Part shown: one piece after another, positions 1 to 64,000 of the stretch
Layout: every line of letters begins with the position of its first letter
Position numbering within the stretch: the stretch's first letter is position 1
Source of the DNA: Geosiphon pyriformis
Lineage: Eukaryota > Glomeromycota > Glomeromycetes > Archaeosporales > Geosiphonaceae
Direction: 5' to 3'
DNA: 64,000 bases
Assembly (NCBI GenBank): GCA_016748015.1
Contig: JAAOMT010000009.1
Span: forward strand, 1,448,145 to 1,512,144
The notes under the pieces: generated by a model
Database searches by the model: none
What the model was told of the DNA's origin: nothing
The model's input: only the letters and a program-made list of their open reading frames with translations
Made by a program: the position numbers and the translations under genes

Positions 1-751
1 ACAGTCAATAGGAAATAAGCATAATAAAAAAGGAATTTTTGGAATTTTTTTTAAGAAATTTCAGAATTTTAGAATTTTAGAATTCTAAATTTTTTTAAGA
101 AATTTTGTATAACAAGAATTATATATATAATAATATTATTAGAAGTAGAAAAAACCAGTTTTTGAAGACAAAAAGTTAGTGACAAGTTAATTATAAAATT
201 TTTTTTTTTGAAAAATAGTTTTTTATATCTTGAAATAGAATTATATTTATATTAATAAAATACTTATTTATTATTTAATCTATGTTATTTTTATTATTGG
301 ATTAAAATTGTTATTTTTCAACTCTATTAACAATTTATGCTAATAATATTCTCTACTTAATTATATTAAACCAATAGCTCTTAATTATAGTTATTGATAA
401 AATACTAATTTTTTTTTTTTTTTGGTATTATTATTATTTACTAATTAATTAAGATATTAAGCACTAAGATATTGATATTAAGAATAATCTGATAAAAATT
501 CATAAAACAAAAACAAAAACTTAAAAATAGATTATCAAAAAGACATAATTGTTAGATTTAAACTGGTCTCTATGCTAAAAAAAAAATTAGAAAAATAACT
601 ATTAAGTAAATTTCTGTTCATTATACAAAAAACTCAATTTGAAAAATCTTTAAATCCGAAAATTTTTAGATAATATTAATTTAATTAACTATTGAATACC
701 AAGTTACAGATTTGTTATTTATTCTAACACCTTAAATAATTACCTATAATA
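1..751 (+). repeat. 5' LTR of the pol-less gypsy element (start outside window)
   Basis: Positions about 120-450 repeat closely at about 5830-6092, which shows these are the paired LTRs. The end (accttaaataattacctataata) matches the other LTR ends read in the same direction, for example ...taaataatcatctgtaata at 46025. The first 100 bases are a decayed version of the GGAATTCC-rich U3 block of the solo LTR at 20811-21636, placing both in one subfamily. About 40 bases of the LTR probably lie left of the window. Confidence 0.7.
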
Positions 752-799
752 TTTGGTATTTTTTGTGAAATATAATTCAACAGAGAACAAGCACTATTA

Positions 800-2700
800 A
801 CAACTATTCAAAAAAGTAACAGACCAAAAAACCATAAAAGAAAATTACTTAAAATTTTCAAAATCTTTATTGCAATATTACCAAACTTATCTAAAACTAA
901 CAAGTAATTATTGGTTAGCTAAATTAATCTTTAATTTTTACATTAATAAAAAATCATATACTATTTAGGAAGCCAAAAAGATTTAAAAGCTGTTATTAAA
1001 AATTTTTATAATCAAATTTTCTATCAAATTATAATTTTATCCCAATAATCATAGAAATAAAGTACAAAATTAAAAACTACTTCAAATAAAAGTTTTCTAT
1101 TACTTTTATGAATAAAGAAAAAAAAATTACAAATTTTAACAAGAACTTCAAAAAAAATACAACTGTTTACTTAAAAAAAACCAAAAGTTATTTTGTCCAT
1201 TAATTTATTATATTATTACATGTCTAAAAGCACCATTCAGATAATATCAACAGTTGTATTCATATTAAAAGCACTATTAATATAAGTACTATTTCAAAAT
1301 AAACAAAAAAAAACCAAATTATTAGGAACTTACAATGATTATTTTGAAAAATTTAAGTTATAATCAACAATATTATTAGAATTTTAATTACTATTATCTT
1401 AACTTAATTTCGAATTTACTAGTAATTAGATAGATACTAAATTAAAAAAAAATAGTAATCAGAAAAATAATAATTAAAGCCTGATCTCAAATAATTCCAA
1501 AAATAAAACTTTAATTGTACAAACTTAAAAAAACCCAAACAATCTAAACTTTACTTTTATTATTCAACAAAATATATTTCCAATTATTTGAATTAATTTA
1601 CTGCTAATTGCATTAATAATTATTTTTTATTAACAACAAATCAACTTACCTTTAGAACAAATAGCATATATACTAGTTGCCAAGCTTGAAAAGTTTATTA
1701 ATAAAAAAAATAGTATTCAAGTCTGGTTAAATAATATTATAAAAGCCATTGTAGCCAATAGCTAAGATAAAATTAGAGATTTTTAAGTAATTTTATATTT
1801 TCTATAAAATATTATTAACTTGTAGTATTAAATTTTGTAAACAAACTTAATAACTTTAATGTATTCAAAACTGTATTTCTACAATATTTAAGTAATCATA
1901 ACAGTATTAACTACTTATTAACCAGCTTTACCACTTTCAAATAAAATAACATTAAAATAATTACAATTTATTTAGAACACTTTTACAAAAATTTGCACCA
2001 AATTTAAGCAATTAATGTTAATTATTTTATAATATCTCAGATTTTAAATTAGTTTATTTATAGACTACACAGCAGTTTTCTGTAACAAGTATGCCTATTA
2101 TATTCAAATATACTCTAAGATACAGTTATTTATATCAAAGATTTTAAATCAATCAAGCTTAAAACCAACCACATATAAGCTACAAATTTAGTAATAAACA
2201 AATTATTTGAATTAGATTTTAAATAAAAACAGTTTAGTAAAACAATTAACCAAAAAATAGAGAGATATTTAGCTAATAATTAAGCAATTTATCAGTTTTT
2301 TCAATATTACAACAATTAAAAAAACTTTAATTGGTTCTAAAATTAGTCACATTTATTATTATTATTAGCAAATCAACAATAATAGCAAGAAACACATATT
2401 TGCTATTATTGCCATAAAAAAAACATATTAAAACAGACTGCTATTTAAAAATAAATAGCTTATAATTAAAAAATCAATATAGAAACTCCAATTACTAATT
2501 TCAAATTCCAAATTATGTTAGTAGTTTATTAAAGTCACAACTATATTAATCTTATTATACACAAATAATACATTAGTTAATATATGCATCTTCAATATAT
2601 TAAATGTTAACACTCATAATTTATTAAGCTTTACTGTTATAAGTAGTCTATTAACTTTACAAATTCAAACACCATCACAAAATCTAGCTTAAATACCAGC
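800..2700 (+). pseudogene. Decayed gag of the pol-less gypsy element
   Basis: Conceptual translation around 815-1100 matches, through many stops, the Gag N-terminus of element A (start 25563 minus: blocks such as LGFVKSL, HTHLRLTN and NYYINKKI). A Gln/Asn-rich middle and a weak zinc-knuckle trace near 2390-2450 follow. No open frame survives. Most stops are TAA where the other copies have CAA. Confidence 0.6.
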
Positions 2701-2959
2701 TAAAAACCAAAAACTAAAGATCACTTAACAAAACTGGAGACCAGTAATAATTATGTATTAATTAATTTTTAATACATTAAACCAACACTTAAAATTATGT
2801 CAGCAAAATTTGAGAAGTAAGTATATTCAAAACCCAAATTTTTAGAGCTATTTAAGTTTTTTGACCACTTTAAAAAACAATTCATCTAATAATTTAAAAA
2901 TTCAGCAATTACTTACCAATAATATTTTATCAATTATAGTCATAGAAAACTAGTCATTT

Positions 2960-3330
2960 GCCACTATTTTTCTCTTTAAACTAGAAGATTCAAGAAAAAC
3001 ATCACTATTTAGTAAAGTTGTACTTAATATTAAACCAATTACTGTCATGTATATTAATATCAAAGTTAATAGTCATTTTATTAAGCTAATCCTTAATAGT
3101 AATTTAGCAAACAGTATTATCACATAATAATTTATAAACCAATTAGATTATTGAGTTGATTAAGCTGCCAGTACCAAAATTATCATTGTTAATAAAGTGA
3201 CAAAGATTTTTATTGGTAAAATTAATAACTTTTTATTAGAAGTTAATGGCATTATTATGTCAATCAAAGTTTTGATAATAAAAATTATATAATACTAAGC
3301 TCTTGTTAATAATGACTAACTCTTTAAAAC
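2960..3330 (+). pseudogene. Decayed retroviral-type aspartic protease
   Basis: Translation around 3080-3300 reads LILNSN...NSIIT, then QLDY, KVTKIFIGKINNF and a VLII segment. This aligns with the protease of elements A and B (LILDSRS and LILNSGS cores). The catalytic Asp of the D-S/T-G triad is Asn here and the Gly is changed, so the enzyme would be dead. It sits between gag and the Cys-rich region, as in the other copies. Confidence 0.55.
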
Positions 3331-4075
3331 CAATACAGTTCTTGACTGCAATATCTAAGAGCTTTAACTCAATTATAATAATCAGCATATTTGGATTTTA
3401 AGTATTTGTAACTACTTCAAAACTATTACTAATATACAACTATTAATAGAGTTTAAAAAAAAACCTACTTAAGAAACCTATCAAATTTTATGAGCAAAAA
3501 AAAATTACAATAAGTTATTACTAATATTTATATAGAAAAAAAAAAACAAATATCAGATTATTACTACCATAAATAAATTAATTAATAGTTAATATGTTTT
3601 ATACTTAATACTAAAACCAAGAAAACAACTACTTTATATTCTACTTAAATACAAAAATTATAACAAAAAGCTTTTATGAATAAAAATTTATATATAACCA
3701 GAAAAAAAATACAAAATATGTCTTTGTTATAACTGTAAAACTTGTTACCAAAAAACATTTTAGATGACCAAAACAACAGAAAAAATAAGACAATAAACTT
3801 TGTTTTACTTGCTAAAAAATTTTTTTAGATAAAAAAATATGGAACAATATTTTTGGTTGTGGAAAAACATGTAATAAATTGTATTAATACATAATTTTTA
3901 TCAATAACTAGATAAATAAAGAAATGTTTATAAATACTATATAAAACAAAAATCTTTTATATTTAAATAGTTATCTATATAATAGAGACAAAATTTGAAG
4001 AATGATAACTGTTAAAGTTGAAGATATGTCTTTAAGCAAAATATTAAAAATTAAAAACAACTTATTAGAATCTAT

Positions 4076-5090
4076 TGTTATTAGTAGAATTTTAGTTATT
4101 AATTAACATAAAATTACTTTTATAATTTTTATTAGTAATTAGCATATATTATTATTATTTTAATTATTGCTTATTAATTAACTAAATTATTAAATATTAC
4201 TATTTAATTAATAATCTAATTGGTATAATATACAAATATAATAATTAGATCATATAATATACTAAACTTTATAACATTCAAAAATTTGCAAAATATTTTA
4301 ATAGTTTACCAAAATTATTTATAGTTTGTAAAAATATTTGTAATTTGTTAAAATATATTTTTAGTTCATCAAAATTATAGCAAAAAAAAAGTTCAAGTTT
4401 ATAAAATAGTATTAAAATAAGTTATATAAAAAAAGAGTTTTTTTTTTAAGAAAATGTATTTTATTTTATTTTATTTTAAAACTATCAATCAAAGTTAAAA
4501 TTAAGTATCTTTCACATATTTTTACAAAAATAATAAAAATATCAAATACTTTGAAAAATTTTTAGATACTTCTGACAGTTTTCTACCATATATACAAAAA
4601 TTTTACAGTTATTAATATATATTATAAGTTAAACTATTTCTATCTATTATCAAATTTCTTAAATTATATACACTTAAAATTTTTCAAATCTCAACTAATA
4701 TTTTAAAATTAATTAGCTATCAATTTTAGTAATTTATTAGTAACTTCAAATTTAAACAAAAAACAATTTTCTTAACAAATTTTTTTTTATTTTTTTATTA
4801 TAATTATTAAAGTAGTTTTCAAATAAGATTTCTGTAGAAAAATTGACTTTTATAACAAGCTTTCAAATTAACAATTCCTGAAAAAAAGTTGACTTTTATT
4901 ACAAAATAACTATATAAATAATTAGCACAGAATTGGCTATTCTATTTATAAATCCAGTAGTTTAAATTATAAAAGATAATTTAAAGATAAATTTAGTTAT
5001 CAAAAATTCACTAGCTTTCAATAATTATGAATTAACAACAAATCAACATTAACAATATTTAAAAAAAGAAACCAAAAACTTTTAGTAATA
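4076..5090. repeat. Solo LTR (TGTTACC..GGTAACA family) nested in the Cys-rich region
   Basis: A 1015-bp block runs from TGTTATTAG at 4076 to TTAGTAATA at 5090. It is homologous along its length to the better preserved 980-bp copy at 38339-39318. Shared stretches include the repeated short segments around 4270-4380 and the tail accaaaaac. It interrupts the Cys-rich coding region: NNLLES lies before it, and FDVFDNI-like and NNPKQFHKYYQ codons resume after it. The target-site duplication is no longer clear. Confidence 0.7.
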
Positions 5091-5701
5091 TCATTTTTAT
5101 TTCAAATTCAGATATTTTTATTAATATTATAAATAATCCAAAACAATTCCATAAATACTACCAAGACTTAATACTTACTAAAAAAAACAAAAGCAAAGAC
5201 TAAAACAACTAAATACCAGACTTTGCAAATATTGTTTAACTTCAAATATTGTAATAATTGTGATCTCATTTATAATTTACCATCATAAATAATTTATTTA
5301 ATTCTTAAAGAAAAAAAACCAATCAGCAGATATGCATAAAAATTGAAATTAAAAATCAATTGTGATTTAAATTTTGACAATAATAACAACAATGATTTCA
5401 ATATTGTCCATAATGACAATAGTAATATTAATTCAAACTTTAATTTAAATTCCAAACAATATATTACACTTCCAGATCTTTTTATAAAGCAAGAACTTAA
5501 ATAGTTCAACAATAATAACAAAAATATTATGTCAGAATATACACAGATTACCAATACAGAATTTGATCTTAAATACTCTAGTTTTTTACTAACAAAAACA
5601 ATTTTAGAAAAAAAAATAATAAAGTTAATTTAAGATAAAGAATTAGAAGATTTTGAAAATTTAAAAAATTTTGACAGAGTTTAATATTAAAAAAAGAATA
5701 A

Positions 5702-6092
5702 TATTATTCATAAAAAATAAAAATTATTATAGTTAAATAAAACAGCCAATAAAAAATAGATATAGCAAAAAAAATTTTAAAATTTCTTTTAAAGAATTTC
5801 AGAATTATGTATATATAGCAATAGTATTAAAAACAAAAAAAACCAGTTCTTAAAAACAAAAAGTTAGTAACAAGTTAGTTATAAAATATTAAAAGATAGT
5901 TTTCTATATCTTGAAATAGAATTATATTTATATTAATAAAATACTTATTTATTATCCAATTTATATTATTCTTTTTATTGAATTAAAATTGTTATTTCTT
6001 AACTCTATTAATAATTTATATTATTAATATTTTTTATTTAATTATATTAGATTAATAGTTTTTGATTATGGCTATTAATAAAATACTAATAT
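5702..6092 (+). repeat. 3' LTR (truncated) of the pol-less gypsy element
   Basis: It begins TATTATTCAT, matching TGTTACTCAT of the same subfamily with G-to-A and C-to-T changes, right after a purine-rich tract. Similarity to the 5' LTR is clear up to aaaatactaat at about 6092 and is then lost, so the R/U5 end is missing or replaced. Confidence 0.65.
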
Positions 6093-9052
6093 TATGATTA
6101 AAAATCATAGTTTTTATTAGTTATTACATATATTAACCACTAAATATTACATAATTAGCCATTCTATTTTTAGATAATAATTATTAATCTAATTAATAAT
6201 CTGACCATTAACCTGGTTATTGGCCATTTTTAATAATTATATATGTAATAAGTCTCTTAATTGTAGAAAAACATATAATAATTGATCAAGACTAAATAAA
6301 ATAACAACTATTATCTTAATTCTTTTTTTATTATTTATTTATTTTTCTTACTTTTAAGTATTCAAACATTTTGGAATAAAAAATTACTTATTAGTATTTA
6401 TCTAACCTTTTTTTAAATCATATAATTATAGCATTTGAAGATAATTGAATAAAATATGATTAAAAAATACATCTAATACCTAATATTAAATTTTAAAAGC
6501 ACTAACATAAGACATAAAATTATATCAGTATATTATTATTTGTTAAAAGTATAAACTATTATTTTATCTTCAGATTTTTTGGTTATTTTTTAAAAAGAAT
6601 AATAACTGAGATATTTTATAAAATTAATTATGTATATTGAATTAATATTTATTTAATTTGTTTCTTAAAGTTGAATTCTTTTTGATCTATTCTATTATCA
6701 TACAATTCTGTTATTCCTTGCTATTCATTAGCTTGTTATTCTAATTAATAACATAAAAATAATACTCTCTATAAGATTGTTAAAATCTACTTTGTTTTTT
6801 ATTATATAGGTGATTATTCATATTTGTCATAATTAAATTAGTTGATTTTTTTTGGTTGTATTGTTTTTAAAATTAGTAATTTGATTTTTTAAGTTGATAA
6901 CTATACTTGTTTTATTTTTTACTTTTTTGATTTTTATTATTATTAATGCTTTGCTATTATAATATTTGGTTTTTATAAATTTTTAAATTTAGCTATTGTA
7001 AAAACTAGTACTTTACACAAATATTATATTTGATAGAAAACTTCTAAATATTGTTGCTGCTATAAATATTAAAGTTTAAATTATTTATTTGTTAATTACA
7101 AGTTGTTTATTAAGTCTGTTATTGATTTTAAGCTTTTTATCTTAATTTTTATTAACAAAAGATCTTATACTAAAGCTTCTGTTTTTTTTGTTGTTTTTTT
7201 AAGTATTCTTGTTATTAATTTTGTAATTCAATTTATATTAAATTTTTTAAAAGTTCAAATCTTAAATTTGATTGCTTTGATGAAATTTGTTATAGAGCTT
7301 ATTGACTTTTTAATTATTTTGGTTATTAATTTTTTAGATAAAAATACATGTAAAAAACTTCAAATAAAGAAAAATTTGTTTTTTATAAAAAATACTGCTA
7401 ATAACTTTGTTAATTTTTTAATTGATATTTCTAAGAATTTTAAATATTTTAAATCTAAAATAGAGTTTAGTTATATAAATTATAATAAAGTTTGACTATA
7501 TAAATTATAATAAAGTTTTTGTTACTAAAATTTTTTCTTTAAATAAAAACACTATTAATTATATAATTATATTTTAATAAATATTAAATTTTAATATTAA
7601 GTATAGTATTAAAAAACAAAATTGTTTTTTAATAAATTTATTTTTAATAGTTAAAATTTAAATAATATTATTAAAAAATTTAGAAAACTGAATTTATTTT
7701 TAATTATTTCTGATTCAATTTAATTAGCTTAAACTAAGACTTATATTTGATCATAGATAAAAAATACATAAATTATGTTTAATTTGTATTATTTAGTTTA
7801 ATATATGATGTTAGATTGTAATTAAGCTATACATTAAACTTAAAAAAATATATATATATATTATAAAATACATTAATAAAAGTTTAATTAAAAATATTAA
7901 TTGAGTTAAAATAATTTAAAAAATAGTTTAAAATTTATTTAATTAATAAGTATATTGTTAACTTATATGTATATATTAATAAAACTTTGCACAAAAAAGT
8001 TCCAATTTTTATAAAAAAAAGTTATATAATTCTAAATATTCAAGTATATTTTATATTAAATATAGAAAAAAAAATTTTAATTATTTTTTTATTTATAGCT
8101 TTAATGCTAAAAAAAATTTATTGTTAAAAATATGTTAATGTCTAAATGATTCTAACCAAAGCTTTTATCAAAAAATTTTGCAAATATTGTATAATATTTG
8201 GTTTAAAGAATTAGTTAAATAACTGTTGCAAAAGATTTTGTTTTTAAAATTTTGGTTGGTAAAATTATTGAGAAAATTCGGCTTTGTTTGGCTTCTTAAT
8301 TTCAAGTTATGAGCAAAAGTATAAAAAAAATAATTTAATTGTAAATAATAAATTTGTAATAAGTAATATTTTTGTGTTTACTTTAAAGATAATAGTGCAC
8401 AGTAACAGTTTTGCCAGGAGTATCATGGTTAATTTAAGTTTTAAGAAGTGTATTGGTCTTATTTCTTAGTTTTTCTTTGCTGCTTTTGGTTTTGTCAATG
8501 ACATTAATGTAGTTTTGATCAGCTCGAGTAGTGGTTGGCCACATTCGTTAATGCTATAAGTTTCAAAATTTTATTTTGTAATAACAATTTTTATTAGTAA
8601 TTGAGAGTTTTAATGATTATAAAATAGGTTAAAGAAAACATTAAATTTGGACTTAAAACTTTTAGTAAATATATCTAATACATAAATTAGATTTTTTCAG
8701 ATATACCAAACTAAAAATTTTTCAACATCATAAAATTCATGATAGGCAAACTTATGTGCAAACTTCAGATGGTAATTCTTGAGGTTTCTAGTCGTTCCTT
8801 GGTTGGGGTAAACCTTTGAGGAATTTATCTGCTTTACTTCGTGCAAATTTCAAATTGCTTATTTCTATGAAAAATAAACATATTTTAGTGTAGAAAAATA
8901 TATCAACGCCAAACAGGGCAGTTTTGCGTTAATCAAAGTATCAACCAAACCAATGGTAATACAATGCGTGATGTTGGTCTTAAAATCCTTGGTTTTGTAT
9001 TCCATATGAAATATTTATATAGTTACAATTTGATATCCTTACATACTTCTAG
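6093..9052. other. AT-rich decayed DNA between the gypsy element and the tRNA gene
   Basis: No intact gene is seen. Base composition becomes less extreme from about 8480, where unique-looking sequence with normal CpG appears. The stretch 6100-8470 looks like old, hypermutated repeat DNA. Its plus strand carries one open frame at 7103-7495 (listed separately) and short coding-like scraps near 8260-8470 that I cannot assign. Confidence 0.5.
7103..7495 (+). pseudogene. Hydrophobic open frame, probably a C-to-T mutated Ser/Thr/Pro-rich remnant
   Basis: The frame is 130 codons, rich in Phe, Ile, Leu and Val in its first 85 residues, then Lys/Asn-rich (KNTCKKLQIKK). It could be read as membrane segments. 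The codons are mostly TTT, ATT, CTT and GTT, which arise by C-to-T change from TCT, ACT, CCT and GCT. A Ser/Thr/Pro/Ala-rich retroelement ORF1-like sequence is therefore a simpler origin. No family is recognised, and an expressed gene seems unlikely. Confidence 0.3.
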
Positions 9053-9124
9053 GAGGGGTTGGCGCAATGGTAGCGCGTCCGCCTCCAGAGCGGAAGGTTG
9101 GGTGTTCAAATCACTCACTCCTCA
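9053..9124 (+). tRNA. tRNA-Trp (anticodon CCA)
   Basis: It folds by eye into a full cloverleaf of 72 nt. The acceptor is GAGGGGT/ACTCCTC with one G-T wobble, the D stem GCGC/GCGC with loop AATGGTA, the anticodon stem TCCGC/GCGGA with loop CTCCAGA (anticodon CCA at 9085-9087), the variable loop AGGTT, the T stem GGGTG/CACTC with loop TTCAAAT, and the discriminator A. There is no intron and no encoded CCA. The internal A box is GGCGCAATGGTAGCGC. A T-run (ttcttttt, from 9126) just after the gene is a plausible Pol III terminator. Confidence 0.95.
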
Positions 9125-9321
9125 TTCTTTTTGAATTTTAATATAATGGGTATGATCAGCGGAATTTTTATTTGACTTTGCTAATATAAGCTTTCCCAAG
9201 CTCTAAGGTAGGAAAAACAATAAAAGCTTTACTATTATTGGAAAAAAATCTGTCAATCCTTAAGTCCAATTTTTTTACCCGATTAAGGTCACAATTCCCA
9301 ACCTCCCAGGTATGGCATTTT

Positions 9322-9346
9322 TTAATAATTACGAAAGGGATCATTA

Positions 9347-9383
<37 letters not shown>

Positions 9384-12300
9384 CCTTGGCATTATTATTT
9401 TTATGAAGTTCCGGATTCTTTTTCTTTTCGAGCTTAAAAGAATCGGAAGGATCAGTTAAAGATGATAAAGGGATTTTTTGGGGCTTCTTTTTTTTCGATT
9501 TAATGGGTGATGAAGGGACGGAATTGTTATTTTCATCACTGTTGGCCTTTTCCTTTTTCTTTTCGAGCTTAGGAGAATCGGAAGAATCAGTTAAAGATGA
9601 TAAAGGGATTTTTTGGGACTTCTTGTTTTTCGATTTAATCGGTGAAGGGACGGAGTTGGTCATCGACGTAATAGACACAGCCTCTTCATTATTTTTGTGA
9701 AGTTCGGCATTCTTTTTCTTTTCGAGTTTAGAGGGATCATTTGAAGAGGTTTTCTTGGACTTTCTTTTTTTCGATTTAGTAGGCGATGAAGAGACAGAGT
9801 TGGTCATTGACGTGAAATCCTCGATAATTTTTGGCTTATAATCTGACACGGAATTTATTTTATTTGTTGGCTGAACTCCCCATGATGCAGAGTTAGGTAA
9901 ATCCTCGAGTTTAAGAAATGAGCGCGAATGATAAAGATCAAATGATTGCCGCTTTTTTGAGGATAGCTTAAAATTTTTTAAAGGTTGATTTATCAATTCC
10001 CGATATACCATTAAAAAAAGTACATTGACTTACCAAGATATCGTCGATTGGGGCATCTTTTCGAGATGAAGACTCGATAGAAATCCTGGTTTCTTTGACT
10101 TGTTTTAGAGCTGAATGCCCTTCAAGCCAAGGATTATCACTTCCCTCTCCAATTTCCTCATATCCACTACTTGGTCTAAAAGAAACGCCAGAATAACCGT
10201 CTGTTTTCAGAGAAGAATTATAAATATCATGACCTTTAGGTGGATTTAAACCGGCTCCATCAAAATTCAAAATAGAGCCCTGCGATACCTGTTATATTCA
10301 CAGGACCCTCTTGATCCACGTTGGCTTGAAATTTATAGGTTCGTGCCTCATTTGAAAGTCTTCTATCTAGCAAATTGATTTGTTTTGTGGCTGCCGCTAA
10401 ATCATCGTCATCACTACTGTCTGTTATTCTTCCTGCTGTTGATGAAATGCTACCTTGCCGCTGCCATACATCTGTCAATTCACTACGATATGAAGTGGAT
10501 TTGTATGGACTACTAGGTTTTTCTTCGTTCTCTTGTTCGTCTTCATATTCAACCCCAACAAGATCTTCATCCACTGCAACCATTAAGTTTGGCGTAGAAG
10601 GTTCATCTCCCTCTTCATTAATGTCAACTTTAGCAGCAATTACTGGAAGGACAACCGATTGATCAGGAATTTCGTCAAAGAAATCATCTTGCAATTGACC
10701 AGCATGGAATTCATCAATTATAGCCACATCTGGAGTAACAACTGCTCTTGTGCTTCGATCAGATAAAGATGAAATAGTCAATTCCATGGATCTCTTGGGT
10801 GAAATTGACTGTGTTGATTCCTCTAAATATTCCCAGTGAAAATCATAATAGTCATTAAATGAGAACATTAAACCTTTTGATATGATGTAAAAATTATGAA
10901 CCTATTGCTGTCTGTGAGGCCAAATATTCATTTTCTTTTACCCACAATTTTTTTAAGGTGTTTTTTTCTTGTTCCAATATTTCATTTCCCGATTCTAGAG
11001 CAAAGAGATTTTGAGTATTATTTATGAAACATTGTTCCTAATCAAAGCGCAGATTTACCTTGCGTAGGAGCTTCATTTTGTCGGTTTCGAATATTAATTG
11101 GAACTTGTTCACTGTCGTCCAAGAGGTCAAGAAAGTCAACTAATTCCTTGGTTTTAAATTCGAGTTGTTGACGCAGAATATCTCTCTATCAATATGAAAA
11201 ATGTGATTATAAAATCTTTGTAATATCATACAAATATACAATTGCACTACCTGCAACTGTAAAAATGGAACGCCCAAGTATTTATATATGTATTCTAGAC
11301 CAAACCCAGTGAGCATACTTGTCTCGACATAACGTATGGTGTTGGCCGAAGGATATTCTGTAACTCGTAATCTGTTGTATTCTGAAATGGCATGATATAT
11401 CTGACTCGGCTCAATTGCGCGCTGTGCACTATTTAGTTATTGGGATTGAAAAAAATCTATTTTTACATCACATAAATATTTCTATTCAACCTTTCCATGC
11501 CTACCTAAGATCGCCAAAATTCCCCTAGATTTAATGAGTAGGATAAGGAAAAGTTTATACACTGCGTAAATATCTATATTTCAAAACTTTCAACTATTTA
11601 GATCTACAACATGACCTACCAGAAGCAAAACTGCCAGATGACCAGGAATGTGCTTAATTTCTTTGATAGCATATTCAAAAGTCCAAGTTTTTGTGAGATC
11701 GAACATTAAAATAACCCCATGAGTATTTCGATAAACATTTATATTAGCCGCATCGAGTGTCAATTGATCCGGCGGTGGAGTGGATGGTGAACCCACTGAT
11801 GTTGGTGTTATAGGTTCTTTGAAAGTATGATTGTTCAGAAACCGAGATCTTGGAAAAATAAGTTTCCAGGAAAATTAATAGATGAATGCTTACGATTTTC
11901 AATTTTCAGCCCAATAGTACTAGGCGATGAAGGATTTCTTTTCGCCGTTTGCGTTAAATTCGTCCCTTTATCAACCACATCCCAAACTTCAACTTTAATC
12001 ACATCATTTGTAAGTTTATAAGCCCATTGAATATTTGCAACCTGAATTTGAGGGGTAGTTATATATTCTTCTTGAAAGGCTCCCCCTTGGAGCCGTGTAA
12101 CTTCAAGGAAGATGATTATAAATAAAAAAACTTTCATTGAACCAATTTTTTGTCCATGAAAAAACTTACATAGGGTAGTCTTTCCGGTCCTTATGTCACC
12201 ACGTATTATTATTTTCACTGTAAGCAAAAATATGGTCCACCATTCTTTTTACTAAAAAATCTGAAATAAATAACCAAAAATTAAAGTTTATTTTACATAC

Positions 12301-12467
12301 TATTGTATTTTACACCCTTATGAAAGTTGCCTGGCATGGGCTTGTGAGCGATGTGGGGACCATAACTCTCTGGAGCTGTGTAGGATTTGGTCTGTTCGTT
12401 CCCCTAAAGGCTTTTTTAACTTAGTAAAGAGACTTTTCTGTGACAAACAAAACGGCAGACTTACCAT
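9322..12467 (-). CDS. RABL6/Parf-like Ras-superfamily GTPase
   Basis: A multi-exon gene. Exons: 12467-12465 (ATG), 12403-12301, 12217-12170, 12100-11894, 11816-11620, 11524-11505 (20 bp), 11428-11251, 11185-11059, 10994 to about 10902, about 10873 to 10290, up to 10034, and 9966-9322. The product begins MGNEQTK, an N-myristoylation-type start. Then come KGVKYNMKIIIRGD, P-loop GDIRTGKT (about 42-49), EEYITTPQIQV, WDVVDKG (about 91-97), HGVILMFDLTKTWTF and VPFLQLQ, which match the order seen in animal RABL6. The tail is acidic, then Ser- and Lys-rich, ending in an Asn run and DPFRNY. Family members bind GTP atypically and are linked to growth control and nuclear-cytoplasmic localisation; the fungal role is not known. 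The junctions near 10.88 and 10.28 kb are unresolved (see findings). Confidence 0.85.
9343..9383. repeat. (ATT)n microsatellite coding for an Asn run
   Basis: About 13 ATT units on the plus strand encode the poly-Asn tract near the C-terminus of the RABL6-like protein, just before DPFRNY. Length variation between strains would change protein length without a frameshift. Confidence 0.85.
9400..9800 (-). repeat. Coding repeats in the RABL6-like C-terminal tail
   Basis: Three imperfect units of about 130-150 bp repeat the pattern SVPSPIKSK, KKSQKIPLSSLTD, KLEKKK. They appear as repeated plus-strand words such as ctttttcttttcgagctta and gataaagggattttttggg. The first unit (about 9700-9790) lacks the IPLSSLTD part. 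They give the protein a repeated Lys/Ser-rich basic tail, comparable to the Lys-rich tail of animal RABL6. Confidence 0.8.
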
Positions 12468-12856
12468 AATTTAAAAGAACGGGTCAAACAAGAGTGAAGA
12501 TAATCGATTTTTTGCTCTCCATTAAAAGGTGGGGAAATTCTATATACTTGGGATCAACATTGGTTATAACACAATAATTATTTTAAAGTTATAAAAAACT
12601 CTTCTATAAATTATAAACTTACATATATTTTTTAACAATGTAAAATGTTCTGGAATTGAAACTTTATGTATTAATTTTTTATTCTTGAAAAAAAATATGT
12701 AATAAATAAATTGATGCAGTTTAAATAAAACACAAATTCTTAAATCTTTTCATTGGTTAACAATTATGCCCCTGAAATCTGAGGCATTGAAATCAAAATA
12801 CTGGGAAATTTTAACTTCATCCAATTTCAATTGATAAAGCTTCCTTTGATCTTCAA
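12468..12856. promoter_or_regulatory. Divergent promoter region between RABL6-like and SF3B4 genes
   Basis: These 389 bp separate two start codons facing away from each other. The region contains A/T-rich tracts and no ORF or repeat that I recognise. It must carry the core promoters and 5' UTRs of both genes. No clear TATA box stands out. Confidence 0.6.
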
Positions 12857-14294
12857 ATGTCACGACCAACGGAAGAACGTAACCAAGAAGCCACCGTTTA
12901 CATTGGAAATCTTGATGAACGGTGCACCGAAGCGCTTATATGGGAATTGATGCTTCAGGCGGGGCCTGTAGGTTTGTGGTTGCCTTTTTTTAATTATGAA
13001 GTTTCTGTTTTTCTGCTTTGAGAGCTTTAGCACTTCTTAGACTTGGACAAGAGAATAAAAACGTCTTTTTGTTGAAGTAAAAATTTTCGAGTCTTCATGA
13101 AAAAATTCAAGCTGATTTTTCTTTTATATTGGCAATACTTTGTAGTCAACGTTCACTTACCAAAAGACCGTGTGACTCAAACACATCAGGGATACGGTTT
13201 TTGCGAGTACATGAGCGAAGATGATGCCGATTATGCGATAAAAATTATGAACCAAATCAAACTATATGGAAAACCCATTCGCGTTAATAAGGTTTTGTAT
13301 TTCTGGTTACAAAGATCCCGAAAGAGTTTAATTTTCACCTTTCAACGAAGAGCTCCATTGATGGCATTTTATAAAACTGCACAGATCATTTATATTTCTA
13401 TGTTGGAAATAGGCAACATCAGACAAAAAGAATTTGGATGTGGGAGCATCATTGTTTATTGGAAATTTAGATCCAGATGTCGATGAAAAAATGCTGTACG
13501 ACACTTTTAGTGCTTTTGGCGTGATTGTACAGACCCCAAAGGTACGTAGAGGCACCCTCTTCATGATTCTTAGCTGATAAAATGATTCCATTATCATTTG
13601 TAGTAATAAAATATATTAATCGCAAGGGTAGATTGCACGTGATCCCGATACCGGAAACAGTAAAGGCTATGGTTTTATTTCTTACGATAATTTCGATTCA
13701 TCCGATGCTGCGATTGATGCGATGAATGGACAATATCTAATGAACAAACCTATTACTGTTTCCTACGCGTTCAAGAAAGATGGGAAGGGAGAGCGACATG
13801 GCAGTGCTGCTGGTAACTATGATATGACTGAGCCGGATGGAAAAGAATTATTTTATTTACTTTGTGAATCTTGAAATTAGAAAGACTGTTGGCCGCTCAA
13901 GCTAAAAAGAATCAAAGCTTGCCGAATCGTCTGTTCGCAGATGTAAGGCCAAATATGGCTATGCCACCACCAATGATGGTGATGCGTCCACCAATTGCTG
14001 CACCAGTACCACAACCAATCACTGCCACTACGATTTCGCGACCTGTTATTCAAAACATGGTTCCTCCGAGCAATATTTATGCTGCATATCCTAGTGTGAT
14101 CAATACGACAAACTCAGCACCCCCACCGCCACCCCCACGACCACCTTTTATGAACGGTAACAACGGTATGTATATACATATATTTATTTTATTTTTAATC
14201 ATATTTTTACTTATTTCAAATCGAATTTTCAGCCCCATCATCCTTCAATCCTAGCTTATCCCCAACAGGAGTTAGACCACCTTTCACTAATTGA
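12857..14294 (+). CDS. SF3B4: Splicing factor 3B subunit 4 (SF3B4 / Hsh49)
   Basis: Six exons: 12857-12971, 13146-13291, 13413-13541, 13632-13812, 13881-14165 and 14233-14294. They sum to 918 bp and encode 305 residues ending PPFTN. All introns are GT..AG, 68-174 bp. RRM1 (about 13-86) has RNP2 VYIGNL and RNP1 [11 protein letters not shown]2 (about 99-175) has LFIGNL and GYGFISYD. The linker and RRM2 keep family signatures: [35 protein letters not shown] and [15 protein letters not shown]. The tail is Pro-rich but shorter than in animals (human about 424 residues). In the U2 snRNP SF3b complex this protein contacts SF3B2 and pre-mRNA near the branch site. It runs towards the peroxiredoxin gene, with 254 bp between stops. 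Confidence 0.95.
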
Positions 14295-14548
14295 GTGTTC
14301 TATATCAATCTACAGAGTATATATTGCACTAGGGTTCTTTATGTTTCGATTCATTTTTCGTGCTTACTGTTAGTGTCGAAAATATTTCGGTTCAGAACCT
14401 ATTTTTATTAGATATTACGATGAGGAAAAATAGAATTCTCAAGAACTAATGTCTTAATTTTTCACACAAACAAGATTCTAGGCTTAGTGCCGCATTCAAA
14501 CATTTATTTGAATAAACCAACTGACGATTTCTTAATTCATTTTATATT
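14295..14548. other. Convergent 3' region between SF3B4 and peroxiredoxin
   Basis: 254 bp with no coding signal. It should contain both 3' UTRs and poly(A) sites. AT-rich stretches such as gaataaacc (about 14509) and attttatattttaa (about 14540) are compatible with 3' end signals. Confidence 0.5.
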
Positions 14549-15318
14549 TTAAGCTTTTGTTGCTGCTTGCTCTTCGACAAACGACACAGCTCGTGTCACA
14601 TGACCATTAAAATCCATCTGGGAATCGAAAACGTCGCGGACGATCCCTTCTCTATCGATTAGAAAGGTTACACGACCAGGAATAATGCCAAAGGTTTTAG
14701 ATACCTAATGTGGATGGTGCAAGATGTTGATCAAGTGTCTACGTTAATAAAACGCCTTAACATCAATATTAGGCCTTTTCATAAATGTTTTTGGCGGTAC
14801 CTCAAAAGCCTTTTTCGCTTCACCCTTTACGTCTGCCAATAATGGGAACTGGAGTTTTTGAGCTGTAGCGAAACGTTTATGAGAATCGGAGGAGTCTGAT
14901 GATATTCCCACTAGGGTTGCACCGGCGTCTTGGAAGACTTGATACGAGTCACGGAATGAACACGCCTTATTAAAGAAAAAGAAGTATGTTGAAAATCTTG
15001 AAAGTAATGAAAAGAATTTATAAGGGCAAGTACCTGTTTAGTACAGCCGTAGCTTTCGTCTTTCGGATAAAAGAACACAACTGCGGGACCCTGGCCTAAA
15101 AAAGACCCTAAGTCCACGGATTCACCGTCTTGGTTTTTTAGTGAAATATTCTTTGGTGCGGGCTTGTTCAAAAGTGAGTGTGGCATTTTTAAGTGGAAAG
15201 AAGAGTGAAATTGGGGAGTTGAACTTTTTATTGGTGAACAGTAGTAATATGAGCTATGGCTAAAGGTCAAAGATGTGGTAGTTGATCGTGGCACTTTTGA
15301 GATAAATCTTTGAAACAT
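14549..15318 (-). CDS. PrxQ/BCP-type atypical 2-Cys peroxiredoxin, probable mitochondrial form
   Basis: Three exons (15318-15034, 14965-14801, 14704-14549) encode 201 residues; the introns are 68 and 96 bp. The thioredoxin-fold peroxidase core starts near residue 50 (NKPAPKNISLKNQDG). The segment VVFFYPKDESYGCTKQAC holds the presumed peroxidatic Cys92 and resolving Cys97, the five-residue spacing of BCP/PrxQ enzymes. FPLLADVKGEAKKAFEV and FLIDREG follow. The family reduces H2O2 and organic hydroperoxides using thioredoxin. The first 44 residues are Ser/Thr/Tyr-rich with Arg and Lys and almost no acidic residues, like a mitochondrial presequence. Met45 (MPHSLLNK) could start a cytosolic or nuclear form. 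The usual TPGCT is SYGCT, a change also found in some fungal members. Confidence 0.92.
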
Positions 15319-15343
15319 GGTGAAATTTCATTTTGGTAAACAG

Positions 15344-15353
15344 AATTTATAAG
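15344..15353 (-). promoter_or_regulatory. TATA-like element of the peroxiredoxin gene
   Basis: Read on the minus strand, cttataaatt lies about 25-35 bases upstream of the ATG. A TATA box this close implies a very short 5' UTR or transcription start near the ATG. The call rests on sequence and position only. Confidence 0.35.
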
Positions 15354-15649
15354 AGTGTAAAACCAAAGTCATAATGATGATATATTATGATGAAAGTCTT
15401 ACATAATCATAATATTGACGTGGGAAAATTTAACATTTAATTTGAAATCTGATTTTTATTATCATTATTATTTTTAATTAATTTGTTTTTTAAATATTAT
15501 ATATATATTTAAATTATTATTTTATCACATTTAAAACAAATAGTAAAATGTTTGCAATTTTTATTTTTAAAGTAAAAACAGTTAAATAGTGTTTTTTTTA
15601 ATTTTTTTATTATTAAACATTTTAATGAGTAAAATCCAACTACTATTTA
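15354..15649. other. AT-rich spacer before gypsy element A
   Basis: About 300 bp of mostly A/T sequence with no ORF. It holds the upstream region of the peroxiredoxin gene and may include an unrecognised tail of LINE A beyond the element A insertion, since element A splits this sequence from the LINE at its ACAT target site. Confidence 0.4.
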
Positions 15650-15653
15650 ACAT

Positions 15654-16526
15654 TGTTATCATTGATTATTTGGGGTCTCAAAGCAAATAATAAACTCGTA
15701 ACTTGGTGCTCAATTGATATACTGCTGTTAATTTCTGAAGGTTTTCGTAATTTGAAGGTTTTGGTTGAGTCCTTTGTATAATGAACAGAGATTCAATTGA
15801 TAATTTTATCCATAGCTTTCTGAAACTACAGTTTCGTCAATTTCTTTCTCAACGTGATGGCCAGTAATCTTCTTGGTAAGCTATTCTCAAATCTGAGTGT
15901 CTACCCTTATTTCTGGGTCTTTTATTAATGCTATATCCTGATGTTAGTATCTCTGCATGTAAATCCTTTTAATTAAGTTAACAAACAACAAAGAAAATAA
16001 AGCAAGAAAAAAAATAAAGAAAATAAGAAAAATAAGCCAAGACAATTTGCATGTTAGTATCCTATCAATAGTCATAATCAAGAGCTATTGTTCCAGTATG
16101 ATTAAGTATCAATTACTATCAACATAAAGTGTTGATAGTGGAGAGTGGATTAAGATAGTGAATAATTATTTATTGATATTTGTGATGTGGAAGGTTGCTT
16201 AGATCAAATCTAAACTAAAAGATCTGTTTTTTTTTTTTCTAATGCTACCACTATATATACATAATTAATGTTCTATGAGATTGCTCATATTCCTGAGCAA
16301 TGTGTTATAATTTCTTGAACAATGCTCACATTGCTAAGCAATGTGTTTTAATTTTCTAATATTGCTCTATATTGCTGAGCAATGTGCTGTAATTTTCTGA
16401 TATTGCTCCATATTGCTGAATAATGTGCTGTGATTTCTGACATTGTTTCATATTGCTGAGCAATATGCTCACGTGTTAACTATTACTCTCTTATTGGTCT
16501 ACTATTTTCTATATCTGTTTTTCTTT
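15654..16526 (-). repeat. 3' LTR of element A
   Basis: It begins (plus strand) TGTTATCATTGATTATTTGGGGTC and runs to ctatatctgttttt. Compared with 33316-34081 and 25629-26492, the terminal ataagtaaca and the adjoining PPT are missing, so a deletion of about 25 bp has removed the LTR/interior joint. It carries 4-5 copies of a repeat of about 50 bp with palindrome ATTGCTnAGCAAT. Confidence 0.85.
16275..16472. repeat. U3 tandem repeats with ATTGCTnAGCAAT palindromes
   Basis: Four to five imperfect units of about 50 bp, each with the hyphenated palindrome ATTGCT-n-AGCAAT followed by gtg..tgatttctga. The same block occurs with different copy number in the LTRs at 26235-26430 (3-4), 33925-34020 (2), 44085-44110 (1) and, inverted, at 45165-45315. 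The position in U3 suggests protein-binding or enhancer sites. Confidence 0.75.
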
Positions 16527-16539
16527 TAATATTGAGCTC

Positions 16540-17720
16540 TGTTAAAATCCTCATTTTGAGTTATGTCGAATATTTCTTTCTCAAGTAGTGTCTGTTCTAT
16601 CCTACTTTTTATTTCTTCAATTTGTGAGTTGTTCATTTTTTCTTATTGGTTAATAGTTATTGTTTTCATATTAGAGTGTAACAATACTTCTGGGTAGTTT
16701 TGAAATATAGTGTGTAGTCAATAAATGGTCTTAACATATAGTGTTATATTTGTTTTCTTTCCAATAATGTCTTCAATGTTCTGAATTATCTCTTAATTAA
16801 AGATTTTTTTGGATTTGTCAAGATATAACTTCTGTATATCTACTTTTTATCCCAATTAATAGTAGCAGTATAGTATTGGAAATTGGTCTATTCATTGGTT
16901 CTAATTTTTTTTAGTCAATTCTTCTGTTGGAACCATGATTGTTATCTTTTCAAAAGTGTTCTTTACTTTTTCTATTATTTTATCTGACCAGTTTATTGAT
17001 TGTTTCTGTGGTCGCTGATATAGTGTACTTTTTTCTTTTTGTTTGGTGTTTTGATAACAAATTGTTTGGTTGTTGATGATAATTTCCATGTTTACTTGCT
17101 GTTGACTTAAAGCCTGAAACAATTGTTAAGCTAAAATGTGAATATAGTTTAGTATTTCCATTTTTTTTTGTTGCTTTTGTCATGTATACTGTGTCTTTAT
17201 ATAATCTTTTGGTTGTTCAATTTGACATGTTTGGTTTAATGATTATAATTGGTTTTAAATCTTATAAAATCTTATCTGGTTGAACTAATGTTCTCTGTAC
17301 TCTTAATTGTAGAATATTATTAGTGGATGATGACACTATATGATAATATGGTTTTAGTCAATCACCATGTGCTGCTTTGGCTAAGATTTTGTTGTTCCAT
17401 CTTAATTTAAAAGCTTTATTTCCTAAAATTTCTTCTATGTAAAATGGTTTGTCTCATTTGGGGTCAAATTTTCTATTCCATTGTTTTTTCACTTTAGTAT
17501 GATGTAAAAGTACTTTGTCTTCAATCCTGAATTTAACTGGTTTATCTGATAGTTGGTTATTATGTCTTTTTTTTGTTTCTCTTATGACTTTTGGATACTA
17601 TCAGCTGCTTTTTGCCATTTGTTTTTCAGTATCTCCATTAAGTCATATGTTTTTCTCAACAATGTTCTTTGAAAATTCTTTTCTGTTATTGGTTCTGTTG
17701 AATATATTCTGACTTCTATC
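16540..17720 (-). pseudogene. Element A, C-terminal domain after integrase
   Basis: Fragments downstream of the integrase on the minus strand include a WNRKFDPKW-like stretch, DKPFYIEEILGNKAF, then LTKKNWKQWTEQLP and LGWKLNIQ (start near 16910), ending EIFDITQNEDFN...AQY near 16540. The same order is seen in element B (34082-35300). I recognise no known domain. It probably forms the end of Pol or a separate small protein. Stops and shifts are frequent. Confidence 0.5.
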
Positions 17721-18330
17721 TTAACTGGTAATGTTGCTGTTTTACCATATACTAATTCAAATAGTGTTGTTTGTGTAGTGTCTTACTTCATTGTCCAGTA
17801 AGTGAATAATACTAATGGTATGAACAAATCCCATTTATCCTGGTTTTCTTGGCTGATCTTGGCTATTGTTTTACACAGTGTTCTGTTAAATCTTTCAACT
17901 AACTCATTTGTTTGTGAATGGTATGGTAATAATAATAGTCTTTTTATCCCAAATCTCTGACTTAATTCTGCCAATATTCTATTTACAAGTTCTTTGATCT
18001 GATAGTAGTTCTTTTGGACATTTGTGTCAACAGATCAAATCTTAATGAATGAATTCAGCAACAAATTTTGCATCTGCTTTTTGAATGGCTTTTGCTTCTG
18101 GCCATTTAGTAAGATAATCCATGGTTATTGCAATATATTTGTTGCCTCTGCTGGTGATTGTTAATGGTCTGATTAAGTTAATTCCGATATGATTAAATGG
18201 TTGTTCTATTTTGATTGGTCTCAATGGTTCACTGGGTTTTGTTCTACCTTTTCTTTGACAAGCATCACAATTTTGAATATATTAGATAATATCTGGATAC
18301 ATTAATGGCCAATAGTATTTTTTTTTGGTT
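17720..18330 (-). pseudogene. Element A integrase catalytic core
   Basis: Minus-strand blocks include QPFNHIGIN, AITMDYLTKWPEAKAIQ (first Asp present), LLSDQ (second Asp present), LAELSQRFGIK and LVERFNRTLC (Glu present), followed by NQDKWDLFIPLVLF. These are the D,D(35)E landmarks of a Ty3/gypsy integrase. Catalytic residues remain, but a frameshift near 17985 and stops elsewhere break the frame. Confidence 0.75.
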
Positions 18331-20000
18331 TTTTCTATTGTTGCTTCTTTATGAAAATGTCCTGCTGTTGGATTTGAGTATATGTTGAATAATATTGTCT
18401 CTTTTTTTGGTTCTGTAATTACTCTGGTTGGTTGATCTAGATTTCTTTTGTTCTTCTAGTAGAGTATATTTTGATGGTTGATAAAATATTTTGATAGTTG
18501 TTTTATGTTGTTTTGTTCTTTCTGAGATAATTTTTTCTTGAACAATTGGGTATTTATATAATGTTGGAGTTGTTGGTATTTTTGTATATTCATCTTTTGT
18601 TATATTTTTGGGTTGAAATGTTTTTAAATTTGTTTCATTCACAACAGACTGTTAGCATTTCCGTTTTCTTTTTCTTTTTTGTAATGTACTATATAATTAA
18701 ATAGTAAAAGCTCTATTTTCCATCTGGCATGACAATCATTTCCAAATTTTTGCTTCTGGATTGAAATCAATTCTTTGTGATCAGTATATACATCAAACTT
18801 TTGACTCAAGTATTTTTTTCATTTGATGACAGCCTAATAGATTGCTAAGTGTTTCAATGCTGGAGTTCCATAGTTTTTTTCAGCTGAACTTAAGCTGTGG
18901 CTAGCATATGCTACTGGGTGTTTTCATCTATCTGGTCTTTTTTGAGATAGTACTGCTCTTAATGCTTGACTTAATGTGTCTGTTGTAATTATGGATGGTT
19001 TACTATAATCTGGATAGATCAATACTAAGGCTTGAATAAACTTTCTTCTTAATGTATCAAAAACTTTTTGCTGGGTTTCTGTCCATTTATATTTCGTGTT
19101 CTTTGTTTGTAGTTGATATAGTAGTTGAGCTATTTTGAAAAAGTATTTGATAAAGCAATGGTAGTAATTAGCAAATTTTAAGAATATTCTTAATTTTGTG
19201 AGATTATTTGGTACTGGAAAGTTTTTAACAATCTTAATCTTATCTGAATTTGTTTTAATACTATCTTTGCTCATAATATGTCCCAAAAACTTGAGTTCTG
19301 TTTTACCAAAAAAGTATTTGTTTGCATTTAATTTTAATACTGCTTATCTGAATCTTTCAAATACTTGTTGGAGATAATGCAGATGATCATCAAATGTTTT
19401 TAAAAACACATTGATGTTGTCCAGATATACAATTACTGATTTCCATAGTAGTTCCATATAAACAATTTCCATAAGCCATTAAAATATGACTGGAGCATTC
19501 ATCAAGCCAAATGGCATTACTTCAAATTCGAAATTTCTTTTTTAAGTTGTAAAAGCTGTTTTTTTCTTGTCTTTTGGTTTCATGACTACTTGCCAGTAAC
19601 CACTATCTAAGTTTAAAGTCAAGAACCATTTCTTTCTTTCAAAAATATTGAACAGCTCTTGGATCTTTGGTGTTAGGTAACTATCTTCTTTTGTTATTCT
19701 ATTCAGTTTCTGGTAATTCACACAAAAGTGGATTTTTCCATTTTTCTTATGAACTAGTACTACTGGTGATAATTATAGGCTCATTGATGGCTAAATTAGC
19801 CCATTGTCAAGCATCCAATTGATTTCTTGACAAATGATCTCATAGCTGGCTGGTGGTACTCTGTATGCTCTTTGTTTGATTAGCATTGCATTTCCAGTCT
19901 TGATCTAATGCTGGATTATGTTAGTTCTGCCAAATTCATTTTTGCTGGCAAAAATGTTATTAAAGTTGTTGAGTAACATCTTGAGTTGTATCCATTGAAG
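18330..20000 (-). pseudogene. Element A reverse transcriptase and RNase H
   Basis: RT blocks on the minus strand run from about 19960 to 19180: LDSGYWQV region, MPFGLMNAP, VIVYLDNINVF (YxDD box with the last Asp changed to Asn), NKYFFGKTELKFLGH and FPVPNNLTKLRIFLKFA. RNase H follows: IITTDTLSQALRAVLSQ near 18990-18950 (the usual DASGQALGA altered), then YSDHKELIS- and QKFGND-like blocks. It is non-functional. Confidence 0.75.
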
Positions 20001-20399
20001 TGGGTCTAAGTTTCCCAAGTTCATTTGTTCCAACTGTTCTGGCTGGAGCAAATAGTATTTTTCTCATCTGTATATTGTTTAAGATATAATATCTACATAT
20101 CCATACAGTTGTGGAAAATCTGAAATGGTGTTTGGTAATTGGTCTTTAATTTCAATAGTTAGATATCCAATAGTGGTTTCTTCTAATATCTCGATGATAT
20201 CTCCTGTGTTGTTGTAAATGGGAATTTTGATGTGACTGTAATTCTTGGCTGGTATGTATAGATTGACTAATCCAATTTTTCCTGATTTACAAATTGTTGC
20301 TTCTGCTTTAAAAATCTGTACTTGATTCTTTATTTTTCACTATGTACTGGTTATATAGTGGAATAGAAATTGATTGGTGGGTAGAGATAATTTTTTTCT

Positions 20400-20810
20400 T
20401 GTCAACAATTTCTTCTTCTGCCATATTAACTGGTACATCTATTCTACCTGTGAATCCAAAACCCTATATCCCTCTAACTGTAATCCCTAATTTTTTCTTG
20501 TTTCCCACTGATATTAATTGAGCTATTTTAACCAGAGACAAGAATATTGTCTGTGCTATCTTTTTGTTTGGCTCTATAATGTAGGCTTTTTCTAAGTTAT
20601 TTTGTAGTATTGTAATGATATTTTCTACATATCCTGTGTCAATTATTCTTCCTCTGATGTTAATTCTTTTTTTTGCCAAACTATTCTTAGATACTAATTG
20701 AACCATTGTTGTTGCTAAGATTTCTAATGCTATTTTGAGATCAATATATGTGCACAAATGTGGTTCCAATTTAATGACATCTTTTTCTGGATATCTCAAA
20801 TCAAACCCAG
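20400..20810 (-). pseudogene. Element A dUTPase domain
   Basis: Directly next to the nested solo LTR, the minus strand reads TGFDLRYPEKD (motif 1, usually AGFDL), MVQLVSKNSLAKK (motif 2, usually GRSS-like), IRGRIIDTGYVENI (motif 3, catalytic Asp kept), KIAQTIFLSLV (motif 4), then RGI-stop-GFGFTGRIDV (motif 5). All five motifs of the trimeric dUTPase family are present in the right order and spacing. dUTPase hydrolyses dUTP to dUMP and limits uracil in DNA copies. One TAG replaces the expected CAG in motif 5. Confidence 0.8.
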
Positions 20811-21636
20811 TGTTACAAGTAATTTTTTGGGGTCTTAAATCAAATAACAAACTCATAACTTGGTGCTAAAAGTTATTCACATTGATGTTAATAATCTAAA
20901 GATTTTATATCTGAAGATTTCGGTTTGAGTTCTTTGTATAATGGACAGAGATTCAATAGTTGTTTTATCCATAGCTTCCCAGAATCACAATTCTGTCAAT
21001 TCTTCTCTTGGCGTGATGGCCAACAATCCTCTGGTAAGTATTCTGTATCTTCTGTACATGTTTTACCCTCTCACAGAGGTTTTTTACTAGACAATCCTTG
21101 ATGTTAATAATCTAGCGCTTTATTCAACTAATTAGTGCACAACAATGAAACCAAAATAAAAATAAAGAAAAGAAATAAAAGAAATAATGAATAAGCCAAG
21201 GTGGTTTTGCAAATTAGTATCCTGTTAATAGCCATGATCAAGAGCTATTGTTCCAGTATGTTTAAGTATCAATTACTATCAACATGAAGTATTAATAGTG
21301 GAATTAGGTTTGAAATACCAAATAGTTATTTATTGTGTTTGGAAGGTTGTCTAAATGAAATTTAAACTGGGAGGTCTGTCTTTTCAGCTTCTCATACTAC
21401 TGCTATATATACATAATTGAGATTTCTTGATTTCTCAATTTTTCACAACAGGAATTCTGCAATTTCTTTGAGAGAATCCTGGAATTCTGGAATCCTGCAA
21501 TTCCTCGTGAGAATTCTGTAATTCCTGGAATCCTGCAATTCCTGAAAGGAATCCTGGAATTCCACATTTACTATGTTTACTTCTGATTGGCTAATAACTA
21601 TGCTAATATATATTCTCTATAATTCTATGAGTAACA
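20811..21636 (-). repeat. Solo LTR (GGAATTCC subfamily) nested in element A
   Basis: Bounded by TGTTACAAG and GAGTAACA, 826 bp, with target duplication CCAG/CTAG at 20807-20810 and 21637-21640. Removing it and one duplicate gives ...cccagcatcagtattatg, which matches the uninterrupted element B sequence (ttctgcatcagtatcatg). Its U3 lacks the ATTGCT palindromes and instead has a GGAATTCC-type repeat at about 21432-21565. It is the remnant of recombination between the LTRs of a separate insertion. Confidence 0.88.
21432..21565. repeat. U3 repeats with GGAATTCC / GAATTC palindromes
   Basis: A run of short units of the type ctggaattctggaatcctgcaattcct, about 25 bp, with EcoRI-like palindromic cores. 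It occupies the same LTR position as the ATTGCTnAGCAAT repeats of the other LTRs. Confidence 0.7.
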
Positions 21637-21639
21637 CTA

Positions 21640-22870
21640 GCATCAGTATTATGCACTCATTCTGGCATAATATCTTTGTTATTATTATTGAACTATTTCA
21701 GTTTCTGCTCTTTAGTGAGGTCAAGAAGTACAATATATTGCTTGGAGTTTAAATCTGAGTCTGAATCATTGTTATCTTTATTGTTATATTGAGTGGAGCT
21801 GGAATCATTGTTTTCATCATTATTGTTGTTGAAATTTGAATTAGGATTGAAAATTGATTCCAATTTTGATGTGCAGCTGCCAATTGGTTCTTCCTCTTCT
21901 GGGATCATATAGATCATGCATAGTAGTGGATTGTAAATGAGATCACACTTATTACAATACTAAAAGTCACATAGAATCAAACAGTAGTTACATAGTCTTG
22001 TGTTTATTTCTTCTAACCATTGCTCTTGTTTCTTTCTAGTGGGTACTAATTCTTGGTAATACTTATGAAATTGTTTTGGGTCCATAGGCTTTAGGATAAT
22101 ATTTGGGTTTAGGTCTCAGTCAAATTCTATGAGTTTTGGTGAGTTGTTTTTGATCATTCTTATTTTTTTTGGTAATGCTCCTTCAATTTTGGCAAGTACT
22201 ATTTACCAGATTTTGTCATTATTGTGTAGACATCCATCCAAACATTTTACTGCTCTCTTCCAGACTGCTTCTATTGGTGTCTTTTTTTTTACCCAGTCAC
22301 TTAATAGGATTGTGTACTAACATAATTTGTTGTATGTTCCTCCTTTTCCAGAAATATTGTTCCACATTCCTTTGTTGAGGAGAGTTTTGCCACAAGCCAA
22401 ACATGGTTTATTGTCCCATTTCTCTTTTCTTTTTGGTCATTCAAACCGTTTAATAATACATGAGCAGCAATAGAATTTAGTTGCCATCGGCCATTCTTCA
22501 TCATTGCCATAGTATGTATCTATTGTGAACAATTTCTTGCCATAGTTAATGCATATTGGCAATAGTTAGATGGTGGTGGTGTGGTATAGGTATAAGAAAT
22601 ATGAGTAGTGGTGGTGGTTGGTGCTGGCTCTTCTTCTTTCTCTTTTTTTTTTCCTTTTGTATTCTTTTTTCACTCCCAAGTTGGCATTAATTCAATGTTA
22701 TCATCATCAGTCTACTATGTTTGTTTAGCATTTTTAACAGGTTTTTCCTTTTTTTTCCCTTTCTATTGTCATCTTAAAATAGTACTAATGGCAATTTGTT
22801 GTAATTAGTGTTAGCCCAGAAAACTTGGAAGGCTTCTCAGGTAGATTTTTTTTCTTTTTCTTCCAATTCA
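21640..22870 (-). pseudogene. Element A Cys-rich domain of unknown function
   Basis: Between protease and dUTPase, the minus strand encodes paired Cys motifs: INYGKKLF (CINCGKKL in other copies), FYCCSC, CLACGKTL and, further on, a CYYCDF/CDYCLI-like pair near 21960-22000. Asp/Asn/Ser-rich sequence (NNNNDENNDSSS, about 21780) precedes the dUTPase. The spacing resembles several zinc ribbons or a RING-like array. It is conserved in order in elements A, B and C and in the pol-less element, so it was a real part of the polyprotein. I cannot name the family. Confidence 0.6.
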
Positions 22871-23039
22871 ATAAGTGGCTTGTTATTGGTAGTGATTTTG
22901 AAATGACCACAAGTAGCTAACACACATGTGTAATGGCTATTTTGGCTAATCTGCAGTTCTTAGGTGTTTCAGTCAAGCACAGGATTGGTTTTAGACAGCC
23001 AGTTATTTCCAACAAGAGCTTAGTACTAAGTTGCTTCCA

Positions 23040-23480
23040 TTACCAATACTTTGATTAATATTATGATGTCATTGACTTTAAATGGGAAGTCATCTATTTC
23101 ACCAATTGGAGTTTTGGTCATACCATTGGCTGTTATGATTTTAGCACTGGCAGCATGATTAACTTGGTAACCTAATTGGTTTATGAATTGTCATGTGATG
23201 ATGCTATCAGCTGATCTACTGTCTAGGATCAGTTTAATGTGCTGCCTATCAACTTTAGCATCTGTATACATTGCAGTGATGGGTTTTAATTCTAAAGTAG
23301 CTCTATTAAATAGTGGTGTTTCAGCTGGTTTTTCGAGTTCAAAAGAGAAGATAGTGGTAAGTAATTCATTCTTAGTAATAGTTGCTGGCAGTATATTGTT
23401 GGTAAGTGGCTGCTTTTGTTTAGTTCCTAAGTTGTGGGATGTGGCATCTTCTAGAGTTATCAGAAGACTTAAATAGTTCT
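23040..23480 (-). pseudogene. Element A aspartic protease
   Basis: Minus-strand translation gives LILDSRSADSIIT, INQLGYQVNHAAS, TPIGEIDDFPF and a VLV.EAT end. The first Asp is kept, but the following Gly of D-S-G is Arg. It aligns along its length with the element B protease (start 41261). One subunit of about 100 residues would act as a dimer, as in retroviruses. Confidence 0.7.
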
Positions 23481-23499
23481 AAAAACTTGGGTTTTGGGC

Positions 23500-25563
23500 A
23501 TATCTAGTCCCCAAATTCTAAGAACATGTTCCTAATTGTTGGGTGGAAAAATTGAGAATTGGTTGATGAACAACTATTGCCAATCTCCAGTTTTGTTGTA
23601 TTATTTTTGGCTGTTGTGTTCCGATTTGAGGTAAGTTTTATGGTGGTGTTTGAATTTGTTGGGACTGGTATATTACTTATAACTACAGCTAATAAATAAT
23701 GGATGTTGTTGGCTGATAAATGGAAGCTTGATATATCAGTGGTTGATAAATTGGCTGTTGTGTCATTTGGGTGTAATAAAGTGAGTATTGATTCTGATTT
23801 GGATATTGATTCAGCATTTGAAACCTATAATTAGGGTTTTGGTATTGATTTCCTGATTATTGGTTATTATTATAAAAATGGCAGTCAATTCTCAAATGGC
23901 CTTGTTTACCACAATTGTAGTAGACATGTATTTCTTGCTGCCATGGCTGATTGGATGATAGTGAAGAACATGACTGATTTTGGAAGTAATTCATGTTTTT
24001 GGAATTATTGTGCCATTGGGATGGCTGATAAATTGCACGATTGTTAGCTAAATATCCTTCTAATTTCTAATTAATTGAATTACTGAGTTGTTTCAATTTG
24101 GAATCCAAGTCAGATAATTCATTTATAACTAAGTTTACGGCTTGGGCATGATTAGTCTTTAATTCAGCTAACTTAAAGTCTTTGGCCTATATAACTGCAT
24201 CTTGGAGTGTTGCTGGATGTAATAATTGTATGCATTGAAAAAGACTACTGTACAGGCCATAGATAAACTGGTTTAAGATCTGTGGTGCTGTAAAATAGTC
24301 AGCTTGGATTGCTTAAATTTGGCATAAGTTCCTGTAGAAGTGTCCCAAATAAGTGATAACTATTTCAGTTTCTCTTTGTTTGATTGTAGTAAAGATATTG
24401 GCTAGGTGATTAATACTATTATTATTATTGAAATATCCTAAAAATGCAATTTTAAATTCCTGGAATGTTTAAGGTTTGGCAACTAAACTTTAATACTATG
24501 AGTTGATAGTATCTTGTAAAAAATAAGAATCACTTGAAGAGCTTTGTCATTATTCTATCTATTTGGCTACAATGGCTTTTTCCATGTTATTGAGCCATAT
24601 TTGAACATCATTTTTTTTGCTGGTAAATTTTTTTATCTTGGTAATTGGAGCGTAAACCATTAGTTGTTGTTGTGGTTGTTGTTGTGGTCATTGCTGAACT
24701 TGTTGTTGGGATAGCAGTTGTGGCTGTTGTTGCTGTTTGGCAATTGGTAGAATGGGTGGTAAATTGATTTCAATTATTGAAGGTAAGTTTTGCTGATTAA
24801 TTATGTCAGAATTTAAATCATTCTGATTTTCTGAAGTTTGAATATTTGGAATTTAATTTTCCGGATTTTCTAAGATTGGTGTTCACTTGTTAATTTTCTG
24901 ATCACTACCTTCTTTGGAGTCAGTTATTTTTCAAGGACTAACAGCTCCAAAATCTGGTTGTGGTGGTAGTAATCGAATGCCTGATGGTATTGGAGATTGC
25001 AATTTAAATTTCTCAAAATAATCACTGTATGTTTCTAATAGCTCTGTTTTCTTTTGTTTACTTTGGAATGGGATTCTGTTCAATAATGTTATTACACTTG
25101 CTTTAGTTGCATTTGTTATGTTGATAGTACTTCTGAATATATGGTAATATAATAGATTTGCAGATAAATTAAATCTTTGTTTCTTTCAAGTAGGTAGTTG
25201 GATTTGTTTTGGTGTTCCAGCTGGTGTTTGTAACTTTCTTTTTCCTTTATCAGCAAAAGTGATAAGAAATCTCTGCTTGGTATATCTTTTAATTTTCTTG
25301 TTTATTTTTGTGATTAGGAGTGCAAATAAGTAGTTTTGTGGAAGAATAATGCTTTGGAATAGTTTACTAAAGAAATTGTTGAAGACAGATTCTGGATCTC
25401 CTTGGCCTTCCAAATAATATACTATTTTTTTATTGATATAGTAGTTGAAAGCTGATTCTGTTGGCCAATTATTATTTGTTAATCTGAGATGGGTATGATA
25501 GTGTTGGAATAAAGATTTTACAAATCCTAAATAGTTTGTCTCTATTTCTTCAGATTTTGCCAT
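23500..25563 (-). pseudogene. Element A gag
   Basis: It starts MAKSEEIETNYLGF at 25563. An N-terminal basic part (KKIKRYTKQRFLITF) is followed by Gln-rich sequence around 24660-24740, a capsid-like segment (about 24600-24050) and a zinc knuckle near 23890-23930. The knuckle reads YYNCGKQGHLRIDC, so its first Cys is Tyr. Pro/Gln/Tyr-rich repeats follow. Stops and frameshifts split the frame after the first 125 codons. Confidence 0.7.
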
Positions 25564-25628
25564 TGTTTTGGATGGTTATTTGTTGGTGCCAGTTTTTTGT
25601 TAAATTATATCTCACAGAGAGCACCAAA

Positions 25629-26492
25629 TATTGCAGTTGATTATTTGGGGTCTCAAAGCAAATAATAAACCTGTAACTTAGTGCTCAATTGATATACTAC
25701 TGTTGATTTCTGAAGGTTTTCATGATCTGAAAGTTTTGGTTGAATCCTTTGTATAATAAACAAAGATTCAATTAATAGTTTTATCTATAGCTTCCCAAAA
25801 CCACAGTTTTGTTAATTTCTTTCTTAGCATGATAGCCAGTAATCTTTCTGGTAAGCTATCTTCAAATTTAAGTGTCTACCTTTATTTTTGGGTCTTTTAC
25901 CAGTACTATATCTTGATGTCAATATCTCCATGTGTAAATTCTTTTAATCAAGTTAACAAACAACAAAGAAAATAAAGCAAGAAAAAAAATAAAGAAAATA
26001 AGAAAAATAAGCCAAAACAATTTACACATTAGTATTCTATTAATAGCCATGATTAAGAGCTATTGTTCCAGTGTGGTTAAGTATTAATTACTATCAACAT
26101 GAAGTATTGATAGTAGAAAATAGATTAAGATAATGAATAATTATTTATTGATATTTGTGATGTAGAAGGTTGCTTAGATCAAATCTAAACTGAAAGATCT
26201 GTCTTTTTTTTTTCTAATACTATCACTATATATACATAATTAATGTTTTATGAGATTGTTTACATTCCTAAGCAATATGCTATGATTTCTTGAGCAATGT
26301 GCCCTAATTTTCTAATATTGCTCCATATTATTGAACAATATGCTGTGATTTTCTGATATTACTCCACATTGCTGAACAATATGTTGTAATTTTTAATATT
26401 GCTCCATATTGCTAAGCAATATGCTTATGTGCTAACTACTACTTTTCTATTGGTCTACTATTTTCTATATCTGTTTTTTTTTATAAGTAACA
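25629..26492 (-). repeat. 5' LTR of element A
   Basis: 864 bp, plus-strand ends TATTGCAGTTGATTATTT and TTATAAGTAACA. The expected TG end is TA by a G-to-A change. It pairs with 15654-16526. The right edge is followed by ACAT, the same tetranucleotide found left of the 3' LTR. Confidence 0.88.
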
Positions 26493-26581
26493 ACATACAG
26501 AACCAAACCAAGTGATCTTAATTAAATGTGACTTATGTATTTACTACATGTAACCAGCCACTTAGACCAGACAAGGCAACA

Positions 26582-29500
26582 CTATACACCTATATAAACA
26601 TTAGAACAACTACTCAAACCAAAAAAAAATAAACACAGCATATGTTTATCAAAGCTAACAGCAAAAAATTCAATAATATCAAGCAAACAAACCATCTTAT
26701 TTGACAGGCTTTTAACCAATTTACAAGACAAATCAGACATTAAATCACTATCTTTTACCAGACTAGCTCTTTTTATATCTATTTTATACTTAGATTTTAT
26801 AAACCAAACTCTAAAATAATGTTCCTTTACCAGATGTCTTAAGAAACCAACCACTATTACAATAGTCTTTCTCCTTTTCTTAAGAATTATATTAGTCTTA
26901 TTAGACCACATCTTTAACACAAAGTCTTTACAAATTACAGTATATAAGTCTGTATTAAATAAATATCTTAAGAGAGTATTCAAAACCACAAAAAAAGACT
27001 TACAAGACCTAACAGATAAAATCTAAATGTCAAAAGCCTTTAATAAAAATTTTTTCTGAGTATTAATATTATTAGCATAAATAAAAACATGATTTAACAA
27101 TTCAATTTTTTCACAAAATAAACACAAAACCCCAAGATACAACTTGTCATATAATCTTTTTTTAACTGTAACAGACAATCTTTCATGCACAGTTTTTATT
27201 AAATAAGTGTATAAACTGGTTGACCTCTTGTTAGTAAAATCAAACAACATGTGAAAATTAAAATGCCAGACCTGTGCAGTAGACACTCAATTCACTTTCT
27301 CAATCAAGATATCAAAAATTACATTATAATCAGAACCAGTTTTCTATTGAGCATAATTAATTAATCTATAAATATTGTGAACAAAATAACAAACATTGTT
27401 AAATATATCATGTTTTCAATTACAACAAAATATTTACTTGCTCTAATTGGCAACAAAAAAAAAAGAGAAGTAGCTGTTCTTGTTATAGAATTAGCTTTAA
27501 TATTATTAGGAACACTTGAGTAATCTTTAATCTTAATTCACTAAACTAAAAATTTTTTATTTCTTATCAAATTGGCAATATGTCTTTTTTCTATCTAGCA
27601 TTGATTATAAAAGTCCAGCACAGTAAATTCAATCTTAGAGACACATACATCAATAGCAGCTTAACTGTCCAGATAAACCACTACTGTATAGAAAAATAGT
27701 ATGCATTCCAAAAACAAAGCCACAGTCTGTAATTCAATTATTGTAGAAAACAAAAGTCCATAAATCATAACACTAATACCCAAATTCACAGCTAAAAAAT
27801 ATGCTGCAGTCTTACTAACAACTTCAATTAAATCCAAGTCTCTTAGAGAACCATTTGTGTATACTTCAATAATATTTAACCAAATCTTAAGCAAACTTTT
27901 ATACACTTTAGAAAACCCAGTAGATCTCAAAACATTTGTATTTAAATCATTATTAGCTTCTAAAAAAGCCACTTTTAAAACACTTTTATTATACAAAAAT
28001 TTTGAAATCAGATTAAACTAATAAAGCACTAAATCTTTGGTATCTAATCTCTTTTAATGCTGAAAAGTCTTCTAATCCATCATATTACCCTTTTTATTTA
28101 GAAGTTTGTCACCAAATACAACACCAAACTGTTTCAAAGAGCATATTAAATCATAATACAAAGTCTTATCTAGAATATTTAACATCAAAAACTTTCTCAA
28201 ACTGCAAAATACATTAAGCAGATTGTTCACAATAGACATTTTATTGAGCAAAAAAATCCTTATCATTCCAGCCAAAAAATTGTTTACTATACTGATACCA
28301 AGTTTAACAAAAAACTGCAAAAGATTCAAAGAAGCCCATTTTAAGACCTGCAAATCCAAAAATTTGTGTTCAAACAAATGCCCAAAAATACTAGAAGCAT
28401 TAGAAAATATAACCAGTAAAGCCAACTTTTTCTTAGTTTGAACTTGCTCAAAAGGCTTTAAATTGTACAGAAATGGATGATGCAGAGCTTCATTAAGAAA
28501 GTTTCTTGGCAAATTAGTCTTTAGCTTAAGATTTTTTCTGATTATAGTATTTTATTTACAACACACATCTGATAAAACAAAACTAAACTGTAACTGGTAG
28601 CCAATAATAAACTGCAAAATAACTGATACCAAATATAAAAACTGCTTATTTATAATCACTTTTCTTAATACTACATTAGAGAAGAATCTGATATCAGAGT
28701 AAATCTTGGCCAAGCTAGACTTGAACAAACCATTAGTTGACAAAAAAATTCTCAAGTATTTATGTGGCTCCCCACTTTTGACAATTGAAATTAACAAACC
28801 ACTGATTTTTAAAATGACATCTTTGACTCTGCAATTGATAAGAATAGCCACCATTTTATCATTATTAATTAATATATTATTTATCAAAAAAATTTACTGG
28901 CAATGTCCAATATATATTGTGTAGATGTTTGATTATTCCTAATTCAGATAGTATTATTAACAAAAGTCTCAGCCACAAAAAAAGAAGTTTTCTCTCTTTT
29001 GGCCTTAATTTTATTTGTCTTAGTTACAAAACTAGTGTTCATATAGTATATACACAAATATTTATGTCTCTTTACTTTACACAAAAAAGAGTCATAAAAG
29101 ATCTTCTAAAAAAGAGGAGAGAACACTTTACTCTAATTCAAACTATTATGTACTTAATAACTATTAGAAAGACTGAAATCTGTTATTATTTTATTCACCC
29201 TATTTTTATAAATAGAGCCAAAAAAACTGATAAACCTTTTATACATTCTGATACATTATAAACTAGTCTTTAAATAAGTCCAGCCAACAGAATCATATAT
29301 CTTTTGTATGTTTTGCAAAACCAACCAAATTTTTTTGTTCTTTTCCAAGACATCTTTAATAACAGACCCAACAACAAAAATGGAGTGACTGTATTAAAGT
29401 ACTTCTTAAAACAAAAAAGTTGTCTCTATAAAACACATCAAATCAATTATAGGCAAAAGAGATTTGGTCTAAAAGAATCTTAGAAAGAATTTTTCTGGCT

Positions 29501-31240
29501 GTTTTGATTAAAACTATAAGTTAAGTATTTATTAAGACCCCATTTTATTTATAAGACTTAAGTATTATTGAAATTCAGGCTCTCTTTTACAAAATTGGAG
29601 CCATATTCAAAGTCAAACACTCATTCAAAAGACCCAAAAAATACTCAAGAACATTCTCATCACAATGCTTCTACAACTTATTAGGAATGTTATTTAATCT
29701 AACAGTCTTTTTATTGGGCAAATTTTTGACCACTTGTACCAAATCTTCTAAATTAATGGTATCTATAATACCTAAGAATGTATTAATATCTATATAAACC
29801 AAAAGAGCATATTGATTAGCCCAAAGTCCAGACAGAAATTCATGAATCAAATGTTTTCTAGTTTAATTCTCTATAATAGTATTAACCTTAATTTTAACAT
29901 CCACAGGTTCCAGAATTAACTTATTATTGATGACCAAATGGTCCAATACTACTTTATAAAAAGGCTTTTTCAAAATGTTCTTGATTATGTAACTCTTGTT
30001 CAAACTAAAGTTTTCCATTCTTTTCTTAATAGCACACTTAATAGCTGCTTTTTCAGAAGTCTTAGACTCATATATTTTAGACTTGCAATAACTTTTTTGT
30101 ATTCTAGATAAATACCCAAAATTTTTTATTAACTTGGTATTACTCTAAATTATATCTTGCATTTCTAAAGCTTTATCTTTGTCAATAATCAACCAAGTGC
30201 AGAACAAGAAATCAGTTCTAAGCACATCCTCTGTTCTTAAAACATTGGCCATTTTAGCAACCAGTATTTCCAACTTAAAAAATCTTGAAGAATATTTGTT
30301 TTTTAAACAATTAAAAACATTGAACCAATATCTACAGAAAACTTCATTAGCCAAATCTGCTATTACTTTTCTCAACATTCCTCACATTAAATTCAAATCA
30401 CCAACAATCTTTGCCTCCATAAATACATTTGTTATAATTGAAAATTTTTTAGAAAAGCACTCTTTAAAATAAGCCTATTTGATTTCATCTGTGTTTTTTA
30501 TTCTGAATTTTCAGTGATTTTTATTAGCTTGTTTGTGCATGCTATTTAATTAAACATTCAAAAAACAATCCAAATTAATCAAAACTGAAACAGCTTTATG
30601 GTTAGTATTGAAAAACTCAAACATAAAATCGACTTTGTAATTTGCAACTACAGATAACAGACTTTCACTTACCAAAATGTAATCAATGATTTTTTCAATA
30701 CTCTTTAAGTTGTTTCAAGTAGAGGTTTTAACCAATAGATGCTTACCAAATAAATTAACCAGATCTAAATTCAAACAAAACTTAAAATTTATACTCTTTT
30801 TAGATCTATTCTTATTGAAATCTCCATTTAAGACCATAAAACTACTAGAGTTAACTGTCTTAGCTATGAAAGAGTTAATTTTCAAAGCTTAACCAAACCT
30901 AATCTTAACAGAAGCACCAATATACAAACCCAAAATTGTAATTAAAAGCTTGTTTTTAAAAAGAAGCCACACTGAAACAATTCAACCAAGAACTTTTTCA
31001 ATTTTTAAAACATGGTATACTAAAGAACTGTTCATTATAATGGTCATTTCAGCACCAAAAAAATCCTTATCTAAACCAGATACAAAAATCCACATCTTTT
31101 TAACCTTGTTTATAATCTAGGAACTAATACTAAACCTTAACTTTGTCTTAGTGATAATTGAAATTATGTTGTCAAACTCTATATATCAGCATATAATGTT
31201 CTTTTGCTTAGCTAGAACATTGATATTACAAATATTACAC
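26582..31240 (-). pseudogene. LINE A ORF2: endonuclease, RT, RNase H
   Basis: Endonuclease landmarks are VLNGDFNKNRS (about 30830), IDYILVSE (about 30690) and TNHKAV (about 30605, usually SDH). In the RT, the YxDD-type box reads ETFVNNTI near 28940-28970, both Asp replaced by Asn. PHKYLRIFLST, FSNVVLRK and SLYNLKPFEQVQ-like blocks follow. In RNase H, IEVYTNGSL (first Asp to Asn), IIELQTVAL (Glu kept) and VYLDS (Asp kept) are seen at about 27870-27660. A terminal CLFC..H segment lies near 27100. Stops occur throughout. Confidence 0.8.
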
Positions 31241-33232
31241 ATAACAACTTTCTATACTAAATCACTCATTGGGATGAAAAATGCATTAAAAAATCTGAAA
31301 CAATACACAAATAATCTAATTTTACCAAAACAAAACTAACAAAAGCCTTAAAAGCCACCAATTTAGATTTTAAACTGTTTACCTTAGTGGTCAAGACCTT
31401 TAAATTACTTAAATTCAAAACCAAAAATTCAATAGTAATTAGAAAAGAAAATGAAAAAACAACTTTTAAGCCATCTAATACCATTTTCAAATCCAAATTC
31501 AAATCAGTAATAATTAAACCAGCTGAGTTATGAAGAGAAGAAAAAAGAGCCAAAAACACTAAATTCACATTGTTGAACTTGTACACTATACTAGACATTT
31601 GATCCAATAAAAGCTCTAAAAAGCATTCTAAAGACAACAAATAAGCATTTAGAGAAAAGTTATTAATTGAGGTGGAATAAGACTTTTTATTAAAACTTAA
31701 GGCACTAGAAGAAGGAAAACTAGAACCAAAGAAAAAATCATAAAACACAGATGCTATTAAGACCATTTAAGCCCAAGATTTATCACCAAAAGCAGCAGAA
31801 CAAAAGATAAAAATGTTCTTCTTGACATACAGCTTGGCTAGTTAAAGATAATTTGTATCTGAAGTGGTTTTTTTAAATAATTTTGAAGGCTTAAAAGTAA
31901 ACACACTTGTTGTATTACATTTCAAAACAGAATGACCAAATTTCTCATACTTTTCACATTGAACCAAATTTATCCTAGCTCATAAGAGTTTTATGTCATC
32001 AAAAATTGGCTTTATGTAAAAAACAGATTCCAGTTCTTTATTAGAATTGAAACCAATCACAGCATAGTAAATCCAGTTGCCAGTATTGAATAAACAATTA
32101 ATAACACATGTTTTCCCACCAGTTTTTTTCAAAAGAGTTCCAAAATCATAAACAGTTGTTTCTATAGGCAAAGTAAATAGAAGTGTTCTGAACTAATCTC
32201 TAAACATTTAAGTACTGCAATTTTCTATAGTTATAGCTACATGCACCAAATTTTTTCCAATTAAAAATAACTATTTAAAAGCTAGTTGTTTAGTCTGACC
32301 CAATTTAGTGAATTTTACCACAGCCTTTTGCCATATACCAATTAATTAAATTTTAATTGACTTAATTTGGCCAAACTCAGATACTATGGCAATGATTATA
32401 TTCTTTGACATGTCTATAGAAATTTTCTTGATTATCACAGTCCAATCTGACCTAATTTTTTGTTTTTTGAGATTAATGTTTACAATAATTTTTTTTTCTT
32501 TAGCCAATAATACAGCTCTTTTTATGCTTTCTTTAGAAGTAAATATTAATTGGATAATTTTCTTAAATTTTGAAAGGGTAGTGGTCTCCCCAAAACCATT
32601 GACAGTTGAAAAATTTTTTCTAATTAATTGTGTCTTTGCTATAGCTAATTTGTCTTCTACTGCAGAAAAATTAATGTCCAAGGCAAAAAACTTCCTGATT
32701 GGCACTTCTACTTAAGTTTTAATAATTTTAAAGTCAGCTTATCTTCTGTTTAGAGAGATACCAAAAGGAAAGAAAAGAAGTTTCACTTTATTATTCATTT
32801 TAAAATTCAGAGAACTGAGAGAAGAGCCATAAATCATTTAGTATTTATTCTTTTTGCTTTAGAAGTAGCAGCAGCCAAACCCAAAAAAGACCCATCATGT
32901 ATGCCAGCCATAAAACCATTGTTCTCACTCTTATTAAACTCGCTGCTTATATTAAAATAGATACTATTATTAGAATTAAATCTTACCAAAGAAATATCTT
33001 TCTTATCACTTAAATGCTTAATATTTTCTAATACAACTTTTTTTCTGAGAAAAAAAACCTCTAACAGAACCATAAAAAACTTCTTTAATGTCTTTTTTTT
33101 AGTCATAACATTGTCTAAAGCAGTCTCCAGATTTATAATAAAGGGATTATTAGATTGTAAAATATTGATAAATAACAACAGAAAAAGCAAAAAACTTTTT
33201 TTTCAAAAAATACTCTGAAAAATTTTGGACAT
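31240..33232 (-). pseudogene. LINE A ORF1: RRM-like, zinc knuckle and coiled-coil protein
   Basis: It begins MSKIFQ-like at 33232. Visible parts are IKHLSDKKDISL and NGFMAGIHDGSFLGLAA (about 32880). An RRM-like fold follows (VIIKKISIDMSKNIIIAIVSEFGQIKSIKI, about 32460-32346, in pieces). Next come FNTGNWIYYAVIGF and a degenerate CCHC (CEKYEKFGHSVLKC, about 31950-31910, second Cys to Tyr). The leucine heptads LKVLTTKVNSLKSKL (about 31400-31360) end the ORF. Such ORF1 proteins bind the element RNA. Four open pieces are separated by stops. Confidence 0.7.
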
Positions 33233-33315
33233 AAAAAAGAAAGAAGTTTTTGTGTTTTTTTTTAAAATGTTTTTTATGTAATATAAAAACAAAAAAAAAC
33301 TTTTTTTTTTTATGT

Positions 33316-34081
33316 TGTTACAAGTGATTATTTGGAGTCTCAAGTCAAATAACAAATCCGTAACTTGGTACTTAGTTGGTACTCAGATGTTGATATTTGA
33401 AGGTTTTGGTTGTGGAGTCCTTTGTATAATAAACAGAGATTTAATAATTGTTTCAGTAGCCTCCCAGAATCACAATTTTGTCAAATTTTTTTCTCAGCAT
33501 GGTGGTCAGTAATTCTCTTGGTAAGTTATTCTCAAATCTATGAGTGTTCTATCCTTGTTTCATGAGTCTTTTACCAGTCTCTATGAAGTCTGTATCTCAG
33601 CACTTAATTCTTAATCAATTTAGTAAAACCAAAGAAATAACAAAAAGAAATAAAAGAAAATAAAAGAAAATAAAGAAATAAACAAAAGCAATTGCAAGTT
33701 AGTATCCTATCAATAGCCATGATTAAGAGCTATTGTTCCAGCATAGTTAAGTATTAATTACTATCAACATAAAGTATTGATAGTGGAGAGTGAATTTGGA
33801 TGGTAAATAGTTATTTATTTGATATTTGTGAATGGAAAGTTGCTTAGATCAAATCTAAACTGAGAGGTCTGTCTTTTTTACTTCTAATGCTATTACTATA
33901 TATACATAATTAATGTTCTATGAGATCACTCACATTTCCAAGTGATGTGCTATGATTTCTTGAGCAATGTGCCATGATTTCTGACATTGCTCTACATTGC
34001 TAAGCAATGTGCTCATGTGCTAAATACTATTTTCTCATTGGTTTGCTATTTTCTATATCTGTTTTCTTTTTATAAGTAACA
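33316..34081 (-). repeat. 3' LTR of element B
   Basis: 766 bp with perfect TGTTAC...GTAACA ends (33316 and 34081), flanked left by ATGT. Two ATTGCT/AGCAAT-type units lie at about 33925-34020. Confidence 0.92.
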
Positions 34082-34089
34082 TTATCTCT

Positions 34090-35300
34090 TTTTTTTTAAT
34101 ATTGAACTCTGTCAAAATCTTTGTTTTGAATTAATTCCAATACTTTTTTTTCAAGTATTGTTTGTTTGACTCTGTTTCTCATATCTTCTACTTGTATATT
34201 GTTCATTTTTCCCCATTGGTTAATGGTTATGGTTTCCATGTCAGAGTATAACAGTATTTTTGGATAGTTTCAAAATATGTTGTGTAGTTGGTATATTGTT
34301 TTAACATGTAGTATTGAATTCATTTTTTTTCTGATAAATTCTCCAATTTGTTGTATTATGTCTTGGTTGAATATTCTCTTGGATTTGTTAGTATACAACT
34401 CCTGAATATTCAACTTCCAACCTAACTGGTAGTAACAGTATGATATTGGAAGTTGTTCTGTCCATTGCTTCCAATTTTCTTTTGTAAGTTCTTCTGTTGG
34501 TGCCATAATAGGTATTTTTTCAAAAGTGTTTTTTACTTTTTCTATTATGTTATTTGACCAGTTTTTACCATTTTTTGGTAACTGCTAATATGGGGTGTTT
34601 TTTGTCTTTCTTTTGGTGTTTCGATAGTAAATTGTTTGGTTGTTAACAATAATTTTTATGTCTAACTGTTGTTGACTTAAGGCCTAGAACAATTGTTAAG
34701 CTATAGTGTGAATATAATCTGGTATTTCCATTTTTTTGGTTGCTTTTGTTGTGTGTATTGTGCCTTTATATACTTTTTTGGGTTGTTTAATTTGACATGT
34801 TTGGTTCAATAACTATGATTGGTTCCAGATCTCGTGAAATTTCATCTGGTTGAACTAATATTCTTTGTACTCCTAGTTGTAGAATGTTATTGGTAAATGA
34901 TAATACTATCTGATGATATGGTTTCAGTCGATCACTATGTGCTGCTTTGGCTAAAATTTTGTTGTCCCATCTTAATTTATAAGCTCTATTTCTAAGAATT
35001 TCTTCTATGTAAAATGGTCCATCCCATTTGGGGTCAAATTTTCCACTCTATTGTTTTTCTACTTTGGTATGATGTAAAAATACTTTGTCTCCAATCTTGA
35101 ATTTAACTGGTTTATCTGGTAGTTGGTTATCGTGTTTTTCTTTTTGTCTCTCTTGTGATTTCTGGATGTTATCAGCTGCTCTTTGCCATTTATTTTCTAA
35201 TGTTTCTATTAAGTTATATGTTCTTTTTAGTAATGTTTCCTGAAAATTATCTTTGGTTATTGGTTCTGTTGGGTAAGTATTGACTTTTATCTCAATTGGT
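34090..35300 (-). pseudogene. Element B, C-terminal domain after integrase
   Basis: Minus strand, including MAPTEELTKENWKQWTEQLP at 34506 followed by YYQLGWKLNIQELY. It corresponds block by block to 16540-17500 of element A. The family is not recognised. It is Trp/Tyr-containing and polar, and ends in a coil-like Lys/Glu segment just before the PPT. Confidence 0.5.
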
Positions 35301-35900
35301 AATATTGCTGTTTTACCATATACTAATTCAAATGGTGTTGCTTATATAGTGTCTTGTTTCATTGTTCGATAAGCAAATAATACTGATGGTATAAACAAAT
35401 TCTATTTATCTTGGTTTTCTTGACTGATTTTGGTGATTGCTTCACACAATGTTCTATTAAATCTTTCAACTAGTCCATTGGTTTGTGGATAATATGGTGA
35501 TGATAATGGTCTTTTGATTCCAAATCTCTGACTTAATTCTGCTAATGTTCTGTTCACAAAGTGAGTTTTTTAATCTGATAATAGTTTTTTTGGACATTTG
35601 TGTTGACAGATCAAATCTTAATGAATGAATTTGGCAACAGATTTTGCATCTGCTCTTTGAATGGCTTTTGCTTCTGGCTATTTAGTAAGATAATCCATAG
35701 CTACTGCAATATATCTGTTGTCTCTGCTGGTGATTGTTAATGGTTCGACTAAGTCAATTCCAATGCAATTGAATGGTTGTCTCACTTTAATTGGTCTTAA
35801 TGGTTCACTGGGTCTTGTTCCTTCTTTTTTTTAACAAGCATCACAATTTTGAATATATTGGATAATATCTGGATATATTAATGGCCAATAGTATTTTTTT
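35300..35900 (-). pseudogene. Element B integrase catalytic core
   Basis: Blocks on the minus strand: YIAVAMDYL-like at about 35700, CPKKLLSD then a stop, THFVN, LAELSQRFGIKRPL, SPYYPQTNGLVERFNRTLCEA and NQDK. The order and spacing of the D,D,E core are preserved. Several TAA/TAG codons interrupt it. Confidence 0.75.
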
Positions 35901-36249
35901 TTTGGTTTTTTCTATTGTTGCTTCTTTATGAAAATGTCCTGCTGTTGGATTTGAGTACATGTTGAATAATATTGTTTCTTTCTTTGGTTCTGTGATTACT
36001 CTGATTGGTTGATCTAGATTTCTTTTGTTCTTTCAGTAAAATATATTTTGATGATTGATAAAATATTTTGATTGTTGTTTAATGTTTTTTTGTTCTTTTT
36101 GAGATAATTTCTCTTTGAACAGTTGGGTATTTATATAATGTTATAGTTGTTGGTATTTTTGTATATTCATTTTTTGTTATATTTTTGGTTTGAAATGTTT
36201 TTAAATTTGTCTCATTCATGATAGTTTATCAGCATTTCCATTGTCTTTT

Positions 36250-37540
36250 CCCTTTTTATAATGTACTGTATAATTAAATAGTGAAAGTTTTATTTTCCAT
36301 CTGGCATGGCAATCATCTGCAAATTCTTGTTTTTGGATTGAAGTCAATTCTTTGTGATCAGTGTACACTTCAAACTTTTGGCTCAAGTATTCTTTCCATT
36401 TGATAACAGCCTAATAGATAGCTAAGTGTTCTAGTGCTGGAGTTCCATAGTTCTTTTCAGCTGGACTTAAGCTTCTACTGGCGTAAGCTACTGGATGTTC
36501 TCTTTCATTTGGTCCTTTCTGTGATAGTACTGCTCCCAATGCTTGACCAGATGCATCAGTAGTAATGATGAATAGTTTGCTGTAATTTGAATACATCAAT
36601 ACTGAAGCTTGAATAAGCTTTCTTCTTAAGATATCAAAAGCTTCTTGTTGAGTTTCTGTTTATTCATACTTTACATTCTTTGTTTAAAATTGGTGTAGTG
36701 GTTGGGCTATTTTAGAAAAATTCTTGATAAAGCAGCAGTAGTATCCAGCAAATCCCAAGAATGCTCTCAATTCTGTAAAATTATTTGGTACTGGAAAGTT
36801 CTTAACAGTTTCAATTTTGTTTGGATCTGTTTTTATTCCATTTTTGCTTACCATATGTCCCAAAAACTTGAGTTCAGTTTTCCCAAAGAAACATTTGGTT
36901 GCATTTAATTTCAGTCCAGCTCTTCTTAACCTTTCGAACACTTGTTGAAAATGATACAGATGATCATTAAATGTTTTTGAGAACACATTGATATCATTCA
37001 AGTATACGACTACTGACTTCCATAGTAGTCCAGTGTATACAATTTCCATTAGCCGTTGAAATGTGGTTGGTGCATTCATCAATCCAAATGGCATGACTTC
37101 AAATTCAAAATTTTCTTCTCTTGTAGTAAATGCTGTTTTCTCTTTGTTGGCTGGATCCATGGCTACTTGCCAGTAACCACTATCCAAATTCAGTGTCAAG
37201 AACCATTTATTTCTTTCAAAAGCATTGAACAGCTCTTGAATTTTGGATATTAAATAGCTATTTCCTTTGGTTACTTCATTCAGTTTCCAGTAATCTACAC
37301 AAAAGTGGATTTTCCCATTTTTTTTTCAGACTAGTACTACTGGTAATGACCATGGGCTCATTGATGGCTGAATTAGCCTGTTGTCAAGCATTTGGTTAAT
37401 TTCTTGATGAATGATTTTATGGCTAGCTGGTAGTACTCTGTATGCTCTTTGTTTAATTGGCATTGTATCTTCAGTTTTGATCTGATGCTGGATGATGTTG
37501 GTTCTGCCAAATTCATTTTCACTGGCAAAGATGTTATTGA
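36250..37540 (-). pseudogene. Element B reverse transcriptase and RNase H
   Basis: A long open piece (37199-36684) holds LDSGYWQVAMDP, TAFTTREENFEFEVMPFGLMNAPTTFQ (in parts), VVVYLNDINVF (YLDD with the first Asp to Asn), LNATKCFFGKTELKFLGH and LRAFLGFAGYY. RNase H follows at 36599-36411: TTDASGQALGAVLSQ, then HPVAYASRSLSPAEKNY. Only a few stops separate the pieces. Confidence 0.85.
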
Positions 37541-37545
37541 AGTTG

Positions 37546-38097
37546 CTAAGTAATGTCTTTAGTTACATCTGTTGAAGTGGGTCTAGATTCCTCATGTTTA
37601 TCTGTTCTAATTGTTCTAGTTGAAGCAGATAACATTTGCTTTATTTGTAGATGGTTTGTGATGTGATGTTTACCACAAAGCTGTAAAAAATCTGGAATAT
37701 AGTTTGGTGGTTGGTCTTCAATTTTGGTGGTTAAATATTCAATGATGATTTCTTTTGGTATTTCAATAACATGTCTCATTGTGTTGTAGATGGGAATTTT
37801 GATATTCTTGGGGCTGTTGGCTAATATGTAGAGATTGGTAAGTTCAATTTTTCCTGATTTGCAAATAGTAGCTTTTGCTTCAAACAACTGAGCTTGATTC
37901 TTTACTTCTCTTTTTATAGCTAACATATACTGGTCATATGGTGAAATAGAAATTGTGTGATGGGTTGAGATAATTTTTCTTTTGTCAACAATTTCTTCCT
38001 CTGCCATATTAATTGGTATATCTATTCTACCCATTGATCCAAATCTTTGTATTCCTTTAGTAGTAATCTCCAATTTTTCTCTGTTTCTTACTAACAC
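37546..38097 (-). pseudogene. Element B linker between dUTPase and RT
   Basis: An open stretch starting in dUTPase motif 5 (KGIQRFGSMGRIDIPIN). A region with MAEEEIVDK, IPIYNTMRHVIEIPKEIIIEYL and LQLCGKHH follows and leads into the RT. The corresponding stretch exists in A (about 20100-20400) and C (about 53830-54230). Function unknown; probably a Pol spacer or template-handling segment. Confidence 0.6.
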
Positions 38098-39400
38098 TAA
38101 CTAAGCTATTTTCACCAGAGGTAAAAATATTGTCTATGCTATCTTTTCATTTGAATTTATGGTATATGTTTTTTCTGAGTCATTTTGTAGCATAGCAATA
38201 ATATTTTCTATGTATTCTATGTCAATTATTTCTTCTCTGATATTGATTTTCTTTTTTGCTAAGCTACTCCTGAATGCTAATTGAACCATTGTTGTTGCTG
38301 AAATTTTCAGCACTATTTTCAGATCAATGCAAGTGCACTGTTACCAGACAAAATTAGAGATATTATTTAGCATGAAATTATCTTATAAATCCTATCATTA
38401 ATTGGCATATATTATCGTTTCAAATTATTACTTATTACATTAGCAAAATGTCCAAAATTATCATTTAATTAATAACCCAATTTGTACACAACACAAATAT
38501 AACCTAATTGTGATGATCAAATCATGCAATATTCCGAAACTATGTAACATTTAAAAGTTCACTGAAATTTGTAGAAATTTGCCAAAATAATTGATAGTTC
38601 ACCGAAATATCTAATAGTTTGCAGAAATAACTTGTAGTTCACCAAAATGTATCTTTAGTTCAGCGAAATTGTAGAAAATAGCAAAGTTCAAGTTCATAGA
38701 ATAGTGTTACGACAAGTTGTATAAAAGAAGAGCATTTTTCTTCAAGAAAATATATCTTACTTTAGATTTATCACTTAGAACCATTCCTACACCCACACAA
38801 AAAGAAATAAATATCAAATAATTCAAAAAACCAAATTCTTTTATTATTGTACTTGGAAAATCCTTAAAAACCCAACTAACGTTTTGAAATTGATTAGCTA
38901 CCAATTTCAGTAAACTGTTAGTGACTCCAGGCCTGGATAGAAAACGTTTCTTTTGACAAAATTCTATTTCTTTTACATTTCTTTTATTTTTTTTCTTTTC
39001 TTATTACAATTATTAAGGTAGCCTACAGACAAGATTCCTGTAGAAGAGTTGACTTTCACAGCAAAGTAACTATACATTTTAGTGAGCTTTCAGACAAGCA
39101 ATTTCTGGGAAAGAGTTGACATTTACTACAATGTAACTACATAAAGTAACTGGCAAGGAATTGGTCATTCCACTTATAAGCCCAGCAGTTCAAATTATAA
39201 GAGATAATTTGAAGATAAATTCAGTTATTGGAGGTTCAACTACTTCTAGAAAACGTGAATTTGCAACCAACAGACAGTTACAACATTCAAGAAAAGAGAC
39301 CAAAAACCTTTGGTAACAGCACAAGTGAGGTTCTAATTTGATAGAATCTTTCCCCAGATATCTCAGATCAAATTCTGCATCAGTATCATGCACACATTTA
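38050..39400 (-). pseudogene. Element B dUTPase, split by a solo LTR
   Basis: Motif 1 (AEFDLRYLGKDSIKLEPHL) lies at about 39385-39323. Beyond the 980-bp LTR the rest resumes: VLKISATTMVQL, FRSSLAKK (motif 2 intact), EEIIDIEYIENI (motif 3, Asp kept), KIAQ-type motif 4 near 38130, and KGIQRFGSMGR (motif 5). It is the clearest evidence that these gypsy elements carry dUTPase. The enzyme family is nuclear or viral in general; here it is part of the retroelement polyprotein. Confidence 0.8.
38339..39318. repeat. Solo LTR (TGTTACC..GGTAACA family) nested in element B
   Basis: 980 bp, TGTTACCAGAC to CTTTGGTAACA, flanked by GCAC at 38335-38338 and 39319-39322. Removing it and one GCAC restores ...atgcaagtgcacaagtgagg, matching element A (tatgtgcacaaatgtgg). 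It contains short repeats (gttcaccgaaat type, 38560-38670), a TATA-like ttgtataaaagaag near 38714 and a poly-pyrimidine stretch. Other copies are at 4076-5090 and a scrap at 47066-47186. No full-length parent is in the window. Confidence 0.9.
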
Positions 39401-40640
39401 GGCATAATACCTTCATTATTATTACTGAACTATTTCAGTTCTTGCTCTTTGATAAGGTTAGAAAGAGTGATATATGTTTTGGAGTTTGAATCAGAGTCTG
39501 AATCATTGTTATTTTCATTGTTGTTTTGAGCAGAGCTAAAACTAGTGTTTTTGTTATCATCATTGTCAGAGTTTGAATTAGGATTGAAAATTGATTTTAA
39601 TTCTGATGCACAGTTGCTTATTGGTTTGTTTTTTTCTGAGATTGTGTAGATAATGCATGGTAGTGGATTGTAAATGAGATCACACTCATTACAATACTTG
39701 AAGTCACATGGAATTAAACAGTGGTCACATAATCAGATGTTTATTTCTTCTAAGTGTTGTTTCTGTTCCTCTCTGATGGGTGCTAATCATTGGTAATGTT
39801 CATGGAATTCCTTTGGATTGTCCTTGATGTTGCCAAAGACATCAAAAGTTTGGACGTATTCAGGTTCAAGAAGTGATAGGAGGTTGTTTTTGATTTTCAG
39901 TAGTTCACTGGTTGTTATGCCTTCTGTTTTCACATACACCATTCTCCAGAGTTCGTGTTTGTCATGAGAATATCCTCCTAATTGTTGTAATGCTCTTTTC
40001 CAGATGTCATCAATTGGTATGTCTTTGCGTACTCAGTCATTGATTAGGATTGTATATTGGCACATTTCATCACACATTCCTTCTTATCCAAAAATGTTGT
40101 TCTATATTCCTTTGTCTGGGAAAGTTTCTCCACAAGCTAAACATAGTGTATTATCCCATTTTTTCATTTGTTTTGGCCTTCCAAAATGTTCAACAAGACA
40201 TGCACAGCAATAAAACTTAGTTGCCATCTGGTATTTTTTGTCATTATTACAGCATGTGCCCATTAAAGACAATTTCTTGCTGCAATTGGCACATATAAGC
40301 TTTGGTCGATGATAATTCAGTTGTGGTAGTACATAAGTATATGCACGGTAAATGATGGTTGGTGTTGGAATTTCTTCATTTTCTTTCTCTTTTCCTTTGT
40401 GGTTATTCTTTTCTTACTCCCAGGTTGTTGGTAGTTCATTTTGATCATTATCAGTTTTCCAGGCTTGATTCGGATTCCAGGTAAGTTCTTTTGTTTGTTT
40501 TCCTTTTCCCTTATTATTTCAGAATAGTATCAGTAGTAATTTGTTGTGGTCATTTTTATTGGCCCAAGAAACTTAATAGGCTTCCCAGGTAAGTTTTTTT
40601 TTTCTTTTTCCAATTCAATAAGTGGAGCTGATGATGTGAT
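39400..40640 (-). pseudogene. Element B Cys-rich domain of unknown function
   Basis: Minus-strand Cys pairs include ICANCSKKL (about 40290), KFYCCACLV (about 40215-40190), CLACGETFP (about 40145-40120), and CDYC/CNEC-type pairs near 39670-39740. Between them are TTSELLKIKNNLL and YVQTFDVFGNIKDNPKEFHEHYQ-like blocks shared with element C. It lies between protease and dUTPase. I cannot assign a known fold; a multi-site zinc-binding module is likely. Confidence 0.6.
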
Positions 40641-40775
40641 GATGGGTTTGAAATAGCCACATGTGGCTAGTATATGTGTGTGTCATCTATTCTGGCTAAG
40701 TTGGAGCTCTTGGGTGTTCCAGTCGAGTGTTGTGTTGATTTTGAACAGCCAGTCATTACCCACCAGTGCTTGGTA

Positions 40776-41261
40776 TTAAGTGGCTTCTATGACTAATACC
40801 TTAATTGGTACAGTGATGCCATTGATTTCTATAAGCAAGTTATCTATTTCACCAATTAGAGTCTTGGTGGTTTCATCAGCTGTAATTATCCTTGAACTGG
40901 CAGCTTGATTAACTTGGCAACTTAATTGGTTTATGAGCTGTTTTGTAATAATGCTGCCAGCTGATCCACTATTTAGGATCAGTTTGATAGACTGACCATC
41001 AATTTTGGCATCCATGTACATTGCCATGATAGATTTTTTCTCGAGTGCGGCTCCACTGAACAAAGGAGTTTTTGTTGGTTCCTCGATTTCAAAGGAAAAT
41101 ATTGCTGCTAAAGACTCATTTTCCATAACAGTGACTGGCAAAATATTGGTAAGTGGTTGCTTCTGGTTGGGTTCCCAGGTGTTGGATGAGGCATCTTCTG
41201 GGGTAACCAGAAGGCTTAAATAGTTCTGAAAACTCAGGTTTTGAGTATACCCAGTTTCCAA
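40776..41261 (-). pseudogene. Element B aspartic protease
   Basis: A 161-codon open piece with LILNSGSAGSIITKQLINQL, then TLIGEIDNLLIEINGITVPIKVLVIEAT in parts. It has the fold signature of a retroviral protease, with catalytic D-S-G read as N-S-G. The upstream half (PLFSGAALEKK) is the usual lead-in. Confidence 0.78.
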
Positions 41262-43420
41262 ACTCTACTGTTGTGATCCTGATGGCTAGTTGGATGAACT
41301 AAAAATTAGTTGGTAAACAACCATTGCTGATTTCCAGTTTTGGGTAACTCTTGATTTAGAGTTTTCTAATATCATTTGAGCAGAGTTGGGTGATAGTGTT
41401 TGAACTGTGGGTGTCTGATAGATTATTTGTGGCTGCAGCTGATATATAGGTTGGGACTGCAGTTGATAAATGATGGGTGCTGTTGGCTGATAAATTGGTG
41501 GTTAATAAATTTGTGGCTGCATCATAGGTATGTAATTTGGTTGATATATTGCTGAGATTGATTGATAACTCGGAGCTGAAAACCTGTGATCAGGATTTCA
41601 ATATTGATTTCCCGATCATTGGTTTTCTATTCTTAACTGACAATCAATTCTCAAATGTCCTTGTTTACCACAGTAATGGCAAATACATGTCTCTTGCTGC
41701 CATGGCTAATTGGATGATGATAAGAAATGCAACTGATTTTGTGGGCGATTTGTGATTCCTAAATTATTGTGTCATTGAGATGGCTGATAAATTGCATAAT
41801 TGTCAGCTAAGTACCCTTCCAGCTTCTAGTTAATGGAATTACTGAATTGTTTCAATTTGGAATCCAATTCAGATAATCCATTCATTATTAGATTTATGGC
41901 TTGGGCATGGTTGGCTTCGAGTTTAGCTGCTTTAAAATCTCTGGTGTTGTTAACTGCAGCTTAAAAGTCTACTAGATGCATTGGGCATATATGTTGGAGA
42001 ATGCTACTGCACAGGCCTTTAATAAATTGGTTTAGGATTTGTGGCGCTGTAAAGTAATCAGCCTGCATTGCTTGAATCTGGCACAGATTCCTATGGAAGT
42101 GTCCTAAATAAGTAGTGACTGCTTTATTTTCTCCTTGTTTAATAGTGGTGAAAGTGTTTGCTAGCCAATTAATACTATTGTTGTTGCTGAAGTATTATAG
42201 GAATGCAAGCTTAAATGCAGCAAAATCTTGGGGTTTGTTAGCCAAGCTTTAATACTATGAATCGATGATATCTTAGAGAAAGTAAAGAATGGTCTGCATA
42301 GCTCTGGCATTATTTCAGCCATTGGCTGCAATGGCTTTCTCCACATTATTTAGCCACACTTGAATGTTGTCTTTTTCACTGGTGAATTTTTCAAGTTTCA
42401 CTATCGGAGTGTAAGCCATTGGATCGACGTTTGGTTGTTGCAGTTGTTGTTGTAACTGTTAAAACGGCTGCTGGAGTTGTTGAAGTGATTGGAGTAGCTG
42501 CTGTTGCTGTTCGTTAATTAGTAAAGCTGGATTAATCCCAATTACTGGAGGTAAATGTTGTTGATTATTGATGTCAGAGTTTCAATTGTTTTGATTGTGC
42601 TGTGTTTAGAAATTCGGAGTTCTGATTTCCAGATTTTCCAAATTTGGATTTTGCTGAGTCTAAAAATTCGGGGTTTCAATGTTTGGTTTTCTGGAATCGG
42701 GTTCTGGTAAGTAAATTTTTAATCTTCAGATTCTTCTTCTTTTTCTTCTTGTTCTTTCTCCGATTTCATTACTTCCCAGAGACTCATGGTTCCAAAATCT
42801 GGTTGGGGTGGTGGAGATCAAAGTCCTGATGGCATTGGCGATTAGAACTTAAATCCTTCAAAATATGCACCATATGATCTTAGAAGATCTTCTTTTTTTT
42901 GTTTACTCTAAAATAAGAATTGTCCAAAGGTTAATGTCACATGTAATGTGGATGTGTCTGTTGATGTGATGTTGATGGTACTTCCAAGTGTATAGTGGTA
43001 TGATGGGATTGTTAATAATTCAATTCTGGTTTTCTTCCAAGTGAGTGGTTGTATTTGTTTTGGTGTTACTGCTGGTGTTTGCAATTTTTCTTTGCTTTTA
43101 TTGACATAAGTGATTGGGTATCTTTGTTGTGTGTAATGTTCAATTTCTTTATTAATCTTAGTAATAATGGATGCGAAATTATAATTTATTGGTAAGCTGG
43201 TGTTTTGGATTAATTTGTGGTAAAAAGTTTTTCTCGCTGATTCAGTATTTACTAGTGTTCTTAACAAATAGGCAATTTTTTTGTTGATGTAGAAATTAAA
43301 GGCTGATTCTGCTGATATCTAATTGTGGTTCAATCTCAAGTATTGACAGTAGTATTGAAATAAGGATTTTGTGAATCCTAAATGGTTTGCTTCTATACTT
43401 TCTGATTCTGCCACTGTTGA
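41262..43420 (-). pseudogene. Element B gag
   Basis: Starting about 43420 (AESESIEANHLGF; the ATG is GTG). It continues through FYINKKI and HYTQQRYPITYVNKSKEKLQ (in pieces), Gln-rich sequence near 42420-42510, a capsid-like segment and an intact zinc knuckle CHYCGKQGHLRIDC at about 41640-41680. Tyr/Gln/Pro repeats follow (41390-41560). Several stops interrupt it. Confidence 0.72.
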
Positions 43421-43474
43421 TTTATTTGTTGGTGCTGGTTCTCTGTAGGATTATACCTTACAGAGAGCACCAAA

Positions 43475-44170
43475 TATTACAGATGATTATTTGGAGTCTC
43501 AAGTCAAATAACAAATTTGTAACTTGGTGCTTAGTTGGTACTTGGGTGTTGATATCTGAAGGTTTTGATTGTGGAGTTCTTTGTATAATAGACAGAGATT
43601 TAATAGTTGTTTCAGTAATCTCCCAGAATCACAATTCCATCAAATTTTTTTCTCAGTGTGGTGGCCGGTAATTCTCTTGATAAGCTATTCTCAAATTTAT
43701 GAGTGTTCTATCCTTGTTTCACGGGTTTTTTACCAGTCCCTATGACATCTGTATCTCAGCACTTAATCCTTAATCAATTTAGTAAAACCAAAGAAATAAC
43801 AAAAAAAAATAAAAAAAAATAAAAAAAAATAAAAAAATAAACAAAAGCAATTGCAAGTTAGTATTCTGTCAATAGCCATAATTAAGAACTATTGTTCCAG
43901 CATGGTTAAATATTAATTATTATCAACATAAAGTGTTGATAGTAGAGAGTAAATTTGGATGGTAAATAGTTATTTATTTGATATTTGTGAATGGAAAGTT
44001 GCTTAGATCAAATTTAAACTGAAAGGTCTGTCTTTTTTACTTCTAATGCTATTACTATATATACATAATTGATGTTCTATGAGATCGCTCACATTTCCGA
44101 GCAATATGCTAAATACTATTCTCTCATTGGTCTGCTATTTTCTATATCTGTTTTCTTTTTATGAGTAACA
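43475..44170 (-). repeat. 5' LTR of element B
   Basis: 696 bp, ends TATTACAGATG (TG to TA change) and TATGAGTAACA. It is about 70 bp shorter than its partner, mainly because one ATTGCT/AGCAAT U3 unit is missing (about 44085-44110). It is followed on the right by ATGT, the target duplicate. Confidence 0.9.
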
Positions 44171-44539
44171 ATGTCCAAAATTTTCCAAAGACTATATTTT
44201 GAAAAAAAAGTTTTTTTGTTTTTCTGTTTTATACTTTATAATTTTCCAAAAACTAATTTTTTTACTGTTAAATTGACTGTTATCATAAATAGTTTTGTAA
44301 TTAAAAAGAAATCAGTCAGAGTTTTAGCTTTAAATTTAATTAATAGAAGCTTAATTCAAAAGCAAAAAGCTTTTTTTGGCAAAATAAAGCATTTAAGTAA
44401 TAAAATGAATTTAAGTTTTGGTAAGTTAAAGTGCATTATTGGTCAGTTTACTAAGATGAATACAGATAAAAATACTTTTAAAGTGGTTTTTCTAAATAAT
44501 AATACTGATTATAAAGCAAATAGTAAAAATAAAAAATAG
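44171..44539 (+). pseudogene. LINE B ORF1 N-terminal open piece
   Basis: 122 codons open from the ATG: MSKIFQRLYFEKKVF...FVIKKKSVRVLAL, KIKHLSNKMNLSFGKLK. It aligns with the LINE A frame 33190-32834 (KHLSDKKDISLVRF). It ends at a TAG where homology continues. Confidence 0.6.
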
Positions 44540-45065
44540 TTTAATTTTAAAATAAATATTTTCAAGACCAAGCAAATTAATATTAATGCTGTTTTTGGTT
44601 TCCTAATTAGTTTTTTTAACTATAATATAAATAATAATAAGATTTTTTTATCTTTTTATTTTTTTATTTCTTTGAACAAAAAATATATTAATCTAAAAAT
44701 TACTAAAACTTAAATGGAGATACTTATTAAAAAATTTTTTGTTTTAAACATTAATCTTTTGACAGTAGATGGCAAATTAGCAATGGCAAAAACTTAAATT
44801 ATTAAAAAAATCTTTTTAATAGTCAATAATTTTAGAAGAACCATTATTTTTTCAAAATTTGAAGAAATTATCAAATCAATATTTATATCTAAAAAAAACT
44901 TAAATAAGATTATATTATTAAATAAGAAAAATAGAATTAAAGTAAACAATAATTTCAAAAAACAAAAATTTTATTCAAATTGAATTGTAATCATAAAAAA
45001 AATTTCTATGGATATATTAAAGAAAATAATTATAGTGGCTTTTTTTAAGTTTAGTTAAGTAGTAT

Positions 45066-46025
45066 TATTACTTATAAAAAATTACAAAAAAAAAAAGCTG
45101 GAAAAACAAATAGAAAAATAGACCAATAGGAAAATAGTACTTAATATGTAAGCATAATACCAAAAAACTATAACACATTGCTTAACAATATGCACAGTGC
45201 TAATAAATTAGGGCATATTGCTCAGCAATATGAATAATGTCAGTAAATTAAAACATACTGTTTAGCAATGTAAACAATATCAATAAATTAAAACACATTG
45301 CTTAAAAAAATGTGAGATCTTGTAAAACAAAAAATATGTATATATAATAAGAGTATTAGAACAGAAAAGACAGAATCCAGTTTAGAATTAATATTCACAA
45401 CTTATTAATTATCTTATATTTTTTCCTTTAAAAAGTAGTTTTCTATAACTTAAAGTAAAATCAAATCATATATTAATAAAATATTAATTACTACTTGAAT
45501 CTATGTTATTATTGCTTGATTAAAGAAATATTAAATACTTTTACTCTATTAAAACTCCATGTTGATAGAACCCAATACTTGACCATACTAAACCAATAGC
45601 TCTTGATCATAATTATTAATGGAATACTAATTTCTTAATTTTTTTTTTATTTTTTTTTATTTTTTTATTTTTTTTTGTTTATTTTGTTTATTTTGTTAAT
45701 TTGCTAACTAATTAAAAAGATTAAGCATTGAATATTTTAATATCAAGAATAGTCTGGTAAAAAACCCAAAAATAAGGATATAGAACTCGAAAATTAAAGA
45801 TAATTTATTAGAAAGACATGACTATTGAAATAAACCAGTTACTATGCTAAAAAAAAATTGACAAAATAACCATTCCAGAAGACTATTAAAACAACTATTG
45901 AATTTCTGTTCATTATACAAAAAACTCCACCAAAACCTTCAGATATTATCAATACCAACCAGTTATTGAATACCAAGTTATGAGTTTATTATTTATATTA
46001 ATACCCTAAATAATCATCTGTAATA
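45066..46025 (+). repeat. Solo LTR, plus orientation, nested in LINE B
   Basis: 960 bp from TATTACTTAT (TGTTACTTAT in intact copies) to ATCTGTAATA, the reverse orientation of the element A/B LTR family. It has 3-4 ATTGCTnAGCAAT units at 45165-45315. Flanks are gtat/gtgt, a plausible 4-bp duplication with one change. LINE B ORF1 homology stops at 45064 and resumes at 46026. Confidence 0.82.
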
Positions 46026-46674
46026 GTGTTAATTCAATTATAACTTATTAAGCTGTGGCAGAAAACTGTAGTAGAATTTATTAAATTAAGTTAAGCTGAT
46101 TATTTAGTATCTAAGTAATCATTTTTAATTAGAAAAAACTTAGTATATATAATTAAAATTATAAAAAATTATGATATATAAATATTAAGAGATTGTTTTA
46201 GAGCACTTTTTTTTATATTTTTTGTAAAAACAACTGTTTATGATCTTAGTAATCTGTTAAAAAAGACTGATAAAAAGATTTGTATTATTAATCAATTATT
46301 TAAAACAATTAACAAAATTTATTGTATTATAGTTAGTTTTAAATCAAAAAAAAATTGAAATTAGTCTTTTGTATAGAGCCAATTCTAAGTAGCATTAAGT
46401 TTTTTTGAGCTAAGTTGGATCTGATTTAATATAAAAAATATAAGTGTTTTCGACATTTTTTTGAAGTATAATACTTTAGATATATTAGTCTTTTCTTTTT
46501 TAAAAGTATATAAGAAGCTTATATTAGATAGAAATAGTTTTTAGTTGGCCAAATTGTATATTAAAAAAAGTATTTCTATCATGTATTCTATTGTCTTTAA
46601 CAATAAATTATAATAATTATATTTTAAAGTATATTTGGATATAATAAGCATATTTATTGTAACAAATTATTGTA

Positions 46675-47065
46675 TAATCTGTGAATAAATTGGTTTAAGA
46701 TTTGTGATATTGTAAAATAGTCAGCATTAATGGCTTAGATCTGGTGTAAATTTTAGTAAAAACATCTCAAATATGTGGTAATTGCTTTAATATTATCTTG
46801 TTTAATGATAGTAAATCCAGTTAACAGTTAATTAATACTATAGTGATTGTTAAAATACTGTAAAAATGTAATTTTAAATATGTTAAAGTTATTAAGTTTG
46901 TTTGCAAAACTTTAATATCATAAGTTAGTAATATTCTGTAAAAATTATGAAATTGTTTAGAGAACTCTAATATTGTTTTATTTGTTAGTTATAATGGTTT
47001 TTTTATATTATTTAATTATAGTTGAGTATTATTTTCTTTATTAATGAACTTTTTAAGCTTAACAA
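46675..47065 (-). pseudogene. Fragment of gypsy gag
   Basis: The plus-strand text ataaattggtttaagatttgtg to gaactttttaagcttaacaa matches the capsid part of element B gag (42010-42400), including the codons for QILNQFI and ANAI. It is cut off on the left near 46675 and on the right by an LTR scrap at 47066. Confidence 0.7.
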
Positions 47066-47186
47066 TATTACCAGTAGAATTTTAGCATTAATTAACATAA
47101 AATTATTCTTATAATTTCTAATATTAATTAACATATATTATTATTATTTTAATTATTATTTATTATTTAATTAAATTATTAAATAT
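47066..47186. repeat. 5'-end fragment of the TGTTACC..GGTAACA LTR family
   Basis: TATTACCAGTAGAATTTTAG to attaaatatta matches the first 120 bp of the solo LTR at 4076-5090 and 38339-39318, then the match ends. It sits directly on the gag fragment, so it is a truncated insertion. Confidence 0.7.
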
Positions 47187-47212
47187 TATTTTTTTCTAAA
47201 TATTGCAAATTG

Positions 47213-47958
47213 TATTTTACATTAATTTTGTGAGCTTTTTTTGGCTTGATTTTTTGACCATTATTGTCAAAGTATTAAATTGTATAACAAACTGATTTTT
47301 GACTAAATAGATTAAAGTTGTTGCAATTTTTTCTTCTGGCTTTGGTTTTTCAAATTCAATTTTATGTTTATTGCTTCCATTAACAATAAAATGCTAAGAA
47401 CATAGTATTTTGAACATTATTAGTTATCATAAGACATAACATATTCTTTGTATAATTGAATGTTTATTTGCTTTAATTATTGAATTTAAGCTTCTTTAAT
47501 TAGGTAAGTGTAATTTGCAATTTAGTAATATATTTTTGCTTTATTTTTATAGTTGTATCTAGTAATTTTAAAAGTATATTTAATATATTAAGCTTCTTTT
47601 ATCTAATAAACATTTTTTTGGATTTCTTTGTTAATTAAAATTATGGCTAGTTTATAGATTATTTTAGTATTATGTAAATAATAATAAAATTTGTTAAGAG
47701 TGCTGTTGTATATTGCATCAAAAAAAATTTTTCTGCAATTGATAGAACATATTAACATATTTAATTATAAACTTCTTTTTTTATTACAATATTAATTTAA
47801 TTATATTTTTTTAATAATAATTCTCTACAAGTAAGACAAGAAGTATTATTTTATTTTCCACTTTGTTTAAAGTATTTAAATCGTTTTTTGTAATATGCTT
47901 TGCAATAATAACATGTATATGTTTTATATATTTTTTTTGAAAATATATAGGCTTCCAT
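47213..47958 (-). pseudogene. Unrecognised decayed gene with CxxC pairs
   Basis: From an ATG at 47958 (MEAYIFSKKIYKTY) the minus strand reads TCYYCKAYYKKRFKYFKQSGK and SCLTCRELLLKK (in pieces), two CxxC pairs 29 residues apart as in a zinc ribbon. Polar sequence follows with LYKEYVMSYDN, CSKYYVL and, in another frame, KHKIEFEKPKPEEKIATTLIY and NQFVIQFNTLTIMV. TAA stops often fall where Gln is expected. About 245 codons with at least one frameshift. No homology recognised. It is divergent from the gene at 48407 and may belong to the same mobile unit. Confidence 0.45.
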
Positions 47959-48406
47959 ATGAGCTTAATATTAAAGTGTATTTATAACAAAAACTTTAAT
48001 AAGTATAATAATTTTATTAATTGTGAATAAAAAGTTATTAATTTTTCTTACTTAAATTTTTTTTATGCTATTGACTATAACAATGACTGTTTAGACAGAT
48101 CTGTCAATGTTTTATTGTAGTTATTGTATTAACTAGTAGATAATACAATCAGAGAGATTTTAAATTTCATAGATCAATTCTGGAATAATCCACAAAAAAT
48201 TCTTGTAATCTAATTGGTGTTCAGCATTATTAATATAGAGAATTTGATAATTCTTTATTGATCAAATACTTCAAATAAAAATCAAAACTAACAGTAAAAA
48301 CATACTTTTATAAACACAAAATTTCAGAATTTATAAGGATTTACACAATATTACATAGTAGTTTTTTATTAAATTAAATTTAAAATTACATTTTATTTTA
48401 TAATTA
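47959..48406. other. Spacer between the two divergent unknown genes
   Basis: About 450 bp without coding signal. It contains the only moderately G+C-containing stretch nearby (gacagatctgtcaatg, 48097; a short ACAGATCTGT palindrome) and would hold both promoters if the flanking genes were once expressed. Confidence 0.35.
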
Positions 48407-49224
48407 ATGCCAAAAATTTACCCTGTTTATTTGAAGTTCTTACCAGTGAATATAATAAAAGTCAATTAATAAAATGTAAAACCAAAAAAAGTCAAAGATG
48501 ATAACATACATCAGTTAATGTTATAACAGAAAGAATAATAGAAATAACTAAGTATTTTCCTAGATTAACTATATTACTTGACTCTCTAAACAATTATTCT
48601 TTATGTGAAAGACATTATAATTAGATTGTTATTAAAAAGTTTTTTATTAAACGAATTATTAAATCAAATGATTCAACTTTTTTAGATTTAGAAAAAACAG
48701 AAAGAAAAAGACCAAGACTTTCTAATAATAACAAGTTGTTAGAATTAGAAAAAACTTTTTTTGATTTTAGAGTCCAAGTATTTTTGCCAGATTTAATATA
48801 TAAAGTTTATATAAAACAAATACAGAAGCTAAAAAATATTAATCAGCAATTATTATCTAAGAATACAACATTAAAAAAGCAATTAAATGAAGCATTTAAT
48901 AATTAACAAGATTATATTAAATCTGTAACAGAAATTGCCAAAAAGAAACAAGATAATTTGTATAATAATATAATAAGTTTGAAAAAAAATCATAAATGTT
49001 TTAATCTAGATAGTTTTTTAAAGTATTGTCTTTTAATATGGCTTGCAAAACAAAATTCAGTTATTGTAAGATTTATTGAAACTCTTACTCATAATGAAGA
49101 TGAATATTAAAATGAAAAAGAAAAGCTTTTTAAGTGTGTTGTAGCAGTTAATGCTATATATGGATCAAAGCACTTAAAATATGTTTCTGCTGTTACAGAT
49201 AAACTTGGTAGGGTAGGAAAATAG
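48407..49224 (+). pseudogene. Unrecognised decayed gene: zinc-binding start and coiled coil
   Basis: From ATG at 48407 the frame reads MPKIYPVYLKFLPV, where YPVY could be a mutated CxxC. After a frameshift near 48510 comes ERIIEITKYFPRLTILLDS, YSLCERHYN (Cys/His pair) and KTERKRPRLS (a basic, NLS-like patch). A long amphipathic coil runs through VYIKQIQKLKNINQQLLS and TLKKQLNEAFNN. The end is CFNLDSFLKYCLLIWLA, FIETLTHNEDEY and AIYGSKHLKYVSAV. Three in-frame stops are all at likely Gln codons (TAA/TAG for CAA/CAG). About 250 residues if whole. A DNA-binding or transposon-associated protein is a guess. Confidence 0.5.
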
Positions 49225-50203
49225 TAACATTTGGTGTTCTCAATTATCAGTAATGTGTGTTTTGTGTAATTCTGTTAACTTAGTCTTAATTATTAGTTTC
49301 TGAAGATCTTATCTATTGGTTGTAAATTTACTTGTCAAGTTTGTTGGTTATAAAACACAAAAATTTGGCTTTTGCTGATTGCAACTTCTTATAAATGTGA
49401 GCTATCTTTTCCAAGCTAACAAACACAGTCATTAGAGTCTGATGTTGTCTTTCTGTCTTTCTGGTAAGCTACCAAAATAATGTTAATATTCAAAACTTAG
49501 GAAAAGCTTCCCTTTTTTACCAGGCTATTACGAAGTCTATTCTTAGACAGTCAATTTTACTATATTGTTGCTTTACAAGAGAAAATAAAAAAAAAAAAAA
49601 ACTAAAAGAAAAAAAAAAAACTAAAAGAAAAATAAAATAAAAAAAGATGAATTAGTATCATCAATTATTATGATCAAGAGTAATTGGTTTAGGCTGTTAA
49701 GAGTTCGAGGCATTTATACTAAGAGCATCTGTTTTGGAACAAAAGAGTGAATTAAAGATTAGTTTGATGTATATATAAGATAATTAATAACTATGTATTG
49801 AAGATTTGTTTGTGGTTTTTCAAATAAGTCTTTTATTTTTGTAAGATGTAATAATTATAAGGAAGAGAAAAATTGATTCTTGTCTGGATGTCTTTCTAAC
49901 TTTTACAGTTACTTGTTTTTATATATTCTTTTTGTTTTACAGAATTGCTTCTGATTGCTTTGTTATTTTTGTTATTGCTTTGTTTTTTACATTATCACTA
50001 GTTATCCTATGTTATAATACATTATTCTAAGTTATTATTCATTATACTATGTTATAACACATTATCCTATGTTCTTATGTGTTATACTATTTTATAACAC
50101 ATTATTCTATGTTATTATATATTATTCTATGTTATTTTGTGTCATTATATTTTTGGTTATGTTTTTTCTATAACTTTGGATTGGTTTTTTTACTCAAATA
50201 ATA
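49225..50203 (-). repeat. 3' LTR of element C (left edge approximate)
   Basis: It has the position and general structure of the other LTRs (tggtaagct, a purine-rich aaaataaaaaa...aaaag tract, atcaagag.aattg) but a different U3. The right edge at 50203 is set by the conserved PPT. The left edge is a guess because the partner LTR is missing. Confidence 0.6.
49985..50148. repeat. U3 tandem repeats of the ATGTTATAACACATTATCCT type
   Basis: About eight imperfect units of about 20 bp, each with a GTTATAAC-like palindrome, in the element C LTR. They lie in the same relative place as the ATTGCT- and GGAATTCC-type repeats of the other LTR subfamilies. Confidence 0.75.
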
Positions 50204-50209
50204 TTATCT

Positions 50210-51400
50210 CTCTCTTTTTAGAATTGAGCTCCTGCAAAATTAATTATATTTGTTATAATAGCTTTATTCATGTAGTGTTCAATTGTTGCATTAAGTATCA
50301 TTTTTTGTAGATTTTTAAACTGTTGATTGGTTATTTATCCTATGTTATTAACTATTATAGTCTTTATAAATCCATATAATAGTACATTTGAACAATGTTG
50401 AAAAGCAGCATACAGTCAGTATATTGTTTTGTAATGTAGAGTCAAGTTGCTTCTTTCTACAAATTTTTCTACTTGTTGTATTGTTTCTTTGTTAAAAGTT
50501 TTCTGTCTGAAGTCTTTGTATGATGTTTTCAAATCTAACTGTTTACCAATTTTATAGAATCAATATACTAGAGAAAGTCTTTTTTTCCATTTTTGAGTAT
50601 TGTTAGGTGTTCATTCTCTTGTTTCAGGGAGTTCAGTCTTATGAACTAAAGCTTTTTTTATTTTTTCGAGCTTAAGAACCAAGTATCTTTTATAAAATTT
50701 TTTTATTTCTTGTTCCACTCAAGAGAAATTTTTTCTCCAATTTTCTTTCTCAAGCATTGAGTAGGGGTAAAACCATTTAGTTTTAGTTGAACTTTCACTC
50801 TTTTTTTTTTTGCTTTTATCTTTATATTGTATTTCTTTTCTATCAATTATTACTTTTATTTGAACAGAAGATTGCTAAATTGTGTCAAATAGTTGTTTTG
50901 AGAGTTGTAGAATTTGATCTAACAGATTTATGCTGAAAGTTCTATCATTTCTTACTGTTTTTTCGAATGTTATATATATTTAAATTTCTTAATTTAATTT
51001 GCTACATATTGTCTATGTTTTGATAATAATAATTGGTTCCAAATTTCATGGTATATCTTTTGGTTTAATTAATGAAATTTGTGTTTCTAGCTAAGATACT
51101 GATAATGATGATTGCTGTTTTACATGATAGATTTTTAACTGGTTTCCATGAGCTACTTTCTTTAAAATCCTGTTTTTCAATCATAATTTGTAAGCTTCAT
51201 TAACTAAAACTTCATATATGTGGAATAGACTATCTCACTTTAGGTCTAACTTTCTATTCCATTGTTTTTCAGCTTTTATATGATGTAACAATACTTGGTT
51301 TTCAATCTTGAATTCTATTAGTTGTTCTAATAGGTGGTTATTATGTTTTTTTTTGGACATTTTTAAGAATAACTAATATTGTTAGCTATTGTTCTATGAT
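50210..51400 (-). pseudogene. Element C, C-terminal domain after integrase
   Basis: Diverged equivalent of 16540-17500 and 34090-35300 on the minus strand (KWDSLFHIYEVLVNEAYKL-like, LHHIKAEKQWNRKLDLK near 51260, WKKRLSLVY near 50590). Short open pieces only. Confidence 0.45.
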
Positions 51401-51599
51401 TGTCTTTTAACATTTTCATTAACTAATATATTCTTTGGTATAAAATAGCTTCAAAATTCTTTTCAGTAATTGTTTTTGTTGGGTAAAACAGTATTATTCA
51501 TTTAATTAGTAACATAACTTTTTCTTTATAGACTAGTTCAAATAATGTGAATTGAGTTGTATTTTGTTTCAATGTTTAATATGCAAAAAGTACAAAAAA

Positions 51600-52110
51600 T
51601 ACAAATAAGTCTCATTCTTATTTATTTTTGTGACTTATTTTTGCTAGTGCTTTACACAGTGTTTGGTTAAATTGTTCTACCAGTCTGTTTGTTTGTGGGT
51701 AATATGGTGACAATAAAGAACATTTTATTCCAAACTGTTGACTTAATTCAGTTAACGTATTATTGACAAAATGTGTTTCTTGATTGAATAGCAGTTCTTT
51801 TGGGCATCTATGTCTGCAAATCAAATCTTGGTATATGAACTCAATTATTGTTTTAGTGTCTGCTACTTGGATGGCTCTGGCTTCTGGCCATTTTGTCAAA
51901 TAGTATATGGCCACAGCAATGTAACAATTTCCTTTAGATGTTATGAAAAAAGAACCAACCAAATTGATTCCAATTTTATCAAATGGATTTTCAACTAAAA
52001 TGGATCAAAGTGGTTTTGTTGTTTTGGCTCCTTTTTTTTACTGGCATGAGTTACAATTGAGCATGTATTCGGAAATATCTTTGTATATTGTTGGCCAATA
52101 GTATAAATTT
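51600..52110 (-). pseudogene. Element C integrase core
   Basis: The open piece 51962-51618 reads VAIYYLTKWPEARAIQ (first Asp replaced by Tyr), CPKELLFNQETHFVNNTLTEL (in parts, second Asp replaced by Asn), SPYYPQTNRLVEQFNQTLC (Glu kept). An upstream CQ-type zinc finger remnant lies near 52040. It is inactive. Confidence 0.8.
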
Positions 52111-52439
52111 AGGGTTCTTTCAAGAGTAGTATCTTTATTAAAGTGTTCTATAGTAGAATCAGAATACATACTATGTAATATATATTTTTTTCATTATTTT
52201 TGATAACTTGTTATAAAGTGGGGCAGTTTTGGTGTTCTTATCAATATAGTTAGTTGTCTTGAATAAAATAATTTCGGGCTTGTTTTCATATGATACTTTG
52301 TTCTTGTTAAAATAATATCTCCTTAAAACATAGTGTTGATAAATACTAATGTAGTCAGTGATAATTGGTTGTTCATGGGTCTGAAATTTTAGGTTTGTGG
52401 CATCCTTGACAAACTGTCAGCATTGGTATTTTTGGATTC

Positions 52440-53780
52440 TTCTTTGTAATGAACTTTGAGTAAGAATTATTGTAGATAAGTACTCCATCTTGCATATTTT
52501 CTCTCTAATTGTGAATTGTTAAGTAATCAAACAAGTCCTTTATGATTAGTATATAAGTCAAAGGGCAAACTAAAATAGTGTTTCCATGTTTGTACAGTCC
52601 AATAAATAGTGAGACATTTCAGATCTGTTGTGTTGTAATTCTTTTCTGCTGGGCTAGTATTGCGACTAGTATAGACAATTAAATGTTTTCTATTGTCTGG
52701 TTTTATTTGTAATAAGACTGCTTCTAGAGCATTTTTTGAGGCATCTGTAGTGACAATGAACTATTTAGTGAAATCTGGGTAAATCAAGATTGGGAATGTG
52801 ATCAATTGCTGCTTGAGATAGTCAAATGCTTTCTGTTGGTTTTTTTTTTATAGATACTGTATATGTTTGGACAACAAATAATAAAGTGGTTTTGTAATAG
52901 TTAAAAATTCTTTGATGAATTATTAATAGTATTTTGTCAATTCTAAAAATTCTTATAATTCTTTGAAGTTAATTGGAGTTGGAAAATCTTTGACTTTTTG
53001 AACCTTGTTTGGATTGAAATTGACTTTATTTTTGCCAATTATGTGTTCTAGAAATTTCAACTTGGTCTTTTCAAAGAAGCATTTATTAGGATTGAGTTTC
53101 AATCTGGCACTACAAAGGTGTTCAAAAACTTGTTAAAGATAGAACAAGTGATTGTCAAATGTTTCTGAAAAGACATTGGTGTTATCAAAGTATACTATAA
53201 CTAATTTCCACAAGATTCCTTTGTACATAACATTTATAAAATACTGGAAGATAGTAGAAGTATTGCAGAGTTTAAAGAGCATTATATTGAACTTGAAGTT
53301 TCTGTTTTGGATGGTAAACACCATTTTTCTTTTGTCTTTGGAGTCTATTTCAATCTGCCAATATTTATTGGCTAGATCTAATGATAATAATTATTTTTTG
53401 TTTTCTAAATTGTCCAGAATTTCTTGAATAAGAGGTGTGAGATAACTATTTCTTTAGGTGATACTGTTTAGCTTCCAGTAATCTACACAGAATCTTATCT
53501 TTCTGTTTTTCTTGGTAACCAAGATCACTAAGAAGGACCAAAGGCTTAATAATTTTTTAATCAAGCTATTGTTAAGCATTTATTGTACTTCTTGCTTAAT
53601 TAGATTATTACTAGATAGAAGTACTCAATAGGTCTGCTGTTTAATAGGTTACACATCTCCCATATTAATTTGATGCTTTACAATGTTAGTGTATTTAAAC
53701 TTATTTTTACTGACAAAGACATTGACATATTGATTCAAGAAAACCTTAAGTTGTATTTACTGAAAAGTATTCAGGTTTCC
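52440..53780 (-). pseudogene. Element C reverse transcriptase and RNase H
   Basis: RT: NRNFKFNIMLFKLCNTSTIFQ (in parts), KLVIVYFDNTNVFSET (YxDD box reads YFDN) at 53324-53133, then CFFEKTKLKFLEH near 53070. RNase H: FIVTTDASKNALEAVLLQ near 52750-52700, YNTTDLKCLTI near 52620. Stops and substitutions throughout. Confidence 0.72.
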
Positions 53781-54229
53781 CAAATGTAATTTGTCAATTT
53801 CTTCTGGTGTGAACAGGTAACTTTCTTTTGGCAAGTTCTATACTTGTAAGATAATATTGCAAAATAAGAATAGCTGTGCAAAATCTGAAATAGATTGGAG
53901 TTTTTTGGGATGTTAAATGTCCAATGAAATGGAACCAATGAGAATTCTTTCAGGAATTTCAATAACATCTTCTGTAAAATTGTGGATAAAGATTTTGAAG
54001 TGTTTATAAGTTTTGGTTAATAGGTTTAAGTTAGCAACATTGGCTAAAGAACAGATTTCAAGACTGGCTTTGAATAACAGGGCTTGGTTTTGAATCTTTT
54101 GATTCATCTTAATGATGTATTATTAATATAGGAGGATGAAGATAACTATGTCAATGTAAATAAATTCTACCTGGTTATTATTTTTCTCTATGAAGTTAAC
54201 TGGTATATTTCCTCTTCTACTTGATCCAA

Positions 54230-54600
54230 ACCCATTAATTCTTCAGGCAGTAAGGCCTAATTTTTTTTGAGTTGTTACTAGAGTTAATTGTGGTACTTTG
54301 ACTAAGAGTAGAAAGATAGCTTGGGCAATCTTTTCTTATGATTCTATTTTGTAGGGTTTGTTTAAATTGTTTTGTAGCATTATAATGATGTTTCTTATGT
54401 AGTTGGCATTAATAATTCCTCTTTTTACATCAATTTTTTTTTTGGCTAGGCTGGATTGAGAGGCAACTTGTATCATTGTACTAACAGAGATTTCTAACAC
54501 TATCTTAAGATCTATTTTTATGAGAAAATGTAGAGCTATAACTATAAATAATTGTCTGAGATATTATAAGTTAAAACTAGTATCAGTGTTATGTGTCCTT
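54230..54600 (-). pseudogene. Element C dUTPase domain
   Basis: On the minus strand: motif 1 TDTSFNL near 54590, VSTMIQVASQSSLAKKK (motif 2), RGIINANYIRNI (motif 3, catalytic Asp changed to Asn), KIAQAIFLLLV (motif 4), INGFGSSRRGNIPV (motif 5). It is the third independent copy of this domain in the window. No LTR interrupts it. Confidence 0.75.
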
Positions 54601-55600
54601 TTAGGACAGATTTTTTTTTTGTTGTTACTATACTATTTCAATTTCAATTCTTTGAAAAGGTCAGAATAAATAAGATGCTGTTTTGTTTTAGTATCTTCAG
54701 TTGGATCTTGAAATAACATGTTCTTGGTAACCAGTTCATAGTTTTCTTCTGTTTTTTGTAATTCAGTGATCAGATATAGCATTCTTGAAAAAGGGTTGAA
54801 CATGAGATCACATTTATCACAGTACTAAAGTGGCAAGAAATTAGGCAATAATCACATAATTTTGTGTTTAGGTTAGCTAGTCTTTGTTTCTGCTCTTTTT
54901 TAGTTAGTACCAGATTCTGGTAGTGCTTGTAAAAATATTTTGGATTATTTTTAATATTGTCAAAGACATCAAAAGTCAAGACATATTCGGGTTTTAGAAA
55001 AAATAAGAGGTTGTTTTTAATTTCCAGTATTTTCCTGGTTGTAGTGCTCTCTGCTTTTACACTCATCATTTTCCAAATCTTATGTTCATCATAAGAATAC
55101 TCATCCAATTGTCATAATGCTTGTTTTTAGACATCATTGATTGGAGTTCTCTTTTGTACTCAATTGTTAATCAAAATAGTGTATTGACACATTTTGTCAC
55201 ATGTTTTTCTTCAGCCAAGTACATTATTCCATAACTTTTCATTTGACAGAATCTCACCACAAACAAAGCATAGTGTATTGTCCTATTTGTCTTGTCATGT
55301 CAAATCTTTCCAACACACAAGATTTGCAGTAATATTTGGTGGCAGTTGGCCATTTTTTGTTATCTTTGATACATGTACCCATAGAAGATAACTTTTTCTC
55401 ACAGTTAACACAAATTAATTTTGGGTTTGATATTGGTAATTTTTTTAATTTGAAGCCAAATATTCTGCTGATAATGATTGGAGTTTTTTTTTGGCTCTTC
55501 TTTTTCCCTTTTTTTTTCAAGTTGGTGGTAGTGGTAACTCAGTTCAGAAATTATTTGCCCAAAAGACTTGGTATGTCTCTATCATTAATGGTGGTATTGT
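54600..55600 (-). pseudogene. Element C Cys-rich domain of unknown function
   Basis: Open piece 55520-55254: ISNPKLICVNCEKKLSSMG, then WPTATKYYCKSCVLERFD; further on TMLCL. A second piece (55108-54770) has WKMMSVKAESTTTRKILEIK, YVLTFDVFDNIKNNPKYFYKHYQ (in parts) and LCDYCLI. The CVNC, CKSC and CDYC pairs are best preserved here. It lies between protease and dUTPase, as in A and B. Confidence 0.62.
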
Positions 55601-56060
55601 TTTTTCAAATTCTATTAATAGCTGCTCCAACTTTTGAGCTTTAAAGTGTTTACACATAGCTGGAACTTGGGCATGTTGTTTTTTATAGATAATTTGTAGT
55701 TTCTGCATATTCCAGTCAAAAGTGGTATGTGCTTTGGCAACCAGTTGTTTTCAATAAGTGCTTGATATTGCATGGCTTCTATAACCAGAACCTTCATAGG
55801 AATTTGGATTTCATTAATCTCAAAGGGGAAGTTATTAATTTCTCCAATAAAAGTTTTGATATTGCCATCTGCAATAATGATTCAAGCAATTACAGCATGA
55901 TCTATTTGGTAACTTAATTAATTCATAAGTTGTTTTATTATTATATTGTCTGCTGATTTATTATTGAGAATTAATTTAATGTCTATATTTCTGACTCTAG
56001 TATTAGTATATAGAGCTGTTATTGGTTTATTCTAATTAATGATGGCTCTACTAAAAAGAC
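55600..56060 (-). pseudogene. Element C aspartic protease
   Basis: Minus-strand blocks: TNTRVRNIDIKLILNNKSADNIIIKQLMN (in parts) near 56000-55930, then IIADGNIKTFIGEI, FPFEINEIQIPMKVLVIEAM near 55830-55780, and QYQALIENNWLPK. The D-S-G core reads N-N-K. The domain is dead but clearly homologous. Confidence 0.65.
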
Positions 56061-57240
56061 TATTAAAGTTTAAATAGTTAATGTCAAAGGGAAAAATAGC
56101 AGCAAGAGTGATATTTTTAATGATAGTGATGGGTAAAATGATTTTGTTGGTTTGATTTTAACTTAAAGAGTTAGGTATTTCTCCTACATCTTTCCTTTCT
56201 AAAGATGTAAAGCCAAAAAAATTCTGGTTTTTAGTAAGAACAAGATATAAGGCTTGATTTAGGTATTTGTTTGGTATTGGTTAAAATAAGAGATTGGCTC
56301 AGTTTGTTGTTCAAAGGGGTCCACTACTATATTGTGTTTAATTTTTATTAGAGTTTCACTATTCTTGATTGTAATCAATCACACACAATCTAGACTGGTT
56401 ATAGACTAAGTTTTGGTACTAAGAAGATGTTTGAATCATTAGTGATGATAAATAATAATTCTAAGGCATTTGTGGTAAGTACTGGGGTGACTGATACTAG
56501 GGTACAGAGTATTAAAGTCTTATAGTTTAAGAATATCTTGGTTGTTGAGGATATTAACTTCTTTAATTCTAGTCTGCTAGTTTCTTTTGGCAGTCCCAGG
56601 CAATATGTTCTAACTTCTGGCAATAATAGCAATTATGAGGATTTGATCTTTAAGATTGCTGCTGTTGTTAATGATTTTGTTGTTAATATTTGCTGTTGTT
56701 ATTGGTTTCTTTTTATTGTGGTGATTGGTAAGTTCTTGTTGTATTGATTAAAAATCTCTTAATTTTCTGAGTTAAATTTTCACTTAATTGGGTTATTTTT
56801 GCATCAATGTCAAAGATTTTGTTAATGGCTAGATTAATAGCTTAGATGTGGTTAGCTTTTTGCTTGACTGACTTAAAATTGCATGCAAAGACAACAGTAT
56901 TCTGTAGATTTGTCAGGTGTCAGAGTCTTATGGATCTTAGGAGACTGTTCTTTAGTTCTTTGACAAATTGATTAAGAACTTGTATCACAGTGTAATAATC
57001 TCTTTCAATTGCCAGTATTTGATAAAAAACTTGGTTGAATTGTCCAAGATAAGTAGTTACTGCTTTATGATCTTTTTGTTTTATTATATTAAATTGATTC
57101 TGTAATCTAATAAGGGTATTGGGGTTGTAAAAGTATCATAGAAAAGCAAATTTAAAGACAATAAAGTTGGTGGGTTTTTTCCCAAGACTTTGATATCATA
57201 AATCTGCACTGGTTACATATAGAAAGTGTGTGAACTATAT
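56060..57240 (-). pseudogene. Element C gag (C-terminal two thirds)
   Basis: Capsid-like blocks near 57180-56890 (SLGKNPPTL, FAFLXYFYNPNTLIRLQNQFN, QVLNQFVKELK-type) and a CHYCQKLEHIAWDCQK-like zinc knuckle near 56590-56640. It is truncated at about 57240, where alignment with elements A and B stops. Confidence 0.5.
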
Positions 57241-57299
57241 TTAGCACTAGAATACTTAGTTTGTTCTTAATTTCTAAATAGTAGTTGAGAGTTTTGCTT

Positions 57300-58915
57300 A
57301 TTAAATCTAATAAAAAAAAATTTTTTATAATTTATATTAAAAATTTTTTTAAATGTTTATTTTATTGCTATATATAAACAAATCAACAAAAATCATTGAA
57401 AATATAAATTTAAAGATGTTAATAATATTAAATAAAATGTTTTTAAAGATTTTTTTTTGTTAAATATAATAATTATAATTAAAAAATTTAATATTTTTTA
57501 TAATATAAATAATTTTAATATATTATAAGATCTTTTTAAAAATATTATATGCTTTTCAATTAATAAAATTTTTTTTTAAAACTTAATTTAAGAAATTTAA
57601 ATATAATAAAAATAAAAAATTATAATTTAAAGAAATTAGTAACTAAAATTACCAAAAAATTAAGATTTAATTTGGATTTTAAATTTAAATAGCTTTTGAA
57701 TATTTGGGTTTTTATTAATAAAATTTAAGTTTTTATTATTTTTAATATAATTATTAATAATTTGGTTATTATAAACATTAATTTTATTTTATATTAAAAA
57801 AAGTTATTAAGTTTTTAAATATTATAAATTACATATAATTATAACTTATAGTATAAAAATAACTATTGAAAAACACATAAATAATTTTGTTAAGAACAAA
57901 AATTAAATAATTATAAATATATTAAAGCACTTATTTAAAAAAATTGTCTTAAATTATTTAATAATTAAAAATAAATTAATTTTAAATTTAAATAAAGTAA
58001 AAATTAAAATAAATAAGATTATAATTAATTAACTAAAAAATAAAAAAATATTAATAAACAAAACAATTATTTTAACCAAAAAACAAAATAAGTTTTTTAT
58101 TAATAATTAAATTTTGTATTAAAAAAAACAAATTTATTAAAGTAAAAACAATTTAACAAAAAAAAAACAAAATAAAAAAAATTAAGATTTTAATAATTTT
58201 ATAAAAAAAATTTTTTTTATATTATAAATTAAAATAATATATTAATAAATAACAAAAAACAAATATTATAATAATTATTATTTTTTTAAAAAAATTTAAA
58301 AGTAAATAAATAATTTATATTATTAACAAAAAATAATAATTTTTATATATTATTTTAATATTTTTTAAAATTTAATAACAAATATTATTAGTAAAAGTTT
58401 ATACAAATAAAAATTTAAAAAAAATAAATAAATAAAAAAATAGAAAAGAATTAAATTTGTTATATATTAAAAAATTAATCCTATAATTAATTAATTAATT
58501 CGAATAAAATATATAATTTTTGTTTAAAAAATACTTTTTTAATTAATAATTACATTAATATTTAATTTTAAAAATAAAGTGGTTAATATAAATAAATTAA
58601 TAATTAATATATATAAATAAATAATAATTAATTAAAAAATTAAAAAATTAAATTGTAATAATATTATTTTTGTTGTTTAAATATAAAAATTTTAAACAAT
58701 TATAATTTGAAAGCAAATTAATATTTAATCTTTGTTAACAATAATAAAATCAATAAATTTTTTTTTTAAAAATCATTAATTATTGTTTAATTTATTAAAA
58801 AAGCTATATATAATAAACACAAATTAAATAAACAATTTTTTAGCAGATGTAATTAAAACATTTAAAAATTATAACATAATATTTTATTATATTAAAGCCA
58901 ATTTATTTAATTTTA
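57300..58915. other. Almost pure A/T desert
   Basis: About 1.6 kb with very few G or C bases and no open frame of length. No repeat unit, gene or LTR recognised. It is probably the end state of mutated repeat DNA rather than functional sequence. Confidence 0.5.
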
Positions 58916-58943
58916 TAGCCACAACAACAACAACAACAACAAC

Positions 58944-58979
<36 letters not shown>

Positions 58980-58994
58980 TATTATTATTATTAT
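58916..58994. repeat. (CAA)n-(TAA)n-(TTA)n compound microsatellite
   Basis: About 8 CAA units, about 12 AAT units, then 5 ATT units. The AAT run followed by an ATT run can fold back on itself as a perfect hairpin. Confidence 0.9.
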
Positions 58995-59103
58995 AGATCA
59001 GTATTCTTTAATGTCAAATGTTATTAATCATGATTTATTAAAATTTTTGAATTTATTCAAAGATATAATTACTATTATTATCGTTACTAAATATTATTAT
59101 TAA

Positions 59104-59182
<79 letters not shown>
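59104..59182. repeat. (ATT)n microsatellite
   Basis: About 26 uninterrupted ATT units (79 bp). Confidence 0.95.
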
Positions 59183-59186
<4 letters not shown>

Positions 59187-59189
59187 TGT

Positions 59190-60436
59190 TTGAATTTTAA
59201 TAAAAATCTCGCCTTTCACTTATACAAATATTTTTATATTTTCTGTCATCAAATTATTATCAGAATAATAAAAAAAACTCCTTCATCCGTAAACATTAGA
59301 TAATATTAATAGTGATGCTAATACTAGACATACATACATAAACAACACTCGAGGAAATAAATGTTATAAGATGATGTGGAATATAAAAAAGAAAAAATGG
59401 TAAAATGTGTGTAAAATGAGATGAGTTGTTGGGGTATAAAATTCTGTTTGGCAAATTGTGATGATGATGACGATGATGATAATGATTCATTTGGTCATTG
59501 TTGACTGTACTGTGAATCAATCGCATCACATAGATCCACCAAAAATCCCTTGCTATCCAACCAACTTACAGCCCAACCACACCTACGCTCGAAATTAAAG
59601 GGCCTAGATACATTTAACTAAATTGTTATGTTACTAGGCGGGGTTTAATACAAAATAAAATAAAAAAGGCTAAAACTGATGATAATGAATATATTACTTA
59701 TGTATGGATGTATAGAAATGAGGCGAAAAAATGTTTTTGATTGATTGATCAATGGTAACGATGATGCTGATATGATTTGGATTGAATTTTGGTGAATGGA
59801 TGAGGGGATTAATTTTTGTTTGAAAAAAAAAAATATACCAAAAAAATCGAAATTATGAAAGATGATGGTAAACAAAAACCAAAAAAATTACAAGATAAAT
59901 GAAAAAATCCGAGAAAAAAAAAAAAAGAAAAAAAAAATTATTTATACAAAAAAGTAATTACAAAAAAGTAATGAGCGGATTATCAAGAAAAAAATCAAAG
60001 GGAATCACACACACACACACGTGTTAGATACTATTTGTTGAAATCTCGTTCTCATTTGTTATTATTATTATTATTATTGTTGTTGTTGTTGTTGTTGTTG
60101 CTCATTGCCTCCTTGAAGACTAACGGGTTTCTCGCAAAAGGAAATAAGATCCAAAAGTATCATACTACCCGTGCAGTCATTCATCATGCAGAATTATTCT
60201 TTATCAAGAGTTCCGCGTTCATTAATTGTCGTTCAGACACACATATGTTCTTTTTGATAAATAGGAAATGTTTGTGTTTTTAGGGGTTTTATCGTACTCT
60301 GTGAAAAATTAGGCCAAAGAGATGAGATGTTTTAAATGTTCAAGAAAATCACCAATCCATGAAAATTTAGGGAAAGGCCCAGCTTCCCTATCTTGGTGAC
60401 ATTAGCCTTCTTCAACTGCCAAAATTCATGGTTGAT
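59190..60436 (-). other. 3' flank of the HSF-type gene with short repeats
   Basis: Unique-looking, less A/T-rich sequence downstream of the HSF-type stop. No convincing coding frame; the open frames here are broken by low-complexity runs (GATGAT, poly-A). (AC)n lies at 60007-60020, (ATT)n at 60060-60078 and (GTT)n at 60078-60100. It probably contains the 3' UTR and intergenic DNA. Confidence 0.5.
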
Positions 60437-60807
60437 TTAATAATTCCCAAAATGCGTGCTATACATGTTTACATTCAGATTAGTTAGCGGTACCATGGAA
60501 GATTGTTGATAAAAATTTGAAATGGAATTATTGTCTGATTGTGGCGAAGCAATCGGAGAATGTGGTGACGGGGCACCAACCATGACTTCCTCGCACCCTC
60601 CATGATGATGGTGATGATGATGGTGGTGTTGGTGATGTTGATGAGGACTAGTTCCTCTACTATTATGGCCATCGTTTCCTTTTGTGGAACTGGCAGAGAA
60701 CATATCATTTGTTGCAGGATTAGGATTTTCAACAAAAGCAGTGGTAGGGCTCAAAGCTATCGTTGGGGTTGGGGAAGGCTGCTGCTGCTGCTGTGGTTGT
60801 TGATGTA

Positions 60808-60839
<32 letters not shown>

Positions 60840-62927
60840 ATCTGTGGTGATTGATGCTGTTGTTGTGGAGAGGTTTGTTGTTGTGTTGGTGGTGGTGGTG
60901 GTGGTGGCTGTTGTTGCTGCGACTGTGACTGATGCGAATGCGATGCTGAGTACAGTATTGGCGAGTGATTTGAAGCGGTTGACAGAAAACTATATGAACT
61001 AACCGTATCAGGTATCATGACCGCCGTCGTTGATCCGTTCCAAGAATCATTGAAAGCCGCCAGATTTGCATGAGAATTATTAGGACTATGCTCTGAGGTT
61101 AACTGTGGATGATAGCTAGCCATCATTGATCCGGCAAGATTATTAAATGGATGTTGGGTATCGGGTGAAATTGTTATAGAAGAAGCCATCGTTGTTGGGT
61201 GCAATGAAGGATCGCTGGCCAGCAGTGAATTATTGTTTTGAGCTTGTGAGCCAGGCATATTTTCATCTTTATATTGGGAATGTGTTTGTTGAGCTGGTGA
61301 TAATGCCGTGATAAAGTCGTAATGCATTGAGGCAGCTTGTTCACTTTTAATTAATGTTGCTGAAGTTTCATTGTTATTATTATCAAGTCGGATGCGTTTT
61401 GTTCTTGGATTTTGGACAGTTGAAGCTTCTGACAGATCAGTGGGAGATGAAGCCGAATGCTTGGTAAAGCATCTCAGAGCATTTTCAAGAATATTGTTAC
61501 CTTTAAAATTAACATTGAAAATTAGTTGATGAATGAATTGATTCGAATGGTAAAAATCAATAACGAGTGAATTCATTCATTTATTTATTTATTTGTTTGT
61601 TTATTTGTTTGTTTGTTTGTTTGAATTCCTCTGATAAATTTTTTTTTGGTAATGATTCAAGACATACCATTCGGATATGAAGCTGTTACTAGCTGTGTTA
61701 AAGCCAATAAATGGGTATGGTGTTTACTCAGTCCAGAAGCAAGATGTTTGATCTCGGGAAGTAAACTCTCAGTTACAAATCTTGACATTTCTTTCATTTC
61801 TTGTCGCAAATTCTCGGTCGTCACAGTTAAGGTAGCAATTCGTTCATGCATCGCGTGATCATTTTCCGAACGATCAACAGGAATCGGAAAATCTTTTCCC
61901 GAATCGGAACGAGATAATGGATTGATATTTAGACCACCTCCAACGCCTCCAACACCAACACCACCACCACCACCGGGTGATGGTATCGTATCAATCTTAT
62001 CATCAGTCATGCTACGTTTTAATCCTGTAGGGGTACCAAAAGATTCTGGTGAGGTGGCAATGTTCTGGCCTAGTAGAGGAATAGATTCAGTTGAGGTGGT
62101 ACGAGGACGTCTTCGAATTGGTTTGGATACTTTACGTCGAATATTTGGCAAGAGATCTTGCCGATTGCGTCTGAACTGTGGATGAGAAAATACACAAGCG
62201 TGTTTGCTGCGAACATGTTTTGATTTCCGTGCATCCGATACTCGATAAAAACCGTATATCTAAAAGATAGAAAAATTGGAGATTAGGAGTCATTCTTAAA
62301 AATTTGACAAAGATCAAAAACAAACAAGAAGTAACAGGAAACGCTTACATTAAGTTGTCTTACAAAAGAAGTAAATTTACAATGCTTAAAATATTTAGGT
62401 AATACGTTTGCTGCGAATTCATCCATGTTACATATGACGAACACGTCTCCTGAATCATTCCAGGTCAGATATTCTTTGTAATCGTCACTGTCGAGGAGTC
62501 TATAAAGGATAGAAATAATTTGAAATAATTTAGAAATTGATTTCGAAAAAAAATAAAAAAATAAAACAAAATTGGACGCGTTGGTCATGAAATTGGTAAT
62601 TGCAATGAGGTATTCGTGGGAAAATTTATTTTTTTTTCTACGAAAAATTCTGGAGACTGGTTTTTTTTTTTTTTTCTTGACCAATAGAAATATTTCCAAC
62701 GATCACACTTATACTCACTGATATAGCTTTGCGACAAAGACGGACACAGTATCCAGATCATACTTGCCAGTCTCTTCTGGACCGAATGGGTTATCCGATA
62801 TTTCAGTGACAGGTGTCAAGTGAGCAGTAGAGTCATATACGTCATAAGACAACATATCATTTGAATTAGTCGAAGGCATTATAGAAGTTGATAGAGGATT
62901 CGACGAGGAGAGATCGCTCGTATTCAT
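60437..62927 (-). CDS. HSF-type DNA-binding transcription factor
   Basis: Four exons (62927-62719, 62499-62349, 62259-61668, 61500-60437) sum to 2016 bp and encode 671 residues. Introns are 219, 89 and 167 bp. The HSF DNA-binding domain spans about residues 60-162: FVAKLY, YLTWNDSGDVFVICNMDEFA (in parts), VLPKYFKHCKFTSFVRQLN (recognition helix), IYGFYRVSDARK and FRRNRQDLLPNIRRK. A Gly-rich spacer (about 216-230) precedes a coiled coil (about 257-310, RIATLTVTTENLRQEMKEM), the likely trimerisation region. Then come a basic patch PRTKRIRL (349-356), Gln/Pro tracts (508-562) and a His run (603-617), activation-type low complexity. No receiver domain is present, so it is not a full Skn7. The upstream frame is open to 63142 but has no ATG, so 62927 is taken as the start. 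Targets unknown. Confidence 0.9.
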
Positions 62928-63121
62928 TCTTTCTTTAATTCTCTTTAAAGTTTCTTTAGAAGGTAAAAGCAGAGGCAAAGGTATTTCAGAAGATTCTTTA
63001 TTCTCGTTTGCAAACTTGGCCAGGGAATCTTTTTCTTTTTTCAAAAAGAACAAAGTGATCGAATACGAAGCGAGTTCGTAATGCGTGGAGATCAGTGTGA
63101 GAAGCTGAGACGAACGGTTTA

Positions 63122-63142
63122 AATAGTTCTTTAGGAACTATT
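63122..63142. promoter_or_regulatory. Perfect 8-bp inverted repeat upstream of the HSF-type gene
   Basis: aatagttc-tttag-gaactatt, about 200 bp upstream of the ATG. It contains opposed TTC and GAA triplets, as in heat-shock elements, but with 5-base and 3-base spacing instead of 2. It could be an operator-like site for a dimeric factor, or an RNA hairpin in the 5' UTR. Confidence 0.35.
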
Positions 63143-63472
63143 CAGGGCAACTGTGGTACAATTTTCCGAGGTGAGGGGAACAGCGTGGTTATGCGTTATG
63201 TGTTATGTTTGAATAGTATTAGACGGCGGCTGTGTGTTCCTTCCAAGTGGCTTTCTTTTATCTTTTTTTATTTCTTTAAACTTCTTCAGCTTCAACTACC
63301 AATATTCTCTCGAACGTTTTTACTCGCTTAGTTATGTAAACGAAACACACAGACCACCACAGCACTAAGTTGTACAGTTGTTTTCACGGCCGCCTGCTTC
63401 TGTGCGTGAAGGTGTGTGTGGGTCTATGCTTTGAAAAGTAGCTCAGCTCAGCACAGTTTTAAAGTACAAGGA

Positions 63473-63777
<305 letters not shown>

Positions 63778-63960
63778 GTAGTAGGAGAAAGAAATGAGTT
63801 TAGAGAAAAATAAGACAAGGTAATACGAAAAGAAAGCGTCCCAACGTTGAAAATCGTTAATAAAGCAAAAAAAAACTTTTTTGTAACTTTTTTTTTTATA
63901 TTATCAAAGAAAAAATAAATTCCCCATTTATCATTAAAAAAAAAACTTTCGTTTATGAAA
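63778..63960. other. A/T-rich sequence beyond the (AGT)n tract
   Basis: Poly-A and poly-T runs and no coding signal. Nothing recognised. Confidence 0.4.
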
Positions 63961-63961
63961 G

Positions 63962-63962
<1 letters not shown>

Positions 63963-63993
<31 letters not shown>
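63963..63993. repeat. (GT)n microsatellite at the window edge
   Basis: About 15 GT units after agta; a short gttgttgtg follows to the end of the window. Confidence 0.9.
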
Positions 63994-63994
<1 letters not shown>

Positions 63995-64000
63995 GTTGTG

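Follow-up and report, generated by a model that had tools for sequence, protein, structure and literature searches.

Background

In fungi, Ty3/gypsy elements with a dUTPase have been described from the Basidiomycota (PosPlaTy3-3, -4 and -5 and Phanerochaete elements), together with Tmt1 of Tuber, and in PosPlaTy3-5 of Postia placenta the domain lies between the protease (PR) and the reverse transcriptase (RT) (PMC2864245). The same position is occupied throughout the Juno, Vesta and TelKA elements of bdelloid rotifers, which have an animal host and additional ORF3 types (PMC5408684). Among retroviruses, the non-primate lentiviruses (FIV, EIAV, CAEV, visna) encode a dUTPase in pol between RNase H and integrase; the enzyme lowers dUTP in cDNA synthesis, matters at low host dUTPase and is needed in non-dividing cells, while in betaretroviruses the enzyme is fused to a CCHC nucleocapsid as NC-dUTPase (PMC4531489). 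A likeness between the dUTPases of betaretroviruses and of fungal chromoviruses has been remarked on (PMC2774666), and in the fungus Entomophthora muscae the dUTPase family PF00692 is enriched (PMC11105155).

The stretch of DNA analysed here, 64,000 nucleotides that we call the window, comes from Geosiphon pyriformis (Glomeromycotina); public records of the element proteins encoded in it belong to this species, with locus tags G9A89_. This glomeromycotan fungus harbours cyanobacteria. A preliminary description of the window, made from the sequence letters, reported a dUTPase segment between a Cys-rich region and RT in three Ty3/gypsy elements, A, B and C, and was uncertain whether such a placement had been described for this lineage. 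We find that the segment is real and does lie between the Cys-rich region and RT, the full order being PR, Cys-rich module, dUTPase, RT. A position between PR and RT is already on record for PosPlaTy3-5 (PMC2864245) and for the rotifer elements (PMC5408684), so that the Geosiphon elements are a variant of an order known from Ty3 elements of other hosts.

The differences lie in the host and in the neighbouring module. The Postia elements, compared by description only, come from another fungal phylum and from a survey of chromodomain elements, whereas none was found in the Geosiphon pieces tested, and the passages that describe the Postia elements mention nothing Cys-rich separating PR from the dUTPase, unlike the arrangement in Geosiphon (PMC2864245). 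In Juno, likewise compared by description only, a zinc knuckle follows the dUTPase, whereas in Geosiphon a module with 14 Cys/His positions precedes it (PMC5408684). The betaretroviral protein shares with Geosiphon the fusion of dUTPase to a nucleic-acid-binding part (predicted in Geosiphon), but the Geosiphon partner is an unrelated module, in pol past the protease and with other Cys/His spacing, and the lentiviral enzyme, although also in pol, does not lie between PR and RT (PMC4531489). In those parts of the open-access literature on dUTPase retrotransposons, fungi, Geosiphon and Rhizophagus that our searches brought up, no PR-dUTPase-RT element in Glomeromycotina surfaced, and as far as searched, what is new is the fungal lineage and the 14-Cys/His module, seen in Geosiphon proteins alone.

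Results and discussion

The dUTPase segment in elements A, B and C

A dUTPase segment was found in all three elements, by profile (PF00692) in A and C and by tblastn in B, as the preliminary description had it, and in none of them are the five motifs uninterrupted (LTR, insertion, stops). The coordinates are collected in Table 1. In A, the ORF at 20464-20865 on the minus strand matches PF00692 with 37.1 bits (cut-off 22, E 3.2e-9), and the motifs GFDL, KNSLAKK, IIDTGY and KIAQ are followed, past an in-frame TAG, by GFGFTG, all in order and in one frame. The domain of A is thus interrupted twice, by the TAG before motif 5 and by a solo LTR that separates DA from GFDL within motif 1. Because of this LTR the downstream coding piece begins at 20810; the span originally given, 20400-20810, is correct to about 20 bases, but the T of its motif TGFDLRY belongs to the LTR, the true upstream half being the piece that ends in VHNTDA. 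The C ORF at 54336-54563 also passes PF00692 (23.8 bits, cut-off 22, E 4.1e-5). In B the two halves of the domain are separated by an insertion of about 1 kb (38338-39318), and the only B ORFs given to Pfam for dUTPase, 37546-38100 and 39190-39429, had no PF00692 match.

Table 1. Positions in the window of the features of elements A, B and C
Feature	Position	Strand	Evidence
Element A with both LTRs	15654..26492	-	4-bp flanking repeat ATGT each side; ends TGTTAC..ATAACA read by eye
LTR pair of A	15662-16526 / 25637-26482		85% identity, blastn
A protease region	22954..23277	-	tblastn with L032 PR, 56%, E 6.3e-35
A Cys-rich module, frame broken	21696..22556	-	tblastn with L032 and B pieces, E 8.9e-41 / 1.6e-18 / 3.0e-29
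A dUTPase N-terminal piece, upstream of solo LTR, end VHNTDA	21637..21719	-	tblastn 6.5e-4; translation
Solo LTR of related element, 826 bp	20811..21636	-	blastn to other LTRs; ends TGTTAC..GTAACA; target repeats CTAG / CTGG
A dUTPase, motifs 1 to 5, in-frame TAG ahead of motif 5	20422..20810	-	tblastn 1.7e-64; PF00692 on ORF 20464-20865
A reverse transcriptase	19125..19754	-	tblastn E 2.2e-75; RVT_1 29.2 bits, just below cut-off 29.6, on ORF 19542-19772
A integrase region	17783..18281	-	rve_3 E 0.0013, below cut-off, on 17783-18034; repeat with B and C
Element B with both LTRs	33316..44170	-	4-bp flanking repeat ACAT; ends read
LTR pair of B	33318-33952 / 43477-44111		91.5% identity, blastn
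B protease	40704..41024	-	PF13975 E 1.3e-6 on ORF 40776-41264; tblastn
B Cys-rich module	39433..40413	-	tblastn with L032 module 41%, E 8.3e-45, over 39682-40308; no Pfam over cut-off
B dUTPase N-terminal piece with motif 1	39319..39456	-	tblastn 8.3e-20 (related Geosiphon copy as query)
B dUTPase motifs 2 to 5, two stops	38005..38337	-	tblastn 2.8e-36 (related Geosiphon copy as query)
B reverse transcriptase	36687..37325	-	RVT_1 E 1.1e-27
C protease region	55732..56019	-	tblastn 9.6e-30
C Cys-rich module	54830..55481	-	tblastn 3.8e-29 / 5.0e-18
C dUTPase, several stops	54192..54659	-	tblastn 6.6e-66 to L092; PF00692 on ORF 54336-54563
C reverse transcriptase	52890..53519	-	tblastn 2.1e-66

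An AlphaFold2 model of the A ORF, built from a 24-sequence alignment, has a pLDDT of 79, with the LTR-derived residues 1-17 under 50 and block means of 86 to 98 for residues 21-110. Its top match in Foldseek is the E. coli dUTPase (6hde; E 1.0e-6, rmsd 1.6 over 97 columns), and all 50 matches listed are dUTPases by title. The predicted fold of the A domain is that of trimeric dUTPases, so that structure prediction agrees with the profile matches in upholding the original assignment.

The elements show the Ty3/gypsy hallmark of LTRs with TG..CA ends and short target repeats, seen in A, B and the solo LTR (Table 1). In the integrase region of A, the ORF at 18042-18281 had no Pfam match. A fourth, degenerate copy lies on the plus strand at 3041-5498, with a protease at 3041-3364 and Cys-rich pieces at 3753-3839 and 5229-5498; no dUTPase was found in it by tblastn at E<=1e-3.

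Related copies in the genome

The Geosiphon genome (124.7 Mb, 406 contigs) was searched for further copies. Two ranked searches, in which the best 150 of 3181 and the best 150 of 4762 first-look candidates were scored, yielded at least 150 copies each, and the two lists have no common place on contigs C330, C354 and C366, compared by eye. This lack of overlap on three contigs suggests a minimum of about 300 copies in the genome, which is a lower bound and not a tally. Taken as a whole, the best explanation is very probably that A, B and C are decayed copies of a very abundant clade of Ty3/gypsy-type LTR retrotransposons of G. pyriformis.

Relatives with an open dUTPase, for which the preliminary description had suggested a survey, do exist. 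In L032 (C238:341600-351500) a single frame of 1307 aa comprises retropepsin (PF13975, 2.7e-9), Cys-rich module, dUTPase, RT and RNase H, and its dUTPase reaches 89.6 bits with PF00692 (E 1.8e-25) and 106.3 bits with TIGR00576 (cut-off 102.55, E 1.1e-30). Across relatives we observed Retrotrans_gag (5.8e-12), gag-asp_proteas (2.7e-9), RVT_1 (2e-35) and RT_RNaseH (2e-35), in the Ty3/gypsy order Gag, PR, RT, RNase H, integrase, of which the integrase is weak (rve_3 6.4e-5 and 0.0013, below cut-off). Another relative, L034:4409-8707 (minus strand), runs from gag through dUTPase in one frame of 1433 aa, with RT in the next frame piece and a stop between. A search for a chromodomain gave nothing in three pieces of B (34270-34584, 34787-35047 and 35048-35341), in L034:829-1578 or in L036:7576-8229; of the six relatives that were extended, L031, L032, L033 and L035 contain masked sequence on the downstream side of the dUTPase.

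We sampled 60 dUTPase loci, 30 being the best by PF00692 and 30 the best by similarity to A (A itself included). A Cys-rich module lies upstream in 59 of the 60 and PR in 54, and RT lies downstream in 52; of the eight loci without RT five contain masked runs, and L001, L020 and L066 do not. Selection by dUTPase was avoided in a second sample, chosen by RT rank: the first 20 unsampled places, in rank order, whose RT-profile span (1-3 to 204-205) is typical of known dUTPase copies. All 20 have a dUTPase at the expected distance, 18 at full length in one frame and ten without a stop; five of the 20 places are also in one of the two ranked copy lists. Given that 20 of 20 relatives chosen in this way have the domain at the same place, its presence is beyond chance. 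Among six further RT places, the two of the same RT class carry both dUTPase and Cys-rich module, and both are absent from all four places with other RT spans (2-203, 14-203), whose RT is 52-55% identical to that of L032 and, in three of them, has a protease about 260 aa ahead. In this sample, to which spans 1-203, 3-203 and 7-203 do not belong, the pair of dUTPase and Cys-rich module marks one RT class.

Motif retention was scored in the A family (30 copies, including window copy A), family 1 (17), family 2 (13) and the RT-ranked copies (18), and is given in that order. Motif 1 (M1, by the loose pattern [FY]DL) is present in 28/30, 17/17, 12/13 and 17/18, M2 in 17/30, 11/17, 13/13 and 15/18, M3 in 26/30, 17/17, 10/13 and 14/18, M4 (IAQ) in 29/30, 17/17, 13/13 and 18/18, and M5 in 4/30, 12/17, 11/13 and 11/18.

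The Cys-rich module

The module upstream of the dUTPase is about 200 aa long and contains 14 Cys/His columns (CxxC, C, CxxC, CxxC, CxxxC, H, CxxC, CxxC), each conserved in at least 14 of 17 aligned copies out of the 59 with the module. From this pattern we infer that it binds zinc. No Pfam or NCBIfam profile, zf-CCHC included, matched it over cut-off, a PDB search returned two chance-level matches (E 0.58 and 0.59), and its structure model was unusable (pLDDT 34). All 29 database proteins with the module are from Geosiphon; since the search needs shared 5-residue words and covered proteins of 388-1235 aa, remote relatives may escape it.

The nearest element-type dUTPase relatives outside Geosiphon are metagenome proteins with 43 to 55% identity and the same domain order: P0051, P0066 and P0067 (PR, dUTPase and RT by Pfam), P0060 (dUTPase, RT) and P0070 (PR, dUTPase). 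None of the five is among the 29 proteins with the module. In the metagenome proteins the stretch between PR and dUTPase is, by eye, an acidic linker, with a short CTCENCE in P0067; in P0060 and P0070 small groups of Cys follow the dUTPase.

Transition-only decay

The LTRs of A, as defined by blast, differ by 107 transitions and no transversions, and those of B by 53 and 1; ranges widened to include flanking sequence give 116/8 and 59/5. Young pairs of both lineages (L001-L030 and L068-L071) behave in the same way (for example 190/1, 159/3 and 109/5 transitions/transversions), and older pairs are richer in transversions (for example 380/66, 452/110 and 486/203). Singletons of family 1 in PR, Cys-rich module and dUTPase comprise 77 C-to-T and 74 G-to-A changes. 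Every context and both strands are affected, CpG most strongly, with 161 of 170 CpG sites varying in family 1. The decay looks like repeat-induced point mutation (RIP) or very strong methylation-driven deamination. Ten genome matches to the DNA cytosine methylase family PF00145, some with stops and including C318:788280-789372, are candidates for parts of such a pathway. A published study reports that RIP signatures were undetected in Gigaspora margarita and in Mucoromycotina (PMC8647823), and the papers that a literature search on RIP in Geosiphon listed deal with other fungi. The pattern seen here bears on the reach of a RIP-like defence into Glomeromycotina.

A link between the dUTPase and this decay was considered and is ruled out by the dUTPase-free loci L068-L071, because all six of their pairs (105/6, 109/5, 80/9, 145/7, 87/6 and 87/9) match the young dUTPase pairs.

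Selection, alternative readings and origin

Given that differences among young copies are almost all recurrent transitions, we counted shared transversions instead. In the dUTPase these are strongly synonymous: family 2 has 6 nonsynonymous (N) and 21 synonymous (S) sites (p 1.9e-12, the expected S fraction being 0.159), and the A family has 10 N and 25 S (p 1.5e-13). The corresponding N/S counts are 24/30 and 61/47 in RT (family 2 and A family), 9/19 in the family-2 protease, and 16/16 (family 2) and 143/60 (A family) in the Cys-rich module. Family 1 has no shared transversion in PR, Cys-rich module or dUTPase, so the test is silent for its dUTPase; its RT row, 93 N to 8 S, runs contrary to the others. 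That row and, in part, the A-family Cys-rich row, which are probably misaligned owing to masked or rearranged copies, were left out of the selection argument.

Because the loci behind these family counts were ranked by dUTPase, the dUTPase figure is biased downwards. The RT-ranked family-2 sample (15 copies) has shared N/S counts of 10/18 against 7/1 for singletons (Fisher p 0.016), and with all its sites pooled the ratio is 0.17 (p 5.3e-7 against neutrality); over all 18 full-length RT-ranked copies, across families, the ratio is weaker at 0.40 (p 1.5e-7). A comparison of shared and singleton changes of every kind in the dUTPase found no difference (odds ratios 0.66, 0.64 and 1.59; p 0.41, 0.28 and 0.21), this test being blunted because transitions recur. 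The transversion counts indicate that purifying selection acted on the dUTPase before insertion.

These results bear on whether the domain could be a captured passenger, out of use and kept merely through the youth of the copies. The three broken window copies, the stop in the domain or broken frame in 10 of the 20 RT-ranked copies, and the all-changes test, with no sign of constraint, would fit such a passenger. We nevertheless think it very improbable, as M1, M3 and M4 persist across samples though families 1, 2 and A have diverged from each other at 43 to 48% of the residues in this domain, and the excess of synonymous shared transversions also speaks against it. Hardly more credible is a dUTPase-like domain with no enzymatic task, which would act in the particle or have a binding or regulatory function instead. 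M5, the C-terminal arm, is indeed altered by our pattern in most A-family copies, but decay after insertion, such as also affects the LTRs, could account for these losses; families 1 and 2 mostly retain the motifs, M5 and M2 among them, and L032 passes the TIGR00576 cut-off.

As to where the domain came from, Geosiphon does possess a dUTPase gene of its own, located by the motif GVIDADYRG, the only genomic sequence to fit the search pattern exactly. It is split by introns (L067, C262:402677), with the motifs spread over five short reading-frame pieces. A recent capture from this gene can be given next to no probability and is ruled out by two observations: the host protein is 31-34% identical to the element dUTPases, which are nearer to the metagenome element proteins, and the dUTPase tree separates stand-alone and host sequences from element dUTPases with a support of 100. 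The element families are 52-57% identical to each other and 35-49% identical to six stand-alone dUTPases. From these identities and the split it follows that the capture is older than these families and was not a recent host event. In an unrooted RT tree the dUTPase-free places group with three dUTPase-bearing metagenome proteins (support 84), so loss of the domain in the dUTPase-free lineage is possible.

Proposed role

The reading that we prefer, and hold with strong confidence, is a pol with the order protease, Cys/His-rich zinc-binding-like module, trimeric-type dUTPase, RT, RNase H and integrase, whose dUTPase, judging from domain content, would act on dUTP in the particle during reverse transcription. 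The element protease would free a Cys-rich/dUTPase protein, which would trimerise in the particle and hydrolyse dUTP to dUMP as cDNA is made. Nucleic-acid binding is the probable task of the Cys-rich module, which would also keep the enzyme close to RT; the nucleocapsid portion of betaretroviral NC-dUTPase may act likewise. Uracil would thereby be kept out of cDNA in a cytoplasm with low host dUTPase, and the uracil-free cDNA would be spared cutting by host uracil-DNA glycosylase. A gene for the latter seems present in the host: three adjacent TIGR00628 matches were found (best E 1.8e-14), each below the whole-protein cut-off, as split exons would give, and a genome search with PF03167 gave one weak match (E 9.1e-4). 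With such a gene, uracil in cDNA would be a target.

More tentatively, and as a possibility that we consider rather doubtful, the Cys-rich module and the dUTPase may work together as a single unit whose origin lies within the Ty3 elements of Geosiphon, with a new zinc module placing the dUTPase on cDNA in the particle, which would make a self-protecting reverse transcription complex; we suppose that this could suit a fungus with many nuclei, a shared cytoplasm and perhaps rare nuclear division. The elements extend element-borne dUTPases to an early-branching symbiotic fungus and present the dUTPase as a component that selection has maintained in a fungal element, paired with an undescribed Cys/His module. 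Since very many copies occur in one genome, the evolution, gain and loss of the dUTPase can be studied with many replicates.

Host genes adjoin the elements in the window at 13868-15327, where a proline-rich protein and a peroxiredoxin-like ORF were named by eye from the ORFs.
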